From Streptomyces sp. XD-27 (lineage in GTDB: Bacteria; Actinomycetota; Actinomycetes; Streptomycetales; Streptomycetaceae), in assembly GCF_030553055.1 (NCBI RefSeq), contig NZ_CP130713.1:620001-684000 (forward strand): DNA of 64,000 nucleotides, given 5' to 3'. Made by a program: the position numbers and the translations under genes. Positions 1-64,000 of this stretch are shown here, in pieces (position 1 is the first letter of the stretch; the number at the start of each line of letters is the position of its first letter). The notes under the pieces are model-generated. The model did no database searches. It was not told the DNA's origin and saw only the letters and a list, made by a program, of their open reading frames with translations.

Positions 1-64
1 TGTCAGGTCGGTGATCTCCACCGGCGGGATGCTGTCGCGGCGGCGTACACCCTGTCAAGAAATG

Positions 65-83
65 TTAGGTTAGGCTCACCTTA
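65..83 (+). promoter_or_regulatory. DmdR/IdeR-type iron box
   Basis: TTAGGTTAGGCTCACCTTA matches the actinobacterial iron-box consensus (TTAGGTTAGGCTNACCTAA) at all but one defined position. It lies 30 bp upstream of the ATG at 113. The family knowledge is that Fe2+-DmdR/IdeR binds such boxes and represses siderophore genes; the regulation here is inferred from the match. Confidence 0.88.
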
Positions 84-112
84 CTTTCAGTTGCCTTCCG
101 GGGAGGGAGTCC

Positions 113-892
113 ATGCCGGTGCACGACCCGGTCGTCCAGGGGGAGTTCACGGGCCGTGTCGCGCTCGTGACCGGGGCCGGGCACGGCATCGGCGCGGCCG
201 TGGCACGGGCACTGGCCCGGCTCGGCGCCACCGTGGCCGCAGCCGACCGCGACGCCGACACCCTCGGAGAGCTCTCCGGCACCTGGCGCGACGCGTGTGC
301 GGCCCGGCAGGGCGAACCCGGTGCGGCAGCCCGGGCCGGCGCCCTCGCCCCGTACCGGCTGGACGTCACCGACCGTGCCGCCGTGGACGCCACCGTGGCC
401 GCGGTCGAGCGCGATCACGGTCCCCTGGACATCCTGGTCAACGTCGCCGGGGTGCTCCGCACCGCGCCGGCCGCCGAACTCAGCGACCAGGACTGGGCGG
501 ACACGTTCGCCGTGAACACCACCGGCGTCTTCCACACCTCCCGTGCCGTGGCTTCCCGGATGGCCATGCGCCGGAGCGGATGCATCGTCACCGTCGACGC
601 CGGCACCGCCGGCATCCCGCACGCGGGCATGGCGGCGTACGCCGCGTCCAAGGCGGCCGCCGGCATGTTCACCAAGTGCCTGGGCCGCGAGCTGGCGCGC
701 AGCGGAGTCCGCTGCAACGTGGTCGCCCCGGGCGCCGCGGACACGCCGACGGACCGGGCCGCCGGTGGCCCCCTCCCCCGCGCCGCAGCGCCGCGGGACA
801 TCGCCGACGCCGTCGTCTTCCTCGCCTCCGACCGGGCCCGGCACATCACCATGCAGGATCTGTACGTCGACGGGGCCACCGCGCTGCGCTGA
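113..892 (+). CDS. dhbA: 2,3-dihydro-2,3-dihydroxybenzoate dehydrogenase-like SDR (EntA/DhbA type)
   Basis: A 259-aa short-chain dehydrogenase. It has the NAD-binding TGAGHGIG motif near residue 20, an NVAG motif, and a YAASK catalytic Tyr/Lys pair. The C-terminal half (ELARSGVRCNVVAPGAADT, then FLASDRARHITMQDLYVDG) follows EntA/DhbA closely. EntA oxidises 2,3-dihydro-2,3-dihydroxybenzoate to the catechol 2,3-dihydroxybenzoate used in siderophores. The start at 113 is supported by GGAGGGAG just upstream. The iron box at 65-83 strongly supports a siderophore role. No entB/C/E homologue or catecholate NRPS lies in the window; partners could be left of position 1. The exact substrate is inferred. 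Confidence 0.8.
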   Translation: MPVHDPVVQGEFTGRVALVTGAGHGIGAAVARALARLGATVAAADRDADTLGELSGTWRDACAARQGEPGAAARAGALAPYRLDVTDRAAVDATVAAVERDHGPLDILVNVAGVLRTAPAAELSDQDWADTFAVNTTGVFHTSRAVASRMAMRRSGCIVTVDAGTAGIPHAGMAAYAASKAAAGMFTKCLGRELARSGVRCNVVAPGAADTPTDRAAGGPLPRAAAPRDIADAVVFLASDRARHITMQDLYVDGATALR

Positions 893-913
893 CGCCCGCG
901 CTGCGCTGACGCC
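880..913. repeat. 17-bp perfect tandem duplication at the dhbA stop codon
   Basis: The 17-mer CGCGCTGCGCTGACGCC occurs twice back to back (880-896, 897-913). The first copy contains the last Leu-Arg codons and TGA stop of the dehydrogenase. It looks like a replication-slippage duplication with no effect on the protein. Confidence 0.9.
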
Positions 914-933
914 GCCGCGCGCCCGTGCCCTGG

Positions 934-1734
934 TCAGGCTGCGGTGGCGACCGGGGTGAGCACGACGAAGTCGGCGCCGGACGGGTCGACGCAGACCGCC
1001 AGCCGGCCGACGTCCTGCGCGTCCTCCGGGCCCATCTGCACGCGGCCCTCGTGCCCGGTGACCTTGGCGACGGTCCCGTCGCAGTCCTCGACCGCGAAGA
1101 CCGGGTGCCAGTAGGGGCGGCCGCCGGTCAGCTCGAGGGCCTGGGCGGGCAACTGCATCAGGCCGCCCTGCATCCGCTCCTCGCCCTGCCCTGCCGGGGT
1201 GATGAGCGAGTACGTCCCGCCGCCGCCCGGCAGCGGCACATCGTTGGTCCGCCAGCCGAAGAGGCCGCCGTAGAACTCCTTCGCGGCGGCCGCGTCGGTC
1301 GTGTACAGCTCGGTCCAGCACAGCGCGCCCGGCTGGTCCGCCGCGTCCATCCCCTTGTACCGACCCGGCTGCCAGACGGCGAACTGGCCGCCCTGCGGGT
1401 CGCTGAACTGGGCCATCCGCCCTTCACCGTCGGCGTCGACCGGAGCGACCCGCACCGTGCCGCCCGCCGCCTCCACGGCCCGGGTCGTCGCGTCGGCGTC
1501 CCGGGTGTGGAAGTAGATCATCCATGCCGAGCGGGCGCCCGCCTCGGTGAGCGGGCCGATCCCGGCGACGGTCTTGCCGTTCATCTGGAAGGTGCCGTAT
1601 TCGCTCTGATCCTCGCTCATGGGCCGGAACTCCCAGCCGAAGACCGAGCCGTAGAACGCGGCTGTGGCGGCGACATCGGGTGCCCCGAGATCGATCCAGC
1701 AGGGCGAACCGGGTACGAAGTCAGTGGTGATCAT
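934..1734 (-). CDS. Two-domain VOC (glyoxalase/bleomycin-resistance fold) protein
   Basis: About 266 aa with two successive vicinal-oxygen-chelate modules. The first starts at FVPGSPCWIDLGAPDVAAT and contains FYGSVFGWEF; the second starts near PGALCWTELYTTDAAA and contains FYGGLFGWR. This layout is common in Streptomyces proteins annotated as glyoxalase or 'VOC family'. Their reaction is usually unknown; members include glyoxalases, dioxygenases and antibiotic-binding proteins. ATG 1734 is chosen over GTG 1749 because AAGGGA sits about 7 nt before it. It converges with dhbA and has no obvious functional link to it. An inverted repeat at 1841-1857 lies in its upstream region. Confidence 0.85.
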   Translation of the reverse strand: MITTDFVPGSPCWIDLGAPDVAATAAFYGSVFGWEFRPMSEDQSEYGTFQMNGKTVAGIGPLTEAGARSAWMIYFHTRDADATTRAVEAAGGTVRVAPVDADGEGRMAQFSDPQGGQFAVWQPGRYKGMDAADQPGALCWTELYTTDAAAAKEFYGGLFGWRTNDVPLPGGGGTYSLITPAGQGEERMQGGLMQLPAQALELTGGRPYWHPVFAVEDCDGTVAKVTGHEGRVQMGPEDAQDVGRLAVCVDPSGADFVVLTPVATAA

Positions 1735-1840
1735 GACGATTCCCTTCACGGATCCCTGATGTACTCAGCGTGACACCCGCCACTGACAATCGCCCGTCGG
1801 AACCCCGGCGTCAGCCGTCTTCCGGTCCCGCGTTCGAGAT

Positions 1841-1857
1841 TTCGAACATAGTTCGAA
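1841..1857. promoter_or_regulatory. Perfect inverted repeat, possible operator
   Basis: TTCGAAC-ATA-GTTCGAA is a perfect 7+3+7 palindrome in the 256-bp gap between the leftward VOC gene and the rightward ABC exporter. A half-related TTCGAGATTTCGAA overlaps it. The local base composition is clearly lower in GC than the flanks. This suits a repressor site, but no cognate regulator is identifiable. Confidence 0.5.
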
Positions 1858-1990
1858 TAATCGTCCAGCCCGTAGAGGCACGGCGAAGGCACGTCAAGGG
1901 CGCCGACAAGCCGCTTGAGCCGTTCTCCACCAGCCTCTGATATGCCGTCGGCAACCGACATCCGGGGGACGAGGGCTGAGGTGACGTGGT

Positions 1991-3955
1991 GTGAGATGGG
2001 GCTTCACCGGATCGGCGGAGACCGCGGACGACGAGCGGTGTTCGGAGTCGGAACGGCTGCTCTTCGGCGGGCCGTTGCGGTACGACATGGGATGGAACCG
2101 GCACGACGGGTCGTTCCTCGAGCTGACGCTCCGGTCGATGGTGCGGCGATTACCGCATCTGCTCGGCACCACGGTGCGCCTGGCGCACCAGGCCGATCCG
2201 CGCGCGCTGCGGGTCGTCGCGGCGGCGGAGTCCGGCCGCGGGATCGCCCAGGCCGTCGGCCTGGTCGCGGTCAACCAGGTGCTGGCGCACCTGCTCGACG
2301 GCGGCACCACCGCCGACCGGCTCGCCGCCGCCCTGCCCGCCATGGTGGTGGTGGCGCTCTCCGCGATGGTCGGGGCGCTGCTGCGCTCGGCGTCCACGGC
2401 GGGCACCGGCCGCCTCGAGCCGAAGGTGGAGCGGGTGGCGACGGAGGCGTATCTGGAACGGGTGGCGCGGGTGGAGCTCGCGGCCGTGGAGGACCACGAG
2501 TTCCACAAGCTCCTGGACTCCGCCTCCTGGGGCGCCTCGGCCGCCCGGCGGCTGATCAAGTACTGCACGTCGGTGGTGAACGCGCTGATCTCGCTCGTCG
2601 CCGCCGCCGGGGTGCTCGCGGCCCTGCACCCGGTGCTGCTGCCCCTGCTGGCCCTGATGACCCTGCCCAGCGCGTGGAGTTCGCTGACCATCGCCCGCCG
2701 CCGCTACCGCTCCTTCCACAGCTGGGTCCAGCACGCGCGGGCCGGCCAGTTGCTGGGGCGGATCCTGATCGACACCCAGGCCGCGCCGGAGGTCCGCGTG
2801 CACGGTGTGGCGCCGTTCCTGCTGCGGCACTACCGCGCGATGTCGGAGGCCGGTGAGCACGAGCAGACCCGGCTCGCCCGGCTCGCCGCGCGTACCGGGC
2901 TGCTCGCGGCCTGCGGCACGGGCCTGGCGGCGGCGGCCACCTACGGGGCGCTGGGGCTGCTGCTGTGGACGGGCACGATGGCGCTGTCCGCGGCCGGCAC
3001 GGCCGTCATCGGGATCCGCTCCGGGGCCGCCAGCCTCGACAGCCTCGTCCTCCAGGTCAACTACCTGTACGAGGAGAGCCTGTTCGTCGGGGACCTGGAG
3101 CGGCTGTGCACCGAGGCGGACCGCCGGCTGATCCCCACCGGCGGCCGGGACCTGCCCGCCAAGGTCGGGCGGATCCGCTTCACGGACGTCACCTTCTCCT
3201 ACCCCGGCAACAACAGCGGCCCGGCGCTGAAAGGAGTGAACGTGACCATCCCGGCCGGGCGGACCATCGCGCTGGTGGGCACCAACGGCAGCGGCAAGTC
3301 GACGCTGGCCCGGCTGCTGTGCGGGCTGTACGCCCCGGACAGCGGCACCGTCCACTGGGACGACGTGGACGCCACGGAGGCGGACCGCGCGCAGATCTTC
3401 GACCGGATCGCGGTGGTCAGCCAGGACTTCTACCGGTGGCCGTTCACGGCCCGGGTCAACGTCGGCATCGGCCGCACCGGCACCCCGGTCTGCGACGAGC
3501 AGTTGGAGGCGGCGGCCCGCTACTCCGGGGCGGACGAGGTGATCACGGACCTGCCGCACGGGTGGGGCACGCTGCTGGCCCGGGGCTACCGGGGCGGGCA
3601 CCAGATCTCCGGTGGCCAGTGGCAGCGGCTGGGCATCGCCCGCGCGCGGCTGCGCGACGCCCAGATCCTGGTCGTCGACGAGCCGACCAGCGCGCTGGAC
3701 GCCGCCGCCGAGCAGCAGGTCTTCGACCGGATCCGGGACCTGGCCGCCGACGGGCAGACGGTCATCCTCATCACCCACCGGCTGCACAGCGTCCGGCACG
3801 CCGACGAGATCTACGTCCTCCAGCACGGCCAGGTCGCCGAGCACGGCACCTTCGACGAGCTGATGGACCCGGCGACCGGCACCGGGGCGTTCCGCGACAT
3901 GTACCTGCTCCAGCTGAACGCCTACCAGCCCTGCCCGAACGGGGGTCAGGCGTAG
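1991..3955 (+). CDS. ABC exporter, fused membrane and ATPase domains (bldA-type TTA codon)
   Basis: 654 aa with a half-transporter layout. Residues ~30-370 form a membrane domain with several hydrophobic segments. The C-terminal ATPase has Walker A GTNGSGKST, signature ISGGQWQRLG, Walker B ILVVDEPTSALD and an ITHR switch His. The membrane domain is divergent, and the fold resembles Streptomyces exporters in RiPP and polyketide clusters. GTG 1991 is the first in-frame start; ATG 2087 is an alternative. A TTA leucine codon at 2150-2152 (residue 54) would make translation depend on the bldA tRNA. Its stop overlaps the convergent MBL gene by 10 bp. Export of the cluster product is inferred from location. 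Confidence 0.87.
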   Translation: MRWGFTGSAETADDERCSESERLLFGGPLRYDMGWNRHDGSFLELTLRSMVRRLPHLLGTTVRLAHQADPRALRVVAAAESGRGIAQAVGLVAVNQVLAHLLDGGTTADRLAAALPAMVVVALSAMVGALLRSASTAGTGRLEPKVERVATEAYLERVARVELAAVEDHEFHKLLDSASWGASAARRLIKYCTSVVNALISLVAAAGVLAALHPVLLPLLALMTLPSAWSSLTIARRRYRSFHSWVQHARAGQLLGRILIDTQAAPEVRVHGVAPFLLRHYRAMSEAGEHEQTRLARLAARTGLLAACGTGLAAAATYGALGLLLWTGTMALSAAGTAVIGIRSGAASLDSLVLQVNYLYEESLFVGDLERLCTEADRRLIPTGGRDLPAKVGRIRFTDVTFSYPGNNSGPALKGVNVTIPAGRTIALVGTNGSGKSTLARLLCGLYAPDSGTVHWDDVDATEADRAQIFDRIAVVSQDFYRWPFTARVNVGIGRTGTPVCDEQLEAAARYSGADEVITDLPHGWGTLLARGYRGGHQISGGQWQRLGIARARLRDAQILVVDEPTSALDAAAEQQVFDRIRDLAADGQTVILITHRLHSVRHADEIYVLQHGQVAEHGTFDELMDPATGTGAFRDMYLLQLNAYQPCPNGGQA

Positions 3956-4887
3956 CAGGACAGCGGGCGGCCGCCGTTGTAGGCGATCATGTCGTCCAGT
4001 GCCCTCCGGGCGTCCATCGGGGCCCCGGGGGCCGCGCCCTCCAGTTCGGCGTAGGCGCGGTGCAGGTTGCCCACGATCCGCTCGCGGTCGGCCAGTTCCG
4101 CGTACGGTCCCAGGTCGGTCTCGCGGGCCGTCTCCAGCGGGGTCAGGCCCGCCGCGCGGCCGCGGGCCGCGGTGTCCTGGACGAACCGGAGGTAGCCCAG
4201 GACGGTGTCGATCAGCTCGGGCCCGGCGACCGGACCGTGCCCGGCCACGATGGTCTGGGCGCCCAGGGGCCTGATCACGTCCTCCAGCACGCTGACGGCG
4301 CCCGCGAGCGAGCCCTGGACGAGGAACGGGGTGCCGCCGTTGAACAGCAGGTCGCCGCAGAAGAGGACCCGGCGCTCGGGGATCCAGACGATCGAGTCGT
4401 TGGTGGTGTGCGCGGCGGTGCCGACGTGCCGCACCTCGCAGCGCAGGTCGTCGACCCACAGGGTGACGCCGTCGGTGTAGGTGAGGAACGGCGGCTCCAA
4501 CTGGATGTCGCCCCACTCGACGTCGGTCCAGTACGGCGCCGAGCGGGGGCGGCCCCAGTCCCGTATCCCGGCCCGCACGCCCTCGTGGCCCACGATGGTG
4601 GCGCCGCGGAAGAGGTGGTTGCCGAAGGTGTGGTCGCCGTGGTGGTGGGTGTTGACCAGGGTGCGCACCGGCTGCGGCGTGACCGCCTTGATCGCGTCGA
4701 GGTAGGCGCGGGTGCGGCGCTCGGTGGCACAGGCGTCGACGCTGATCACTCCGCGTTTGCCGACGAGGAAGCCGGTGTTGTTGATCCACCAGGTGCCGTC
4801 GGGCTGGACGTACGCGTAGATGTCCGCGGCGACCTCCTCGACCCGGGGCGCCGCGGGGGCGGTGACGTCGTGCGTACTGCTGCTCAT
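3946..4887 (-). CDS. Metallo-beta-lactamase-fold hydrolase
   Basis: 313 aa. It has the binuclear-metal signature NTHHHGDHTFGN (residues ~97-108), a later metal-ligand Asp in LFCGDLLFNGG, and a His in IVAGHGPV. This is the HxHxDH family of hydrolases (lactonases, thioesterases, cyclase-like enzymes); it lacks beta-lactamase-specific features. It sits at the left edge of the PKS cluster and could act as an off-loading or editing thioesterase, but that is inference from position only. The start at 4887 (MSSST) is supported by a GAGGAG-type ribosome site upstream. The next gene (DMT permease) lies 13 bp upstream on the same strand, so the two are probably co-transcribed. Confidence 0.85.
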   Translation of the reverse strand: MSSSTHDVTAPAAPRVEEVAADIYAYVQPDGTWWINNTGFLVGKRGVISVDACATERRTRAYLDAIKAVTPQPVRTLVNTHHHGDHTFGNHLFRGATIVGHEGVRAGIRDWGRPRSAPYWTDVEWGDIQLEPPFLTYTDGVTLWVDDLRCEVRHVGTAAHTTNDSIVWIPERRVLFCGDLLFNGGTPFLVQGSLAGAVSVLEDVIRPLGAQTIVAGHGPVAGPELIDTVLGYLRFVQDTAARGRAAGLTPLETARETDLGPYAELADRERIVGNLHRAYAELEGAAPGAPMDARRALDDMIAYNGGRPLSCYA

Positions 4888-4900
4888 CGGTGACGGCTCC

Positions 4901-6067
4901 TCAACGTGGGACGGCGGCGGGCGGGGTGCCCTGCGGCGGCCACGCGGCGGGGGTCGCACCGGCGCGCGGACCGCGGGTCCCATCGTCCTCGATCTGCGAG
5001 GGCGCGGCGGGGAGTTCGGGGATCCCGCCGGTACTTCCGCCCGTACGGCACACGTGCCGGGGCCGCGCCGGGCGGGTCGTCGGGCGGGCACGGGCGCGGG
5101 GCGGCAGGCAGGCGGCGGGGCCGGGCGCGCTGGGGCCCGGCTCGCTGGAACCGGGCACGCGGGGACCGGGCACGCGCGCGGCGGGCGGCTCCGCCGGGCC
5201 GGACACCGCGCCGTCGACCGCCGGAGCGGGGGCAGCGGGTGTCGCGGCGGGCCGCGTGAGCAGGACCACGCCGCGGGCCGCCAGGGCCGCCCCGGCCACG
5301 GCCGCCGCGACTCCGGCCGCCCCGCCGTGGAGCCGCTCGCCCAGCAGCGCGAGCCCGATGACGGCCGCGGCAACCGGGTTCGCGAGGGTCACCACGGCGA
5401 GCGGCGCGCCGAGCCCGTCCCGGTAGGCGGTCTGCGCCAGCAGCAGCCCGCCCGCGGCGAAGACCGCGACGAGCAGCGCCACGAGCAGCACGCGCGTCGG
5501 GGGTCCGGCGCCGTCCGCGGTGAGCGCCACGGTGACGGTCTGGGTGAGCGCCGACGCGACACCGGAGGCGATGCCGGAGGCGGCGGCGTGCCGCAACCCC
5601 GGGCGCGCCCCGGGCCGGGCGAGTACGGCGATCAGTACGGCGCTCACGGCCGCGACGCCCAGCGCCTGGCGGGCCCCGAGCGTGTCCTGGGGCGCGGCGG
5701 CAGACGTGGCTGTCAGCAGGGCGGCGAGGCCTACGAGAGTGCCCGCCGTGCCGCGTCGTTCGGCGCGGGTGACCCGGCGCCCGGCGCGGTGCGCGCCGAG
5801 CGGCACGGCCGCGACCAGGGTCAGCGCGCCGAGCGGCTGGACGAGGGTGAGCGGCCCGAACCTCAGGGCTGCCACGTGCAGCGCCGCTCCCGCCGCGTTC
5901 AGCCCGACCGAGCCCCACCAGGCGCCGCTGCCGAGCAGCCGCAGCAGACCCGTCCGGTCCGCGCGGGCGCGGGACGCGAGCCGTTCCTGGGCGACCGCGG
6001 CGGCGGCGTAGGCCACGGCGGAGACCAGGGAGAGGACGACGGCTATGCCGGTCGCGCTCACCTCCAT
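4901..6067 (-). CDS. DMT/EamA-like integral membrane permease with proline-rich tail
   Basis: 388 aa. About nine to ten hydrophobic helices fill residues 1-275, in the drug/metabolite-transporter pattern (for example QPLGALTLVAAVPLG in the first half, VVTLANPVAAAVIGLALLGE in the second). The last ~110 residues are low-complexity Pro/Ala/Arg/Gly sequence and presumably disordered. ATG 6067 (MEVSATG) fits the first helix. It is divergent from the TetR gene at 6213, and the gap between them holds the repeat array at 6120-6185. That is the classic arrangement of a repressor controlling a divergent efflux gene. The transported compound is unknown. Confidence 0.78.
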   Translation of the reverse strand: MEVSATGIAVVLSLVSAVAYAAAAVAQERLASRARADRTGLLRLLGSGAWWGSVGLNAAGAALHVAALRFGPLTLVQPLGALTLVAAVPLGAHRAGRRVTRAERRGTAGTLVGLAALLTATSAAAPQDTLGARQALGVAAVSAVLIAVLARPGARPGLRHAAASGIASGVASALTQTVTVALTADGAGPPTRVLLVALLVAVFAAGGLLLAQTAYRDGLGAPLAVVTLANPVAAAVIGLALLGERLHGGAAGVAAAVAGAALAARGVVLLTRPAATPAAPAPAVDGAVSGPAEPPAARVPGPRVPGSSEPGPSAPGPAACLPPRARARPTTRPARPRHVCRTGGSTGGIPELPAAPSQIEDDGTRGPRAGATPAAWPPQGTPPAAVPR

Positions 6068-6119
6068 CAGCCCGTCCCCTCGTATCGCGGTGGTGGCGCG
6101 CGCCGGAACGCGCACCCAT

Positions 6120-6185
6120 CGATACAGGAGTGTACCGATACAGCGATGTACCGATACACTCGCGTACCGATACACTGGCGTATCG
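6120..6185. promoter_or_regulatory. Four tandem 16-bp operator repeats between permease and tetR
   Basis: Four head-to-tail 16-bp units, each beginning CGATACA: 6120-6135, 6136-6151, 6152-6167 and 6168-6183, followed by a final CG. The first three units end GTAC and the fourth ends GTAT. The last unit plus CG forms the dyad CGATAC...GTATCG. The array lies 28 bp upstream of the tetR ATG and about 52 bp upstream of the divergent permease ATG, so it is well placed as a multi-site operator for the TetR protein. Confidence 0.8.
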
Positions 6186-6212
6186 AGAACCGTCAGGCCG
6201 AGAGGAGGGACC

Positions 6213-6821
6213 ATGCCCGCACAGGACATCGCGGTCCCCGCTCGCCGCTCCAAGATCACGCCGGAACGGGAGCGGGAGTTCTACGAGGCCGTGCTCGACC
6301 TGCTCAGGGAGGGCGGCTACGACGCGGTGACCATGGAGGGCGTCGCCGCCCGGACCCGCGCCAGCAGGTCGACCCTCTACCGCCAGTGGCAGACCAAGCC
6401 GCGGCTGGTCGCGGCCGCCCTGCGCGGCACCCGCCAGGTGCGGCTGGCCGGCATCGACACCGGCTCACTGGCCGGTGACCTGCTCGCGGCGGCGCGCGCC
6501 ATGGGCGACTGCTCCGGAATCGACACCACGCTCCAGCACGCGCTCGGCCATGCCGCCCTCAACGATCCCGAGCTGATGGACGCGCTGCGCGAGGCCCTGG
6601 TCGAACCCGAACTGGCAGCGGTCGAGTCGATGGTCCGACGCGGCGTGGAACGCGGCGAGGTCGACGCGGACGACCCGGCGCTGGAGTTCGTCGCGGCGCA
6701 GTTGTTCGGAGCCATGCGCATCCGGCCGATCCTGGAAGGCCCGTACGCGGACGAGGAGTACCTCACGCGGTTCGTCACGGCGGCGCTCCTCCCCTCGCTC
6801 GGACTCTCCGGGCACCCCTGA
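6213..6821 (+). CDS. TetR/AcrR family transcriptional repressor
   Basis: 202 aa. The N-terminal helix-turn-helix spans residues ~16-62, with the typical GGYDAVTMEGVAARTRASRS followed by TLYRQW. The C-terminal region matches the TetR_C family common in Streptomyces (QLFGAMRIRPILEGPY). ATG 6213 is preceded by GAGGAGGGA. The protein probably binds the 16-bp repeats at 6120-6185 and represses itself together with the divergent permease/MBL genes, releasing on ligand binding. Ligand and target are inferred from synteny. A strong hairpin follows the stop. Confidence 0.92.
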   Translation: MPAQDIAVPARRSKITPEREREFYEAVLDLLREGGYDAVTMEGVAARTRASRSTLYRQWQTKPRLVAAALRGTRQVRLAGIDTGSLAGDLLAAARAMGDCSGIDTTLQHALGHAALNDPELMDALREALVEPELAAVESMVRRGVERGEVDADDPALEFVAAQLFGAMRIRPILEGPYADEEYLTRFVTAALLPSLGLSGHP

Positions 6822-6824
6822 TCC

Positions 6825-6855
6825 GCGGGCCGTCGCGAGAGCGGAGACGGCCCGC
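6825..6855 (+). terminator. Hairpin terminator after tetR
   Basis: GCGGGCCGTC (6825-6834) pairs perfectly with GACGGCCCGC (6846-6855) around an 11-nt loop. It begins 3 bp after the tetR stop. There is no U tract, as is usual in Streptomyces. Confidence 0.7.
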
Positions 6856-6950
6856 ATGCGCCGCCCCCTGGGGACGGGGGCGGCGCACACGCTTTCCGGA
6901 CGGCCCGCACGTGGACCGGGACCTCTTCCAGGACCGGCACGCCGGGTGGG

Positions 6951-8899
6951 TCAGCCGTCCTCGCCGCCGACCAGCATCTGGGAGGCGGCGAGTTCGCGGT
7001 ACAGCTCGTCGGTCTCCACCAGCTCGCGGTGGCTGCCCGCGGCCCGGACGCGGCCGTGCTCCAGGACCACGATCTGGTCGGCCCCGGTCACCGTCGACAG
7101 CCGGTGGGCGATGAGCAGCACGGTGCAGGTGCGGGCGGCCTGGTCCACCGCCTCGCGCAGCGCCCGCTCGTTGCTGGCGTCGAGCGCGGCGGTGGCCTCG
7201 TCCAGCAACAGCACCTCCGGTTTGCGCAGCAGGGCCCGCGCGATGGCCAGCCGCTGGCGTTCGCCGCCGGACAGGGTGACGCCCCGGGTGCCGACCTCCG
7301 TGCGCAGGCCGTCGGGAAGGCGGGCGATCAGCGCGTCCAGGCGGGTCAGCCGCAGGGCCTCGGCGATGTCCTCGTCGGTGGCGTCGGTGGCGGCGTACCG
7401 CAGGTTGTCCTCGATGGTGCCCGCGAGCACCGGCGAGTCCTGCTCCACGTAGGCGATCCGGCGGCGCACCTCGGCCCGGGGCAGGGTGGCGATGTCCACG
7501 CCGTCCAGCAGGATCCGGCCCGACTCGGGTTCGTAGAAGCGCTGGAGCAGCGCGAACATGGTGGTCTTGCCCGCCCCGGACAGCCCGACCAGCGCGGTCT
7601 GGGTGCCGCCGGCGACGGTGTAGGAGATGCCGCGCAGGGCGGGTCCGCGGCCGGGGTAGCCGAAGCGCACGTCGCTGAACTCGACGGTCGGCGGCAGGGC
7701 GGGGCGGGCCGGGAGCGGTTCGTCCCGGGCTCCGGTGTCCAGGTCCACGTCCTCCTCGATCGGCATGCCGCCGACCTGTTCGATGCGGCCCACGGCGCCG
7801 AGTCCCTGCTGGAGCATGCTCAGCCCCGACACCAGGGAGCCGATCGGGCTCGCCAGGTAGAAGACGTACAGCAGGAAGGCGATCAGCTCGGGCGCGCCGA
7901 GGTCTCCGGAGGCGACGAGGGCGCCCCGGCGCCGAGTACGGTGAGGAAGGCGAGCTGGACGGAGACGCCGGAGAGGATCTGCACCACGGCGACGTAGCGG
8001 GCGCCGGTCAGTCCGGCCCGGTACGCCCCCTCGATGGCCTCCTCGGCCAGCTCGGTCTCGCGGCGTTCGGCTCCGTTGGCCTTGACGGTGCGGGCCGCGC
8101 CCAGGGTGCGGTCCAGGGCGGCGCCGACCGCGCCGACGGACTCCTGCGCGCGGGCCACGGCGCCGCTGATCCGGGGCAGGACGAGCAGCATCCCGACGGC
8201 GACGGTGAGCAGGACGGCGAGGGTGATGCCGAGCAGCCCCAGGTGGACCACGCCCATCAGCGCGATCGCGCCCACGATGCTGAGCGTGCCGTTGGCGACC
8301 ATGACCAGGCCGTCGGTGGCGGCGTTCTGCACCAGGGTGCTGTCGGAGGTGACCCGGGCGATGAGGTCGCCCGGGGGCCGGCGGTCCAGCTCCGGCACCC
8401 GCAGCCGGATCATCCGGAAGACCAGGTCCCGGCGGATCTGCCGGACCACGCGTTCCGCGGTGCGCTGCTGCCACCAGGACTGGAGTCCGGTGAGTCCGGC
8501 GCCGAGCACCACCAGGGCGGCCAGCAGCAGGACCGGTCCGACGACGCTGTCGCCGTCGGCCAGCCCCTCCAGGACGTGCTGGGCGACCAGCGGCTGCACC
8601 AGGCCGGCGGCGCTGGCCACCAGGACGAGGAACAGGGTGGCGGTGAGCACCATCCGGTGCGGGCGGGCGTACCGCAGCAGCGTCCGTATGGGGGCGGAGG
8701 CGCCGGGCTCGGCAGTGCCGTCGGGCGCCTCGGGCGCGCTTGCGCCGTCGGAATCGCCGGGCGGGCGGGTGCCGTCGAAATCGCCCGGCGGCCGCGTGCC
8801 GTCGGGATCGCCGCCGGGAGCCGCGGGCGTGTCCTTGCCTCCGGCCGGTGGCGGGAGCTGAGTCCGTGGGTCGGCGGGGGTGTCGGATGCCGTTGTCAT
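6951..8899 (-). CDS. ABC multidrug/lipid exporter, half-transporter; apparent 1-nt frameshift
   Basis: With frame restored, about 649 aa. It has a Pro/Gly/Asp-rich N-terminal tail with repeats of DGTRPPGD, a six-helix membrane domain (residues ~75-370), then an ATPase with Walker A GLSGAGKTT, signature LSGGERQRLAIARALL and LLLDEATAALD. It resembles MsbA/LmrA/BmrA-type exporters. The reading frame breaks near 7924-7927: the upstream frame runs VQLAFLTVLGAGA and the other continues ALVASGDLGAPELIAF. One more G in the G4 run (minus strand) gives an uninterrupted LGAGGALVASGDL. A sequencing error is the simplest explanation. ATG 8899 is the chosen start. It follows the glycosyltransferase by about 120 bp in the same direction. 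Confidence 0.85.
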
Positions 8900-8966
8900 G
8901 TGTGGGTCCTGGGTCCTGGGTTCGCGTTCGTGAGCAGGCGTGCGGGGCCGTGCGCCGCCGCGGGTG

Positions 8967-9043
8967 GTCACGGGCCGGGCGCGGGCCGGGCTGTCACCGG
9001 CCGGGCGCGGCTCGGCGGTCACCGGCCGGGCGCGGGCTCGGCG
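8967..9043. repeat. Three direct repeats of ~25-26 bp at the glycosyltransferase 3' end
   Basis: Three adjacent copies start with GTCACSGGCCGGGCGCGG: 8967-8992, 8993-9017 and 9018-9043. The last copy encodes the final residues (AEPAPGR) and overlaps the stop; the other two lie in the gap before the ABC exporter. It looks like local duplication. Confidence 0.8.
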
Positions 9044-10218
9044 GCGGGCCGCGGGTGCCGGGCGGCGATCCGGTCGAGGTGGTCGGCGGCGGCGGTCACG
9101 CCGCCCGCCGCGCGGAAGGAGCGGCCGATCGCCTCGGCCGCGGCCCGGTGGCCGCCGTCCCCGTCGAGGACGGTCTCGACGGCGGCGCCGAGCCGGGCGG
9201 CGTCGACCCGGTTGAAGCGCACCCGTACCCCGGCGCCCGCCGCGACCACCTGTCCGGCGACGATCGGCTGGTCGTCGCGGATCGGCGCGAGCACCAGCGG
9301 GACCCCGTGCCACAGGGACTCGCAGACGGTGTTGTGACCGCTGTGGCAGACGACCGCGTCGAGGTGGGGCAGCAGGTCCAGTTGGGGTACGTGGTCGAGG
9401 ACCAGCACCCCGTCGGGTACGGCGGTGAGCGTGTGCCCGGGGTCGACGACGATGCCCTGGACCCGGTCGCCGAGCCGGTCGAGGGCCTCGGCCGCGGTGG
9501 CGAGGAACCGGCCGCCGGCGTCCGCGTTCGCCGTGCCGAGCGTGACCAGCACCTTGGCGCGGTCCGGGGCCAGCCGGTTCCAGGGGAAGTCCGGTCCGGC
9601 GGCGGAGCGGGGCGCGATGGCCGGGCCGACCAGGTGCACCCTGTCGTGCGGCAGGGCCGCGTCCCCGATCAGTTCCCGGCCGGTGAACGCCAGGATCCCG
9701 TACGGGGAGAAGCGCGGGTCGCCGGTCCGCGCCGGGTCGCCGAGCCGGCCGCGGAGCCCGGCCAGCAGCCCGTCCAGCCAGGCGCCCACCTTGGGCATGC
9801 CGGCCAGCGGGTCGACGAACTCCGCGGAGGTGCTGGCGGAGGTGACGTGGACGATGCCGTGCCGCTCGGCGACGAGGGCGCCCGCCACCGCGTGCTGGTC
9901 GGTGACCACGACGTCCGGCCGGAAGGTGCGGACCGCCATGTCGACGCCGGGCGCCATGAGTTCCGCCAGCGGGGCGAAGAACTCCTCCCACAGGAACTGG
10001 AAGGCGGCCGGCCCGATGAGCTTGGGCGGTCTGCGGACCTCCGCGCCGGGCATCGCGCACGCGAAGACGGTGGTGTCCGTGCCCGCGAGCCGGCGGATCT
10101 GGTCGGGGTAGCCGGCCCAGGCCACCCGGTGGCCGCGGCGGGCCAGTTCGTGCGCGACGCCGACGAGCGGGTTGGTGTGCCCGACCAGCGGCGGGACGAC
10201 GAGCAGGAACCGGGTCAC
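9019..10218 (-). CDS. UGT/MGT-type glycosyltransferase (GT1 family)
   Basis: 399 aa with the GT-B fold. The N-terminal acceptor domain begins FLLVVPPLVGHTNPLVGVA. The C-terminal nucleotide-sugar domain has VLVTLGTAN, VPQLDLLPHLDAVVCHSGHN (donor-binding His) and HGVPLVLAPIRDDQP. Such enzymes move a sugar from a nucleotide donor to small acceptors such as macrolides or lipids. The GTG start at 10218 overlaps the preceding hydrolase stop by 4 bp (GTGA), so translation is coupled. The neighbouring megasynthases suggest the acceptor is their polyketide or lipid. No deoxysugar genes are present, so a common UDP-sugar is the likely donor (inference). Confidence 0.9.
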   Translation of the reverse strand: MTRFLLVVPPLVGHTNPLVGVAHELARRGHRVAWAGYPDQIRRLAGTDTTVFACAMPGAEVRRPPKLIGPAAFQFLWEEFFAPLAELMAPGVDMAVRTFRPDVVVTDQHAVAGALVAERHGIVHVTSASTSAEFVDPLAGMPKVGAWLDGLLAGLRGRLGDPARTGDPRFSPYGILAFTGRELIGDAALPHDRVHLVGPAIAPRSAAGPDFPWNRLAPDRAKVLVTLGTANADAGGRFLATAAEALDRLGDRVQGIVVDPGHTLTAVPDGVLVLDHVPQLDLLPHLDAVVCHSGHNTVCESLWHGVPLVLAPIRDDQPIVAGQVVAAGAGVRVRFNRVDAARLGAAVETVLDGDGGHRAAAEAIGRSFRAAGGVTAAADHLDRIAARHPRPAAEPAPGR

Positions 10219-11045
10219 CGCACGGCCTCGGCCAGCGGGTGCTCCCGCACTGCCGGCGTGTGTTCGCGCACCCAGTCCAGTATCAGGTCGCGGGTCTCGG
10301 CGGTCCGCTCCACCAGGACCGAGTGGCCCTGGTCGGCGAGGACCACGGTGCGGCAGCGCGGCAGCTTCGCCCGCAGTCCGGGCACCTGGGCGCTGAGCCC
10401 GGACTCGTCGCCGAAGACGGCCAGCATCGGGCAGCCGATGGCGCTGAGGTCGTCGTCGATGACCTTGCTGGCGGGGACGTCCTCGGCGAGCGTGGTGGTC
10501 TGCAGGATCCGGCTGGCGCCCCGGGAGAGCCGGGCGGTGTGCGCGCCGTGGTTGGCCGATATCCAGCGGATGACCTCCTCGTGCCGGAGCTGGTTCTTGG
10601 CGTCGGCGAGTCCGTCGGCCATGTGCCGGGTCCATTCGGCGACCGGCGGTTCGGACTCGATCATGGTCACGGTGGCGACGCGCTCGGGATGCCAGGCGGC
10701 GAGCCCGGTGGCGATCGTGCCGCCGAAGGAGTTGCCGACGACGTGCGCCGGGCGGGTCTCCCCCAGCTCGTCGAGCAGCGCGACCAGGTCGCCGACGAAG
10801 GTCTCCAGCCGGTACCCCTGCCGCGGCCGGTCGCTGCGGCCGTGCCCGCGCAGGTCGTACATGAGCACGTCGATGCCCTGGGCGGCGAACGCGGGGCCGA
10901 GGGTGAAGTAGTAGCTGGCCAGGCTGTCGGTGAGCAACCCGTGGACGAACACCACCAGCGGCGGCTCGGAGCCGTCCGCGGGCCGGGGCTGCGCGGGCAG
11001 TCGCTGGACGTGCGTGGTGATCTCGCCGGTACGGAGCTTGTCCAT
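10215..11045 (-). CDS. Alpha/beta hydrolase, possible chain-release enzyme
   Basis: 276 aa of the alpha/beta-hydrolase fold. The oxyanion region is VFVHGLL, YDLRGHGRSDRP is typical, the nucleophile elbow is GNSFGG (Ser ~115), a likely acid Asp is in FGDES and the catalytic His is in DQGHSVLVE. It lies between the free ACP (4-bp gap) and the glycosyltransferase (4-bp overlap) in the megasynthase operon. Neither megasynthase ends in a thioesterase, so a role in releasing or trimming the chain is reasonable but unproven. Confidence 0.85.
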   Translation of the reverse strand: MDKLRTGEITTHVQRLPAQPRPADGSEPPLVVFVHGLLTDSLASYYFTLGPAFAAQGIDVLMYDLRGHGRSDRPRQGYRLETFVGDLVALLDELGETRPAHVVGNSFGGTIATGLAAWHPERVATVTMIESEPPVAEWTRHMADGLADAKNQLRHEEVIRWISANHGAHTARLSRGASRILQTTTLAEDVPASKVIDDDLSAIGCPMLAVFGDESGLSAQVPGLRAKLPRCRTVVLADQGHSVLVERTAETRDLILDWVREHTPAVREHPLAEAVR

Positions 11046-11049
11046 CGGT

Positions 11050-11496
11050 TCAGCTCCGCTCGGTGGCGCGCAGCGACGCGACCACGTAGTCGACGAGCCG
11101 GCCGACGGTCAGCGCGATGATCTCGTCCAGTTCGAGGTCGGCGATGAAGGCGGCGAAGTTGACGCGGTCGCCGTAGTGCTCGCGCAGCGACCCGGAGAGG
11201 GTCACCAGGTCGACGCTCTCCAGTTCGAGGTCGTCGTGGAAGGTGGTCTCCCGGGTGATCTCGGCGTCGTCCAGGGCGTACTCCTCCAGCAGGATCCGCA
11301 GCATGCCCGCGATGTCCACCAGTACGGCGTCGGGGTCCGCGGCCAGGGCGGAGCCGGCCGTCGTCGGGTGTCCCGCGGTCGTGGGGGCGCCCGCGGTCGT
11401 CGGGTGCCCCGCCGTGGTGGTGGGGTTCGCGGTCGTCGCGTGTCCCGCCGCCGCCGTCGTCTGTTCCGCAGTCACAGTCACAGTCTCAGTGCTCAT
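11050..11496 (-). CDS. Free-standing acyl carrier protein with repeat-rich N-terminus
   Basis: 148 aa. Residues ~1-55 are low-complexity Thr/Ala/Gly with near repeats of GHPTTAG. Residues ~57-145 form an ACP helix bundle with the phosphopantetheine site in FHDDLELESVDLVTLSG (Ser of ESVD). ATG 11496 overlaps the stop of the upstream megasynthase by 4 bp (ATGA), and AGGAG precedes it, so expression is coupled. The second megasynthase has a PPTase but no recognisable ACP, so this protein may be its partner or a shuttle to the glycosyltransferase or hydrolase (inference). Confidence 0.88.
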   Translation of the reverse strand: MSTETVTVTAEQTTAAAGHATTANPTTTAGHPTTAGAPTTAGHPTTAGSALAADPDAVLVDIAGMLRILLEEYALDDAEITRETTFHDDLELESVDLVTLSGSLREHYGDRVNFAAFIADLELDEIIALTVGRLVDYVVASLRATERS

Positions 11497-14400
11497 GTCG
11501 CTTCTCCTGATCCGTTGTCCCGGCACTCGTTGTCCCGGCCGTGTCCCTGGCCGTCGGCCGTCCACGCGACCACGTACTCCCGCGCCGGCAGTCCGGGCGG
11601 GTTGGCGCTGCGCCGCACCCGTACGTCGTACGACGCGCCCTGGATCTCGACCCGGAGCCGGTCCGCGGCGGCGGCCACCACGCGGAAGTCGGCGGGCCGG
11701 CCGCGCAGTCCGGTGCCGCGGCGCTTGGCGACCGCCTCCTTGGCCGCCCAGAAGCGGGTGAACCACACTGCCTCGCTGTCGGTCCCCGTCGCCACCCGCT
11801 CCGCCAGCAGGGCCAGTTCCCCGGCGTCGCACGCCGCCTCGATCGTGGGCCGCGGCCGTTCGGCGACCTCCTCGATGTCGATCCCGCAGGGCCCGCGCCG
11901 GGCGATGGCCACCCCGGCCTCGGCCCGGTGCGCGAGGGAGACCACCAGGCCGTCGCCGAGCGCGCGGCCGTGCACCCCATGGACCGTGGGGCGGCCTTCG
12001 GCGTCGTTGCGGACGGCGATCTCGGCCGGATAGATGTCCCCGGGCTCCTCGGCCCACAGCAGGGCGCGGACCGCGTCCTTGGCGGCGATCCGGCCGAGCA
12101 GCCACTGGCGGCGGCGTACCGGCGGGAGCTTCTCGTAGTGGGTACGCTCGTCGCCGCCGAGGATGTTCCGCCTGATCAGCTCGCGGGTGGCCAGGTCCGG
12201 CCAGCGTTCGTGGACCTCGGCCCAGCCTTCGGGCCGGAGGGTGGACAGGGTGTTGCTCCCCGGGAAGCGGTCCACGGCCCGGATGTTGGGGTCGGTGTCG
12301 AAGCGGCGGTCCTGCCAGCCGCTGAACTGCGCCCAGACCCGGCCTTCGTGGACGAGCTGCATGTCCGCGGTGAGGGTGCTGTCGGTGACGTCGGTGATCC
12401 GGATGGCGCACTCCAGCCGGTCGCCGGGGCGGGGGTGGGGGCCGTGGAAGCGGATCTGGTCCATCCGTACGGGGAAGACGGTGGTGCGCTCCGTCAGCGT
12501 CGCCATGATCCAGTAGCCGAGGAGCTGGCCGACGTTGTCCAGCAGCGCGCCGGGCGGGCCGGGATCGGTGAGCACGCCGCGTACGTGCCGGTCGCCGAGG
12601 GCGGTCAGCTCGCTGACGCCCTGGAAGCGCGGGCCGTGGAACATCCACCGCTCGCTGTAGAGCTGTTCCGCCGTCAGCTCGGGGACGCGCTCGGCGGCCT
12701 GGTCGACGGGCCAGGGCGCGGGCGGCGCGGAGTACCGGGGCGCCAGCTCGACCACGGCCTCCGAGGAGCCGACGAGGCTGACGTGGACGCGGTCGGGCGC
12801 GGTCCGGCGCACCTGTACGGGGACGTCGACGGCCGGGATCGCCTCGATCCACTTCAGCAGCCGTACGTCGTGCACGGCGATCGCGCGCGTCCCGGGGACG
12901 GCGCGTTCCGCGATGCCCATGAGGTGGGTGACGACCGTCGTGGCGGGGACGATCGGCCACCGGTCGCCGTCGTCCGGCCAGCCGGGCCGCTGGCGGAAGA
13001 AGCAGTGGTCGAGGAGATAGGGCATCTCGGCCACGTCCACGCGGAGCACGTCGGAGAGGGGTGGGCCGGAGGGCGGTGCGGGCGGCACGGACGCGAGCCC
13101 TTCGGCACCGCTGGCGGGGGTACGGACGCGGTCCGACGCGCCGGGGACCGCGGGAGATCCGGGGGCCACGGGGGCCACTGACGGCCCGGCGGGCCCAGCG
13201 GGGCCGGTGGACCGCCCCGTGGGCGGCACGGCCGGCCCGGCAACGCCGCTCGTGGCCGCCGCGCCGAGACGCGGCGTCACCACGGACGTCACCGCGGACG
13301 TCACCGGCGCGCCGGGCGGCACGAGAGGCGCTGCGGACTGCGGGCCGCCGGTGCGCGGCGGCACGGCCACGCGGGCGTCGGCGGGCCGGGACACCGATGC
13401 CGCGTCGGCGGCGGAGATGCCCCGGCCCTGAACGGCGGCACGGGCGTCGAGGAGTTCGCCCGCGAGCGCAGCGGTGTCGTAGAGCAGCGCGGACAGTTCG
13501 GCAGCCGCCGGGTGACCGGCACCGGAGCGGCCGAGCCGGTCCAGCACGCTGTCGTCGGCGGGCGCGGCGGAACGGACCGGCGCCGCGCCGAGCAGGCCCC
13601 GAGCGTGCGCGGGCAGCGAGACCAACGCCCCACCGAGGTCGAGCCGAACCCCGGGCCGGTCCGCAGGGGCGGCTCCGGTCGCCGCCGAGGCGGTGGTGGC
13701 CGGGGCCACGCCAGTACGGGCCGTGGCAGTGCCGTGTTGCGCGCCAGCCGTCCGGGGCGCGCCGTGCGCGGCCCCGGCGTCGGCGGGCGCGGCATCGGCT
13801 GCCCCGGCGTCCCGGGACCCGCTGTGCGTGGACCCGGTGTCCACGGGCCCGGCGGCGCCCGGCTCGGCGCCCTCGACAGCCCCGTAGCCCACCGTAGACG
13901 GAGACGGAGACGGCGTCAGCAGAGGTCCGGCGTCCGGGGTCGCGCCGGTTGCCCACAGGGCGGTGACCACCCGGCGCAGCTGCGCCAGGCAGTCCCGGCC
14001 GGTGGCGTGCGCGGAGACCACGAGCCGGTCGCGGCCGGCCAGGGTGTCGTCGATCAGCGAGCCGATCTGGCCCGCGCCGAGCTGGATGAAGGCGCGGTAC
14101 CCGGCGCCGTGCATCGCGTCGATCATCAGGCGGAACCGCACCGGCTCCAGCAGGTGGCGGACGAACAGCTCCCGGACGCCGGCCGGGTCCTGCGGATAGG
14201 GCGCGGCGGTCGTGGCGGACCAGACCGGGGTGGTCTGCGGGTGCAGGGTGTAGGTCTCCGCGGCGCGCCGGATCGGGTCCAGGTACGGGGCGAGCATCGG
14301 GGTGTGGAAGCCGGAGCGGAACGGCAGGATCTGCCCGATCACCCCCTGGCCGCGCAGCCGTAGCACGATCTCCTGGACCGCGCCCTCCGGGCCGCAGATC

Positions 14401-16763
14401 ATCGACTGGTTGGGCGCGTTGTCGTGGGAGAGCACCACGTCGGTACGGTCGGCGAGTTCGGCGAGCACCCGGTCGGCGGGCAGGCCGAGGACGGCGAAGG
14501 CCGCGCCCGGCACCCGGAGCGCGTCCGGGTCGAAGTCGGCGAGGAAGGCGTCGACCTCGTCGTCGGCGTGGATGCCGCCGCAGGCCATGGCCGTCCACTC
14601 GCCCACGCTGTGCCCCGCGACGGCGTCCGGCACCACGCCCAGGCGGCGCAGCGCCGTGTCGAGCAGCCGGCCGAGCTGGAACACGGCCGCGCCGTGCCGC
14701 CCCACGTCACCGACCTTGGCGCCGTCGCCGGCGGACCAGTCGAGCGCGAAGTGCCGTGCCAGCTCGGCCACACGGGGGTCGAACTCGGCCTCCAGGCCGG
14801 GGAAGACGAACGCGGTGCGGCCGCCTGCCGGGCCGAGCAGCGGCGCCGGGCTGAACCACACGTCGCTGCGGCCCTGCCAGGGCTTGCCCTTGCTCAGCAC
14901 CTTGCGGGCCAGCGCGAGCCTGCGCGCGGTGGGGTCCACGATGCCCAGCCGGGCGGGTGCGGTGACGGACGCACGCTCGTCCAGACCGGCGGCCAGGACC
15001 GCGGCGTCGTCGGCGTCCAGCAGCGCGGCCAGCGCGCCGGGACCGGACGCGGCCAGGCGCAGCACGCGCTCCGGCTCGGACACGACGGCGCGGGCGGTAC
15101 GCGGTTCCGAGCCGGTACGCGGCTCCGTCGCGGTGGCGGCCTCGCGCTGCGGCGCGGTACGCGGTTCCGACGCGGTAGGCGATCCCGGCGCGGTGCGCAA
15201 CTCGGGCGCGGTGGCGGCCTCTTGCTGCGGCGCGGTACGCGATTCCGGCGCCGTGCGCCGGCCCGGCGCGGCGGCGACCTGTCGGCGCGGCGCGGTGCGC
15301 GGTTCCGTCGCGGCCTGTTCCAGTACGACGTGCGCGTTGATGCCGCCGAAGCCGAAGGCGTTGACGGCGGCCCGGCGCGGCGCTCCGGTGGTCGGCGGTG
15401 CCCAGGGGCGGGCCTCGGACAGCGGGGCGAAGCGGGTGTCGGCCAGGCCCGGGTGGGGGTCCTCGCAGTGCAGGGTCGGCGGCAGCACGCCGTGGTGCAG
15501 CGCCAGCGCGGCCTTGATCAGGCCGGCGATGCCCGCCGCGGGCATGGTGTGGCCGATCATGGACTTCACCGAGCCGATCGCGGCCCGCTCGCCCCGGGCC
15601 GGGCCGAACACCTCCGCGAGGGTGGCGAGTTCGGCGCGGTCACCGGCCGGGGTGGCGGTGCCGTGCGCCTCCAGCAGCCCGATCGCGTCCGCCGCCCGGG
15701 GGTCGAGCCCCGCCGCGTCCCACGCCTGGCGTACGGCACGGACCTGGCCGCCGGGGTCGGGGTTGAACAGGCTGGCCGTGCGGCCATCGCTGGCGACACC
15801 CGTACCGGAGACCACGGCGTAGATCCGGTCGCCGTCGCGTTCGGCGTCCGCGAGCCGCTTGAGGACCACGACGCCGGTGCCCTCGCCGATCAGCACGCCG
15901 TCGGCGTCCCGGTGCAGCGGGCGGATCCGCTGGCTCGGCGAGAGCGCGCCGAGCTGGCTGAAGACGCTCCACAGGGTGATGTCGTGGCAGTGGTGCACTC
16001 CCCCGGCCAGCATCACGTCGCAGCGCCCGGCGGCGAGTTCCCGGGCCGCGTGGTCGACGGCGACCAGCGAGGAGGCGCAGGCCGCGTCGACGGTGTAGGC
16101 GGGGCCGCGTAGGTCCAGCCGGTTGGCGACCCGGGAGGCGGCCAGGTTGGGCACCAGGCCGATGGCCGACTCCGGCTGTTCCGGGCCGAGTTGGTCGGTG
16201 AACGCCGACCGCACCCGCTCCAGCCGGTCGTCGTCGATGTCGGGCACCAGCTCGCGCAGCGTGCGGACCAGCTGCTGGGCGGTGCGCACCCGCTGGTCGA
16301 GCCGGACCAGTCCGGGCGTCAGATAGCCGCCGCGGCCCAGCACGACGCCCACCCGCTGCCGGTCGGCGGGCAGTACCGCCGCGCCGCCCGCGTCCGCGAT
16401 CGACTGATGGGCCACGTGCAGGGCGATGAGCTGGTCGGGCTCGGTGCCGGGCACCGATGCCGGCATGATGCCGAACCGGGTGACATCGAACTCGGCGTCC
16501 GCGTCGACGAACCCGCCGCGCCGGCAGTAGACCCGGTCCGCCCGGCGGGGCCCGTCGGGGGCGTAGAACTGCTCGTCCCAGCGTCCGGCGGGGACGTCCG
16601 TGATGGCGTCCACGCCGCCGACGATGTTCCGCCAGTAGCCGTCCAGGTCCCTGGCGCCCGGCAGGAACACTGCCATGCCGACGATGGCGACCGGTACGCG
16701 GTGAGTGTCGGGTGCGTGGGGAGTGTCCGATATGTGGGGGGTGTGCGGGGCCATCCAGGTCAC
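11493..16763 (-). CDS. Iterative type I PKS/secondary-lipid synthase, KS-AT-DH-PPTase
   Basis: 1756 aa, with approximate domains as follows. KS is 25-480 (VAIVGMAVFLPGA; active Cys in DAACASS, His in EAHGTAT and GHTMPAAG, so it looks competent). An Arg/Thr/Ala/Pro repeat linker is 485-565. AT is 645-945 (FPGLEAEF instead of GQGSQ; GHSVGEW; GFHTPM). A low-complexity Ala/Pro/Gly stretch is 945-1235. DH-like is 1238-1490 (DHCFFRQRPGWP, WPIVPATT, LDNVGQLLG). The 4'-phosphopantetheinyl transferase is ~1525-1735 (CGIDIEEVAER; FWAAKEAVAKRRGTGL). Fusion of DH and PPTase at the C-terminus recalls enediyne PKSs; the separate KS-AT protein recalls PfaC/PfaB. GTG 16763 overlaps the upstream stop (GTGA). 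The product is unknown. Confidence 0.88.
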   Translation of the reverse strand: MTWMAPHTPHISDTPHAPDTHRVPVAIVGMAVFLPGARDLDGYWRNIVGGVDAITDVPAGRWDEQFYAPDGPRRADRVYCRRGGFVDADAEFDVTRFGIMPASVPGTEPDQLIALHVAHQSIADAGGAAVLPADRQRVGVVLGRGGYLTPGLVRLDQRVRTAQQLVRTLRELVPDIDDDRLERVRSAFTDQLGPEQPESAIGLVPNLAASRVANRLDLRGPAYTVDAACASSLVAVDHAARELAAGRCDVMLAGGVHHCHDITLWSVFSQLGALSPSQRIRPLHRDADGVLIGEGTGVVVLKRLADAERDGDRIYAVVSGTGVASDGRTASLFNPDPGGQVRAVRQAWDAAGLDPRAADAIGLLEAHGTATPAGDRAELATLAEVFGPARGERAAIGSVKSMIGHTMPAAGIAGLIKAALALHHGVLPPTLHCEDPHPGLADTRFAPLSEARPWAPPTTGAPRRAAVNAFGFGGINAHVVLEQAATEPRTAPRRQVAAAPGRRTAPESRTAPQQEAATAPELRTAPGSPTASEPRTAPQREAATATEPRTGSEPRTARAVVSEPERVLRLAASGPGALAALLDADDAAVLAAGLDERASVTAPARLGIVDPTARRLALARKVLSKGKPWQGRSDVWFSPAPLLGPAGGRTAFVFPGLEAEFDPRVAELARHFALDWSAGDGAKVGDVGRHGAAVFQLGRLLDTALRRLGVVPDAVAGHSVGEWTAMACGGIHADDEVDAFLADFDPDALRVPGAAFAVLGLPADRVLAELADRTDVVLSHDNAPNQSMICGPEGAVQEIVLRLRGQGVIGQILPFRSGFHTPMLAPYLDPIRRAAETYTLHPQTTPVWSATTAAPYPQDPAGVRELFVRHLLEPVRFRLMIDAMHGAGYRAFIQLGAGQIGSLIDDTLAGRDRLVVSAHATGRDCLAQLRRVVTALWATGATPDAGPLLTPSPSPSTVGYGAVEGAEPGAAGPVDTGSTHSGSRDAGAADAAPADAGAAHGAPRTAGAQHGTATARTGVAPATTASAATGAAPADRPGVRLDLGGALVSLPAHARGLLGAAPVRSAAPADDSVLDRLGRSGAGHPAAAELSALLYDTAALAGELLDARAAVQGRGISAADAASVSRPADARVAVPPRTGGPQSAAPLVPPGAPVTSAVTSVVTPRLGAAATSGVAGPAVPPTGRSTGPAGPAGPSVAPVAPGSPAVPGASDRVRTPASGAEGLASVPPAPPSGPPLSDVLRVDVAEMPYLLDHCFFRQRPGWPDDGDRWPIVPATTVVTHLMGIAERAVPGTRAIAVHDVRLLKWIEAIPAVDVPVQVRRTAPDRVHVSLVGSSEAVVELAPRYSAPPAPWPVDQAAERVPELTAEQLYSERWMFHGPRFQGVSELTALGDRHVRGVLTDPGPPGALLDNVGQLLGYWIMATLTERTTVFPVRMDQIRFHGPHPRPGDRLECAIRITDVTDSTLTADMQLVHEGRVWAQFSGWQDRRFDTDPNIRAVDRFPGSNTLSTLRPEGWAEVHERWPDLATRELIRRNILGGDERTHYEKLPPVRRRQWLLGRIAAKDAVRALLWAEEPGDIYPAEIAVRNDAEGRPTVHGVHGRALGDGLVVSLAHRAEAGVAIARRGPCGIDIEEVAERPRPTIEAACDAGELALLAERVATGTDSEAVWFTRFWAAKEAVAKRRGTGLRGRPADFRVVAAAADRLRVEIQGASYDVRVRRSANPPGLPAREYVVAWTADGQGHGRDNECRDNGSGEAT

Positions 16764-19700
16764 CACCCCGACGCGGTGTAGACCGCGGCGTGCACCGTGG
16801 GCGCGCCCCAGGCGAGTTCGCGCAGCAGGCTCAGCGGCCCCTCTTCGGGGTCGATGAGCTTGATGCCGCGCGCCGCGTACGAGCGCATCAGCTCGGGGGT
16901 GACCATGCCGCCGCCGGTCTCGGCCGCCGCCCACGGCCCCCAGTGGACGGTCAGGCCGCGCCGGTCGCCGGTGGACCAGCGGCGGCCCAGCTCCTCCAGC
17001 GCGTCGTTGGCGGCCGCGTAGTCGCTCTGGCCCCGGTTGCCCAGCGCCCCCGCGATGCTGCCGAACAGCACCGCGAACCGGGGCTCGGCGGGGGTGGCGT
17101 CGACCGCGTCCAGCAGGACGCGGGCGCCGTCGACCTTGGTGGCGAACACCCGGCGGAAGGACTCCGCCGACTTCTCGGCGATCAGCTTGTCCTCGATGAC
17201 CCCGGCCGCGTAGACGACGCCGTCGAGCCTGCCGTGCTCGGCGTGGACGGCCTTCACCGCGGCCCGTACCGCTTCGGAGTCGAGGACGTCGACGCAGTGG
17301 TAGCGCGCTTCGCTGCCCAGGTCGCGCAGGGCGGCGAGGGTGGCGCGTACCTCGCGCTCGGCGAGCACGGCCGCCACGCGGCGCTCGATCTGGGCGGGAG
17401 CGGACATGCCGGAGGCGAGGAGGGCGGCGCGCAGCCCGTCCCGGCCCTGCGCGCCGGCGGTCGCCGGGTCCTCGGACTCCGGCGGGACGGGGGTGCGGCC
17501 CATCAGTTCGATGCGGCAGCGGCTGGTGGCGGCCAGCGTGCGGGCGAACCGGGCGGTGATGCCGCGGGCGCCGCCGACCAGCAGGACGACGGAGTCGCGG
17601 TCGAGCCCGGCCGCCGCGGCCTCGGCGGCGCCGTCCCCGGCCGGTCCGGCGCCGGTCGCGCCGAGCGTGCCCAGGCCGGTGGGGGTGAGCCGCAGGGCGC
17701 GCCGGGTGCCGCCGCGGCTGAGGACGACCGGTTCCCGGTCGGTGGCGGCGAGTTCGGCGGCCAGGGTGTCGGCCACGGCCCGCGGGCTTGCGTCGGCCGC
17801 CACCTCCACCAGGGTCGCGGTGAGTTCGGGGTACTCGCGGGCGACGGTGCGGAAGAAGCCGCGCAGTCCGGTGGCCGCGCCCTCGGTCCTGCGGTCCGCG
17901 GCGAGCAGCCGGCGGGGCCCGGTGGCCAGGACCCGCTGGTACAGCTCGAACGTCTCCGGCAGCGGGGGCTCGGCCGCGTCGAGGGCGTCCAGGAACAGGA
18001 CGGCGTCGGCGCTCCCGTCGGGCAGGTCGCCGCCGGTGATCCGCCGGGAGCGCGCACCGGCGGCGGTCAGCCGCTCGGCCACGGCCCGGGCCACCGCGCC
18101 GCTCTCCCCGCCATCCCCGCCGTCGCCGCCACCGAGGATCCACACGGTGGCGCCGGGTGCGACGGTTCCGGTCACGGCGGGCAGCTCGGCCTCGGTGAAC
18201 TCCAGGCGCTGCGGGGGCAGGACCTCGGCGGCGGGCGAACCGGTCGCGGAGGCCGTCCCGGCCCCCGCGGTCGCTGCGGCCGTCCCCGCAACCCCGGCGG
18301 AAGCGATGGAGGCGACGGAAGCGGCGGGGCCGGGCTCGGGATCGGCCGGTCCACCGAGCCGCTCGGCCAGCAGCCCCGCGATCCCCGCGGCCGTACGCGC
18401 CGTACTCAACCCCTCCAGATCGGCACCCGCGTCCACCGGCAGCCCCAACCGCGCCGCCAACTCACCCGCAATCTCAGCCCGCTTGATCGAATCCACACTC
18501 AGATCCGCCTCGAGATCCAAACCCGGCTCGATCATCTCCACCGGATACCCCGTACGCTCCGCCACCACCGACAACACCGAGGCCAGCACGGCCTCGCGGT
18601 CCGGCGCGGCGGGGGTAGTGGGGGGTGCGGCCGGTTCCGGGGCGACGAGGGCCGCGGGGACGGCCGCGGGGATGGCCGGTGCGGCGGTCGCCGCGGGGAC
18701 GACGGGGAGGGCGGGGGCGGCCGGGACGGCGTCCGTTGCACCGAGGTAGCGCAGCAGGACGTCGCGCTGCGCGGCGACCATCTCCCGGCTGGTGCGCAGG
18801 AACTCGGTGATCAGGGCGTCGGGTCCGGACAGCGGTATGCCGTGGGGGGTGGCGTTCTCCGACACGTTCAGCTCCGTGACGACTCGGGCGGGTTGCAGGG
18901 CGTGGGGCGGGATGGTGCCGTCGGCGAGGCGCAGCAGCTGGCCGTCCACGGTCCAGCCGGCGGGCCGTGCCGCCGGGGCGGTCTCCGCGTCGACCGCGTC
19001 GCGGCCCTGGAAGAGCGGACCGGTGCGCAGGTCCACGCCGCTGACCGCGAGCCCGGCGAGGGCGGTGAGGAAGCCGGTCAGCCCGCCCGCGCGGCCGCCG
19101 CCGTCCAGTTGGACCGTGCGGTGCGGGCGGTCGCCGAGCTGCGCCGCGACCAGTCGGCTCAGCACCCGGCCGGGGCCGACCTCGACGAAGGTACGGGCGC
19201 CGGCGGCGTACATCGCCTCGATCTGCTCGGCGAACCGGACCGGCGCGCCGATCTGCGCGGCGAGCCCGGCGCGTATCTCCTGGGGATCGGCCGGATACGG
19301 CTCGGCCGTGCGGTTGGCCCAGACCTCGACGCGGGGCGGGCGCACGGTCAGCGGGTCCAGGCGGCGGGCGAAGGCCTCGCCCGCGCCGGCCACCAAAGGG
19401 CTGTGGAAGGCGCAGGCCACCTGGAGCGGCTTGACCGGGTGGCCGGCGTCGCGCAGTCGGCCGACGGCCGTGGCGACCCGCTCCGTCGGGCCGGATATCA
19501 CCGTCTGCCGGGGCGAGTTGCGGTTCGCGGTGACGACCTCGGTGTCCAGGCCTGCCGACCGCAGGACCTCGTCGACCTGCTCGGGGGTGGCGGTGACGGC
19601 GGCCATCGCGCCGGGGTCGCCCGCGGCGACCTCGGCCAGGATCACCTCGGCGCGTGCGGCGCTGGCGGTGAGTACGTCGTGCGGTGCGAGCGCCCCGGCC

Positions 19701-22700
19701 ACGCCGAGGGCCACGAGCTCGCCGTAGCTGTGCCCGGCGGCCATGTCGGGGTGTACGCCGACCATGGCCAGCAGTTCGGCGGCGGCCAGCTCGACCACGC
19801 CGAGCGCGGGCTGGGCGACGGCGGTGTCGGTGATCCGGGCGAGCTGCTCGGCCTTGGCGGCCTCGTCGAACGCGGCGGGCGGGTAGAGCGTGTCCGCCCA
19901 GCGCGCGCCGAGGTGCAGATAGCGCTGGAGCTCGGGGAAGGCGACGAAGAGGTCGGCGAGCATGCCGGGCCGCTGACTGCCCTGACCGGGGAAGAGGAAC
20001 GCCAGCTTGCCGGGGTCGGCGGGAGCCTGGTCCGCGGCGGCGGATGCGCCGATGCCAGACTCCACGGCGGCGGATGTGCCGATGCCGGTGTCCGCGGCGG
20101 AGCCGGCTGCCTCGCCCGGCTCTTCCCCACGGTCCGCGAAGAGCCCTGCCGCCGGGTCGTGTTCGCCGTCGGCCGCCCGGCGGAGCAGGGCGGGCAGCTC
20201 GGTCAGGCTCGGGGCGACGACCGCGATCCGTACCGGTTCGCCGCGCAGCGCGGCCTGGTCGCCGCGGCGGGCGGCGGTCCGCGCGTAGTCCCGCAGCCGC
20301 CAGGTGCCGCCGCGCTCCACCAGTTCCAGCAGGCCGCGGGCGGCGCGGCGGGCCGCGGCGGCGTCCTGGCCGCGGAAGGTGAGGAGTTCGGCGGGCCAGG
20401 CGTCCAGGGCGTGCGGGGCGGGGGCCTGGTCGTAGGCGCGCAGGACGACATGGAAGTTCGTGCCGCCGAAGCCGAAGGCGCTCACGCCCGCGACCCGTTC
20501 GGCGGGTTCGGCGGCCCACGGGCGGGCGGCGGTGTGGAAGACGAAGGGGCTGCGCTCGGCGTCCCAGGCCGCGTTCGGCTCCCGTACGTGCAGGGTCGGG
20601 GGCTTGATCCCGTGGTGGAGCGCGAGGGTCGTCTTGATCAGCCCGGCCAGCCCGGCGGCGCACTTGGTGTGGCCGATCTGGGACTTCACCGAGCCGATCG
20701 CGCAGGAGCCGGGCGCGGAGCCGGCTTCGGCGAAGACCTCGGTCAGGGTGGCGAGTTCGGTGCGGTCGCCGACGACGGTGCCGGTGCCGTGCGCCTCGAT
20801 GAGGCCGACGTCGGCCGGGGAGACCCCGGCGTTGCGGTACGCGCGGTCCAGCGCGGCGCGCTGCCCTTCGGGCGGGGCGCGGTCAGGCCGAGCGCGCGGC
20901 CGTCGCTGGCGCTGCCGACGCCGTCGATCACGGCGTAGATCCGGTCCCCGTCGCGTTCGGCGTCGGCGAGCCGCTTGAGTACGACGCAGGCCACGCCCTC
21001 GCCGAGCGCGATGCCGTCGGCGGCGGAGTCGAAGGTCGCCGAGCGCCCCGAGGGCGACAGCGCGTGAACGGAGGAGAAGAGCAGATAGTCGTTGATGCCG
21101 TTGTGCAGGTCGGCGCCGCCGCACAGCACCAGGTCACTGGTGCCGGTGGACAGTTCCTTGCAGGCGACGTCGACGGCGGTGAGGGAGGAGGCGCAGGCGG
21201 CGTCGACGGTGTAGTTGGCACCGCCGAGGTCGAGGCGGTTGGCGATCCGTCCGGCGATGACGTTGGCGAGCAGGCCGGGGAAGGAGTCCTCGGTCAGCCG
21301 CGGCAGCTGCGCGTCGAGTGCGGGCGGCAGCTCGCCGATGTAGGCGGGCAAAACGGTGCGCAGGGTGCTGGCGTTGGACAGGTCGCTGCCCGCCTCCGCG
21401 CCGAAGACCACGGAGGTACGGGCGTGGTCGGTGCCGGCCGTGGCGTAGCCGGCGTCGGTCAGGGCGCGCCGGGCGGCCTCCAGCGCGAGGAGCTGGACGG
21501 GTTCGATGGCGGCCAGGGAGGCGGGCGGGATGCCGTACTGGAGGGGGTCGAAGGGTATCTCCGGCAGGAAGCCGCCCCACCGGGACGGGGTCCGCTCGCC
21601 GTCGCCGTCCGGCGCGTAGTAGCGCTCGGTGTCCCAGCGGTGGCCGGGGACCTCGGTGACGCAGTCCTTGCCGGAGAGGATGTTGGCCCAGAAGGCGGAC
21701 AGGTCCTCGGCGCCGGGGAACATGCCGGCCATGCCGACCACCGCGATCCGCAGCGGTGCGGGCGCGGGCTCTTCGGCGGTCCGGTCCAGGCCCAGGCGGG
21801 TGCGGAGTTCACCGGCCCTGGCGCGCAGGTGGCGGGCGGCGCCCTCGCCGACGGACGCGTGGAGCGCGGCGACGGTGGTGGTCCGGTCGCGCAGGACGCA
21901 GACCTCGCCGGCCATGAACATGCCCTCGCCGGCCTGGCGTTCCTCGTCGACCGGGCGCAGTTCGCCGCCGACCCGCTCGATGCCCTTGCTGGCCAGGCGG
22001 AGCCTGCCGACGTTGAACTTCTCCAGCTGCTCCCAGATCTCGCGGTCGGGTACGCCCTGTTCGCGCAGGGTGCTCTTGCGGTCGGCGAAGTCGGCGGTGA
22101 AGGCGCTGTGCGCGCACCGGGTGGCGTGGCCGGGCGCGGTCTCCAGCAGGTCGGTGCGGTCGGCGGCGAGGATCTGGCGCTGGAAGAGCGGCTGGATCGC
22201 GCCGGCGCGTACCGCTTCCTCGGTGAAGAGGTAGCCGGTGCCCATCAGCACGCCGTACGCGACGCCCGCCCGGGTCAGGGGTGCGGCCAGGGCGGCGACC
22301 ATGGCGGAGGACCGCTCGTCGTGCACCCCGCCCGCGAAGAGGACGGTCAGCTCGGCGGCCGCGACGGGCTCGGCGGCCACGAAGTCGAGGAGGACGCCGA
22401 TCTGGGCCTCCCACAGCGGGAAGCTGTTGCGGGGGCCGACGTGGCCGCCGCACTCGGCGCCTTCGAAGATGAACCGGCGGGCTCCGGCGCCGAGGAACTG
22501 CCGCAGCAGGCCGGGGGACGGAACGTGCAGGAACGTGGTGATGCCCGCCGCTTCCAGGGCGGCGGCCTGCGGGGGCCGGCCGCCCGCGATGATGGCGTGG
22601 GTCGGCTTCAGTTCCCGTACGACGTCCAGTTGGGCGGAGCGGATCTCCTCGTCGGCGAAGCCGAGGACGCCGACGCCCCACGGGGCGTCGCCGAGCGCGT

Positions 22701-23775
22701 CGCGGGTGCGCTCCAGCAGGGTGTGGGTCTGCTCCCCGGAGGCGAGCGCCAGGGCGAGGAAGGGCAGCGCGCCCTCGGCGGCCACGGCGGCTGCGAACGC
22801 GGGCTGGTCGCTGACGCGGGTCATCGGGCCCTGGGCGACGGGCAGTGCGGTGCCCAGGGCGCGGGCGCCGGGCGAGCCGGCGCCGAGGGCGGTGGCCGGC
22901 GCGTCGTCCTCGAAGGCCGCCTCGATGGCCGAGCGCAGCCCCTTGACGGCTTCGCCGACCGTGCGCCAGCGGCGGGCGAAGGTGTCGGCGAGGAAGGCGT
23001 CCTGTCCGACCGGCAGGAACTGGGTCCGCAGGTCGTCGCTGCCGATGCGGGCGGCGAACTCCTCGGCACCCTCGGGGAGTTCGGGGGCGCCGGGGCCGCG
23101 CCGACGCAGCACGCGGATGCCGTGGTGGGTGACGGTCTCGGAGCCGTCGAGGCCGGTGAGCGCGGCCGCCACCGCCATCGGCAGACCGGCCTCGTCGTAC
23201 AGGGCGAGCTGGGTGTCGATCACGACGCCCGCGGCGCCTCCGGCGACGGCGGCGGCGGCCGTGTGCGGCCCGATTCCGCCGCATGCCCAGACGGGCAGCG
23301 CGAGCGCCTCTTCGGCGAGAATCCGCTGGAGGAGGACGAAGGTGCTCAAGGGCCCGGCCCGCCCGCCGCTCTCGCTGCCGCGGACGATCAGCCCGGCGGC
23401 CCCGGACTCGGCGGCGCGCAGCGCTTCCTCACGGTCCGTCACCTCCACGAGGACCTGGCGTCCGGGGAACTCCCCGGCCGAGCGGCGGGGGTCCGCGAGG
23501 AGTACCGTGCCGGCCTGTTCGGGCAGTTCGTCGGCGCGCACGGCGCAGCCGGGGCGTATCCGTATGCCGAAAGGCCGCGGCGACCAGCGGCTGGCGCGGT
23601 CGAGCACGTCGGCGAGTTCTCCGGGATCGCCGACGGGCAGTTCCAGCACTCCGAGCGCGCCCGCCCGTGCCGCGGCGGCGGTGAGCCGCGGGGACGGCCG
23701 GTGCACCGGATTGACGGCTATGACGACAGGGAAAAGGGAGGGCTGGGTGGAGCTGCTGGAACCCGGCATCCGCAT
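16760..23775 (-). CDS. PUFA-synthase-like type I PKS, ER-ER-KS-AT-ACP-KR; apparent 1-nt frameshift
   Basis: About 2338 aa once frame is restored. Two consecutive FMN TIM-barrel enoyl reductases of the PfaD/FabK/nitronate-monooxygenase type fill residues ~6-305 and ~308-600 (SESGGRAGP, then AECGGHVGP). KS is ~677-1108 (DAACASS, EAHGTGT, GHTKCAAG). AT is ~1255-1550 (FPGQGSQ, GHSYGE, AFHSP, malonyl-like). One ACP (DLSVDSIKRAEI, Ser ~1759) is followed by KR ~2060-2270 (GGARGI; FGSIAG, SDYAAAN). The KS is broken at 20874-20877: GLTAPRPKG shifts, and one more C gives TAPPPEGQRAALDRAYRNAG. ATG 23775 has GGGAGA at the right distance. It is first in the operon. Confidence 0.88.
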
Positions 23776-23810
23776 GAAGTCTCCCGACTGCACGATCTGC
23801 TGATCGCTGG

Positions 23811-23841
23811 TAGTTAACTGGGCAGTTTTCGCTGCGGTCAA
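23811..23841 (-). promoter_or_regulatory. Probable promoter of the megasynthase operon
   Basis: Reading leftward, TTGACC (23841-23836) is a good -35. Eighteen nt downstream is TTAACT (23817-23812), a plausible -10. It lies about 40-60 bp before the ATG at 23775. The flanking TAGTTA/TAACTA half-sites make an imperfect dyad that could be an operator. No regulator can be assigned. Confidence 0.5.
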
Positions 23842-24308
23842 CTAACTACATCCCGCACCGACTCACTCTCTGTCACCAACTGCGGGTAACCCGCCGGTGA
23901 ACCCGAGCCGTTCCGCCATTGCAAAACGGGGCGTTTCCCACGTCCGCAATCCCGAGACCATGTGGCTGATACGTGCCTGCCATGCCCATGAAACTCTCGG
24001 CACACATCAGAAAACGCATTCTGTGCGCAAGATCACACGCGCAGGGATGATAATTCGACAACTGACTGAATTTGTATCCCCTAACGGCTTCGGCTGCGAA
24101 CTTCGCCCCCACGCTACGGCCAGTGGCGGCCCCGCCACTCGAATATCGACATCGACCCGGTCGAGCTGCCACCGGCCATGAGCGGCTGGTCATTACGTGT
24201 CCGCACTTACCGCTATTAATGGGGCATCAGCAATTTCCCCAAGGGGCGGCGGTTGACGCCTTCCTGGCGCCCCGTCAGGCTGGCAGCCCATGTTCCCGAG
24301 AGGATGGA
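23842..24308. other. Divergent intergenic region, lower GC, no gene seen
   Basis: About 470 bp between the leftward megasynthase operon and the rightward FAD oxidoreductase. Base composition is much less GC-rich than its surroundings. Short reading frames on both strands lack Streptomyces codon bias. It probably carries the divergent promoters; I see no clear RNA gene or terminator. Confidence 0.6.
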
Positions 24309-25691
24309 GTGCCGGTGAGTGACGCGGTGGTGGTCGGCGGCGGGCTGGCGGGGATGCTGGCCGTGGGGGCACTGCTCGACCATGTGGACACGGTCACCGT
24401 CGTCGAACGCGACCGCTACCCGGCCGAGCCCGTCTTCCGCAAGGGCGTGCCCCAGAGTCGGCACCTGCACGTCTTCCTCACCGGCGGCCAGCGCGCCCTG
24501 GAGTCCCTGCTGCCCGGAACGCTCGCGGAACTCGAGGCCGCGGGGGCGCGCCGCCTGGAGGCGCCCCGCGACTTCCTCACCCGCGCCCCGAGCGGCTGGC
24601 AGCGGCGCTACCACGAGGGCCGGCACTCCATGATCAGCTGCACCCGCCCGGTCTTCGACGCCACCGTGCGCGCCCGGGTGCTGGCCGATGCCGCGAAGTC
24701 CCGCACCCGGGTGGCGGTGCTGGAGGGCAGCGAGGCCGTCGGCCTGCTGGGCGGCGCGGACCGGGTCACGGGGATTCGGGTCCGCTCCCGCGACGCCGGG
24801 CGCGCGGAGCGGGAACTGCCCGCCGACCTCGTCGTCGACGCGTCCGGGCGCGGCTCGCGCGCCCCGAGGTGGCTGGCGGAGCTGGGCCGCCGGCCCCCGC
24901 GCGAGGAGGTCGTGGACGCCGGGATCGCCTACACGACGCAGATGTTCCGGCCCGCCGCGCCGCTCGACGCGGGGATCGCGGTCCAGGCCCGGGCCGACTG
25001 CCCGCGGGGCGCGGTCTGGTGCCCCGTGGAGGACGGCAACTGGCTGCTCACCCTGGCCGGGGTGCGCGGCCACCACCCGCCGACCGAGTCCGCCGGCGTC
25101 CTGGACTTCGTGGCCTCCCTCGACGAGCCGCACCTGCGCGACCACGTCCGGGCCGCCGAGGCGGTGGCCCCGGCGTACGGCTTCCGCGACACTTCCAACC
25201 GCCGTCGCCGCTACGAGGCGCCGGGCGGGGTGCCCGACGGCCTCGTCGTGGTCTCCGACGCCGCCTGCACCTTCAATCCGATCTACGGCCAGGGCATGTC
25301 GGTCGCCGCGATGAGCGCCCGCGCCCTGCGTGACATCGCCTCGGCCCGCGATCTGTCGGCGCCCGGCTTCGCCGCGGCGGCCCAGGCGGCCACGGCCCGG
25401 GCCGGCGACACCGCCTGGATGACCGCCGTCGGCGCGGACCGGCCGTACGCCGCGGCCGACGACACCACGCCGCCGGGTCTCCCCGAACGGCTGCGGACCT
25501 GGTACTTCAACCGTCTTGTGGCCCGCGCGGCCATCGACCGCACGGTCGGGGCCGCCTTCCGCGACCTCACGTTCATGACCGCGGGGCCGGGCCGGCTGCT
25601 CGCCCCCTCCGTCGCCCTGCGCACGCTCCTCCTGCCACGCCGGCCCGGTCTCGCGGGCCCGCCCGTACGCCCGCGGAGCACCGTCGGCTGA
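24309..25691 (+). CDS. FAD-dependent oxidoreductase (hydroxylase/reductase fold)
   Basis: 460 aa. The N-terminal dinucleotide fold is [11 protein letters not shown] (residues ~7-17) with the ribose-binding Glu in [10 protein letters not shown] second FAD contact is [20 protein letters not shown] (residues ~317-336), the GD-like motif of the PHBH/geranylgeranyl-reductase superfamily; the usual Gly-Asp is Ser-Asp. Such enzymes hydroxylate or reduce aromatic or polyene substrates. GTG 24309 follows GAGAGG; GTG 24315 is an alternative. It is transcribed divergently from the megasynthases and is the only obvious redox tailoring gene next to them, so modification of their product is a reasonable inference. 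Confidence 0.82.
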
Positions 25692-25720
25692 GTCGGGTCC
25701 GGCGCGGGCGACGGTCCGCG

Positions 25721-25758
25721 CACCCAGGGGCACGGGCGACGGCCCGCGTCCCTGGGTG
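25721..25758 (+). terminator. Two-part hairpin terminator after the FAD oxidoreductase
   Basis: Outer arms CACCCAGGG (25721-25729) and CCCTGGGTG (25750-25758) pair perfectly, and inner arms CGGGC/GCCCG pair inside them. It starts about 30 bp after the stop and is placed to end transcription before the alcohol dehydrogenase. Confidence 0.75.
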
Positions 25759-25839
25759 GTACTGCCAGTCCTAGGCACGCCGGTCCTAGGTCCAAGGGAG
25801 CTCTTGTCCGCCCGGCCCGGCCCCCGCAGGGTTGGGGAA

Positions 25840-26895
25840 ATGAGCCACACCACTGTCGCCGCCTACGCCGCACCCGCACCGAAGGCTCCGCTGGAGCGCA
25901 CCACCATCACTCGCCGTGAGCTCGGCGAGCACGACATCCTGATCGACATCAAGTACGCCGGCATCTGCCACTCCGACATCCACAGCGCACGGGGCGAATG
26001 GGGCGAGGGCGGGCACTTCCCGCTCGTCCCCGGTCACGAGATCGCGGGCGTCGTCTCCGCGGTCGGCTCCTCGGTCACCCGCCACGCGGTCGGCGACCGG
26101 GTCGGCGTGGGCTGCTTCGTGGACTCCTGCCGCCATTGCGAGAACTGCGCGGCCGGCCTGGAGCAGTACTGCACGGGCGAGGGCGGCCTGGTCGGCACGT
26201 ACGGCGCGACCGGGCGGGACGGCGAGCCCACCCAGGGCGGCTACTCCACCCACCTCGTCGTCGACGAGCACTACGCCCTGCGCATCCCGGAGGGTCTCGC
26301 GCTCGACGAGGCCGCCCCGCTGCTCTGCGCCGGGATCACGCTGTACTCGCCGCTCGCCCGCTGGCAGGCGGGCCCCGGCAAGAAGGTCGCCGTCGTGGGC
26401 CTGGGCGGTCTGGGCCACATGGGCGTGAAGATCGCGCACGCGATGGGCGCCGAGGTCACCGTGCTCAGCCAGTCGCTGCGGAAGAAGGACGACGGGCTGC
26501 GGCTCGGCGCGGACCACTACCACGCCACCTCCGACCCGGCCACCTTCGAGGCGCTGGCGGGCACCTTCGACCTGATCGTCAACACCGTCTCCGCCGACCT
26601 GGACCTGAACGCCTACCTCGGTCTCCTCAAGACCGACGGCACCCTGGTGCAGCTCGGCGCGCCGGAGCAGCCGCTGCCCATCGCCCCGTTCGCGCTCATC
26701 ACCCAGCGCAGGTCGTTCGCCGGTTCGATGATCGGCGGCATCGCGGAGACCCAGGAGATGCTGGACTTCTGCGCGGCCCACGGCCTCGGCGCCGACATCG
26801 AGGTCATCCGGGCCGACCAGATCAACGAGGCGTACGAGCGGGTGCTCGCCAGCGATGTGCGCTACCGGTTCGTGATCGACACCGCCACCATCTGA
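25840..26895 (+). CDS. Zinc-dependent NAD(P) alcohol dehydrogenase (cinnamyl-alcohol/YahK-like)
   Basis: 351 aa of the MDR family. Catalytic-zinc ligands are in GICHSDIH and PGHEIAG. The structural-zinc cluster is [20 protein letters not shown]. The nucleotide-binding motif is [13 protein letters not shown]. It resembles AdhC/YahK-like aldehyde reductases that use NADP(H) on aliphatic and aromatic aldehydes. ATG 25840 begins [18 protein letters not shown] lies a few bases before. It is isolated by terminators on both sides (25721-25758 and 26904-26934), so it is probably a single-gene unit and not clearly part of the PKS cluster. Confidence 0.93.
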
Positions 26896-26903
26896 CCGGC
26901 GAA

Positions 26904-26934
26904 GCGGGCCCGGTCCACCCCTGACCGGGCCCGC
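26904..26934. terminator. Bidirectional hairpin terminator
   Basis: GCGGGCCCGGTC (26904-26915) and GACCGGGCCCGC (26923-26934) form a perfect 12-bp stem with a 7-nt loop. It lies between the convergent alcohol dehydrogenase and the P450 at the end of the conservon. Confidence 0.85.
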
Positions 26935-26975
26935 GTCTCATGGCGGCCGGCGGCGCGCCCCGTACGCCGGTCCGG

Positions 26976-28424
26976 CTACCGCCGCCGGAACCAGCGCGTC
27001 AGCGGGTGCCACCAGGGCCGACGGGCCTTGGGCTCGGCGGCCTGTACGGGGGCCGGGGCGGCGGGCGGGGCCGCGGGCTCCAGCTGGGGCAGCGGCTGGT
27101 GCTGCCCGGCTGGGAGGGCGGCCTGCGCCGACGCCTCCGGGATCGGCCGCCGCGGGGCGAACTGTGCGGGGAGCACGGTGAGTTGGCGGGTCCAGGTGGT
27201 GGCCCGCCAGCCGAGTTCGTCCTCGTCCACGGCGAGGTGGAGGTCGGGCAGCCGCACCAGCAGCGCGTCGATGGCGGTGTCGACGATGGCGCGCGCGATC
27301 TCCCGGCCGGGGCACTCGTGCGGTCCCCCGCTGAACGAGAGGTGGGACCGGTTGCCGTACATGGGGGCGTCGAGGTCGGGGCGGACCGCCGGGTCGATGT
27401 TCCCCGCGGCCACCCCGAGCAGCAGCATGTCCCCGGCCTTGATGGGGCGGCCGCCGAGTTCGGTGTCGGACGTGGCCCATCGGGCGGGGACCACGGTCGT
27501 CGGCGGGTCGTCCCACAGCACGTGCTCCACCGCGTCGGGCACGGTCATCTGCCCGCCCGCCAGCGAGGCGCGGAACCGCTGGTCCGTCAGGACCATCCGC
27601 AAGGTGCTCGCCAGCAGGCCGGAGGTGTTCTCGTTCGCGGCGAGGAGGACGAGCCACAGGACGCCGGCGAGTTCGGTGTCACTGAGTCCGGCGGGGTGTT
27701 CGACCAGCCAGGTCGCGAGGTCGCTGCCCGGATCCACGCGTTTGCGCGCCACCAGACGCGCGAGGGTCTCCTTGATGTACTCGCTGCCGGCGATGGCCTT
27801 CTCCGACCCCTTCACCAGCTCGATGGCGGCCTCGACCAGGCGCGGGCCGGACTCCTCGGGCATGCCGAAGAGCTGCGTCAGGACGAGCATGGGCAGCTGC
27901 TGGGAGAACTGCGGCACCAGGTCGGCGCGCCCCTCGGCGGAGAACGCGTCGGCCAGCTGGTTGGTGAAGCGGATCACGTGCCGGCGCAGGCCCCGGCGGT
28001 CGAAGCGGTCCAGGCACTGCGTGGTCGCGTCCCGCATCCGCCGGTGGTCGTCGCCGTCGGCGGTCATCCGGTCCGGGTTCCAGCCGATGATGGGCAGCAG
28101 CGGGTTGTCCGGGGGGACCCTGCCCTCCTTCAGCATGTGCCAGTGCCGCGAGTCGTGGGAGAACCGGGTGGGCGTCCGCACCACCTCCAGGATCTCGCGG
28201 TAGCCGAGCACCAGCCAGCCGGGGAGGTCGCCGATGAGCCGGACCGGCGCCACCGCGCCGTGTTCGGCCCGCAGTCGCTCGAAGACCCGCAGCGGGTCGG
28301 ATTCGTATGCGGGCCCGAAGAGCGGCAGCGCGCCCTTGGCGTCCAGGCCCTGGTGGGCCGGGCAGCCCGGGGGCGGGGCGAGGGCGGAGTCAGCGCGGGC
28401 GGAGTCGAACTGAGGGGGCGTCAC
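26976..28424 (-). CDS. Cytochrome P450, CYP157-like, ExxR-less, conservon-linked
   Basis: 482 aa. The heme-binding loop is LSFSGGPHECPGR (Cys ~391). The I-helix segment is LLAANENTSGLLAS. At the K-helix, where P450s have ExxR before the DPP turn, the sequence is AVEHVLWDDPPT, so both Glu and Arg of the motif are replaced (His...Trp). The family knowledge is that Streptomyces CYP157 enzymes in conservons are noted for lacking ExxR. The C-terminus adds ~55 Pro/Ala-rich residues ending WWHPLTRWFRRR, possibly a membrane or partner contact. GTG 28424 overlaps the CvnD stop by 4 bp (GTGA). The substrate is unknown. Confidence 0.9.
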   Translation of the reverse strand: MTPPQFDSARADSALAPPPGCPAHQGLDAKGALPLFGPAYESDPLRVFERLRAEHGAVAPVRLIGDLPGWLVLGYREILEVVRTPTRFSHDSRHWHMLKEGRVPPDNPLLPIIGWNPDRMTADGDDHRRMRDATTQCLDRFDRRGLRRHVIRFTNQLADAFSAEGRADLVPQFSQQLPMLVLTQLFGMPEESGPRLVEAAIELVKGSEKAIAGSEYIKETLARLVARKRVDPGSDLATWLVEHPAGLSDTELAGVLWLVLLAANENTSGLLASTLRMVLTDQRFRASLAGGQMTVPDAVEHVLWDDPPTTVVPARWATSDTELGGRPIKAGDMLLLGVAAGNIDPAVRPDLDAPMYGNRSHLSFSGGPHECPGREIARAIVDTAIDALLVRLPDLHLAVDEDELGWRATTWTRQLTVLPAQFAPRRPIPEASAQAALPAGQHQPLPQLEPAAPPAAPAPVQAAEPKARRPWWHPLTRWFRRR

Positions 28425-29044
28425 TGGGGCTCCGGGTTTCCTGTGGCGAGGGCGTGCAGATAGTGCATGAGGGTCATCAGCGTGTCGCGGCTGGAGATGC
28501 GGTCGCGGGCGTCGCAGTCGATCACCGGTACGTGGTCGGGGATGTCCAGCGCCTCCCGGAGGTCCTCCTTGGGGTGGAACGGGGCATCGGGGAAGGCGTT
28601 GACGGCCACGACGAAGGGCACGCCGCGGTCCTCCAGCTTGCCGATCACGTCGAAGCTGACCTCCAGCCGCCGGGTGTCGACCAGGACGACCGCGCCCAGC
28701 GCGCCTTCGAACAGCCCGTTCCACAGGAACCAGAAGCGCTCCTGGCCGGGCGTGCCGAACAGGTACAGGACCAGCCGGGGGTTGAGGCTGATCCGACCGA
28801 AGTCCATGGCCACCGTGGTCGAGGTCTTGCGTTCCACCCCGGCGATGTCGTCGATGCCGACGGCCGCCTCGGTCATGGTCTCCTCGGTGGTCAGCGGCCG
28901 GATCTCACTCACCGAGCCGACCAGTGTGGTCTTCCCGACCCCGAAGCCTCCGACGATCACCACCTTGACGGCCGAGGCCACCGTGGCGGGCAGGGCGTCC
29001 TCGCTGCGCGGGCCGACGACGGTCTCAGAGGTTTTGCAGTCCAT
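28421..29044 (-). CDS. cvnD: Conservon GTPase-like protein CvnD
   Basis: 207 aa. P-loop is GGFGVGKTTLVGSV (residues ~31-44), the G3-like region is LYLFGTPGQERFWF, and the base-specificity region VAVNAFPDA stands where Ras proteins have NKxD. This is the ATP/GTP-binding protein at the end of actinobacterial conservons. In known systems CvnA-D form a membrane-associated complex likened to a eukaryotic G-protein-coupled receptor assembly. It overlaps CvnC by 20 bp and the P450 by 4 bp, so all five genes are one operon. Confidence 0.95.
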   Translation of the reverse strand: MDCKTSETVVGPRSEDALPATVASAVKVVIVGGFGVGKTTLVGSVSEIRPLTTEETMTEAAVGIDDIAGVERKTSTTVAMDFGRISLNPRLVLYLFGTPGQERFWFLWNGLFEGALGAVVLVDTRRLEVSFDVIGKLEDRGVPFVVAVNAFPDAPFHPKEDLREALDIPDHVPVIDCDARDRISSRDTLMTLMHYLHALATGNPEPQ

Positions 29045-29405
29045 GCATCACCGCCTCCAGGATTGCGATGTCGGGCAGCGTGGCCGTCGGCAGCGGCGCG
29101 CGCGCCTCGATGTGGCCGCCGTCCAGCAGCACCGCCAGGAGCACCGTCACCGTGCTGACCGGCAGGTGCAGGTAGGCGGAGATCTCCGCGACGGACAGCG
29201 GGTAGTTGCACATGTGGATGATCGCGCCGTGCTCGGGCTGCATGTCCGAGCCGGGAGTGCCGCGGGCCACGATCAGGGTGACGAGATCGAGGTCCGATCG
29301 CTTGTCGGTCTGGTCCCGGCCGGACCCGACTATGTACAGCCGCTCGGGCCCGCCCTCGTCCCAGCGCTCCGGTCGTTCGTCTTCCGCTTCCGGTCCTGCC
29401 GTCAT
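29025..29405 (-). CDS. cvnC: Conservon DUF742 protein CvnC
   Basis: 126 aa. The DUF742 domain covers residues ~20-126. A variable acidic N-terminus (GPEAEDERPERWDEGG) leads to RLYIVGSGR, and the winged-helix-like C-terminal part contains CNYPLSVAEISAYLHLPVS and ends near ILEAVMHGLQNL. ATG 29405 overlaps the CvnB stop by 4 bp. The family is always found next to CvnA, CvnB and CvnD; its biochemical role is not established. Confidence 0.94.
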   Translation of the reverse strand: MTAGPEAEDERPERWDEGGPERLYIVGSGRDQTDKRSDLDLVTLIVARGTPGSDMQPEHGAIIHMCNYPLSVAEISAYLHLPVSTVTVLLAVLLDGGHIEARAPLPTATLPDIAILEAVMHGLQNL

Positions 29406-29812
29406 GCGTACTGCCCGTCGGCGCGTGGCGGGCTCGTCAGGTGCTCACCGATCCGGGCGACCAGGTCCCGCATGCGGGCGGCCATCAGCCCGGCGTCGAC
29501 CCCTTCGTCGGCGAGCGCGGCGAGATAGGCGCCGGCGCCGGCGGCCATCAGATAGAAGAAGCCGGCGTCGACCTCGAGGACCACCAGCCGCATGGTCCCG
29601 TCACCGTGCGGGAACTCCGCCGCGATGGCCGCGGCCAGGCTCTGCAGCCCGGCGCAGGCCGCCGCCACGCGGTCGGCGATGTCGATGTCGGCGCCGTACC
29701 GGGCCATGCACAGGCCGTCCGAGGACAGCACCACGACATGGCGGATCTGCGGGACGCTCGTGCCCAGATCCTTGAGCATCCAGTCCATGTTGGGCCGCTG
29801 CTGTGTCGTCAC
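29402..29812 (-). CDS. cvnB: Conservon roadblock/LC7 protein CvnB
   Basis: 136 aa. The roadblock/LC7 fold shows MDWMLKDLGTSVPQIRHVVV followed by LSSDGLCMARYG, typical of CvnB, the putative GTPase-associated regulator. GTG 29812 is chosen as it leaves a 9-bp gap after cvnA. The C-terminal ~15 residues are variable. It probably binds CvnD by analogy with MglB-type roadblock proteins acting on small GTPases. Confidence 0.95.
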   Translation of the reverse strand: MTTQQRPNMDWMLKDLGTSVPQIRHVVVLSSDGLCMARYGADIDIADRVAAACAGLQSLAAAIAAEFPHGDGTMRLVVLEVDAGFFYLMAAGAGAYLAALADEGVDAGLMAARMRDLVARIGEHLTSPPRADGQYA

Positions 29813-29821
29813 CTTGATTAC

Positions 29822-31324
29822 CTACGCATCCTTACCTGATGGCTCATCACTTTTCGAGCGGTCGGAGCCGTCCGATGGGGCCGTTCCGTTGAGGCCCGAC
29901 ATGAAGTCGGCCACCCACAGCCCCGGGGCGGGGGGCGTACGCCTGCTGGTCTCCGCGGCGGGCGCGGGCGAACGGGGGGCGGGGGCCGCGGACGTGGCCC
30001 GTCCGCGGGCGGGGAAGCCGGGGGCGCGGCGACGGCGCTGCGGCAGCCCGTTGACGCCGCGGTGCGGCTCGGGCTCGGTGGCGGCGCCGGGGGCGGGCTC
30101 CGGGGGCGGGGTGGCGCCCGGCCGCAGCCGGCGCTTGGGCGGCGGCAGTTTCGCGGCCCGCGCGATCATGCCGCCGGGCACGGGGGTGGCCGTGGTCTGG
30201 TCCTGGGGGACGACCAGGACGGCCCGTACGCCGCCGTACGCGGACTTGCGCAGCGAGATGTCGAACTTGTAGGCCGCGGCGAGTCGTCCGACGACGGCGA
30301 GGCCGAGCCGTGGCGCCTCCCCGAGATCGTCGACGTCCAGCCCGCCGCCTTCCAGGTCGAGGGCGTACGCCACGCGCTTGGCGGCCTCGTCGGTCAGGCC
30401 GACTCCGGCGTCCTCGATCTCGATCGCGACGCCGTTCTGCACCTCGGTCGCGGTCAGGTGGACGCGGGTGCTCGGCGGCGAGTACCGGGTGGCGTTGTCC
30501 AGCAGTTCGGCCAGGGCGTGGATGAGCGGCTCGACCGTGGCGCCGATGATGGCGATGTCGGCCACCGAGTGCAGGTCGACCCGGCGGTACTCCATGATCC
30601 GGGACATGGCGCCGCGGAGCACGTTGAAGAGGGGGACCTCCTTCACCCACTGGCGGCCCGGCCGAGCGCCGCCGAGTACGGCGATGCTGTCCGCCAGCCG
30701 CCCGACCAGCGCGGTGCCGTGGTCGATGTGCAGCAGGTCGGCGAAGACGACCTTGTCGTTGCCGTGCTTGTCCTCCATCTCCCGCAGGTCCTGGGCCTGC
30801 TGGTGGACGAGGGCCTGGACCCGGCGGGCGATGTTGACGAAGGCCCGCTGCGCGGAGTCGCGCAGCGCTTCCTCGGTGTCGACGATGCTGACCATCGAGC
30901 TCAGCAGCCTGCGGTGGGCGGCCTCGTAGTCCGGGTCGACGATGGAGGCGCAGCGCAGGTCCCGCAGGACCTCCTCGGCGGGCATGCCGCCCTGGAGCCG
31001 CTTCACGACGATCGGCAGCAGCTCGTTGGCCAGCCGGAAGGTCTCCCGCTGCTGGTCCGCGAGCCGGCTCCGCAGCAGTTCCTCCTGTTCGGCGTGGAGC
31101 CTGCCCTGCTCGGCGATCTTCCGTCCGCGGCGTATGACCTCGCCGGCGGCGGCCGCCACCGACGCGGTGGCCACCCCACCGCACACGCCGACCGGGGCTC
31201 GGGCTCCGGAGGGCGCCAGCGGCACGGCCGCCATCGTGCATACGGCGACCAGGAGAGGGAGGAAAAGCCACGGGCGGGCGGAGCCGGGCTCCGGTCCTTC
31301 ACGTGACGTACCGACTCGAACCAT
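29822..31324 (-). CDS. cvnA: Conservon sensor histidine kinase-like protein CvnA
   Basis: About 500 aa from ATG 31324, which has GAGG 6 nt upstream (ATG 31330 is possible). Two hydrophobic N-terminal segments (residues ~18-65) are followed by a coiled region and a C-terminal ATPase. That ATPase has an N box with NATRYSPPSTRVHL and a G1 box with IEDAGVGLTDEA. The last ~120 residues are Pro/Arg/Ala-rich. The canonical phospho-acceptor His box of two-component kinases is not evident, as is typical for CvnA. It is the probable membrane sensor heading the operon cvnA-B-C-D-P450. Confidence 0.93.
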   Translation of the reverse strand: MVRVGTSREGPEPGSARPWLFLPLLVAVCTMAAVPLAPSGARAPVGVCGGVATASVAAAAGEVIRRGRKIAEQGRLHAEQEELLRSRLADQQRETFRLANELLPIVVKRLQGGMPAEEVLRDLRCASIVDPDYEAAHRRLLSSMVSIVDTEEALRDSAQRAFVNIARRVQALVHQQAQDLREMEDKHGNDKVVFADLLHIDHGTALVGRLADSIAVLGGARPGRQWVKEVPLFNVLRGAMSRIMEYRRVDLHSVADIAIIGATVEPLIHALAELLDNATRYSPPSTRVHLTATEVQNGVAIEIEDAGVGLTDEAAKRVAYALDLEGGGLDVDDLGEAPRLGLAVVGRLAAAYKFDISLRKSAYGGVRAVLVVPQDQTTATPVPGGMIARAAKLPPPKRRLRPGATPPPEPAPGAATEPEPHRGVNGLPQRRRRAPGFPARGRATSAAPAPRSPAPAAETSRRTPPAPGLWVADFMSGLNGTAPSDGSDRSKSDEPSGKDA

Positions 31325-31740
31325 CGACATCCTCAATGCGCTCGGAAAGGTGGGGGCGACACGGGTGAGTGTGGTGGGGCCGCACACGATCGGCGGCGGC
31401 GCAGTCGCACGGGCCGTAGTCGTCCTGACGCGCTGCGCAACAGCGAGCATAGTCAGATCAGCGTGCCGCGGAGCCCCGCGCGCATATTTCACCGGCATGT
31501 ACTCATGTGCGATATTCACATCGGACGTACTGCCGCAACCGGCTGATTCGGGGCCGAAGTTGGCGCCCGAACACCCGGGCGCCTCACCTATTCGGACGAC
31601 AGGTCCGGGCCCCGAGCCCTATCGGACGCATGACGTCACTCGTTCCGGTGAATTCCCGTGTCGCCGCGCGAAGGCCACCCCTCCCGCACGCAATACATGC
31701 GACTATCGACCCTTTTGTCTCATATGAATGCGTGCGAACC
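31325..31740. other. Divergent promoter region cvnA/capA-like
   Basis: About 415 bp, less GC-rich than its surroundings, between the leftward conservon and the rightward CapA-like gene. It holds the inverted repeat ATGTG-CGATATT-CACAT at 31505-31521, which recalls CRP-family sites although the spacer does not match the Streptomyces Crp consensus exactly. I see no gene. Confidence 0.5.
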
Positions 31741-32898
31741 ATGCCCCCTCACAAGCTCCCGCGCGCGGTGCTCGTCGCCGCCGCACTGACCGGTACGGCC
31801 ATCGCGTGCAGCAGCGGTACGCCCGCGGGTCACCTGGACCGCCATGAGGCCCCCGGAGCGACGGCCCGGGACGCCGGGGGATTCACCCTGGTGGCCACCG
31901 GCGACCTCCTCATCCATGCCTCGGTCATCCGTCAGGCGCGGGCGGACGCGGGCGGCGACGGCTACGACTTCCGGCGCATGCTCACCGGGGTCAAGCCCAT
32001 GGTCACGGACGCCGACCTGGCGATATGCCACATGGAGACCGTGTACGGGGCCGACGGCGGGCCGTTCACCGGCTACCCGGCGTTCAAGACCCCGCCGCAG
32101 CTCGCCCAGGCGGTCAGGTCGCTGGGCTACGACGCGTGCTCCACCGCCTCCAACCACACGCTCGACGCCGGAGCCGCCGGGGTGACCCGCACCCTCGACG
32201 CCATGGACCGGGCCGGCCTGGGGCACGCCGGCTCGGCCCGCTCCGCCGCGGAGCGCCGCCACCTGACCCTGCTGAAGGCGGGTGGCGCCAAGGTCGCCCA
32301 ACTCGCCTACACCTACGGGACGAACGGCATCCCCGTCCCCAAGGGAAAGCCCTGGCTGGTCAACCGCATCGATCCGGCCCGCATCATCAAGGACGCCCGC
32401 GCCGCCCGCCGCGCCGGAGCCGACGTCGTCGTGGTGAGCACGCACTGGGGCACCGAGTGGCAGGAGGCGCCGGACGCGCTCCAGCGCTCCCTCGCCAGGA
32501 AACTCACCGCCTCGGCCACCCGCGGCCGCCGCGACATCGACCTCGTCATCGGCACCCACGCCCACGTCCCCCAGGCGTACGAGAAGGTCAACGGCACCTG
32601 GGTCGTGTACGGCATGGGCGACCAGGTCGCGGGCGTCATGAACGACGCGCGCGGCCAGATGGGGTCGGCCGCGCGCTTCACCTTCGCCCCGCCCACCGCC
32701 CGCGGCCGGGCCTGGACCGTGACGAAGGCGGAGTTCATCCCGCACATCGTGGACAACGACCCCATCACCGTGGTGAACCTCCCCCGGGCACTGGAGAAGC
32801 ACCCCGGCGACGGCCGCTACCGCGCCGCGCTGGAGCGCGTCCGGGACGCCGTCCACAGCCGGGGCGCCGAGCAGGACGGCCTGGTCATGGGCCGCTGA
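31741..32898 (+). CDS. CapA-family (PGA_cap) lipoprotein, metallophosphoesterase-like
   Basis: 385 aa. A signal peptide (residues 1-22) ends in a lipobox-like AIAC, suggesting a lipoprotein. The CapA/PgsA domain follows, with LVATGDLLIHASV (metal-binding Asp), CHMETVYG, TASNHTLDAG, VVVSTHWGTEW and IGTHAHVPQ. These motifs match the calcineurin-like fold of capsule/poly-gamma-glutamate CapA proteins. In Streptomyces such genes are often not linked to PGA synthesis, and no capB/capC is present, so the true role is uncertain. ATG 31741 places the signal peptide at the N-terminus. Confidence 0.9.
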   Translation: MPPHKLPRAVLVAAALTGTAIACSSGTPAGHLDRHEAPGATARDAGGFTLVATGDLLIHASVIRQARADAGGDGYDFRRMLTGVKPMVTDADLAICHMETVYGADGGPFTGYPAFKTPPQLAQAVRSLGYDACSTASNHTLDAGAAGVTRTLDAMDRAGLGHAGSARSAAERRHLTLLKAGGAKVAQLAYTYGTNGIPVPKGKPWLVNRIDPARIIKDARAARRAGADVVVVSTHWGTEWQEAPDALQRSLARKLTASATRGRRDIDLVIGTHAHVPQAYEKVNGTWVVYGMGDQVAGVMNDARGQMGSAARFTFAPPTARGRAWTVTKAEFIPHIVDNDPITVVNLPRALEKHPGDGRYRAALERVRDAVHSRGAEQDGLVMGR

Positions 32899-32899
32899 C

Positions 32900-32925
32900 G
32901 GCCCGCCCGGTCTCCCGGTCGGGCC
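32900..32925 (+). terminator. Hairpin terminator after capA-like gene
   Basis: GGCCCG and CGGGCC with inner CCGG/CCGG form a short stem immediately after the stop. It lies between two convergent genes, so it may serve both. Confidence 0.6.
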
Positions 32926-32958
32926 GGTGACGGCCTCGGTCCACGGCCGGTGACGGCC

Positions 32959-34944
32959 TCAGTCCACCAACTCGTCGGGGCACGGCGTCCCGCGCGGCAG
33001 CTTGTAGCGCGCCCCTATGCGGTACGTGCCGGGCCGCGGGGCGTGCAGCACCGTCCACTCGTCCTTCGGCTGCCCTTCCCGGGCCTCCTGGACCTCCTTG
33101 ACCAGGCAGCCCTGCGTGTTCACCGCGGGGGCGCCGCCGTGCCCCCGCTTCGGCGGTGCGACGTTCCGGCCCTCGGCGTCTATCAGGCCGAGCCAGGGCG
33201 AGTACGGTATCCGGATCAGCACCGGGCCCGCGGCCTTCACGTCGATGGTCAGCTTCACGTCCCGGGCGCTGCGGACGACGGCCGGCGGGTCCGCCATCGG
33301 CACCGGGTCCCGCACCTTGTACAGGGTCCAGTGGGCGTCGGACCACACCTTGTCCAGGTACGGCTGGCCCGCGGCGACCAACTCCGCCTCCGCCTTCCCC
33401 GCCCCCGTACCGTCCGGCTTGTCCTCGGGCAGGACCACGTAGCGCACCGCCCAGCGCCGCAGCCAGTCGTGGTAGCGGGATGCGTCGAGCGTGCCGTCGT
33501 AGAAGAGCGGGTTGCGCTCCTTGTCCGCCTGGCGGTTCCAGCCGCGCGCCATGTTGAAGTGGGGTGCGATCGCCGACGACTCGCGGTGGCTGCTCGTGGG
33601 CACCACCTCGACCCGGCCGCGCTCCGCGTGCTCCTGCGCCAGGCGGTCCAGCAGCGGCGTCAGCTCGCTCGCCTCCCAGGACGCCGACGGTGTGGTCCTG
33701 ATGACATCGTCGGCCGACTTCCACACGGGATCCGTCCCCACCGTCACGACGGCCACGGCCAGCACGGCCCACTTGCCCAGCACGACCCGCCTCCGGCGAA
33801 CGGCACGCAGCAGCACGGCACGGATGTCCTTGCGGGCGGGCAGCGCGGCGATCAGCACCACCCCGCCGAAGACCCCGCCGAACCGGTTGATGTTGGAGCC
33901 TATCTGCGAGGGGATCAGAAAGACGAGGACGACCGCGACCGCGTAGAGGAGTCCGGCGATCCGGACCGTACGCCACGTCTTCGGCGCGAAGACGAAGGCC
34001 GCCACGCCGCTCAGGAACGGCACGACCCCCGAGTTGAGGCTCATCGGCATGGTCCCCGAGAACGGGAACAGCCAATGAGACAGACCGACCACCACCGCGG
34101 GCGTGACGCCGAGCGCGTACCCGGCGGCGCGCCGCCCGGTCAGCCACAGGGCCGCGGCCACGATCCCGACGTACAGCCCGGCGACCGGGCTGGAGGCGGT
34201 CGCCAGTCCGGACAGCAGCGCCGCGAGGCCGCCCCGCGCCAGCCGGTGGGTCCACCGCCGCGACCGCCACTTCCGCGGCCACGCGAAGACGACGGCCACC
34301 GCCGCCAGACCGAACATCATGCCCAGCCCGAACGTCACCCGGCCCGAGGCCGCGTTGCAGATCAGCGCGACCGTCCCGTACAGCGCGGGCCACAGCGGGC
34401 GGCGCACCGCGCGGCTGCGCACCAGCAGCAGCGCCAGCAGCCCGGCGGACACGGTGCCCGCGATCACCATGGTGGTGCGGACGCCGAGGACCGCCATCAG
34501 ATAAGGCGAGAGCGCGCTGTACGACACCGGGTGCATCCCGCCGAACCAGGCGAGCGAGTACGCGTAGTCCGGATGGTCCGCCGCGAACTCCGCCCAGGCG
34601 TCCTGCGCGGCCAGATCGCCTCCGCTGTTCGCGATCAGCCGCACCCACGCCAGGTGCAGGACCGCGGCGACGACGAGCGAGACGGACACGGGGTGCGCCA
34701 GGACCTTCCCGAGCCGGCCGCGGCCACGGTCGGAGGGCGCACCGCTCTCCGGCGGCGCGCCGTCCTCGGACGCGAGCGGTCCTCCCCGGTCCTCCTCCGG
34801 TCCGGGCCTGTCCGCCCCCGACCCGAGCCTGTCCTCCCCCGATCCGAGCCGTTCCTCCCCCGGGCCGCGCTGCGCCGGTAAACGCGGTTCCCTGGCGGTC
34901 TCCTGACCCCTCTTCCGTATGCAGGCCGGATCCCCGGTGCTCAC
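32959..34944 (-). CDS. Large integral membrane protein with extracytoplasmic C-terminal domain (TTA codon)
   Basis: 661 aa. A charged Arg/Glu/Gly/Pro-rich cytoplasmic tail (~1-68) contains repeats of the RLGSGEDRLGSGADR kind. About ten to twelve transmembrane helices follow (~69-400), as in polyprenol-dependent glycosyltransferase-like or MFS-annotated Streptomyces proteins. A soluble domain of ~250 residues ends in Gly/Tyr-rich beta sequence (GTYRIGARYKL). Function is not recognised. GTG 34944 is chosen. A TTA codon at residue 22 (34881-34879) implies bldA dependence. The gene stands alone, convergent with capA-like. Confidence 0.75.
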   Translation of the reverse strand: MSTGDPACIRKRGQETAREPRLPAQRGPGEERLGSGEDRLGSGADRPGPEEDRGGPLASEDGAPPESGAPSDRGRGRLGKVLAHPVSVSLVVAAVLHLAWVRLIANSGGDLAAQDAWAEFAADHPDYAYSLAWFGGMHPVSYSALSPYLMAVLGVRTTMVIAGTVSAGLLALLLVRSRAVRRPLWPALYGTVALICNAASGRVTFGLGMMFGLAAVAVVFAWPRKWRSRRWTHRLARGGLAALLSGLATASSPVAGLYVGIVAAALWLTGRRAAGYALGVTPAVVVGLSHWLFPFSGTMPMSLNSGVVPFLSGVAAFVFAPKTWRTVRIAGLLYAVAVVLVFLIPSQIGSNINRFGGVFGGVVLIAALPARKDIRAVLLRAVRRRRVVLGKWAVLAVAVVTVGTDPVWKSADDVIRTTPSASWEASELTPLLDRLAQEHAERGRVEVVPTSSHRESSAIAPHFNMARGWNRQADKERNPLFYDGTLDASRYHDWLRRWAVRYVVLPEDKPDGTGAGKAEAELVAAGQPYLDKVWSDAHWTLYKVRDPVPMADPPAVVRSARDVKLTIDVKAAGPVLIRIPYSPWLGLIDAEGRNVAPPKRGHGGAPAVNTQGCLVKEVQEAREGQPKDEWTVLHAPRPGTYRIGARYKLPRGTPCPDELVD

Positions 34945-35063
34945 TCGGCTCTCACCTGTCCTCCCCCGTCCCCCGAGCTCGTAAGGACCAAGCGTACGGA
35001 ACGGCACCGTACTGCCGGGGCGAGGGGGCGGCACCGGGATGTCCCCGCGGAGGTCCCGGGGCC

Positions 35064-36911
35064 TCAGAGGCTGATCTCGGGCCGGTGGTGGTCCAGCCAC
35101 AGGGCGAGGTCGACCACCCGCTCCAGCCGCAGGCGGTGGCCCCAGGACAGCGCGTCGGGCGGGGTGTCCAGGCAGGCCTTGACGACGTTCTCGTCGGCGA
35201 TGTCGCGCACCTGCCCGTGGTGGGCGTCCAGGGCGTCGCGGGCCATCGCCTGGAGTCCGCGGTTGTAGTCGGGGTGGTGCGTGGCCGGATAGTGGTTCTT
35301 GGCCCGCCACAGAACCGATGCGGGGGCGAGACCGGTGCCCACGTCCCGCAGCAGGCTCTTCTCCCGGCCGTCGTGGCTCTTCAGCGCCCAGGGGGTGTTG
35401 AAGGCGTATTCGACGAGCCGGTGGTCGCAGTACGGGACGCGGACCTCCAGTCCCTGGGCCATGCTGAGGCGGTCCTTGCGGTGCAGGAGCTGGCGCAGCC
35501 AACGCGTGAGTGAGAGGTGCTGCATCTCGCGCTGCCGGTGCTCGGCCGGGGTCTCGTCCTCGGTGTGGGGTACGGCGGCGAGCGCGTCGCGGTGGGCGTC
35601 GGCGCGGAACTCGGCGATCCGCAGGGTCGCGGCGAGGTCCGGGTTCAGCGGCATGGCGGCCTCGTCCCCGGTCACCAGCAGCCAGGGGAAGGTGGGCGCG
35701 GCCAGCGCTTTGGGGTCGTGGAACCAGGGGTAGCCGCCGAAGACCTCGTCCGCGGCCTCGCCGGACAGGGCGACGGTGGAGTGCTCCCGGATGCGGCCGA
35801 AGAGCAGGTAGAGGGAGGTGTCCATGTCGCCGACGCCGATCGGCGAGTCGCGGGCGGCGACGACCGCCCGGCGGTGCTCGGGGTCGAGCAGGTCGTGCGG
35901 GTCCAGTACGACCGTGGCGTGGTCGGTGCCGATGTACGCGCCCGCCTCGGTGGCGTACGGGGTGTCGTGCCCGGTGCGCAGGACGTCGCCGGTGAACCGC
36001 TCTGCTTGGTCGCTGTAGTCCACGGCGTACGAGCGGATCCGGGCGTCCGGGCCCTCGCGGCGGCGCAGTTCCGCGGCGAGGAGGGCGGTCAGCACGGTGG
36101 AGTCGAGGCCGCCGGAGAGCAGGCTGCAGCGGGGGACGTCGGCGTCGAGTTGGGTCCGGGCGGCGTGGCCGACCAGGTCGGCGATCCGCTCGACGGTGCC
36201 GTCCGGGTCGTCGGTGTGGGGCCGGGCCTCCAGCCGCCAGTACAGGCGCTCGGTGACGCCGCCCCGGTCGAGGGTGAGCAGGCCGCCGGGCGGGACCTCG
36301 CGGACGCCGCTCCACAGGGTGGGGCCGGTGCTGAAGAGCAGGCTGTACGCCTCGCGCAGCCCGTCGGCGTCCACCCGGGGATTCAGCTCGGGATGGGCGA
36401 ACAGCGCCTTGGGTTCGGAGGCGAACGCGAGGCCGCCACCGATCCGGGCCCAGTACAGGGGCTTGACGCCGAGCCTGTCGCGTACCAGCAGCAGCCGCTG
36501 CCGCCGCTCGTCCCAGACCGCGAAGGCGAACATGCCCTCCAGGTGTTCGGCGAGCCCGGCTCCCCACTGCTCGTAGGCGCGCAGCACGACCTCGGTGTCG
36601 GAGCGGGTACGGAAGCCGTGGCCGAGGCGGCGCAGTTCGGCGCGGAGCTCGTGGTGGTTGTAGACCTCGCCGCTGTACGTGAGCACGGTGGCGGCGGCGT
36701 CGTCGCCGGGGCGGGTCGCGCTCATGGGCTGGGCGCCGCCCTCGATGTCGATGACGGCCAGCCGGCGGTGGCCGAGCGCGGCGTGCTCGCCGAGCCAGAT
36801 TCCGGCGGCGTCGGGCCCCCGGGCGGCCAGGGTGGCGGTCATGGCCTCGATGGCGGGGGTGTGGTGGCGGGCGTCGGTGTGGAAGGACACCCAGCCGGTG
36901 ATTCCGCACAT
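35064..36911 (-). CDS. asnB: Asparagine synthase (glutamine-hydrolysing)
   Basis: 615 aa. It starts MCGITGWVSF, giving the N-terminal nucleophile Cys2 of the glutaminase (class II amidotransferase) domain. Glutamine-binding motifs RRLAVIDIEGGAQPM and SGEVYNHHELR follow. The synthetase domain has the PP-loop SLLSGGLDSTVLTALL (residues ~262-277). The length is normal for AsnB. It converts Asp, Gln and ATP to Asn. In Streptomyces such paralogues sometimes act in secondary metabolism or cell-wall amidation, but no such context is obvious here. GAGGAG lies about 12 nt before the ATG. Confidence 0.94.
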   Translation of the reverse strand: MCGITGWVSFHTDARHHTPAIEAMTATLAARGPDAAGIWLGEHAALGHRRLAVIDIEGGAQPMSATRPGDDAAATVLTYSGEVYNHHELRAELRRLGHGFRTRSDTEVVLRAYEQWGAGLAEHLEGMFAFAVWDERRQRLLLVRDRLGVKPLYWARIGGGLAFASEPKALFAHPELNPRVDADGLREAYSLLFSTGPTLWSGVREVPPGGLLTLDRGGVTERLYWRLEARPHTDDPDGTVERIADLVGHAARTQLDADVPRCSLLSGGLDSTVLTALLAAELRRREGPDARIRSYAVDYSDQAERFTGDVLRTGHDTPYATEAGAYIGTDHATVVLDPHDLLDPEHRRAVVAARDSPIGVGDMDTSLYLLFGRIREHSTVALSGEAADEVFGGYPWFHDPKALAAPTFPWLLVTGDEAAMPLNPDLAATLRIAEFRADAHRDALAAVPHTEDETPAEHRQREMQHLSLTRWLRQLLHRKDRLSMAQGLEVRVPYCDHRLVEYAFNTPWALKSHDGREKSLLRDVGTGLAPASVLWRAKNHYPATHHPDYNRGLQAMARDALDAHHGQVRDIADENVVKACLDTPPDALSWGHRLRLERVVDLALWLDHHRPEISL

Positions 36912-37206
36912 GGTGGTGGGGGCTCCTCAGCGGTCGGGGCGCGGGCGCGAGGCCGGGTGCCGCGCCGCTGCATCAGGAGTCGGCCGGCGGCCGGGGTGAG
37001 TTCCCGGACAGGTGAGGAAAACCGGCTGGACCCCCGACCGGGGGGCCGGGCTGTCCGCGAGAGCGGGCTCATGCGCGGTGCCGGGTGTCGGGTTACGGCG
37101 AGGCGGGCGACGGGTGCCGGGTGCGGCGGGGCGGGCCACGGGATCCGGGACACAGGTAACGGATAACGGATGCCGGCGCGGCGGCGTACGCGCCCGGCAC
37201 ACCGCC

Positions 37207-38232
37207 TCAGCCCGCGGCGGGCCCGGTCCCGTCCACCGGCTCGAGCCCCCATGCCGCGGCGCGGGCAGCGGCGGCCGCGCGGTTGGCGACGTCGAGCTTG
37301 GCGAGGATGTGCTCGATGTGGGTCGCGACCGTACGCGTACCGACGAAGAGCCGGGCGGCGATCTCGCGGTTGGTCCGGCCGTGGGTGAGTTCGGCCAGCA
37401 CTTCCAGCTCGCGCGGGGAGAGCCCGGCGGGGCGGGCGACGGGGCGGCACACGACGACGGTCCCGGCGCCCTGGCGGGACAGCCGGAGCTCCAGGAGGCG
37501 TCGGCCGTGCGGCACCAGGACCGTGGCGGGCAGCGCCCGCCGGGCGGCCATCCGCCGTACGAGAACGGTCAACGGGGACTCCGCGTCGGCGAACTCCGGT
37601 GGCGGCGCCGCTCCGGCGAGCGGCACCGGGGCGGCCCGCTCCGCCGCCGGGAGCGCCACGGCGTATGCCTGGTCCGCGGTCCCGTCCGGCGTGCCGGGTG
37701 CGTCGGACGGCGGCTGCCACAGCGGGTCGGCGACCGCCGCGAGGCATTCGCCCAGCAGGGTCAGCACGCCCCGGGCGGGGTCCTGTCGCGCCCGTACCCG
37801 CGTCGTACTCACGTTGAGCACTCCGACGTACCGGCCGTCCGGGGCGAACAGGCACTGCGCCACACCGTCCTCGATGCCCCGCGGCTCCAGCACCTCGCGG
37901 AACCCCGGTGAGGTCCGCCGCAGTTGTCCGGGCACGTCGCGCAGCCACCGTGTGCCGCCCGTCGAATGGCGGATCAGCGCGAACACCGGGTCGTCGTGCA
38001 GCCGGGTCTCGATGTACGCGGCGGTGTCGGCCGGGTAGCTGCCGGCCAGGGTGAGGTGGCGGCGGCGCAGCGGGTCCCACCGGGACAGCGAGGCGTGGTC
38101 GTAGTCGATGACGTCGGACAGCGCCGTGAGGACGGAGTCGGGGGCCGCGGCCCCGGCCACGGCATGCCGCGCGGCCTCGCGTACCCGCAAGGCCGCGTCC
38201 AACACGTCCGCTGTGCTCCGCTTCGCCGCCAT
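37207..38232 (-). CDS. LuxR-family regulator with N-terminal sensor-like domain
   Basis: 341 aa. Residues ~1-200 resemble a degenerate GAF-like sensor region (FAPDGRYVGVLNVSTT). The C-terminal HTH is a canonical LuxR/GerE domain: LSPRELEVLAELTHGRTNREIAARLFVGTRTVATHIEHILAKL (read in two parts, ~270-312). There is no receiver domain or ATPase. It lies 31 bp downstream of the amidohydrolase gene on the same strand, so they are probably one unit and it may regulate that gene. Confidence 0.9.
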   Translation of the reverse strand: MAAKRSTADVLDAALRVREAARHAVAGAAAPDSVLTALSDVIDYDHASLSRWDPLRRRHLTLAGSYPADTAAYIETRLHDDPVFALIRHSTGGTRWLRDVPGQLRRTSPGFREVLEPRGIEDGVAQCLFAPDGRYVGVLNVSTTRVRARQDPARGVLTLLGECLAAVADPLWQPPSDAPGTPDGTADQAYAVALPAAERAAPVPLAGAAPPPEFADAESPLTVLVRRMAARRALPATVLVPHGRRLLELRLSRQGAGTVVVCRPVARPAGLSPRELEVLAELTHGRTNREIAARLFVGTRTVATHIEHILAKLDVANRAAAAARAAAWGLEPVDGTGPAAG

Positions 38233-38263
38233 CCGCCCAGCATGATCACCTGGGCGGGGCGGG

Positions 38264-40003
38264 TCAAACCGGGGGTGTGTCGCCTTCCGTCGCCTCGGTC
38301 GGGGTGTCCGCCGCGTCGTACACGACCTCGCCGCCGACGACGGTGAGGACGACCGGCATGCCCGGGATGTCGCGCGGGTCGGCGGAGAGCAGGTCCCCGG
38401 CGAGTACGCACAGGTCGGCGACCTTGCCGACCTCCAGGGAGCCCTTCCACTCCTCGGCGAAGTCCTGCCAAGCGGCGTTGACCGTATAGGTGCGAAGCGC
38501 CTCGGCCAACTGAATGCGCTGGTCCGGCCCGCTGACCCGGCCGCTCGCCTTGGACTCCCGCAGCAGCATGGTGGCGACGCCCTGGCGCCAGTCAGGGAAG
38601 GTCACAGGGGCGTCCGAGCCACTGGCCACGGTCACCCCGGCGTCCAGGGCATCGCGGTACGGCCACGCATACGCCGCCCGCTCCGGGCCGACGAACTCCT
38701 CCTCCACATCGGCCACGACCCATTTGATCGTGGGATTCATGTTCACGCCGAAGCCGTGCTCGGCGAGCGTCTTCATGCTGCGGGCGGTGAGGAAGTCGCC
38801 GTGGATGACGTAGTGCCGGGGGTCGTTGCGCGGGTGTTCGGCGGCCGCGGCGGCGAAGGCGTCGACGACGGCATCAATGCCGCGGTCGCCGGTGACGTGG
38901 ACGCCGATCTGGTAGCCGGCGGCGTGCGCGTGCCGGATCATCCGGCCGACCTCGGCGACGCGCTCGTCGTCGGTGTCGCCGCCGACGCACAGGGATCCGC
39001 AGCCGCCGCCGACGTACGGTTCGTGCATCCAGGCGGTCTTGTTGGGCACGATGCCGTCAGCGAAGATCTTCACGCCGACAACGTTGAGCAGTCGGGGGTC
39101 GGCGGTCGTGAGGCCGCCGGCCCCGCCCAGTGCCTGGATGAACTCCTCGGCGGTGCCCACCATCCCGGTCGGCAGCAGCAGCACGCTGACCCGCGCGGTC
39201 AACTCACCGCCGGCCAGCAGCCGCCGATAGACCTCCAAAGTGCTCTGCGCGAGGGCCCCGCGCATGAGGGAGTCGCCGCCGGGCCCGAGGCCGGGTTCGG
39301 TGTAGCTGGTGACGCCGACCCGGGCCAGGGTGGCGAGGGTCGACTTGATCGCCTCGGCGCGTACCTGCGGGGAGAGCGCGGGCAGCGCCCGATGGACCAG
39401 ATCCTGCGCGCCTTCCTGAAGGAGGCCGGTGGGCTCCCCGGCGGCATCGGTGACAATGAGCGGGCCGTACGCGTCCACGGCGTCCCGGTCGACGCCGGCG
39501 CGGGCGAGGGCGGCGGAGTTGACCCAGGTGGCGTGGCCGGAGAAGGAGTACAGCAGCACCGGGTGGTCCGGGCTGACGGCGTCCAGATCGTGCCGGGTCG
39601 GCAGCCGGGAGGGGTCGGCGACGCACTCGGCGAGGTAACCGGGGTCCCAACCGTGGCCGCTGATCCACTCCCCCGCCGGGGTGTGCGCTGCCGCGTCCCG
39701 CACAGCCTCGGCCACGTCGGCGATGGAGCGCACGGCCGGGTGGCTGACGTCCAGCGACAGCGGGGGCATGCCGATCCCGAACGCGCAGCCGTGCAGATGC
39801 GAGTCGTTGATGCCGGGCAGCAGCGTTCCGCCGTCGAGGTCGACCACCTGGGTGCCGGGGCCGATGGACGGGGCAACGTCATCGCGGTCGCCGACGGCAC
39901 TGATCACCCCGTCGGTCACGGCCAGCGCGGAGGCGACGGTGAAGTCGGGATCGACGGTGAGGACCGATCCGTTGAGGAAGACCAGGTCTGCGTGGGTGGC
40001 CAA
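38264..40003 (-). CDS. YtcJ-like metal-dependent amidohydrolase
   Basis: 579 aa of the amidohydrolase_3/YtcJ family. Metal-binding motif is NDSHLHG (residues ~63-69). Others are VKIFADG with a carboxylatable or bridging Lys, IGVHVTGDRG (metal His), HGDFLTARS, and SGSDAPVTFPDW with the catalytic Asp. These enzymes hydrolyse amide or formyl bonds of small molecules; the substrate cannot be read from sequence. The start is TTG 40003, with AAAGGA about 10 nt before it. It is followed closely by the luxR gene. Confidence 0.9.
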   Translation of the reverse strand: MATHADLVFLNGSVLTVDPDFTVASALAVTDGVISAVGDRDDVAPSIGPGTQVVDLDGGTLLPGINDSHLHGCAFGIGMPPLSLDVSHPAVRSIADVAEAVRDAAAHTPAGEWISGHGWDPGYLAECVADPSRLPTRHDLDAVSPDHPVLLYSFSGHATWVNSAALARAGVDRDAVDAYGPLIVTDAAGEPTGLLQEGAQDLVHRALPALSPQVRAEAIKSTLATLARVGVTSYTEPGLGPGGDSLMRGALAQSTLEVYRRLLAGGELTARVSVLLLPTGMVGTAEEFIQALGGAGGLTTADPRLLNVVGVKIFADGIVPNKTAWMHEPYVGGGCGSLCVGGDTDDERVAEVGRMIRHAHAAGYQIGVHVTGDRGIDAVVDAFAAAAAEHPRNDPRHYVIHGDFLTARSMKTLAEHGFGVNMNPTIKWVVADVEEEFVGPERAAYAWPYRDALDAGVTVASGSDAPVTFPDWRQGVATMLLRESKASGRVSGPDQRIQLAEALRTYTVNAAWQDFAEEWKGSLEVGKVADLCVLAGDLLSADPRDIPGMPVVLTVVGGEVVYDAADTPTEATEGDTPPV

Positions 40004-40251
40004 GGCGGCGTCCTTTCATCGGTGCGTCGCGGCCGCGCGCACACCCCCCGGAGTGGGGGCGCGTACGACGGGGTCGCGAGGTCGGACGATGAGGACTATG
40101 GGCCCTGGCGGGGGATCACCACATCGGTCATTCAACCGATACGGCATGAGCGCCGCCAGCACTGGTGAAGGTTGCCTGCGGTGAACCGTAATCCCGCGCG
40201 CCGCCGGTCCCATGTTCCGCCCCGCGGCGGGGTGGCCGGTCCCGCCGCTGG

Positions 40252-40731
40252 TCACGGCAGGACCGGGTAGTCCTCACTTCCGAGGGCGACCACCGCAACC
40301 TCCTGCCCGTTGCACCGCTGATCGCTGGTACTTCGGCCCCTGGTGGAACGCCGTCGCCGTCGCCCGCCTCGCCCGCGAACTCGTCCGCGGCCGGCTCCGT
40401 CTTCCCCGACCAACTCACTGCGTGGCTCGCCCTCACACTGTCCACGAGCGCGGACGCGGCCGGCCTCCTCTTCCCGACCATGAGCCCCGGGGTCGCCCCG
40501 GCCCTTGTCGAGGACGACCGCGCTCTGACCGAGGCCGACGTCTTCACGACGAAGTCCGAAGACCGCTACCCCGACATCTTCGGCCTCGCCCCCACCACCA
40601 CGACCGGCACCACAGCCCTGGCCGAGCACCTCGCCAGGCTTCCGCGTCGGTCGCTGGCCCTCAGTCATGACACCGACGCCAACGCGGCGCTTCTCTCCAA
40701 GACCGCCGAGGAAGTCACAGCCACCCGCTGA
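40252..40731 (+). pseudogene. Gene remnant, class V aminotransferase-like start fused to unknown sequence
   Basis: The open frame runs from about 40252 to a TGA at 40731 without a clear start. It opens with RQDRVVLTSEGDHRNLLPV, which resembles the segment in class V aminotransferases/cysteine desulfurases where a His-Arg-Asn-Leu-Leu-Pro run precedes substrate contacts. After that the similarity stops and the rest (for example DVFTTKSEDRYPDIFGLAPT) is not recognised. No PLP lysine is visible. A remnant of a larger gene is the likeliest reading. Confidence 0.4.
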
Positions 40732-40750
40732 ACCGCCCCAGAAGCCCACC

Positions 40751-41090
40751 ATGAGCCGGGATGGCTGGTTCAGCGTCCTGGACCAGGCGGCCGGGCTCGG
40801 TGTGAGGATGGTGCAGTACATCGGGGGCGAACCCACGCTCCACCCGTATCTGCCCCAGCTCATCGACCGCGCCATGGCTCTCGGGATGCGCGTCGAGGTC
40901 TTCTCCAACCTGGTCCACGTCCGCCCGTCCATGCGGCACGCGTTCGACCGGGAGGGGGTCACCCTGGCCACCTCGTACTACAGCAGGCACACATCGCCGA
41001 GGCCGTTCGGCGGGGCATCCCACCTCCGTGCCTCCATCGTGCACGTCCTGGACGGACAGACCCGGACCGTCGATGTCAGGAGTTGCGTGG
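40751..41090 (+). pseudogene. Decayed radical SAM enzyme fragment
   Basis: From ATG 40751 the protein reads WFSVLDQAAGLGVRMVQYIGGEPTLHP, then RVEVFSNLVHV and LATSYYS. This is the core of a radical SAM family including the GGEP SAM-binding motif. The N-terminal CxxxCxxC cluster segment that should come ~40 residues earlier is missing. After SYYS the sequence jumps; another frame holds HIAEAVRRGIP (around 40990-41025), expected further along the barrel, before returning to ASIVHVLDGQ. So there is N-terminal loss, an internal deletion and frame changes. The end abuts the convergent response regulator. Confidence 0.65.
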
Positions 41091-41620
41091 GGCTACCAGG
41101 CCGGATTCGTAGGCGAGGACCACGAGTTGGGCCCGGTCACGGGCATGCAGCTTGGCCATGGCCCGGTTGATGTGGGTTTTCGCGGTCAGCGGGCTGATCA
41201 CCAGACGGCCCGCGATCTCGTCGTTGGACAGGCCCTGCGCGACCAGGACGACGGCCTCGCGCTCACGGCTGGTCAGCTCTTCCAGCCCCGCGCCCGAATG
41301 TCCTTGACCAGGAATCCGGCAGCGCCGGCGCGCAGCGCGTCGAAGACGTATTCGTCCAAGCTGTAGTTGGTCAGGATGACGACGTGCACTCCGGCCAGGG
41401 CCGGGTCCGCGGCGATGCGCCGGGTCGCCTCGATGCCGTCGATGACCGGCATCTGGATGTCGATGAGCGCGACGTCGGGCAGGTGCTCTTTGGCGAGCTC
41501 CAGGCCCTCGCTGCCGTCGGTGGCCTCGGCCACCACCTCGATGTCGTCTTCGAGATCGAGGAGTGCGCGGAATCCGCTGCGAATGAGTGGCTGGTCGTCG
41601 ACCAGCAGGACACGGATCAT
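41076..41620 (-). pseudogene. NarL/LuxR response regulator with deleted linker and frameshift
   Basis: Residues 1-110 form an intact receiver: VLLVDDQPL, phospho-acceptor Asp in VALIDIQMPV, Thr/Lys in VVILTNYS and FLVKDI. After LVKDI the frame runs out in RARGWKS-stop at ~41273. The helix-turn-helix (EELTSREREAVVLVAQGLSNDEIAGRL..., ~41076-41290) is whole but in another frame, joined directly to the receiver. The usual ~30-40-residue linker is absent, so this is a deletion rather than a single-base slip. ATG 41620 overlaps the stop of the partner kinase (ATGA). Confidence 0.8.
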
Positions 41621-42744
41621 GACGTTCGGTCCAGGGGGAGTTCGGCCTGGACGGTGAAGCCGCCCTCGCCGCGCGGTTCCGCCCGCAGCCGGCCGCCGAG
41701 GGCGGTGACGCGTTCGCGCATCCCCAGCAGCCCGACGCCGGGCGTCGGCGCGGTGACCGGTGTGGCCTTGCCGTCGTCATCGATGCGTATCGCGAGGGCG
41801 TCGGGGCGGCAGTCGATCCGGACCGACGCCGTCTCGGCGTCCGCGTGACGGGCGATGTTGGTCAGCGACTCCTGAACGATCCGGTAGACGGTCCGGCCCA
41901 CCGCGGCCGGCACGTCGTGCCGCTGCCCCTCGATCGTGAGCGTCGCCTCCAGGCCGGTCTTGCTTGCTCGTTCCACCAGTTCCGGGACGTGGTCGAGCCC
42001 ACGCGGCGGGGCCGTGTCGTCGTCGCGCAACGCCTCCAGGGTCGCGCGCAATTCCCGGGCCGCCTCACGACCGGCCTCCTGGATGGCCAGCAGGGCCTCC
42101 GGTACCTGTTCCCCTCGCTTGCGGGCCACGTGGACGGCGACTTCGGCCTGCACCTTGATGACCGAGATCTGGTGGGTGAGCGAATCGTGCAACTCCCGTG
42201 CGATGTCCAGCCGCTGCTCGTCGGCGCGGCGCCGCGCGGTCTCCTCCCGGGTGCGCTCGGCATCATCCGCCCGCCGCTCGGCCTGCCGCAGCGCTTCCCC
42301 CGCGGCCCCGGCGGCGATCAGCCAGGCCAGCTCGAGGGCGCCTCGGGCCTGCGCGAACGCCTCGCCCGTGTCGTGCAGACCCGAGGCCAGGGCCGCCAGG
42401 GGGAGAGCAGCCAGCACGGCCACGCTCGCCGCCACCGTGATCGTGCGGTGTCCCGCCCGCACGGCCGCGTACACCGCGAACAGGTACGCGACGGCAGGCA
42501 CATCGAAACCGGCCGCCTGGTACCCCACCGCGCACAGCCCGGTGAGGGCCAGGACGGGAACCGGAGCACGGCGGCGCGCGGCAAGCGCCAGGCCGCCGGC
42601 CGCCAGCAACGCGTAGCCGAGCAGGTCCAGCTTCGTGACGGAGTGCTGCCCGGATAGCCCGGTGACCAGCAGCGCCGCCGCCACGCCGACGGCGATCACC
42701 CAGTCTGTGACGCCGGCGCGAACACCGAACCGTCCTTTGATCAT
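41617..42744 (-). CDS. Sensor histidine kinase (HisKA_3/NarL type)
   Basis: 375 aa. Four to five hydrophobic helices (residues ~14-150) form the sensor part. The dimerisation/phosphotransfer region has DIARELHDSLTHQISVIK (His ~190). The ATPase has VYRIVQESLTNIARHA and VGLLGMRERVTALGGRL. This is the common Streptomyces kinase type paired with LuxR-like regulators. Its partner immediately downstream is damaged, so the kinase may now be orphaned unless the regulator lesion is an assembly error. ATG 42744 gives MIKGRFGVRAG. Confidence 0.92.
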   Translation of the reverse strand: MIKGRFGVRAGVTDWVIAVGVAAALLVTGLSGQHSVTKLDLLGYALLAAGGLALAARRRAPVPVLALTGLCAVGYQAAGFDVPAVAYLFAVYAAVRAGHRTITVAASVAVLAALPLAALASGLHDTGEAFAQARGALELAWLIAAGAAGEALRQAERRADDAERTREETARRRADEQRLDIARELHDSLTHQISVIKVQAEVAVHVARKRGEQVPEALLAIQEAGREAARELRATLEALRDDDTAPPRGLDHVPELVERASKTGLEATLTIEGQRHDVPAAVGRTVYRIVQESLTNIARHADAETASVRIDCRPDALAIRIDDDGKATPVTAPTPGVGLLGMRERVTALGGRLRAEPRGEGGFTVQAELPLDRTS

Positions 42745-42968
42745 GCGCGCACCTTAGCCGGATGCCGCCGCGGGCGAGTCCCGCTCGCGGACGAGCGGCC
42801 GACTACCGCACACGCAGTAGCGTCGCGGCGCCTACCGCGCCTGTAGCAGCCGGGTGCGCCAGCGGCGGCAGAGCGAAGTGCCTGCGTCCGCAGGACGACC
42901 GGCGGTGGGTCCAACGGACATGCTCAAGCGACGTCCAGTCGTGTCGTCGGAAGAGAAGGAACACCTCA

Positions 42969-43391
42969 ATGTCTGTTCGCCGCCTGCTTGCCACCGCCGC
43001 TGCCGCCCTGCTCGGAGGCATCGGGCTTGCCGCACCGGCGTCCGCGCACTCCTCGGCCCAGCCGGTCGCCGCCGGTTTCTACGACTTCGGCCTCGGGCGA
43101 CTCGGGGCCACCACGGGCGCGCTGCTGGGGCTGGCCGGCGTGGTCATCGCCTGGCTGGCGCTGGCCCGCCCCGCCAGTCGTCTCGGCGCTGCCAACGGAT
43201 CTCTCGGGGCCATGCTGGCCATGGCGGCGGGGCTGATCAGCATGGCCCTCGGCGGGCTGGTCGCGGCCACCGCCGACGGTGGCCTCGGCACCGGCAACGG
43301 CCTTGGCGGGGCCTACGTGGCCATGCTGGTGGGGCTGATCGGCACGGCCCTCGGCGGACTGGCTCTGGCCCGCTCCCGCCGCACCAGCTGA
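42969..43391 (+). CDS. Small membrane protein with signal sequence, DUF6223-like
   Basis: 140 aa. A signal-like N-terminus (RRLLATAAAALLGGIGLAAPASAHS) is followed by three hydrophobic Gly/Ala-rich helices (LLGLAGVVIAWLALA, LAMAAGLISMALGGLVAA, AMLVGLIGTALGGLALA). GGLV and GGLA repeats suggest internal similarity. It resembles small actinobacterial DUF6223 proteins. AGAGAAGGAA lies just before the ATG. Function unknown. It is divergent from the histidine kinase, with ~220 bp between them that may hold both promoters. Confidence 0.75.
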   Translation: MSVRRLLATAAAALLGGIGLAAPASAHSSAQPVAAGFYDFGLGRLGATTGALLGLAGVVIAWLALARPASRLGAANGSLGAMLAMAAGLISMALGGLVAATADGGLGTGNGLGGAYVAMLVGLIGTALGGLALARSRRTS

Positions 43392-43774
43392 CCGCAGCGG
43401 ACGAGCGCGCGTTCGGATCTGCCTGAAGGACAATCAGATGCCGTCGAATACCGGCGCTGTCGAAACTCGTGAACTTTTCGACTCGCCGACGGACACTGGC
43501 GGCCTCCCAAACTCGTGAACAAGGCTGTCCGTTCTCGCATACAAAGCCAAGTTCTTGGCCTGCAAGACGATGACCGGTGTGACGCCGATCGATAGTTGGC
43601 CATCTCGATCCGTAGTTGGCCATCGTCCCTTTCGACTGCCCAAGTGGGGCCCAGGCGCCTGTCGGAGGCTCAGCCGCTCGTCTGAGTTCGGTGACCCGCG
43701 TCACACCCGGCTCCTGTCAGCAATCGGGGCGCCGTCTCGTTCAAGGGGCACGCGAACGAGACAGGAGCAACGCC
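43392..43774. other. Intergenic region with short direct repeats and a GTGAC dyad
   Basis: No convincing gene. AAACTCGTGAAC occurs twice (near 43459 and 43509) and TAGTTGGCCATC twice (near 43592 and 43613). These could be remnants of an inserted element, but no transposase is seen. GTGAC-CCGC-GTCAC (43691-43704) is a perfect dyad just before the oxidoreductase promoter. Confidence 0.5.
43715..43741 (+). promoter_or_regulatory. Possible ECF41-type promoter
   Basis: TGTCAGC (43715-43721), a 16-nt spacer, then CGTT (43738-43741) approximates the described ECF41 target TGTCACA-N16-CGTC. It lies 34 bp before the oxidoreductase ATG. This would let the downstream sigma factor activate its own operon; it is a weak match and an inference. 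Confidence 0.35.
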
Positions 43775-44965
43775 ATGAAGCACCGCATCGTCGTACTCGG
43801 CGCCGGATACGCCGGGGCCTTCGCCGCCGGAAACCTGGCCCGCCGGCTCTCCCCCGCCGACACCGAGATCACCGTCGTCAACGCCGTGCCCGACTTCGTT
43901 GAGCGGATGCGGCTCCACCAGCTCGCGATCGGCCAGGACTTCGCGTTCCGCAAGCTCGCCGACGTATTCGCGGGCACCGGGGTGCGGCTGCGCCTGGCGC
44001 GCGTCACCGGCGTCGACCCCGAGCGCAGAACCGTCGCCGTGACCGGCGAGGACGGCGATGGCGAGCTCGCGTACGACACACTTCTCTACGCGCTCGGCAG
44101 CTCCGTAGCCCACCATGGCGTCCCCGGCGTGGCCGAGTACGCCTTCGATGTGACCGGCCTGTCCTCGGCGCTGCGTCTGCGCGAGCGCCTGGCCGGCCTG
44201 GGCGAGGGCGGCACCGTGCTGGTCGTCGGTGAGGGGCTGACCGGCATCGAGACCGCCACCGAGTTCGCCGAGTCCCGGCCCGACCTCTCGGTCGCGCTCG
44301 CCGCCCGCGGCGAGCTGGGCGCCTGGCTCTCCCCGAAGGCCCGCCGTCACCTGCGCCAGGCCTTCGACCGGCTCGGCGTCACCGTCCACGAGCACACCGG
44401 CATCGAAGCCGTCGAGCCGACACGGGCGATCGCCGCCGACGGTACGTCCATCCCGGCCGACGTGACGGTGTGGTCGGCCGGGTTCGCCGTGCACCCCATC
44501 GCGGCCGCCAGCGGCCTGGAGGTCGCCGAGACCGGCCAGATCCTCGTCGACCGCACCATGCGCTCGGTCTCACACCCGGACGTCTACGCCGCCGGTGACT
44601 GCGCCTACGCGATCGGCGAGAACGGCCGGCCGCTGCCGATGTCCTGCGCCTCGGCGGGCTTCACCAACATGCAGGCGACCGCCGCGGTCATCGCGCGCCT
44701 GACGGGCCGCGAGGTCCCGACCACCGGGCTGAAGTACCACGGCAACCACATCAGCCTCGGGCGGCGGGACGCGATATTCCAGATGGTGGACGGGGACGTC
44801 CGGTCGAAGTCCTGGTACCTGGGCGGCCGGACCGCCGCGCGGCTCAAGTCGGGCGTGCTCAAGGGGGCCGGGTGGGGCATCGCCCACCCGACCTTCGGCA
44901 TGCCGAAGCGCAAGCGCCGCCTGGCCACCGCGCCCGACCAGGCCGGTGTGAGGGGCGCCGCATAG
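43775..44965 (+). CDS. NDH-2-like NAD(P)/FAD-dependent oxidoreductase
   Basis: 396 aa with two Rossmann folds. FAD fold: IVVLGAGYAGAFAAGNLARR. NAD(P) fold: VLVVGEGLTGIETATEFAE. C-terminal FAD contact: HPDVYAAGDCAYA. It belongs to the pyridine nucleotide-disulphide reductase/type II NADH dehydrogenase-like group without a redox-active CxxxxC pair. ATG 43775 has ACAGGAG before it. Only 10 bp separate it from the ECF41 sigma factor, so they form an operon. ECF41 sigma factors typically control a neighbouring COE (carboxymuconolactone decarboxylase, oxidoreductase or epimerase) gene, and this is the likely target. Confidence 0.9.
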   Translation: MKHRIVVLGAGYAGAFAAGNLARRLSPADTEITVVNAVPDFVERMRLHQLAIGQDFAFRKLADVFAGTGVRLRLARVTGVDPERRTVAVTGEDGDGELAYDTLLYALGSSVAHHGVPGVAEYAFDVTGLSSALRLRERLAGLGEGGTVLVVGEGLTGIETATEFAESRPDLSVALAARGELGAWLSPKARRHLRQAFDRLGVTVHEHTGIEAVEPTRAIAADGTSIPADVTVWSAGFAVHPIAAASGLEVAETGQILVDRTMRSVSHPDVYAAGDCAYAIGENGRPLPMSCASAGFTNMQATAAVIARLTGREVPTTGLKYHGNHISLGRRDAIFQMVDGDVRSKSWYLGGRTAARLKSGVLKGAGWGIAHPTFGMPKRKRRLATAPDQAGVRGAA

Positions 44966-44975
44966 GCTGTTCCGC

Positions 44976-45914
44976 ATGGACAGCGCAGCCATCGATCGGT
45001 TCGAGGCCAGCCGGGGCCGGCTGGCCTCGCTCGCGTACCGTCTGCTCGGCTCGGCAGCCGACGCGGAGGACGCCGTGCAGGACGCGTTCCTGCGCTGGCA
45101 GGCCGCGGACCGGGAACGTATCGAGGTGCCGGAGGCGTGGCTGACCAAGGTCGTCACCAATCTCTGCCTCGACCGGCTCCGCTCGGCGCAGGCGCGCCAT
45201 GAGCGCGCTGTCGGAGACTGGCTGCCCGAGCCACTCCTCGAGGGCGACCCGATGCTCGGCCCCGCCGACACCTTCGAGCAGCGCGAATCGGTGTCCTTGG
45301 CCGTACTGACTCTCATGGAGCGCCTCTCGCCGGTCGAGCGGGCCGCTTACGTCCTGCGCGAGGCCTTCTCGTACCCCCACGCCGAGATCGCCGGGATCCT
45401 CGACATCACCGAGTCCGCGAGCCAGCAGCATGTCCACCGGGCCCGACGCCGGGTCGCCGCCGAGCGCCGCGGCGGCGGCGAGGTGGACCCCGCGTCCGCG
45501 CGCCGGATCGTCGAGGAGTTCCTCGCCGCCGCCACGTCGGGGCGCACCGAACGGCTGGTGGCGATGCTCACCGCAGACGCGACCGCGGTCTCGGACGGCG
45601 CCGGACTGGCCAGGCGGCTGCTGCGGTACACGACGCGCGAGCGCGTCGCCTCCTACGTGCGGGCCGGCCTCAAGCCCACTCCGGCGAAGCGGCGGCTGGC
45701 CGGCGGCTCCCCTGCGTTCCACATCGCGCTGGTCAACGGCTCCCCGGCCGTCCTCGCCGTGGTCGACGACCGGGTCGTGGGCGCCGTGGCGTTCGAGGTC
45801 AGCGACGGCAAGGTGGCGTCCCTGCGCGGCATCGCCGCCGCGGACCGGCTCGCGCGCCTCAATGAGGCCTGGCGGCAGCACGAACCCGACGCGCCGGTCA
45901 TCAACGCATGGTGA
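44976..45914 (+). CDS. ECF41-family RNA polymerase sigma factor (SigJ-like) with SnoaL-like C-terminus
   Basis: 312 aa. Region sigma2 (residues ~5-70) has LLGSAADAEDAVQDAFLRW. Sigma4 (~105-165) has LSPVERAAYVLREAFSYPHAEIA and ITESASQQHVHRARRR. The last ~130 residues form the NTF2/SnoaL-like domain of ECF41 factors, with SDGAGL near the position of the conserved DGGGK motif. In ECF41 this tail controls activity in place of a separate anti-sigma factor. No anti-sigma gene is nearby, which agrees. Confidence 0.92.
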   Translation: MDSAAIDRFEASRGRLASLAYRLLGSAADAEDAVQDAFLRWQAADRERIEVPEAWLTKVVTNLCLDRLRSAQARHERAVGDWLPEPLLEGDPMLGPADTFEQRESVSLAVLTLMERLSPVERAAYVLREAFSYPHAEIAGILDITESASQQHVHRARRRVAAERRGGGEVDPASARRIVEEFLAAATSGRTERLVAMLTADATAVSDGAGLARRLLRYTTRERVASYVRAGLKPTPAKRRLAGGSPAFHIALVNGSPAVLAVVDDRVVGAVAFEVSDGKVASLRGIAAADRLARLNEAWRQHEPDAPVINAW

Positions 45915-45977
45915 CCGGAGCCACCGGAATCCAGTGACCTGAGTCGGAGCGAGGCCGGCACCCTTCGGCCCCCGCGC

Positions 45978-47965
45978 TCAGCTGACAGGCCGGCGGCCAA
46001 GCAACTCGCCGAGTCCTTGCCGGGTGGCGGCCAGCACCACCCGGTCCTGAGGCCGCAGGACGTAACCGGGGTGCAGGTCCCACACCAGACTGGGCGAGGG
46101 GCCGCCGCCGTCCGGGGGCGTGGCGGCGAGGTCGCGCAGCCGGTCGGTGGGCTCGGCGGCGTCGAGCGCGATCACCCGCCAGCCTCCGGGCCGGAACGCC
46201 TCGGCGACCGTGCGGCCCTCCAGCTGCGGGTTCCCCGCCACCGGCAGGGCGGCGAAGAGCAGCACGCGCCGTTCGATCGGGATGGCGCCCAGAATCTGGC
46301 GCCCCATCATGGCTCCCGCGAAGGCCGGCGCCGCGAGGGTGGAGACGCTGCGGCTGCGGGTGAGGGCCTGGGGATGGGCCGCGCGCAGAGTGCGGTAGAC
46401 GGCGGTGGCGAAGTAGTCGTCGTACAGGCGCAGCGCCACCCGGAGGTCGGGGCTGACCGAGCGGGCGTAGAGCACCGCCTCCAGATTGGTGGTGTCGGAG
46501 CTGGTGAGGGCGAGGAGAGCGTGGGCCCGCTCGATCTTGGCGGCCTCCAGTACGCCTTCCTGAGTGACATCGCCGACGACGGTGGGCACCTGCAGTCTGC
46601 GAGCGAGCGGGATGCCGCGCGCCTCGGGGGCCTCCTCCACGCACACCACGGGAATGTCCAGTTCACGCAACCGGGCCAGGACTCGGGTGCCGACCTTGCC
46701 GAGCCCGAGCAGTACGACATGCCCGGAGAGTCTCCGCGGCGGGCGGCGCAACGCGGATGCGGTGCGGAAGGTGCCGAGCGCTTCCAGTACCGCGGCGACG
46801 AGCAGGGGGAGGAGCAGCATGCCGGTGAGTCCGGACAGGACCTGGAGTATCTGCCGTCCGGTGGGTTCGTCGACGGCCGGGTCTCCGATGGCCAGCAGGT
46901 CGAGCAGGGAGAGGTAGGCCGCGTGGAGGGGGTGTGCTCCGGTGATCTGCCAGGAGGCGATGGCCAGGGTCAGCACCGCGGCCGCGACGCCCGCCACCGA
47001 CCAGCGCAGGCGGCGGGAGAACAGCGAGGACAGCGGCACGCCGCGGCCGCCCAGGCGTCGCGGGGCCGGCGATGCGCCCGTGGAGGAGACGGTCTCCAGG
47101 ACCACGGTGCCGCGTCCGGTGGCGGCGGCGACCTCGGCGTCGTCCGGCAGCAGTCGCGGGCCGTCGTCGCCGCTGCTGTCGGAGCCCTCGCTGCCGGCGG
47201 GGTCGGCGGCGGTGGAGGAGAGCAGCGCGAGGGTGCACAGCCCTGGGTCGGCGACCTCGCCGCGGCCGGGCGGTGTCCGCTCGGCCGCGCGCAGGAGCAG
47301 CCCGTCGGCCTGGACCACCTTGCGGGTGCCCGCGACGGCGGTGGCGGCCAGGGCCGGGGCCGCGGTGTCGGCGTCCGAGAGCACGGTCGTGGCGGCGTCC
47401 AACTCAGCGGGATCCAGGCCGGGGACAGCGAGTGCCGCGGCCTGGTCCAGCAGCTCTTCCAGGTGCTGGCCCAGCTTCCGGTTGTACAGCCGGATGACGA
47501 GCCGCAGCCGGGGGTTGAGGCGGCGGGCGCGCAAGGCGGCGTGGATGTTGGTCTCGTCGTCCTCATGGACCAGGGCGAGGGCGGTGGCTCGCGCCACCCC
47601 TGCCTCGGTCAGGACGTCGTCGGTGAGACCGGGGCCTCCAGGATCCGTTCGTCCTGGTCCGGGGCCGGGTGTGCCGTCGGCTGGCGGGGGACGGTGGTGC
47701 GCCCGACCGCCGCGGTGACGCGGTCGAAGAGCGCGGAGGCGCGCAGCTCTCTTCCGCGGCGCAGCCCCGCGGCAGGCGTCCCGGTGGCATCCGGTGCCGG
47801 GGTGGCAGCGGGGACGACGACCGTGACGCGGGTGCGGTAGACCTCGCGGAGCTCGGCGGCGAGGCGGTGGGCGAGGGCGTCGTCACCGCAGACGACCATG
47901 TGCGGGACGGCCGGGTCCGTGGACGGTCCGGCGTTGGCAGGCACGACCATCAAGCCCCCCGTCAT
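45978..47965 (-). CDS. TrkA/RCK NAD-binding ion channel-like protein; apparent 1-nt frameshift
   Basis: About 662 aa once frame is restored. An N-terminal RCK-like Rossmann domain (HMVVCGDDALAHRLA at the start) is followed by two transmembrane helices around ~270-350 with a pore-like LLDLLAIGDP that lacks TVGYGD. A second RCK domain has VVLLGLGKVGTRVLARL. This is a CASTOR/Ion-channel-like layout. The frame breaks at 47631-47634: one frame ends EAPVSPTTS-stop and the other begins GLTDDVLTEAGVARAT. One extra C in the C4 run (minus strand) restores EAPGLTDDV. It is the last gene of the cation operon, 18 bp after the SLC13-like gene. Confidence 0.82.
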
Positions 47966-47983
47966 ATGGTCAGCGGTTTCGGA

Positions 47984-49285
47984 TCAGCTCAGGGCGAAGT
48001 AGCGCAGCCACACATACGCTGCGGCCAGTGCCACGGTCACCGCGGTGACGACCAGACCGTACTTGGTGAACTGCCAGAAGGAGATGGGCTGGCGGCTGCG
48101 TTCGGCGATGCCCAGGACCACGACGTTGGCGGAGGCGCCGATGGCGGTGGCGTTGCCGCCGAGGTCCGCGCCGAGGGCCAGCGCCCACCACAGCACATGC
48201 GGGCCGTCGCCGCCGCCGAAGCTGTGCGTCAGGTCGGCGGTGATGGGGGCCATGGTGGCGACGTACGGAATGTTGTCGACGATTCCCGACAGCGCGGCGG
48301 AGCCGAACACCAGCAGCATCGCCGCGCGGAGCTCGCTGTCGCCGGTGGCATCCGCCAGGGCGCCGGAGACCTCGCCGATGACGCCGGTCTCGATCAGCGC
48401 GCCGACCATGATGAACAGCCCGGCGAAGAAGGCCAGGGTCGGCCACTCGACCTCGTTCAGCGCCTCGCCGGTCTCCACCGAGGAGACGGCGATGAGCAGC
48501 CCGGCACCGAGCAGGGCGACGACGCTCGGCGCGAAGTGCAGCACCGGGTGCGCCACGAATCCGATGATGACGAGGGTGAGGACGGCCAGGCCCTGGGCCA
48601 GCAGCCGGTGGTCGCGGATCGCCTCGCGCTCCTCCAGGGCCAGCACTTCGGCGGCGCGTTCCTCGTCGTAGACGAACACCTTGCGGAACATCACCCGGCA
48701 CATCACCACCAGAACGGCGGTGAGGACCGCGGAGATCGGTGCCAGATGGACCAGGAAGTCGTTGAAGGACAGGCCGGCCCGGCTGGCGATGATGATGTTC
48801 GGCGGGTCACCGACGAGGGTCGCGGTGCCGCCGATGTTGGACGCCATCACCTCCGCGATCAGATACGGCGCGGCGGGCAGGGCGAGCCGTTCACAGACCA
48901 GCAGGGTGACCGGGGCGACCAGCAGGACCGTGGTGACGTTGTCCAGCAGCGCGGAGGCGACCGCGGTGATCACTATCAGCATCGCCATCACCCGGAACGG
49001 CTTGCCGCGGGCGCGCTTGACCGACCAGATCGCCAGATACTCGAACAGGCCCGTCTGCCGCAGCACACCGACGATCGCCATCATCCCCAGCAGCAGGAAG
49101 ATGACATTCCAGTCGATCCCGGAGTGCTCGTCGAAGAACGCCGCCTTGTCGTCGGTGGCGCTGATCGCGAGCATGATCCCGGCCCCTGCCAGGGCGGCGG
49201 CCGTACGGTGCACCCGCTCGCTGATGATCGCCACGTATGCGATCACGAAGACGACGACCGCCGCCCAGCTGTGCCAGTCCCTCAT
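47984..49285 (-). CDS. SLC13/NhaD/ArsB-like ion permease
   Basis: 433 aa with about eleven to twelve transmembrane helices. Family-typical re-entrant motifs are SNIGGTATLVGDPPNIIIAS in the first half and ALGADLGGNATAIGASANVV in the second, the signature repeats of the ion-transporter superfamily that includes NhaD Na+/H+ antiporters and ArsB. No substrate can be set from sequence; with a CPA antiporter in the same operon, Na+ or H+ exchange is likely. ATG 49285 overlaps the CBS gene stop (ATGA). Confidence 0.92.
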   Translation of the reverse strand: MRDWHSWAAVVVFVIAYVAIISERVHRTAAALAGAGIMLAISATDDKAAFFDEHSGIDWNVIFLLLGMMAIVGVLRQTGLFEYLAIWSVKRARGKPFRVMAMLIVITAVASALLDNVTTVLLVAPVTLLVCERLALPAAPYLIAEVMASNIGGTATLVGDPPNIIIASRAGLSFNDFLVHLAPISAVLTAVLVVMCRVMFRKVFVYDEERAAEVLALEEREAIRDHRLLAQGLAVLTLVIIGFVAHPVLHFAPSVVALLGAGLLIAVSSVETGEALNEVEWPTLAFFAGLFIMVGALIETGVIGEVSGALADATGDSELRAAMLLVFGSAALSGIVDNIPYVATMAPITADLTHSFGGGDGPHVLWWALALGADLGGNATAIGASANVVVLGIAERSRQPISFWQFTKYGLVVTAVTVALAAAYVWLRYFALS

Positions 49286-49749
49286 GTCACCCCAAGGAGT
49301 CGCTCCAGCAGGTGCGCGGCGGTGATGACCCCGAGCAGCCGGGAGCCGCCGCGCTTCCGACTGCCTCGTTCCACCACCGCGACCAGCGGGCTGCGGTCAC
49401 GCGCCATCAGCGCGGCGACCTCCAGCACGGTGTCGTCCGGGTCCGCAACCGACGGCTTCTGACGTTCCTTGGCCAGGCAGTCGGCCACCCGCCGCCCCGC
49501 CAGCGCCTCACACATCCGGTCCGCATGCGGCTCGTCGACCACCGCCGCAAGCGTCGGATCCTCGATCACATATCCGGGCACCAGCAGCTTGACCAGCCGG
49601 GACGCGGGCAGCAGGGCGTACGGCTCCCCGTCGTCGCCCATCACCAGCACCCCGGGCAACCGCTGCTCGGCCAGCAGCCGCGCCGCGTCCAGAGCGTCGC
49701 TGTCCAGACTCACCGACGGATACTCCACCGCCAGATCACGTGCGCGCAT
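49282..49749 (-). CDS. CBS-domain pair protein
   Basis: 155 aa. CBS motif 1 is ~1-60 (MRARDLAVEYPSVSLDSDAL, LPGVLVMGDDGEPYALLPASRL) and CBS motif 2 is ~90-150 (VADPDDTVLEVAALMARDR, RLLGVITAAHLLERLL). CBS pairs bind adenine nucleotides and regulate transporters or enzymes. It sits between two antiporters (7 bp after one, 4-bp overlap with the next), so it probably senses energy state and modulates them. Confidence 0.92.
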   Translation of the reverse strand: MRARDLAVEYPSVSLDSDALDAARLLAEQRLPGVLVMGDDGEPYALLPASRLVKLLVPGYVIEDPTLAAVVDEPHADRMCEALAGRRVADCLAKERQKPSVADPDDTVLEVAALMARDRSPLVAVVERGSRKRGGSRLLGVITAAHLLERLLGVT

Positions 49750-49756
49750 CGCCGTC

Positions 49757-51007
49757 CTACTCTCTAGAGGCCGCGGGCTGTGCGGCCATGGCCGTCTTCC
49801 TCTTCGCGTCCTCATCGTCGTCGTCCGGTATGCCGACGAGGTCCTCGACATCGAAGAGGCGGGCGACAGGCACATCCGTGCTGCTGTGGGCGGCGATGGA
49901 GAACGCGATGCACACCGCGATCAGGGTGTACGCCTCCTCGCCCTGCGGGATGCCGGACTGCAGCACCAGCAGCCCATACACGACGGAGGCGAAACCTTTC
50001 GGCCCGAACCAGGCCGCCGCCAGCCGCTCCCGCCGGTCGAAGCGCGTACCGATCAGCGAGATCAGCAGCGAGGCCGGCCGGATCAGCACGATCGCCAGGA
50101 CCACCGCCACGTACCCGCCAACCGACAGATCACCGAACAGCTCCGGCGTCAGCAGCGCACCGAACACCAGCAGCGCGGCGAACTTGCTCAACTCCGCCAG
50201 GGCCTCACCCAGCGGCTCGAACGCCTCCTTGGACTCCGCCGAGACGGAGGCCAGGACCGCGCCCGCGGAAAACGCCGCCAGGTAGGGGTTGGCGTGGGTG
50301 AGGTGGCAGGTCGCGTACAGGATCACACCGGTTGCCAAGGGCAGCAGCGGCTGGAGCTTCGGCTCGGCACCCAGCAGCCGGAACCGCACCAGCCCGTTCA
50401 CCACCAACGGCAGCACGACACCAAGCGCCAGCCCGCCGACCAGCTCCAGGCCGATCTTCGACAGCGACGCCTCGGCCGTGCCCGAGGTGGGACCTGCGGC
50501 CGTGATCAGCACCAGGACGACCGGCAGCGCCAGCCCGTCGTTGATCCCGCTCTCCACATTCAGCAGCTGCCGCAGCCGGGCCGGCACCTTCTTGCGTCCC
50601 ACGATCGCCGACGCGAACACCGGGTCGGTCGGCGCCAGCACCGCCCCGACCAGGAAGGACGTCGTCCAGTCCAGGCCGGCCAGGAAGTGGGTGATCAGCG
50701 CCATCCCGACGAAGGCCAGCGGCATGCCGAGCCCGAGGGCCCGCGCCGGGTTCCGCCAGGCGCTGCGCAGCGCGGGAAACGAGACGTGCATGCCGTCGGT
50801 GAACAGCACGGCGAACAGTGCCAGATCAGCAGTGACCGCGACGATGGAGCTGTCCGCGGAGACGTGGATCAGCCCAAGGAAACCGTCACCGACAAGCGCA
50901 CCGGCGACGAGGAAGAGAAGAGACGTGGAGAGTACGGACCGGGCCGCCAGACCCGAGACCAGTACCGCGATGAGGAGTGCAACGCCGAAGACAGCGATGA
51001 GCACCAT
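49757..51007 (-). CDS. Cation:proton antiporter (CPA1/NhaP family)
   Basis: 416 aa with about twelve helices. The ion-binding core has APTDPVFASAIV and NVESGINDGLALPVVLVLI, the TDP and ND motifs of CPA1 exchangers. A hydrophilic C-terminal tail of ~30 residues ends the protein. It is the first gene of the four-gene leftward operon antiporter-CBS-SLC13-TrkA/RCK, which looks devoted to Na+/K+/H+ balance. Confidence 0.93.
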   Translation of the reverse strand: MVLIAVFGVALLIAVLVSGLAARSVLSTSLLFLVAGALVGDGFLGLIHVSADSSIVAVTADLALFAVLFTDGMHVSFPALRSAWRNPARALGLGMPLAFVGMALITHFLAGLDWTTSFLVGAVLAPTDPVFASAIVGRKKVPARLRQLLNVESGINDGLALPVVLVLITAAGPTSGTAEASLSKIGLELVGGLALGVVLPLVVNGLVRFRLLGAEPKLQPLLPLATGVILYATCHLTHANPYLAAFSAGAVLASVSAESKEAFEPLGEALAELSKFAALLVFGALLTPELFGDLSVGGYVAVVLAIVLIRPASLLISLIGTRFDRRERLAAAWFGPKGFASVVYGLLVLQSGIPQGEEAYTLIAVCIAFSIAAHSSTDVPVARLFDVEDLVGIPDDDDEDAKRKTAMAAQPAASRE

Positions 51008-51661
51008 GAGTTTCGCCCCCGATCGGTCAAGAGATTGATCCCTTGTTCGCCGACCAGACTTCCCGGCACTCCGCCAGGCACCTTACAGGATTCTTACGCG
51101 TTCACTATGGAATCTTGACGCTGCTCTCGGGATTCACCACCCGGGAGCAGGCGGCGAGGCCGAGATGACGGCAGCACCGAGAGAGCGGCGGCTGCGGCTA
51201 CGGGACAGGGCCTTCACGGGGAACAGCTTGAAGTAGGCAGTACCGATGGGGGCCTCCCACTTCACGGCCCGCGTGTACGCGCCTTTGACGGTGCCCGGAT
51301 ACGTACCCTTGTCGGGCGCTCACCCAGCGCTCCCTTGCAGCCGAAGTCGGCCGCCGCACCAGCGGACTCGGTGGCCAGCCGAGCCCGCTGTACCGCACCA
51401 CCCCACCAGTCAGCCCCTCACCGTGACGCTGAGCGTCCGGATAGCCGACGCGCTGGAACAGCCCTTCGTCTGGGTTGCACCCGTCCCCGCAGGAGGCACG
51501 GGCCACTGGCGCGCCCAGGGAACCCTCTTCCTCTCCGCCGACCGGCCCCGTACGCGGTGCTCCCGGATCGTCACGCGGCGGTTCGCGTCGAGTGGCGGGT
51601 GCACACGATCAGTGGGCGTGGCAATCATCCACACTGGAGGTGTCGGCCCCGGGAGGCTCTG
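51008..51661. other. 650-bp region without a supported gene
   Basis: The nominal frames (for example 51246-51662 on +) have poor codon use and no recognisable domain. It lies between the leftward ion operon and a rightward pseudogene and should hold their promoters. The part nearest 51008-51130 is less GC-rich, consistent with the ion-operon promoter. Confidence 0.5.
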
Positions 51662-52032
51662 ATGAACGGCAACACCGCCGGCGAAATGAGCGCAGCCCCG
51701 TTGCTCCTGGACGGCGCGCTGCCGGACCGGTTCCGCGGCCAGCCCGTACCGGAGCCGTCCTCGATGCGGCTGGCCGATCTGCTCGACGCTGTCGACACGA
51801 GGCCGCAGGACCAGCCGTGGGTGGCGCTGGGAGAGAACCCCGGGCGGGAGATGATCTTCGGCGCCGTCGGCAAGGTCTGGAAGCCCTCGCCCGGTTCGGC
51901 CGCTACTGGTCGCTCGTCTCGCCAGGGGTCGGCATCGTCATGCGCGCAGCACTCCAAGCGGTCAAGGAGATCGTGGAACACCGGGCCCGGCCCGGGCCCG
52001 CCGAGCGAGGTGCTGGAGGAGATGAGATGTGA
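51662..52032 (+). pseudogene. SRPBCC/DUF-type protein gene with internal deletion
   Basis: ATG 51662 (GGGAGG upstream) gives MNGNTAGEMSAAPLLLDGAL, then GRE-MIFGAVGKVWKP. Right after that the frame changes, and the usual end of this actinobacterial family (LARFGRYWSLVSPGVGIVMRAALQAV) appears in the +1 frame up to the stop at 52032. The ~70 residues expected between VWKP and RRYW are absent, and the N-terminal half also looks short. The whole is ~123 codons where relatives are ~200. Its stop overlaps the flavodoxin start. Confidence 0.7.
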
Positions 52033-52565
52033 TGCGTGTCGTCATCGTGTACGAGAGCTTGTTCGGCAATACGCGCCAGGTCGCCGAGGCCATCGGCGAG
52101 GGCGTACGGGAGTCGCGTCCGGAGGCCGAAGTCGACTGCGTGCCGGTGGACGAGGCGGACCCGCAGCGCGTCGGTCCGGCCGACCTGCTGGTGGTCGGAG
52201 GCCCGACCCACATGCGGGGCATGACCTCGCGCCTGTCACGGAAGATGGGGCTGACGGCCGACAAGAGGGAAGGCGAGCAGGCCGAGCACCAGCACGAGCC
52301 CGAACCGGGTGCGGAGGGGCCGGGCGTCCGCGACTGGTTCCACACACTTCCCAAGGCCCGCGACGCCACCCGCGCCGCCGCCTTCGACACCCGCATGGAC
52401 TCCCGCCTGGCCGGCGGCGCCGCTCACGGCATCGCACGCAGACTGCGCCACCACGGGTACCAGCTCGTGGCGGAGCCGGAGGGTTTCCTCATCGAGGACG
52501 CCGAGGGCCCGCTACGCGAAGGGGAGATCGACCGGGCGACGGCATGGGGAGCGGCATTGAGCTGA
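52032..52565 (+). CDS. Flavodoxin-like protein
   Basis: 177 aa. FMN phosphate loop is VYESLFGNTRQVAEAI (residues ~5-20), with a second flavin contact VVGGPTHMRGMTSRLSR. It belongs to the flavodoxin/nitric oxide synthase family; the long charged insertion (EQAEHQHEPEPGAEG) and Arg-rich C-terminal half are typical of actinobacterial stress-cluster versions. ATG 52032 (GTG 52029 possible) is preceded by GGAGGAG. It is probably an electron carrier, redox partner unknown. Confidence 0.88.
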   Translation: MRVVIVYESLFGNTRQVAEAIGEGVRESRPEAEVDCVPVDEADPQRVGPADLLVVGGPTHMRGMTSRLSRKMGLTADKREGEQAEHQHEPEPGAEGPGVRDWFHTLPKARDATRAAAFDTRMDSRLAGGAAHGIARRLRHHGYQLVAEPEGFLIEDAEGPLREGEIDRATAWGAALS

Positions 52566-52625
52566 ACGGGAGATCCGCGCTCTGCTGAAGTGGTGACCGG
52601 TGGCTTCCGGTGGGAGCCTGGGCAT

Positions 52626-53332
52626 ATGGACGGGCATGAACCGTTCCTGAAGCGGATCTCCCCGGTCGTCCTGGGCGCCGCTGTGGGCGTGTACGCATTT
52701 CTCGTGCGGCCCCGGGTCCGTCGCTGGGGGGCGACAGCCGATGAGGCTGCGCGCGCTTATCCAGGAGACGAGCTCGTTCCCTACGCGGACAGTCAGACGA
52801 CGATGGCCGTGACGCTGCCGGCTCCCCCGAGGACGTCTGGCCCTGGCTGCAGCAGATGGGGTGCGATCGGGCGGGCTGGTACAGCTGGGACCGGTTCGAC
52901 AACGGCGGCCGGACCAGTGCGGAGAGCATCGTGCCGGAGTGGCAGGACCTCAAGGAGGGCCAACGCCTCGCCTCGGTGCCGAACGGCACCGCTTGGTTCA
53001 CGGCCGCCGTGGTGGATCCACCGAAGTCGCTGGTCTTGCGTGCCGATCTGAAGCTGCCCTCGGGCCGGCCGTTCGACCCAAGCCGGTGGCCCCCACCGCG
53101 GGGCTACGTCGGCGGGATCTGGGGATTCCATCTCCGGCCTGTTTCCGCGTGCGCAACCCGCCTCGTGGTACGCACGCGTGGCCGTGGCACGCCGCGTCCG
53201 CTCATGTGGGTGGCCGACCTGCTGCTGGGGGAACCCGCTCACCTCATCATGCAGACCCGTCAGTTCCGGAATCTGCGTGCTCGTGTCAGCACCGGCGGCT
53301 CCGCCTCGTGTCCGAGGCCGACCCCGCCCTGA
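52626..53332 (+). CDS. SRPBCC-family membrane-anchored protein; apparent 1-nt frameshift
   Basis: About 235 aa once frame is restored. A short N-terminal helix (ISPVVLGAAVGVYAFLV) leads to WGATADEAARAYPGDELVP, then MAVTLPA. The next frame continues SPEDVWPWLQQMGCDRAGWYSWDRFDNGG and runs to 53332, the SRPBCC (START-like) fold widely annotated in Actinobacteria. The break is at about 52820, where one added base makes LPASPEDVW. A sequencing error is likely. Ligand and function are unknown. Confidence 0.75.
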
Positions 53333-53404
53333 CTCCTCTCCTGTCCAAGACACCGGTCTGCGACACATCAGGACATCGACGATCCGCCCGCTCACGGAGG
53401 GGCG

Positions 53405-54097
53405 TTGAGGGAGATGACCAAGGTGACGTCCGCCCCGTATCCCGTACGCGTCGAAGCCACACTCGACCCTCAGCTGTCCCGATGGCTGTGGCTGGTCAAA
53501 TGGCTGCTCGCCATCCCGCACTACATCGTGCTGGTCTTCCTGTGGATCGCGTTCGTGCTCGCCGGCATCGGAGCCTTCTTCGCCATCCTGTTCACCGGCC
53601 GATACCCGCGGGTACTTTTCGACTTCAACGTCGGTGTCCTCCGCTGGAACTGGCGCGTCAACTACTACACCCGTGCCGGACTCGGCACCGACCGCTACCC
53701 GCCGTTCACGCTCGCCGACGTGCCCGACTACCCGGTACACCTCGAAATCGCCTACCCGGAGCGACTCTCCCGCGGTCTGGTCCTCGTGAAGTGGTGGCTG
53801 CTCGCGATCCCCCACTACATCGCCATCGCCATCTTCCTCGGCGGCTTCCACTGGACGGCATGGTACGGCGGGCTCATCAGCTACCTCTCCCTGGTCGCGG
53901 TGATCGTGCTGGCGGCGACCGGCCGGTACCCCTCCGGCCTCTTCGACTTCATCCTCGGTCTGGATCGATGGGTGCTACGGGTCAGCGCCTACGCCGCCCT
54001 GATGACCGACGAGTACCCGCCGTTCCGCCTGGACATGGGCGGACATGAACCCGGCGACGAACCGGCACTTCTCCGGAAGCCACCGGCTCCGGGCTGA
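53405..54097 (+). CDS. DUF4389 membrane protein with two repeats
   Basis: 230 aa with an internal duplication: [20 protein letters not shown] then [22 protein letters not shown], and again [18 protein letters not shown] then [22 protein letters not shown]. Each repeat has one or two transmembrane helices followed by a YPPF segment. This is the DUF4389 family, function unknown, frequent near stress regulators in Streptomyces. TTG 53405 has GGAGG in place; ATG 53414 is the alternative start. Confidence 0.88.
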
Positions 54098-54156
54098 CGG
54101 TCCCCGGGTACCCCTCGTTCACGGAACGGGGTTGTCGGCACGACCTACGAAGCGCG

Positions 54157-54854
54157 TCAGGCGAGGTGCTGGGGGCGCTGCTTGGCGCTCTGCGCCTGGG
54201 TGGCGATGACGGCGGCCTGGATCCGTCGTTCCACCCCGAGCTTGGCCAGCAGGTGTGAGATGTGGTTCTTGACCGTCTTCTCAGCGAGGTACAGCCGCCG
54301 GCCGATCTGGCGGTTCGTCAGCCCGTCGCCGATCAGTGCCAGGATCTCCCGCTCTCGGGCCGTCAGGCCTTGCAGGGCCTCCGGCCCTGATTCTTCTGCT
54401 CCGGTTCCCCGCAGCCGTGCCATGAGCCGGGTGGTGGCGCGGGGTCGAGCATCGACTGGCCCGAGGCCACCGTGCGTACGGCCGAGATCAGGTCCGCTCC
54501 CTGGATCTGTTTGAGGACGTAGCCCGCGGCTCCAGCCATGATCGAGTCCAGCAGTGCCTCCTCGTCGTCGAAGGAGGTGAGCATCAAGCACGCCAGGCCG
54601 GGCATGCGCGAGCGCAGTTCCCGGCACACGGTCACTCCATCGCTGTCGGGCAGGCGTACGTCCAGCACCGCGACCGTCGGACGCAGCGCGGGCACGCGTA
54701 CCAGGGCCTGCTCGGCGGTGGCCGCCTCGCCGACCACGGTGATGTCCGGCTCATCGTCGAGCAGATCGCGCACCCCGCGGCGTACGACCTCGTGGTCGTC
54801 GAGCAGGAAGACCGTGATCGGGGTGTCCGGACCGGTCGGTTCGCTGTGTGCCAT
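54157..54854 (-). CDS. DevR/OsdR-like NarL response regulator; apparent 1-nt frameshift
   Basis: About 232 aa once frame is restored. Receiver: [18 protein letters not shown], Asp in [36 protein letters not shown]-binding: [20 protein letters not shown] and [29 protein letters not shown]. The frame breaks near 54438 after SGQSMLDPA; one extra G gives [12 protein letters not shown]. Linker and residues match DevR (DosR) regulators of hypoxia/dormancy and Streptomyces OsdR. It is divergent from a DevS-like kinase at 55167, its probable partner. Confidence 0.87.
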
Positions 54855-55166
54855 CAGCCGCTCCCGTCGTGTGTCGAGCCACCGCCCCGGAGGAGGGGAC
54901 CCGCTTCTCAGGGTGCCACCACGCAGGCCGGTCGCCTGTGAGGAGGGAACGCCCTGTGTCGTACAGCGGACCTCCGTACCGGGCCGCGCCACCGCGCTCG
55001 TGGAGCAGAGCCGCCACGCACCGTGGCGGCCCGCGGCCCCCATACCCGTCGGGCTCATCCCTCTCGTGCCTTCCCGCGGTGGGGCGGATACTCAGAGGTG
55101 CGAGAGGATCTTCGACCGCCGGGCGCTGGTGGAGGAGCGACGTTGGGAAGCGCCGATGAGGGCCGG
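54855..55166. promoter_or_regulatory. Divergent promoter region of the DevR/DevS-like pair
   Basis: 312 bp between the two regulators. No gene is evident. In known systems this is where autoregulatory DevR boxes lie; I did not find an obvious DevR-box dyad by eye. Confidence 0.4.
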
Positions 55167-56861
55167 GTGCACGTGCCTCAGCTCCGGCTGGACGAGCTGC
55201 TGGAGGAGCTCCAGGCACGCCTTAACGCGGTCCGGGAAACGCGAGACCGGGTGCACGGCCTGTTCGAAGCGGTGCTGTCGGTCGGGAGCGGGCTGGACCT
55301 GGAGCACGTACTACGGCGCATCGTCGAGGAGGCCGTATCCCTGGTCGACGCCGAGTACGGGGCCCTGGGCGTCATCGGCCCAGGAGGGAAGATCGTCCAG
55401 TTCCTGCCGGTCGGGGTGAGCGAGGAGCAGATCGCCGCCATCGGCCCCTTCCCCTCCGGACACGGCATTCTGGGCGAGCTGATCCGCCACCCGGAACCAC
55501 TGCGGCTGCCGAAGCTCTCCGAGCACCCGGCCTCGTACGGCTTCCCGGCGCATCACCCGCCGATGGACACCTTCCTCGGCGTTCCGATCCGGGTGGGCGA
55601 CCAGGTGTTCGGCAATCTGTATCTGACCGAGAAGCGGGGTGGCGCCGAGTTCGATGCCGAGGACGAGTCCCTGCTGTCCACCCTCGCAGTCGCGGCAGGG
55701 GTGGCGATCGACAACGCCCGGCTGTACGAGGAGGGACGGCGGCGTGAGCGCTGGCTTCGGGCGAATGCGGAGATCACTTACAGCCTGATGTCAGGCAAGC
55801 CCCGGAGCGAGGTGATGGGGCTGATCGCCGAGTCGGCGAAGGAGATCACGGACGCCGCACTGGCCATGGTGGCCCTGCCGATGACGGACACCTCCACGTT
55901 GTCGGTCGAGTTCGTCCTCGGCGAGGGCGCGGAGGCGCTCCGCGGTCTCGTACTGCCGGTCGAAGGCAGCTTGATCGGTACGGCGTTTTCCACGGTGGCC
56001 CCGGTCACGAGCGCGGACGTGTCCCACGGCCCCCGCGTCTTCGCGAGCCCGCTCCGTGTCGCCGGGCTGGGTCCCGCGGTGGCGGTGCCCATCGGGACTG
56101 GCTCCGCCACAGGCGCCGGGGTGCGCGGTGTGCTGCTGTTGGCGCGGGCATCCGGACGTCCGGGCTTCGCCGAGGAGGAGACCGAGCCGCTGATGGGCTT
56201 CGCGGGGCAGGCGGCGGTGGCGATGGAGCTCGCGGAGCGGCGGAGGGATGCCGAGCAGGTCGCGCTGTTGGAGGAGCGCGACCGGATCGCCCGTGACCTG
56301 CACGATCTGGCCATCCAGCGCTTGTTCGCCACGGGGATGACGCTGCAGAGTGCAGCACGGGTCATCGACCACCCTGGCGCCTCCGAACGGGTGCTGCGCG
56401 CGGTCCGCGACCTGGACGACACCATCAAGATCATTCGCTCGACGATCTTCGGCCTGCGGTCACACCAGCCCGGGGCCGGGCAGAACCTGCGGGCCCGCGT
56501 CGTCCAGGCGGTCGGCGAGGCCACCCCCGTGCTGGGATTCGCGCCGAGTCTGCGCATGGAGGGTTTGCTGGACACGCAGGTGCCCAGGGAAGTCGCCGAC
56601 CAGGTGGTACCGGTGCTCTCGGAGGCGCTGGCCAATGTCGCCCGGCACGCGCACGCCGCCCGCGTCGACGTGGTCCTCGGCACGGACGGGGATGAGCTCA
56701 CGTTGACCGTCACCGACGACGGTACGGGGATCCCGCCCGAGGGCCGCCGCAGTGGCCTGCGCAACCTCGCCGAGAGGGCCGAGCGCCTGGGCGGGGAGCT
56801 TCAGCTGTCCGCCCCGCCCGGTGGCGGGACGGTTCTGACCTGGCGCGTGCCCGTGAGCTGA
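55167..56861 (+). CDS. DevS/OsdK-like GAF-domain sensor histidine kinase
   Basis: About 564 aa from GTG 55167; upstream GTGs in the same frame are possible. GAF 1 is ~20-190 (VDAEYGALGVIGPGG, HPPMDTFLGVPIRVGDQVFGNLYLTEK) and GAF 2 is ~210-355. HisKA_3 has EERDRIARDLHDLAIQRLFATGM (His ~380). The ATPase has EALANVARHAHA and GLRNLAERAERLGGEL. The two tandem GAFs and kinase core match mycobacterial DevS/DosT and Streptomyces OsdK, which sense oxygen/NO or redox via the first GAF. Whether heme is bound is unknown. It probably phosphorylates the divergent regulator. Confidence 0.92.
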   Translation: MHVPQLRLDELLEELQARLNAVRETRDRVHGLFEAVLSVGSGLDLEHVLRRIVEEAVSLVDAEYGALGVIGPGGKIVQFLPVGVSEEQIAAIGPFPSGHGILGELIRHPEPLRLPKLSEHPASYGFPAHHPPMDTFLGVPIRVGDQVFGNLYLTEKRGGAEFDAEDESLLSTLAVAAGVAIDNARLYEEGRRRERWLRANAEITYSLMSGKPRSEVMGLIAESAKEITDAALAMVALPMTDTSTLSVEFVLGEGAEALRGLVLPVEGSLIGTAFSTVAPVTSADVSHGPRVFASPLRVAGLGPAVAVPIGTGSATGAGVRGVLLLARASGRPGFAEEETEPLMGFAGQAAVAMELAERRRDAEQVALLEERDRIARDLHDLAIQRLFATGMTLQSAARVIDHPGASERVLRAVRDLDDTIKIIRSTIFGLRSHQPGAGQNLRARVVQAVGEATPVLGFAPSLRMEGLLDTQVPREVADQVVPVLSEALANVARHAHAARVDVVLGTDGDELTLTVTDDGTGIPPEGRRSGLRNLAERAERLGGELQLSAPPGGGTVLTWRVPVS

Positions 56862-56978
56862 CCGCCGCTGTCCAGGACCCGCCCTGTCACCAGCTCAGGG
56901 GCGATCCGGATGAAGACCTCCCCGGGCGCCGACGCCCAGGAACCGTTTCCGCGTGCTCCCCCGCCACGCCCACGACCC

Positions 56979-59605
<2,627 letters not shown>

Positions 59606-59849
59606 GGCAGACCGTCCTCCCTGCCTGTTCGCTCCCTCCAGCCTGCCTCGCGGCTACCCGTACCAGGTAGGGGCTGACCAGCCCACCGTCCCGGGACCAG
59701 TGGCCCCTGCACCCCGCGCCCGGAGCCGGGGACCATGGCAGTAAGCAGCGACCGAGCCGAGCGGCGGGCTCGCACCCGCCTCAGGAGGCCGCACTGCCGA
59801 CCACCCCCACAGCCCTGCCGGGCCCGCTGTCCCCGAAGGAGGCGCCGCC

Positions 59850-60107
59850 ATGAGCAACACGAAGAACTACGGCCTGTACGCGCTCGCGCTCGCCATCGTC
59901 GTCGTCGGCACGCTGGCGCTCGGCGTGCCCGCGGAGACACTCTTCGTTCTGGCCGTTGTGGCCATGTGCCCGCTGATGATGTTCTTCATGATGCGCGGCA
60001 TGCACGGCGATGGCGGCAAGCACTCCGACGAGAGCGGTCCACCGCATGAGCGCGACCAGCACCAGCAAGGATCCGGCCGACGCAGCGGTCAGGCATCTGT
60101 GCCCTGA
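59850..60107 (+). CDS. Small membrane protein, DUF2933-like
   Basis: 85 aa. Two hydrophobic segments (LYALALAIVVVGTLALGVP; LFVLAVVAMCPLMMFFMM) are followed by a His/Asp/Gly-rich hydrophilic tail (MHGDGGKHSDE). Met- and His-rich small proteins like this often accompany copper genes, which suits the copper ATPase next door. AAGGAGG lies just upstream of the ATG. Its end overlaps the convergent ion channel gene by 19 bp. Confidence 0.85.
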   Translation: MSNTKNYGLYALALAIVVVGTLALGVPAETLFVLAVVAMCPLMMFFMMRGMHGDGGKHSDESGPPHERDQHQQGSGRRSGQASVP

Positions 60108-60976
60108 GGGAGGCTGCGACCGTGGTCGGCGGCGTACGCGGCGAAGACTTCCGACGGTGGTCCGCCCGTATGGAGGAAACGCTGGTCAAGGATGGCGGCG
60201 AGGTCTTCCAACGCACCGGCGAGGACATCGGCGGTCAGACGCACGTCCGCCCGCCGGGCGGCCTGCCCGCGCTGGGCGAGGTCGGCGGCGTAGGCGACCA
60301 TGGCCGCGAGGGACGCGGGATCCTCACCGTCGTGGAAGTAGTAGGCCTCCGCGTACTGGGTGAAGTCGATGCGGACGCGCACCACCTCGGTGGCCAGGCT
60401 CTCCAACAATGAGGCCCCCACTGCGCAGTCGAGCTGCTGCGTCGACGGGTCCGAGCGACGCAGCAGCGCCAGCCGGATCGCCAACACCCTTCTGCGCGTC
60501 AGCGCCGGGTAGATTTCGAGCACCCAGGAGACGGTGGCCGTGAAAAGGGCGAAGCCGACGAGGGCCTCCAACGGCGCGGCGACGCGGAGCCATCCTTCGG
60601 TGGGCACGACGTCGCCGAGTCCGAGCGTGGCGACCGTGGAGAGCGACAGGTAGAGGGCGTCGAGCAGGTCCGACCGCTGCGACGGTCGCGAACCGGCCGT
60701 GAAGCCGAACGCCTCCGGCATGTGGGGCCAGTAGACGATGGCCCAGCCCAGGATGATGGTGGTGGCCCACATTCCGACCACCGTCACCATGGCGAGCGGC
60801 CCGACGAGCCCGACCACGCGCCTGCGAGCGCGCAGATGCTGGGACAGCTTCCACAACGCCGTCATGACGAGTCGGCTCAGACCGCCGTGGCGGGTGGGAT
60901 GCCACAGTGTGTGGAACAGATCTCGCAGGGCGGCCATGACCAGCCCGGCTCCCGCCAGCGAGACCAACCACTCCAT
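60089..60976 (-). CDS. Two-helix ion channel with non-canonical filter
   Basis: 295 aa. It has an N-terminal transmembrane segment and then two pore helices around ~50-160. The selectivity-filter region is STVATLGLGDVVPTEG, i.e. TLGLGD where classical K+ channels have T(V/I)GYGD. A C-terminal cytoplasmic part of ~150 residues is helical and carries no RCK motif. It is probably a potassium channel-like (Ion_trans_2) protein. ATG 60976 fits MEWLVSLAGAG. It may contribute to membrane-potential control under stress. Confidence 0.85.
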   Translation of the reverse strand: MEWLVSLAGAGLVMAALRDLFHTLWHPTRHGGLSRLVMTALWKLSQHLRARRRVVGLVGPLAMVTVVGMWATTIILGWAIVYWPHMPEAFGFTAGSRPSQRSDLLDALYLSLSTVATLGLGDVVPTEGWLRVAAPLEALVGFALFTATVSWVLEIYPALTRRRVLAIRLALLRRSDPSTQQLDCAVGASLLESLATEVVRVRIDFTQYAEAYYFHDGEDPASLAAMVAYAADLAQRGQAARRADVRLTADVLAGALEDLAAILDQRFLHTGGPPSEVFAAYAADHGRSLPQGTDA

Positions 60977-61201
60977 GTTCGTCTCCCACGGCCCCGTTCC
61001 GTGGAGCGGCCCGCGCGGCCCCGGACAGTGAGGCGTCCGGCCCAGCCGTCTGCCGCCCAAGTCGGCCCTACGCTCGGAGCCTAGGCCGAGGACGACACCG
61101 GCGAACGCCGACTCGCCGCGTTCCCGGGCTCCTGCGGCCCGTCCGGAGAGTCGTCCATCGGCGATCCGATGACCACCTCCCGCTCAGGTCAGCCGGAGGG
61201 A

Positions 61202-63601
61202 TCAGCTCCGCGGCAGTACGAGCGTGCAGGTGTCCCCCGGTGCGATGGTCACGGCCCGGTCGGTCAGGACGACGCGGATCGGTGATTCCTCCGAGTCGGG
61301 CACACTGATCCGCAGCTGTCCGCTCTGCAGCCGCACGCTGACCCCCCAGTGGCCGCGGTAGCGCAGTGAGAACCCGTACTCGGACAGGGCCGGGAGCGGC
61401 ACCGGGTCCAGCCGGAGCGCGTCTTCGCGGGTCTCCAGGCCGGTCAGGCCACGCTGTACGAGGTCGAGGGTCCCGGCCATGGCACCGAGGTGGATGCCTT
61501 CGCCGGTCGTACCGCCCTGGAGGTCGGCGACGTCCTCTTCCAGGGCTTCCCGGCAGTACGTCCATGCCTCGGCCCGCCGTGCCCGGGTCAGGACCCAGCC
61601 GTGGACGAGGCCGCTGAGGGTGGAGCCGTGGCTGGTGCGCTTCAGGTAGTAGTCGACGGTCCTGCGCCAGACCTCGTCGTCCAGCTCGTACCCGAGGCGG
61701 TGGAACAGGCTCTGAAGCTCGGCGGGTGAGAAGAGGTATCCGAGCATCAGGACGTCGGCCTGTTTGGAGGCTTGGTAGCGGTTGACCGTGTCGCCCTCGG
61801 CCTCAAGGATGCGGTCCAGCCGCCGGATGCTGTCGTAGCGTGCGCGGTAGCTGTCCCAGTCCAGCTCGGCGAGGTCGCCGTAGCCGTCGAACTGGCTGAT
61901 GACACCCTGGTGGAACGGCACCCGCAACCGCCGGGACACCGCCTCCCACTTCGGGAGTTCGCCGCCGTTCAGTTCGATGCGCTCGAACAGTTCCTGCCGG
62001 CGCCATGCGGGGAGGCGCCGTACGAGGTCCAGGGCGCGGCTGAGCACCCAGGCGGCGGTGACGTTGGTGTACGCGTTGTCGTCCAGGCCCGGCGCAGCGG
62101 CGCCAGGGTAGCTGTCGTGGTACTCGTCGGGCCCGAGCACCCCGCGGATGCGGTAGCGGTCCGTCCGGGGGTCGTAGGCCGCGGTGTCCGCCCAGAAGCG
62201 GGCGATCTGCAGCAGCATCTCCGCGCCCTTGGTGTGCAGGTACTCGGTGTCGCCGGTCGCTTCGCAGTACTGCCACACGTTGTAGGCGATCGCCGATCCG
62301 ACGTGGTGCTGGAGCCGGGAGTTGTCGGGCAGCCAGCGGCCCGAACGGGGGTTGAGATGCAGTTGCTGGGTCTCTTCCCGTCCGTCGCTGCCGCTCTGCC
62401 ACGGGTACATGGCCCCGGCCCGGCCGATCTCCCCGGCCGCCCGGCATGCCTGCGGAAGCCGCCGGTGCCGGTAGTTCAGCAACGCTCGCGACACCTCCGG
62501 GAAGTGGAGGTTCAGATACGGCAGCACGAACAGCTCGTCCCAGAACACATGTCCCCGGTACGCCTCCCCATGCAGCCCGCGCGCCGGAACTCCCACGTCC
62601 AGTTCCGCGGTGTGCGGCGACAGCGTCTGCAGGACGTGGAACAGGTGCAGGCGCAGGACACGGCCCGCCTCCCCGGGCACCCGGATTTCCGCACCCCGCC
62701 ACAACCGCTCCCAGGCGGCGGTGTGCGAGTCCAGGAGCGTGGCGAAGTCCGGGGCTCCGGTCACCCGGTCGACAGCCGCTTCAAGCGGGTTCCTGATCGC
62801 CTGGTCACGTGAGGTGTGCACGGCGGCGGTCTTGACGACGACGGCGGGCCGACCGGGAGCGATCGGGATCACCAGGCGGTGCGCGGCACGGTGGTGAGTG
62901 GGATGGAGCCCCGATGAAGAGGGAGCTTGGCCGGGGGCGACGGTGCGCGCCGCCATGCCGACGCCGATGTCGGAGGTGCTGGTACGGCAGCGCAGCCACA
63001 CCGTGTCGGGGTCCTCGGATCCGGTCTGCACGTGAGTCAGGTGGTTCTTGCCGAGGGAGCGGTAGCGGTGCACGTTCGCGTTGATCACGTCGCCGTCGAT
63101 GGCGGAGTCGACCTCGATCTCGCCCGACCAGCTCTCGACGGTGACGACGGTCCGCAGCGCGGCCAGATGCGGATCCCCCATGTGGACCAGGCGGCACTGC
63201 TCCACACTCACCGGGCCGCCCTCGCTGTCCCGGTACCGCAATCGGCGGGTGAGCGTGCCCCGGCGCAGATCGAGGGTGTGCCGGTATTCGAGCAGCTCGC
63301 AGGTGTCCGGGGAGAACCACGGGCCCGCCGCACCGTCGGCGGAGCGAAGACGGAACCGCAACCGCAGCCAGTTCGGGAGATTGACCAGGTCCTCGTTCTC
63401 CACTCGGCGTCCGGCCACCGTCGATTCCAGGAGGTTGTAGCACCCGGCGACGTAGGTGGCCGGATAGTGCACCAGGCCCGCCTTGCTCTCGGGCACCGCA
63501 CCGCGGGTGGCGAAGTAGCCGTTGCCGAGGGTGCACAGGGACTCCCGCAGCCGCTCGGCACCGGGGTCGTAGCCCTCGTACTCCCAGCTCCACTCCGGCA
63601 T
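61202..63601 (-). CDS. Glycoside hydrolase family 65 (maltose/trehalose/kojibiose phosphorylase-like)
   Basis: 799 aa. N-terminal beta-sandwich is ~1-265 (ESLCTLGNGYFATRGA). The (alpha/alpha)6 catalytic barrel has VLGPDEYHD with the general acid Glu, WDELFVLPYLN, and ASKQADVLML in the phosphate-binding region. The C-terminal beta domain ends near IRVVLTDRAVTI. GH65 enzymes phosphorolyse or hydrolyse alpha-glucosides such as trehalose. The usual beta-phosphoglucomutase partner is not within the window. ATG 63601 follows GAGG; GTG 63622 is an alternative. Confidence 0.93.
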   Translation of the reverse strand: MPEWSWEYEGYDPGAERLRESLCTLGNGYFATRGAVPESKAGLVHYPATYVAGCYNLLESTVAGRRVENEDLVNLPNWLRLRFRLRSADGAAGPWFSPDTCELLEYRHTLDLRRGTLTRRLRYRDSEGGPVSVEQCRLVHMGDPHLAALRTVVTVESWSGEIEVDSAIDGDVINANVHRYRSLGKNHLTHVQTGSEDPDTVWLRCRTSTSDIGVGMAARTVAPGQAPSSSGLHPTHHRAAHRLVIPIAPGRPAVVVKTAAVHTSRDQAIRNPLEAAVDRVTGAPDFATLLDSHTAAWERLWRGAEIRVPGEAGRVLRLHLFHVLQTLSPHTAELDVGVPARGLHGEAYRGHVFWDELFVLPYLNLHFPEVSRALLNYRHRRLPQACRAAGEIGRAGAMYPWQSGSDGREETQQLHLNPRSGRWLPDNSRLQHHVGSAIAYNVWQYCEATGDTEYLHTKGAEMLLQIARFWADTAAYDPRTDRYRIRGVLGPDEYHDSYPGAAAPGLDDNAYTNVTAAWVLSRALDLVRRLPAWRRQELFERIELNGGELPKWEAVSRRLRVPFHQGVISQFDGYGDLAELDWDSYRARYDSIRRLDRILEAEGDTVNRYQASKQADVLMLGYLFSPAELQSLFHRLGYELDDEVWRRTVDYYLKRTSHGSTLSGLVHGWVLTRARRAEAWTYCREALEEDVADLQGGTTGEGIHLGAMAGTLDLVQRGLTGLETREDALRLDPVPLPALSEYGFSLRYRGHWGVSVRLQSGQLRISVPDSEESPIRVVLTDRAVTIAPGDTCTLVLPRS

Positions 63602-63661
63602 CCTCGTCCTCGCTTCCCTCACTTCACGAGGTGGCCGGAGAACCGGCAGACGTACGGGGAT

Positions 63662-64000
63662 TCATGCTCGCTGCGGGACGACGGCGACCGGGCAGTCCGC
63701 GTGGTGCAGTACGGCGTGGTTGATCCGGCCGAGCTGCAGACCGAAGTGGCCATGGCGCCTCAACGCCCCGACGACCAGCAGGTCCGCGCCCGACGAAGCG
63801 TCCAGGAGCACCTTGTGCGGCGTGCCCTCCGTCACCTCGCGGTGTACCTCGACCCGGGGGTGCTCCCGCTCGGCCCCGCGCAGCGCGTCGGTCAGGGCTG
63901 TCGAGGCGCGTTCCTCGTGGACACGGACGGCATCGTCCGCGACCAACAGGTGGTCCGCGTGCTCATGGGCCGGGCGGCGCCAGGCGCGTACGGCGTGGAG
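63662..64000 (-). CDS. Universal stress protein (UspA family), C-terminal part; runs off the window
   Basis: 113 residues from the window end to the stop. The C-terminal UspA half shows LLDASSGADLLVVGALRRHG then a short FGLQLGRINHAVLHHADCPVAVV, matching the nucleotide-binding GxxG/A-x9-G(S/T) region, though the usual GSxS is GRIN. Many Streptomyces homologues are tandem USPs of ~290 aa, so the N-terminal module is probably outside the window. It fits the stress/dormancy theme of this region. Confidence 0.9.
   Translation of the reverse strand, partial: LHAVRAWRRPAHEHADHLLVADDAVRVHEERASTALTDALRGAEREHPRVEVHREVTEGTPHKVLLDASSGADLLVVGALRRHGHFGLQLGRINHAVLHHADCPVAVVPQRA

Follow-up and report, generated by a model that had tools for sequence, protein, structure and literature searches.

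A Type M-like secondary lipid synthase operon in Streptomyces sp. XD-27 with kinship to ars-like operons

Among the described systems, the Type M secondary lipid synthase was catalogued in 2011 by Shulse and Allen with an uncharacterised product, and the cited part of their survey lists it in Streptomyces avermitilis, Frankia, Actinosynnema and Renibacterium (PMC3098273). In a passage of another paper the Renibacterium cluster is said to resemble a fused pfaDA together with a fused pfaBC that has a PPTase domain (PMC13291983). A second point of reference is the ars-type operon, whose synthase ArsA is the family relative that has been characterised and produces fatty acids of C23-C25 according to the cited portion of its description (PMC4824345). 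The type is represented here by a Type P operon of Beijerinckia as a stand-in for Azotobacter ArsA/ArsD; in the survey passages that strain itself was not found to make phenolic lipids (PMC3098273). We analysed a window of 64,000 nucleotides from Streptomyces sp. XD-27 whose megasynthase operon had been taken, in a preliminary description, for an undescribed arrangement. The layout instead fits Type M as given in the cited passages (PMC3098273), and the Renibacterium cluster is described alike (PMC13291983). The cluster probably belongs to an already known kind of synthase, and its conserved context is informative. The statement that no product has been described does hold for the open-licence literature, in which we found none.

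All named domains are encoded on the minus strand in genes running from 23775 to 6951 (Pfam/NCBIfam profile search, with the DH recognised through a structure model), as had been claimed. The first of these, P1, has the order ER1-ER2-KS-AT-ACP-KR, and the second, P2, has the order KS-AT-DH-PPTase. P1 and P2 overlap by GTGA (16763-16760), P2 and the free ACP gene by ATGA (11496-11493), and the alpha/beta hydrolase (ABH) and glycosyltransferase (GT) genes by GTGA (10218-10215), which bears out the earlier claim of such overlaps between most genes; a further GTGA joins the GT and ABC exporter genes (9022-9019) if the latter starts at GTG 9022, and a gap of 4 bases separates the free ACP and ABH genes. 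The interval 11050..23775, to which the whole gene set had been assigned, ends exactly at the P1 start (ATG 23775) and the ACP stop (11050) and does hold P1, P2 and the ACP, but the hydrolase, GT and ABC exporter lie outside it, at 11045-6951. In the region upstream of P1, a scan for promoters detected one terminator-like site but nothing promoter-like. As previously stated, no deoxysugar gene family occurs among the flanking ORFs scanned, between 3946-6940 and 24072-31519.

P1 is carried by two frames in this assembly. The first (20743..23775, minus strand) encodes ER1, ER2 and the N-terminal part of KS1, as assigned from the Pfam NMO and ketoacyl-synt matches, a FabK model, GC-frame, the match of the ER1 fold to FabK in structure comparison, and a His/Arg count. 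The second (16760..20885, minus strand) encodes the remainder of KS1, AT1 (GHSYGE, CAFHS), one ACP (LSVDSIKR) and a KR, assigned from Pfam Ketoacyl-synt_C, Acyl_transf_1, PP-binding and KR together with the motifs and the frame change. The two ERs, both given simply as ER in the preliminary description, are not equivalent. Specifically, an alignment column count places Arg at the FabK-type His position of ER1, where His is present in only 1 of 74 rows, whereas ER2 has this His in 74 of 74. In regard to the carrier domains, the window P1 has a single ACP where PUFA synthases have them in tandem, which is a point against the reading that we prefer below; a motif count over 64 P1 proteins of >2100 aa gave one ACP in 49 and two in 15.

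P2 (11493..16763, minus strand) contains KS2 with an intact Cys-His-His triad, AT2 (GHSVGEW), a DH and a PPTase, as identified by Pfam, the KS triad, a DH model with a fold match, and the PPTase motifs. Its GTG start at 16763 overlaps the P1 stop, and ATG 16754 is an alternative start. Pfam finds a single KS in this protein which, judged by its residues and its position in the KS tree, appears catalytically intact and neither PfaC-type nor a chain-length factor (CLF). The DH (12219..13052, minus strand) has no Pfam match at E 1e-3 and is modelled as a PKS-type double hot-dog (AlphaFold pLDDT 85.9; best PDB matches CurH/CurJ dehydratases), an assignment backed by the Pfam PS-DH match of a homologous Beijerinckia protein. 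The PPTase (11565..11891, minus strand) is of the ACPS superfamily (PF01648, E 2e-14; SLAH, GIDIE and WAAKEA motifs), and its translation reads EGRP for the P1a pattern xGxP and VSLAH for the P1b' pattern hShxH; in a motif scan the P0 pattern was absent from the window and present in 1 of 71 relatives.

The downstream genes, all on the minus strand, begin with the free ACP (11050..11496), whose matches to NCBIfam ACP models stay under the cut-offs (best E 3.6e-07) and which keeps its position and order in 69 of 71 loci. It is followed by the ABH (10215..11045; PF00561, E 1.9e-26), a candidate chain-releasing thioesterase, and by a GT1-type, MGT/EryCIII-like GT (9019..10218) assigned from Pfam EryCIII-like_C and UDPGT and from TIGR01426 MGT (E 1.9e-43, below cut-off). 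Note that the ABH might instead have an editing role as a thioesterase and the GT might serve in self-protection, both of which would speak against our main reading. The last gene encodes an MsbA-like ABC exporter (6951..9022) with its membrane half (to ~7920) and its ATPase half in different frames (ABC_membrane and ABC_tran); TIGR02204 MsbA_rel is the best model for both halves, below cut-off.

A scan of genome contigs kept 80 loci, 71 of them with a P2 of >1400 aa; no record title among the 80 names one of the listed Type M strains. The ACP, ABH and GT follow P2 in the same order and on the same strand in 69 of these 71, the two exceptions being L060, which ends with its contig, and L117, which gave no ABH match. 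Within the genus, the DH-PPTase turned up in 37 of the 101 genomes sampled. A phylum sample of 296 genomes added four members outside the genus; ACP and ABH lie beside the DH-PPTase in all four, and a GT match was found in two of the four within the short loci covered. The exporter is not core to the cluster: among 66 relative loci the downstream ORF is an ABC exporter in 11 and a methyltransferase like that of L119 in 45. Searching 72,556 plasmid records for the DH-PPTase gave 85 matches. Among the best 20 of these 85, which were inspected, the nearest outside the family are from Beijerinckia, Methylosinus and a plasmid of Rhodobacteraceae; from the sixth onward (15 matches) the similarity is confined to the PPTase part. 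These best 20 of 85 gave no support to the earlier suggestion of parts shared with enediyne PKSs.

In the KS tree, KS1 groups with the KS of the Beijerinckia ars-like operon (94/85), and KS2 stands alone as a clade (100/100), separate from the second KSs found in PfaA/PfaC-like loci and with a weakly supported nearest neighbour (80/52). The tree drew on 32 chosen loci, of which 8 gave no row (L037, L038, L168-L171, L182, L183); two CLF-like rows were left out, the KS1 row of L068 is absent, and L179, L181, L176 and L180 sit on long branches. 'PfaC-type' is our own label for four second KSs, a CLF-like domain following two of the four. Nesting of the KS domains within a clade of known product, which the preliminary description had named as evidence that would overturn it, is at most half observed, with KS1 beside, not inside, a clade containing the Type P Beijerinckia member. 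The Beijerinckia plasmid operon, which has the ars gene order, is homologous along P1 (ERER 42%, KS1-N 50%, KS-AT 38%, KR 37%) and has a DH-PPTase homologue (29%); genes for a GT and an ABC/RND exporter come after this operon too. The ER region was matched in the two ars-like loci L172 and L173 and in the Rhodobacteraceae locus L181, with no match in seven other PfaA-type loci (L174-L180, ~10 kb each side). Sequence comparison thus establishes a kinship of KS1 and P1 to the ars-like operon. The GT, on the other hand, is GT1 here and GT4 in Beijerinckia, which is to be set against our main reading. Because the GT families differ, the glycolipid parallel with Beijerinckia is analogy and not homology.

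The analysis shows the domains, their active-site residues, the conserved gene order and the ars-like kinship. The earlier view of a PUFA-synthase-like 'secondary lipid' system that works iteratively, carries a fused PPTase and has a linked GT and exporter is supported. We consider it somewhat probable that this Type M-like operon encodes an iterative synthase related to ArsA, whose long and largely reduced chain is set free, given a sugar and exported. In this mechanism the C-terminal PPTase of P2 would prime both the P1 ACPs and the free one, and P1 and P2, presumably in direct contact, would work as one iterative complex. AT1 would load malonyl units. Chain extension would fall to KS1 and KS2, each with a complete set of catalytic residues, and reduction to KR, DH and the second ER, in a pattern that we predict to be largely complete, with the dead ER1 serving perhaps as a structural or docking domain. 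KS2-AT2 may be a separate KS-AT pair placed before an ArsD-type DH-PPTase, where PUFA synthases have KS-CLF. The chain, probably long, would pass through the free ACP and/or be released by the hydrolase; the GT1 enzyme would add a sugar to it, the donor probably being a common nucleotide sugar, and the ABC exporter would move it out. More tentatively, Type M may be an ArsA-related lineage in which a live extra KS-AT replaced the CLF and became fused to the DH-PPTase, and through which Actinomycetota would make and export undescribed long-chain glycolipids with genes found in about a third of Streptomyces.

Other readings of the product fit parts of the same evidence. PUFA synthases program reduction round by round, and an ER acting in some rounds only would yield a partly unsaturated or hydroxylated polyketide (a polyene or polyol chain) that is then glycosylated; this would agree with the macrolide-type GT family and with the need for hydroxyl acceptors, but the invariant ER2 His (74/74 rows) and the fatty acid product of ArsA (PMC4824345) make it a rather unlikely outcome. 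It is less likely still that the GT and exporter protect the cell against a bioactive product and are not glycolipid-building steps: the GT does match the MGT family and OleI-like self-immunity models (NCBIfam), all below cut-offs, yet it accompanies the synthase in 69 of 71 loci, whereas the exporter occurs in 11 of 66. We hold it very improbable that this is a canonical PUFA synthase for EPA- or DHA-like fatty acids, the annotation given to S. coelicolor SCO0124-0129. Although omega_3_PfaA is the best NCBIfam model for KS1, AT1-KR and KS2, the intact relative L041 scores 927.6 bits on the PfaA model TIGR02813, below its curated cut-off of 1010.1, P2 has one KS lying outside the PfaC-type clade, the DH is PKS-type, P0 is lacking, and the S. 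coelicolor cluster is Type L, another layout. Enediyne PKSs consist of a single KS-AT-ACP-KR-DH-PPTase protein. The PPTase fused after a DH recalls them, but here there are two proteins with two KSs and a tandem ER, a case that rests on layout since the tree contains no enediyne KS, and with the PPTase-only coverage in 15 of the best 20 of 85 plasmid matches we give an enediyne-type PKS almost no credence.

A different question is whether the cluster works in this strain, which is in doubt because P1 and the ABC gene are frame-broken. Contrary to the initial reading of P1 as one open frame, KS-N lies in ORF 20743-23841 and KS-C in ORF 16760-21124, the coding frame switching inside KS1 at ~20880; the ABC gene, likewise taken as unbroken, changes frame near 7920, between its membrane and ATPase halves. 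KS1 is encoded in a single frame in 68 of 69 relatives, and on that ground we ruled out a programmed frameshift there. The ABC gene is in one frame in 11 of 11 orthologues, which together with the KS1 count and the occurrence of two frame changes ~13 kb apart would fit real frameshifts that inactivated the cluster. The core-genome rate also looks lower, an intrinsic frame test, counting changes that have no stop close by, finding 4 in 310 kb of coding sequence of this genome against 2 in 312 kb of a relative, although this test misses breaks with a stop nearby, among them the ABC break; an orthologue error test with few pairs only (11 and 9) found 1 break in the XD-27 genome and 0 in the relative. 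Sequencing errors favour short C/G runs, however, and both changes lie in or beside such runs. Another KS in the same genome, at ~176 kb, is also split, and genome completeness is 96.92 versus 98-100 in 53 of 56 other genomes listed. Furthermore, 7 of 69 relatives have a frame change somewhere in P1 (none in 62), including one in KS1 of L116 close to the position of the window's break. Error would account for this just as repeated loss would, and it therefore leads us to hold a dead cluster less likely; we regard it as doubtful.

A large share of sampled Streptomyces thus carries, with a fixed ACP-hydrolase-glycosyltransferase tail, a synthase type that received its name in 2011 and for which we found no product in the open-licence literature, and this conserved set predicts a glycosylated long-chain lipid. 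It is also a natural two-KS synthase without a CLF. Since some relatives have their frames unbroken, among them the clusters of Streptomyces sp. L-9-10 and NBC_00984, the question of the product is approachable through those and not through the frame-broken copy.

Regarding the known systems, PfaA-E PUFA synthases (Types A, B) share the KS-AT-ACP-KR order, the ACP motif and a FabK-type ER, and differ from the window, where no KS-CLF was found and a fused ER and one PKS-type DH are present. The S. coelicolor Type L cluster is likewise a Streptomyces PUFA-like cluster of unproven product, but has a KS-CLF-DH2-AT fusion and a separate ER. Heterocyst glycolipid (hgl, Type F) islands, compared by description, share the logic of a long-chain synthase with a sugar head group, and export is part of their working logic. 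According to the survey passages, Type F has hglC [KS-CLF-AT] and is without DH/I (PMC3098273). The Beijerinckia ars-like operon shares the P1 homologue throughout, the tandem ER with a first copy lacking His, the DH-PPTase protein, and a GT and exporter alongside; it differs by its GT4, by having no KS-AT before the DH-PPTase, and by type III PKS genes in between, none of which occurs in the operon and flanking ORFs scanned here. The cited Type M passages make no mention of a tandem ER, a CLF-less second KS or an ACP-hydrolase-GT tail, and the Renibacterium second protein is there called a pfaBC homologue (PMC13291983), which the KS tree does not support for KS2. The PPTase motifs P1a and P1b' without P0 agree with Type M, and are given in the survey passages for Types M, N, O, P, R, S and T together (PMC3098273). 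Like Type M, the cluster is actinobacterial, has a fused pfaDA-like ER-KS-AT-ACP-KR protein (frame-broken in the window) and a second KS protein ending in a PPTase, as in Renibacterium, and set against the published description, its identity with Type M is probable.

The two megasynthases and the four genes beside them form a real and widespread operon that encodes a secondary lipid synthase of an already catalogued type and probably makes a glycolipid; its copy in this assembly is frame-broken. Specifically, P1 (ER1-ER2-KS1-AT1-ACP-KR), P2 (KS2-AT2-DH-PPTase), a free ACP, an alpha/beta hydrolase (ABH), a GT1-type glycosyltransferase (GT) and an ABC exporter lie in that order from 23775 to 6951, minus strand, in the 620001-684000 window of a genome that is one 7.55 Mb contig. 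The preliminary description had all these parts on one strand with GTGA/ATGA overlaps between most genes, and both points hold, the overlaps being at P1/P2, P2/ACP and ABH/GT, and at GT/ABC too if the start is GTG 9022. Upstream are a divergent FAD-dependent oxidoreductase and then a zinc alcohol dehydrogenase. The tested flanking ORFs (up1-up5, dn1-dn3) gave only few weak matches (28-33%) in the 118 loci compared, and therefore the operon probably ends at these borders. The oxidoreductase (24072-25691, plus), beside the P1 start, has a weak halogenase-like match, and a long coding-like ORF (26976-28724, minus) has as its sole match a weak, C-terminal one to a P450. A TetR-family regulator (6045-6821, plus), convergent with the exporter, is a possible regulator of export.

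Relatives were scanned by P2 with one genome per species, giving at least 80 loci. The best 80 are mostly titled Streptomyces, with other titles mainly from actinomycetes such as Kitasatospora, Kutzneria, Kribbella and Umezawaea. At the 71 of these 80 loci where P2 exceeds 1400 aa (stop to stop), ACP, ABH and GT occur in order on the same strand in 69, the exceptions being L060 (contig end) and L117 (no ABH match), and the ACP-hydrolase-GT tail appears to be fixed. Of the 66 loci where an ORF follows downstream, 45 carry a methyltransferase resembling the one in the Streptomyces NBC_00984 plasmid cluster, and 11 the ABC exporter. Of 101 genomes sampled in the genus (this one counted), 37 carry a DH-PPTase homologue, with an identity of at least 54% in 28 of these carriers; one genome (G055, contig C3) has two copies, at 70% and 56% identity. 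The phylum sample has it in 7 of 296 genomes (own included) and 5 of 198 genera, with ACP and ABH beside it in all four carriers outside the genus.

The N- and C-terminal parts of KS1 lie in different frames (switch at ~20880), as do the membrane and ATPase halves of the ABC exporter (~7920), and short C/G runs lie at or next to both switches. KS1 is in a single frame in 68 of 69 loci with orthologues, and the exporter in 11 of 11. P1 switches frame at some point in 7 of the 69 (L042, L052, L053, L067, L108, L115, L116), within KS1 itself in L116 and around the ACP-KR stretch in five, which may reflect assembly error or repeated loss. A core-genome frame test gave 4 switches in 310 kb coding of this genome versus 2 in 312 kb of one relative, and the window breaks may be assembly errors or mutations. 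Another ketosynthase, at C1:175756-176507, was matched in two different frames and is possibly a third frame break of the genome.

The predicted ER1 fold is FabK-like (pLDDT 88.4), with T. maritima FabK as top PDB matches. At the place of the catalytic His of FabK, the window ER1 has Arg, and the 74 aligned rows have Arg in 61, Pro in 7, His in 1 and another residue or gap in 5; ER2 keeps its His in 74 of 74. The first ER thus seems, from sequence, to be dead. Cys-His-His is kept in KS1 and KS2, and the second KS appears intact, with no chain-length factor. The AT1 motifs GHSYGE and CAFHS, the latter of which we take to be malonyl-type, each occur 64 times in 64 P1 proteins of more than 2100 aa. 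In 71 P2 proteins, we counted 71 occurrences of the AT2 motif GHS[VIL]GEW, 65 of the DH motif LLDxxGQ, and 68, 57 and 57 of the PPTase patterns SxxH, GIDxE and KEA; the predicted DH model matches PKS dehydratases.

Outside the family, Beijerinckia indica and Methylosinus are closest in plasmid records to KS1 and, among the matches listed, to the DH-PPTase. The Beijerinckia locus encodes a type I PKS homologous to the whole length of P1, ER1 included, then a pair of KAS III-type (type III PKS-like) enzymes, a DH-PPTase, a GT and an ABC/RND exporter. The strain and the order of the genes suggest that it is the Type P locus of PMC3098273; the excerpted text of that paper classes Beijerinckia as Type P alongside Azotobacter and notes that phenolic lipids are not known from Beijerinckia. 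The excerpted PMC4824345 gives C23-C25 fatty acids as the product of Azotobacter ArsA and describes ArsD as a PPTase. A tree built from 41 KS rows places KS1 with the ars-like pair (94/85) inside PfaA-type KS (97/98). In it KS2 forms a separate clade (100/100), apart from the four second KSs found in PfaA/PfaC-like loci, and support for the closest neighbour of KS2 is weak (80/52). P1 and the DH-PPTase appear, by these comparisons, to be kin to the proteins of the ars-like operon of Beijerinckia. On the Methylosinus plasmid, another very large type I PKS (L173, 20292-29437) adjoins the ars-like operon. A Rhodobacteraceae plasmid locus (L181) shows a further layout of the P1 lineage: its P1 homologue has a tandem ER, and the locus also encodes a TauD dioxygenase, a methyltransferase and a PPTase protein of 1296 aa.

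Within the excerpted open-licence literature, we found no description for this synthase type of an apparently dead first ER, an intact second KS that has no chain-length factor, a relationship of P1 and the DH-PPTase to ars proteins, or a fixed ACP-hydrolase-GT tail. The earlier statement that the arrangement has no described product stands in so far as none was found for the cluster in open-licence literature, but the layout itself fits the catalogued Type M. Its members in the excerpted PMC3098273 are S. avermitilis, Frankia, Actinosynnema and Renibacterium, with an uncharacterised product, and the available text of PMC13291983 compares the arrangement in Renibacterium to a fused pfaDA plus pfaBC with a PPTase. 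As far as these excerpts go, the window shares the fused pfaDA and second protein with PPTase, and its PPTase has the signature of Types M-T; unlike the pfaBC likeness, KS2 does not group with PfaC-type KS in the tree. We call the operon Type M-like, placed by published layout and PPTase signature, because the match is one of description rather than of sequence comparison with the named Type M strains.
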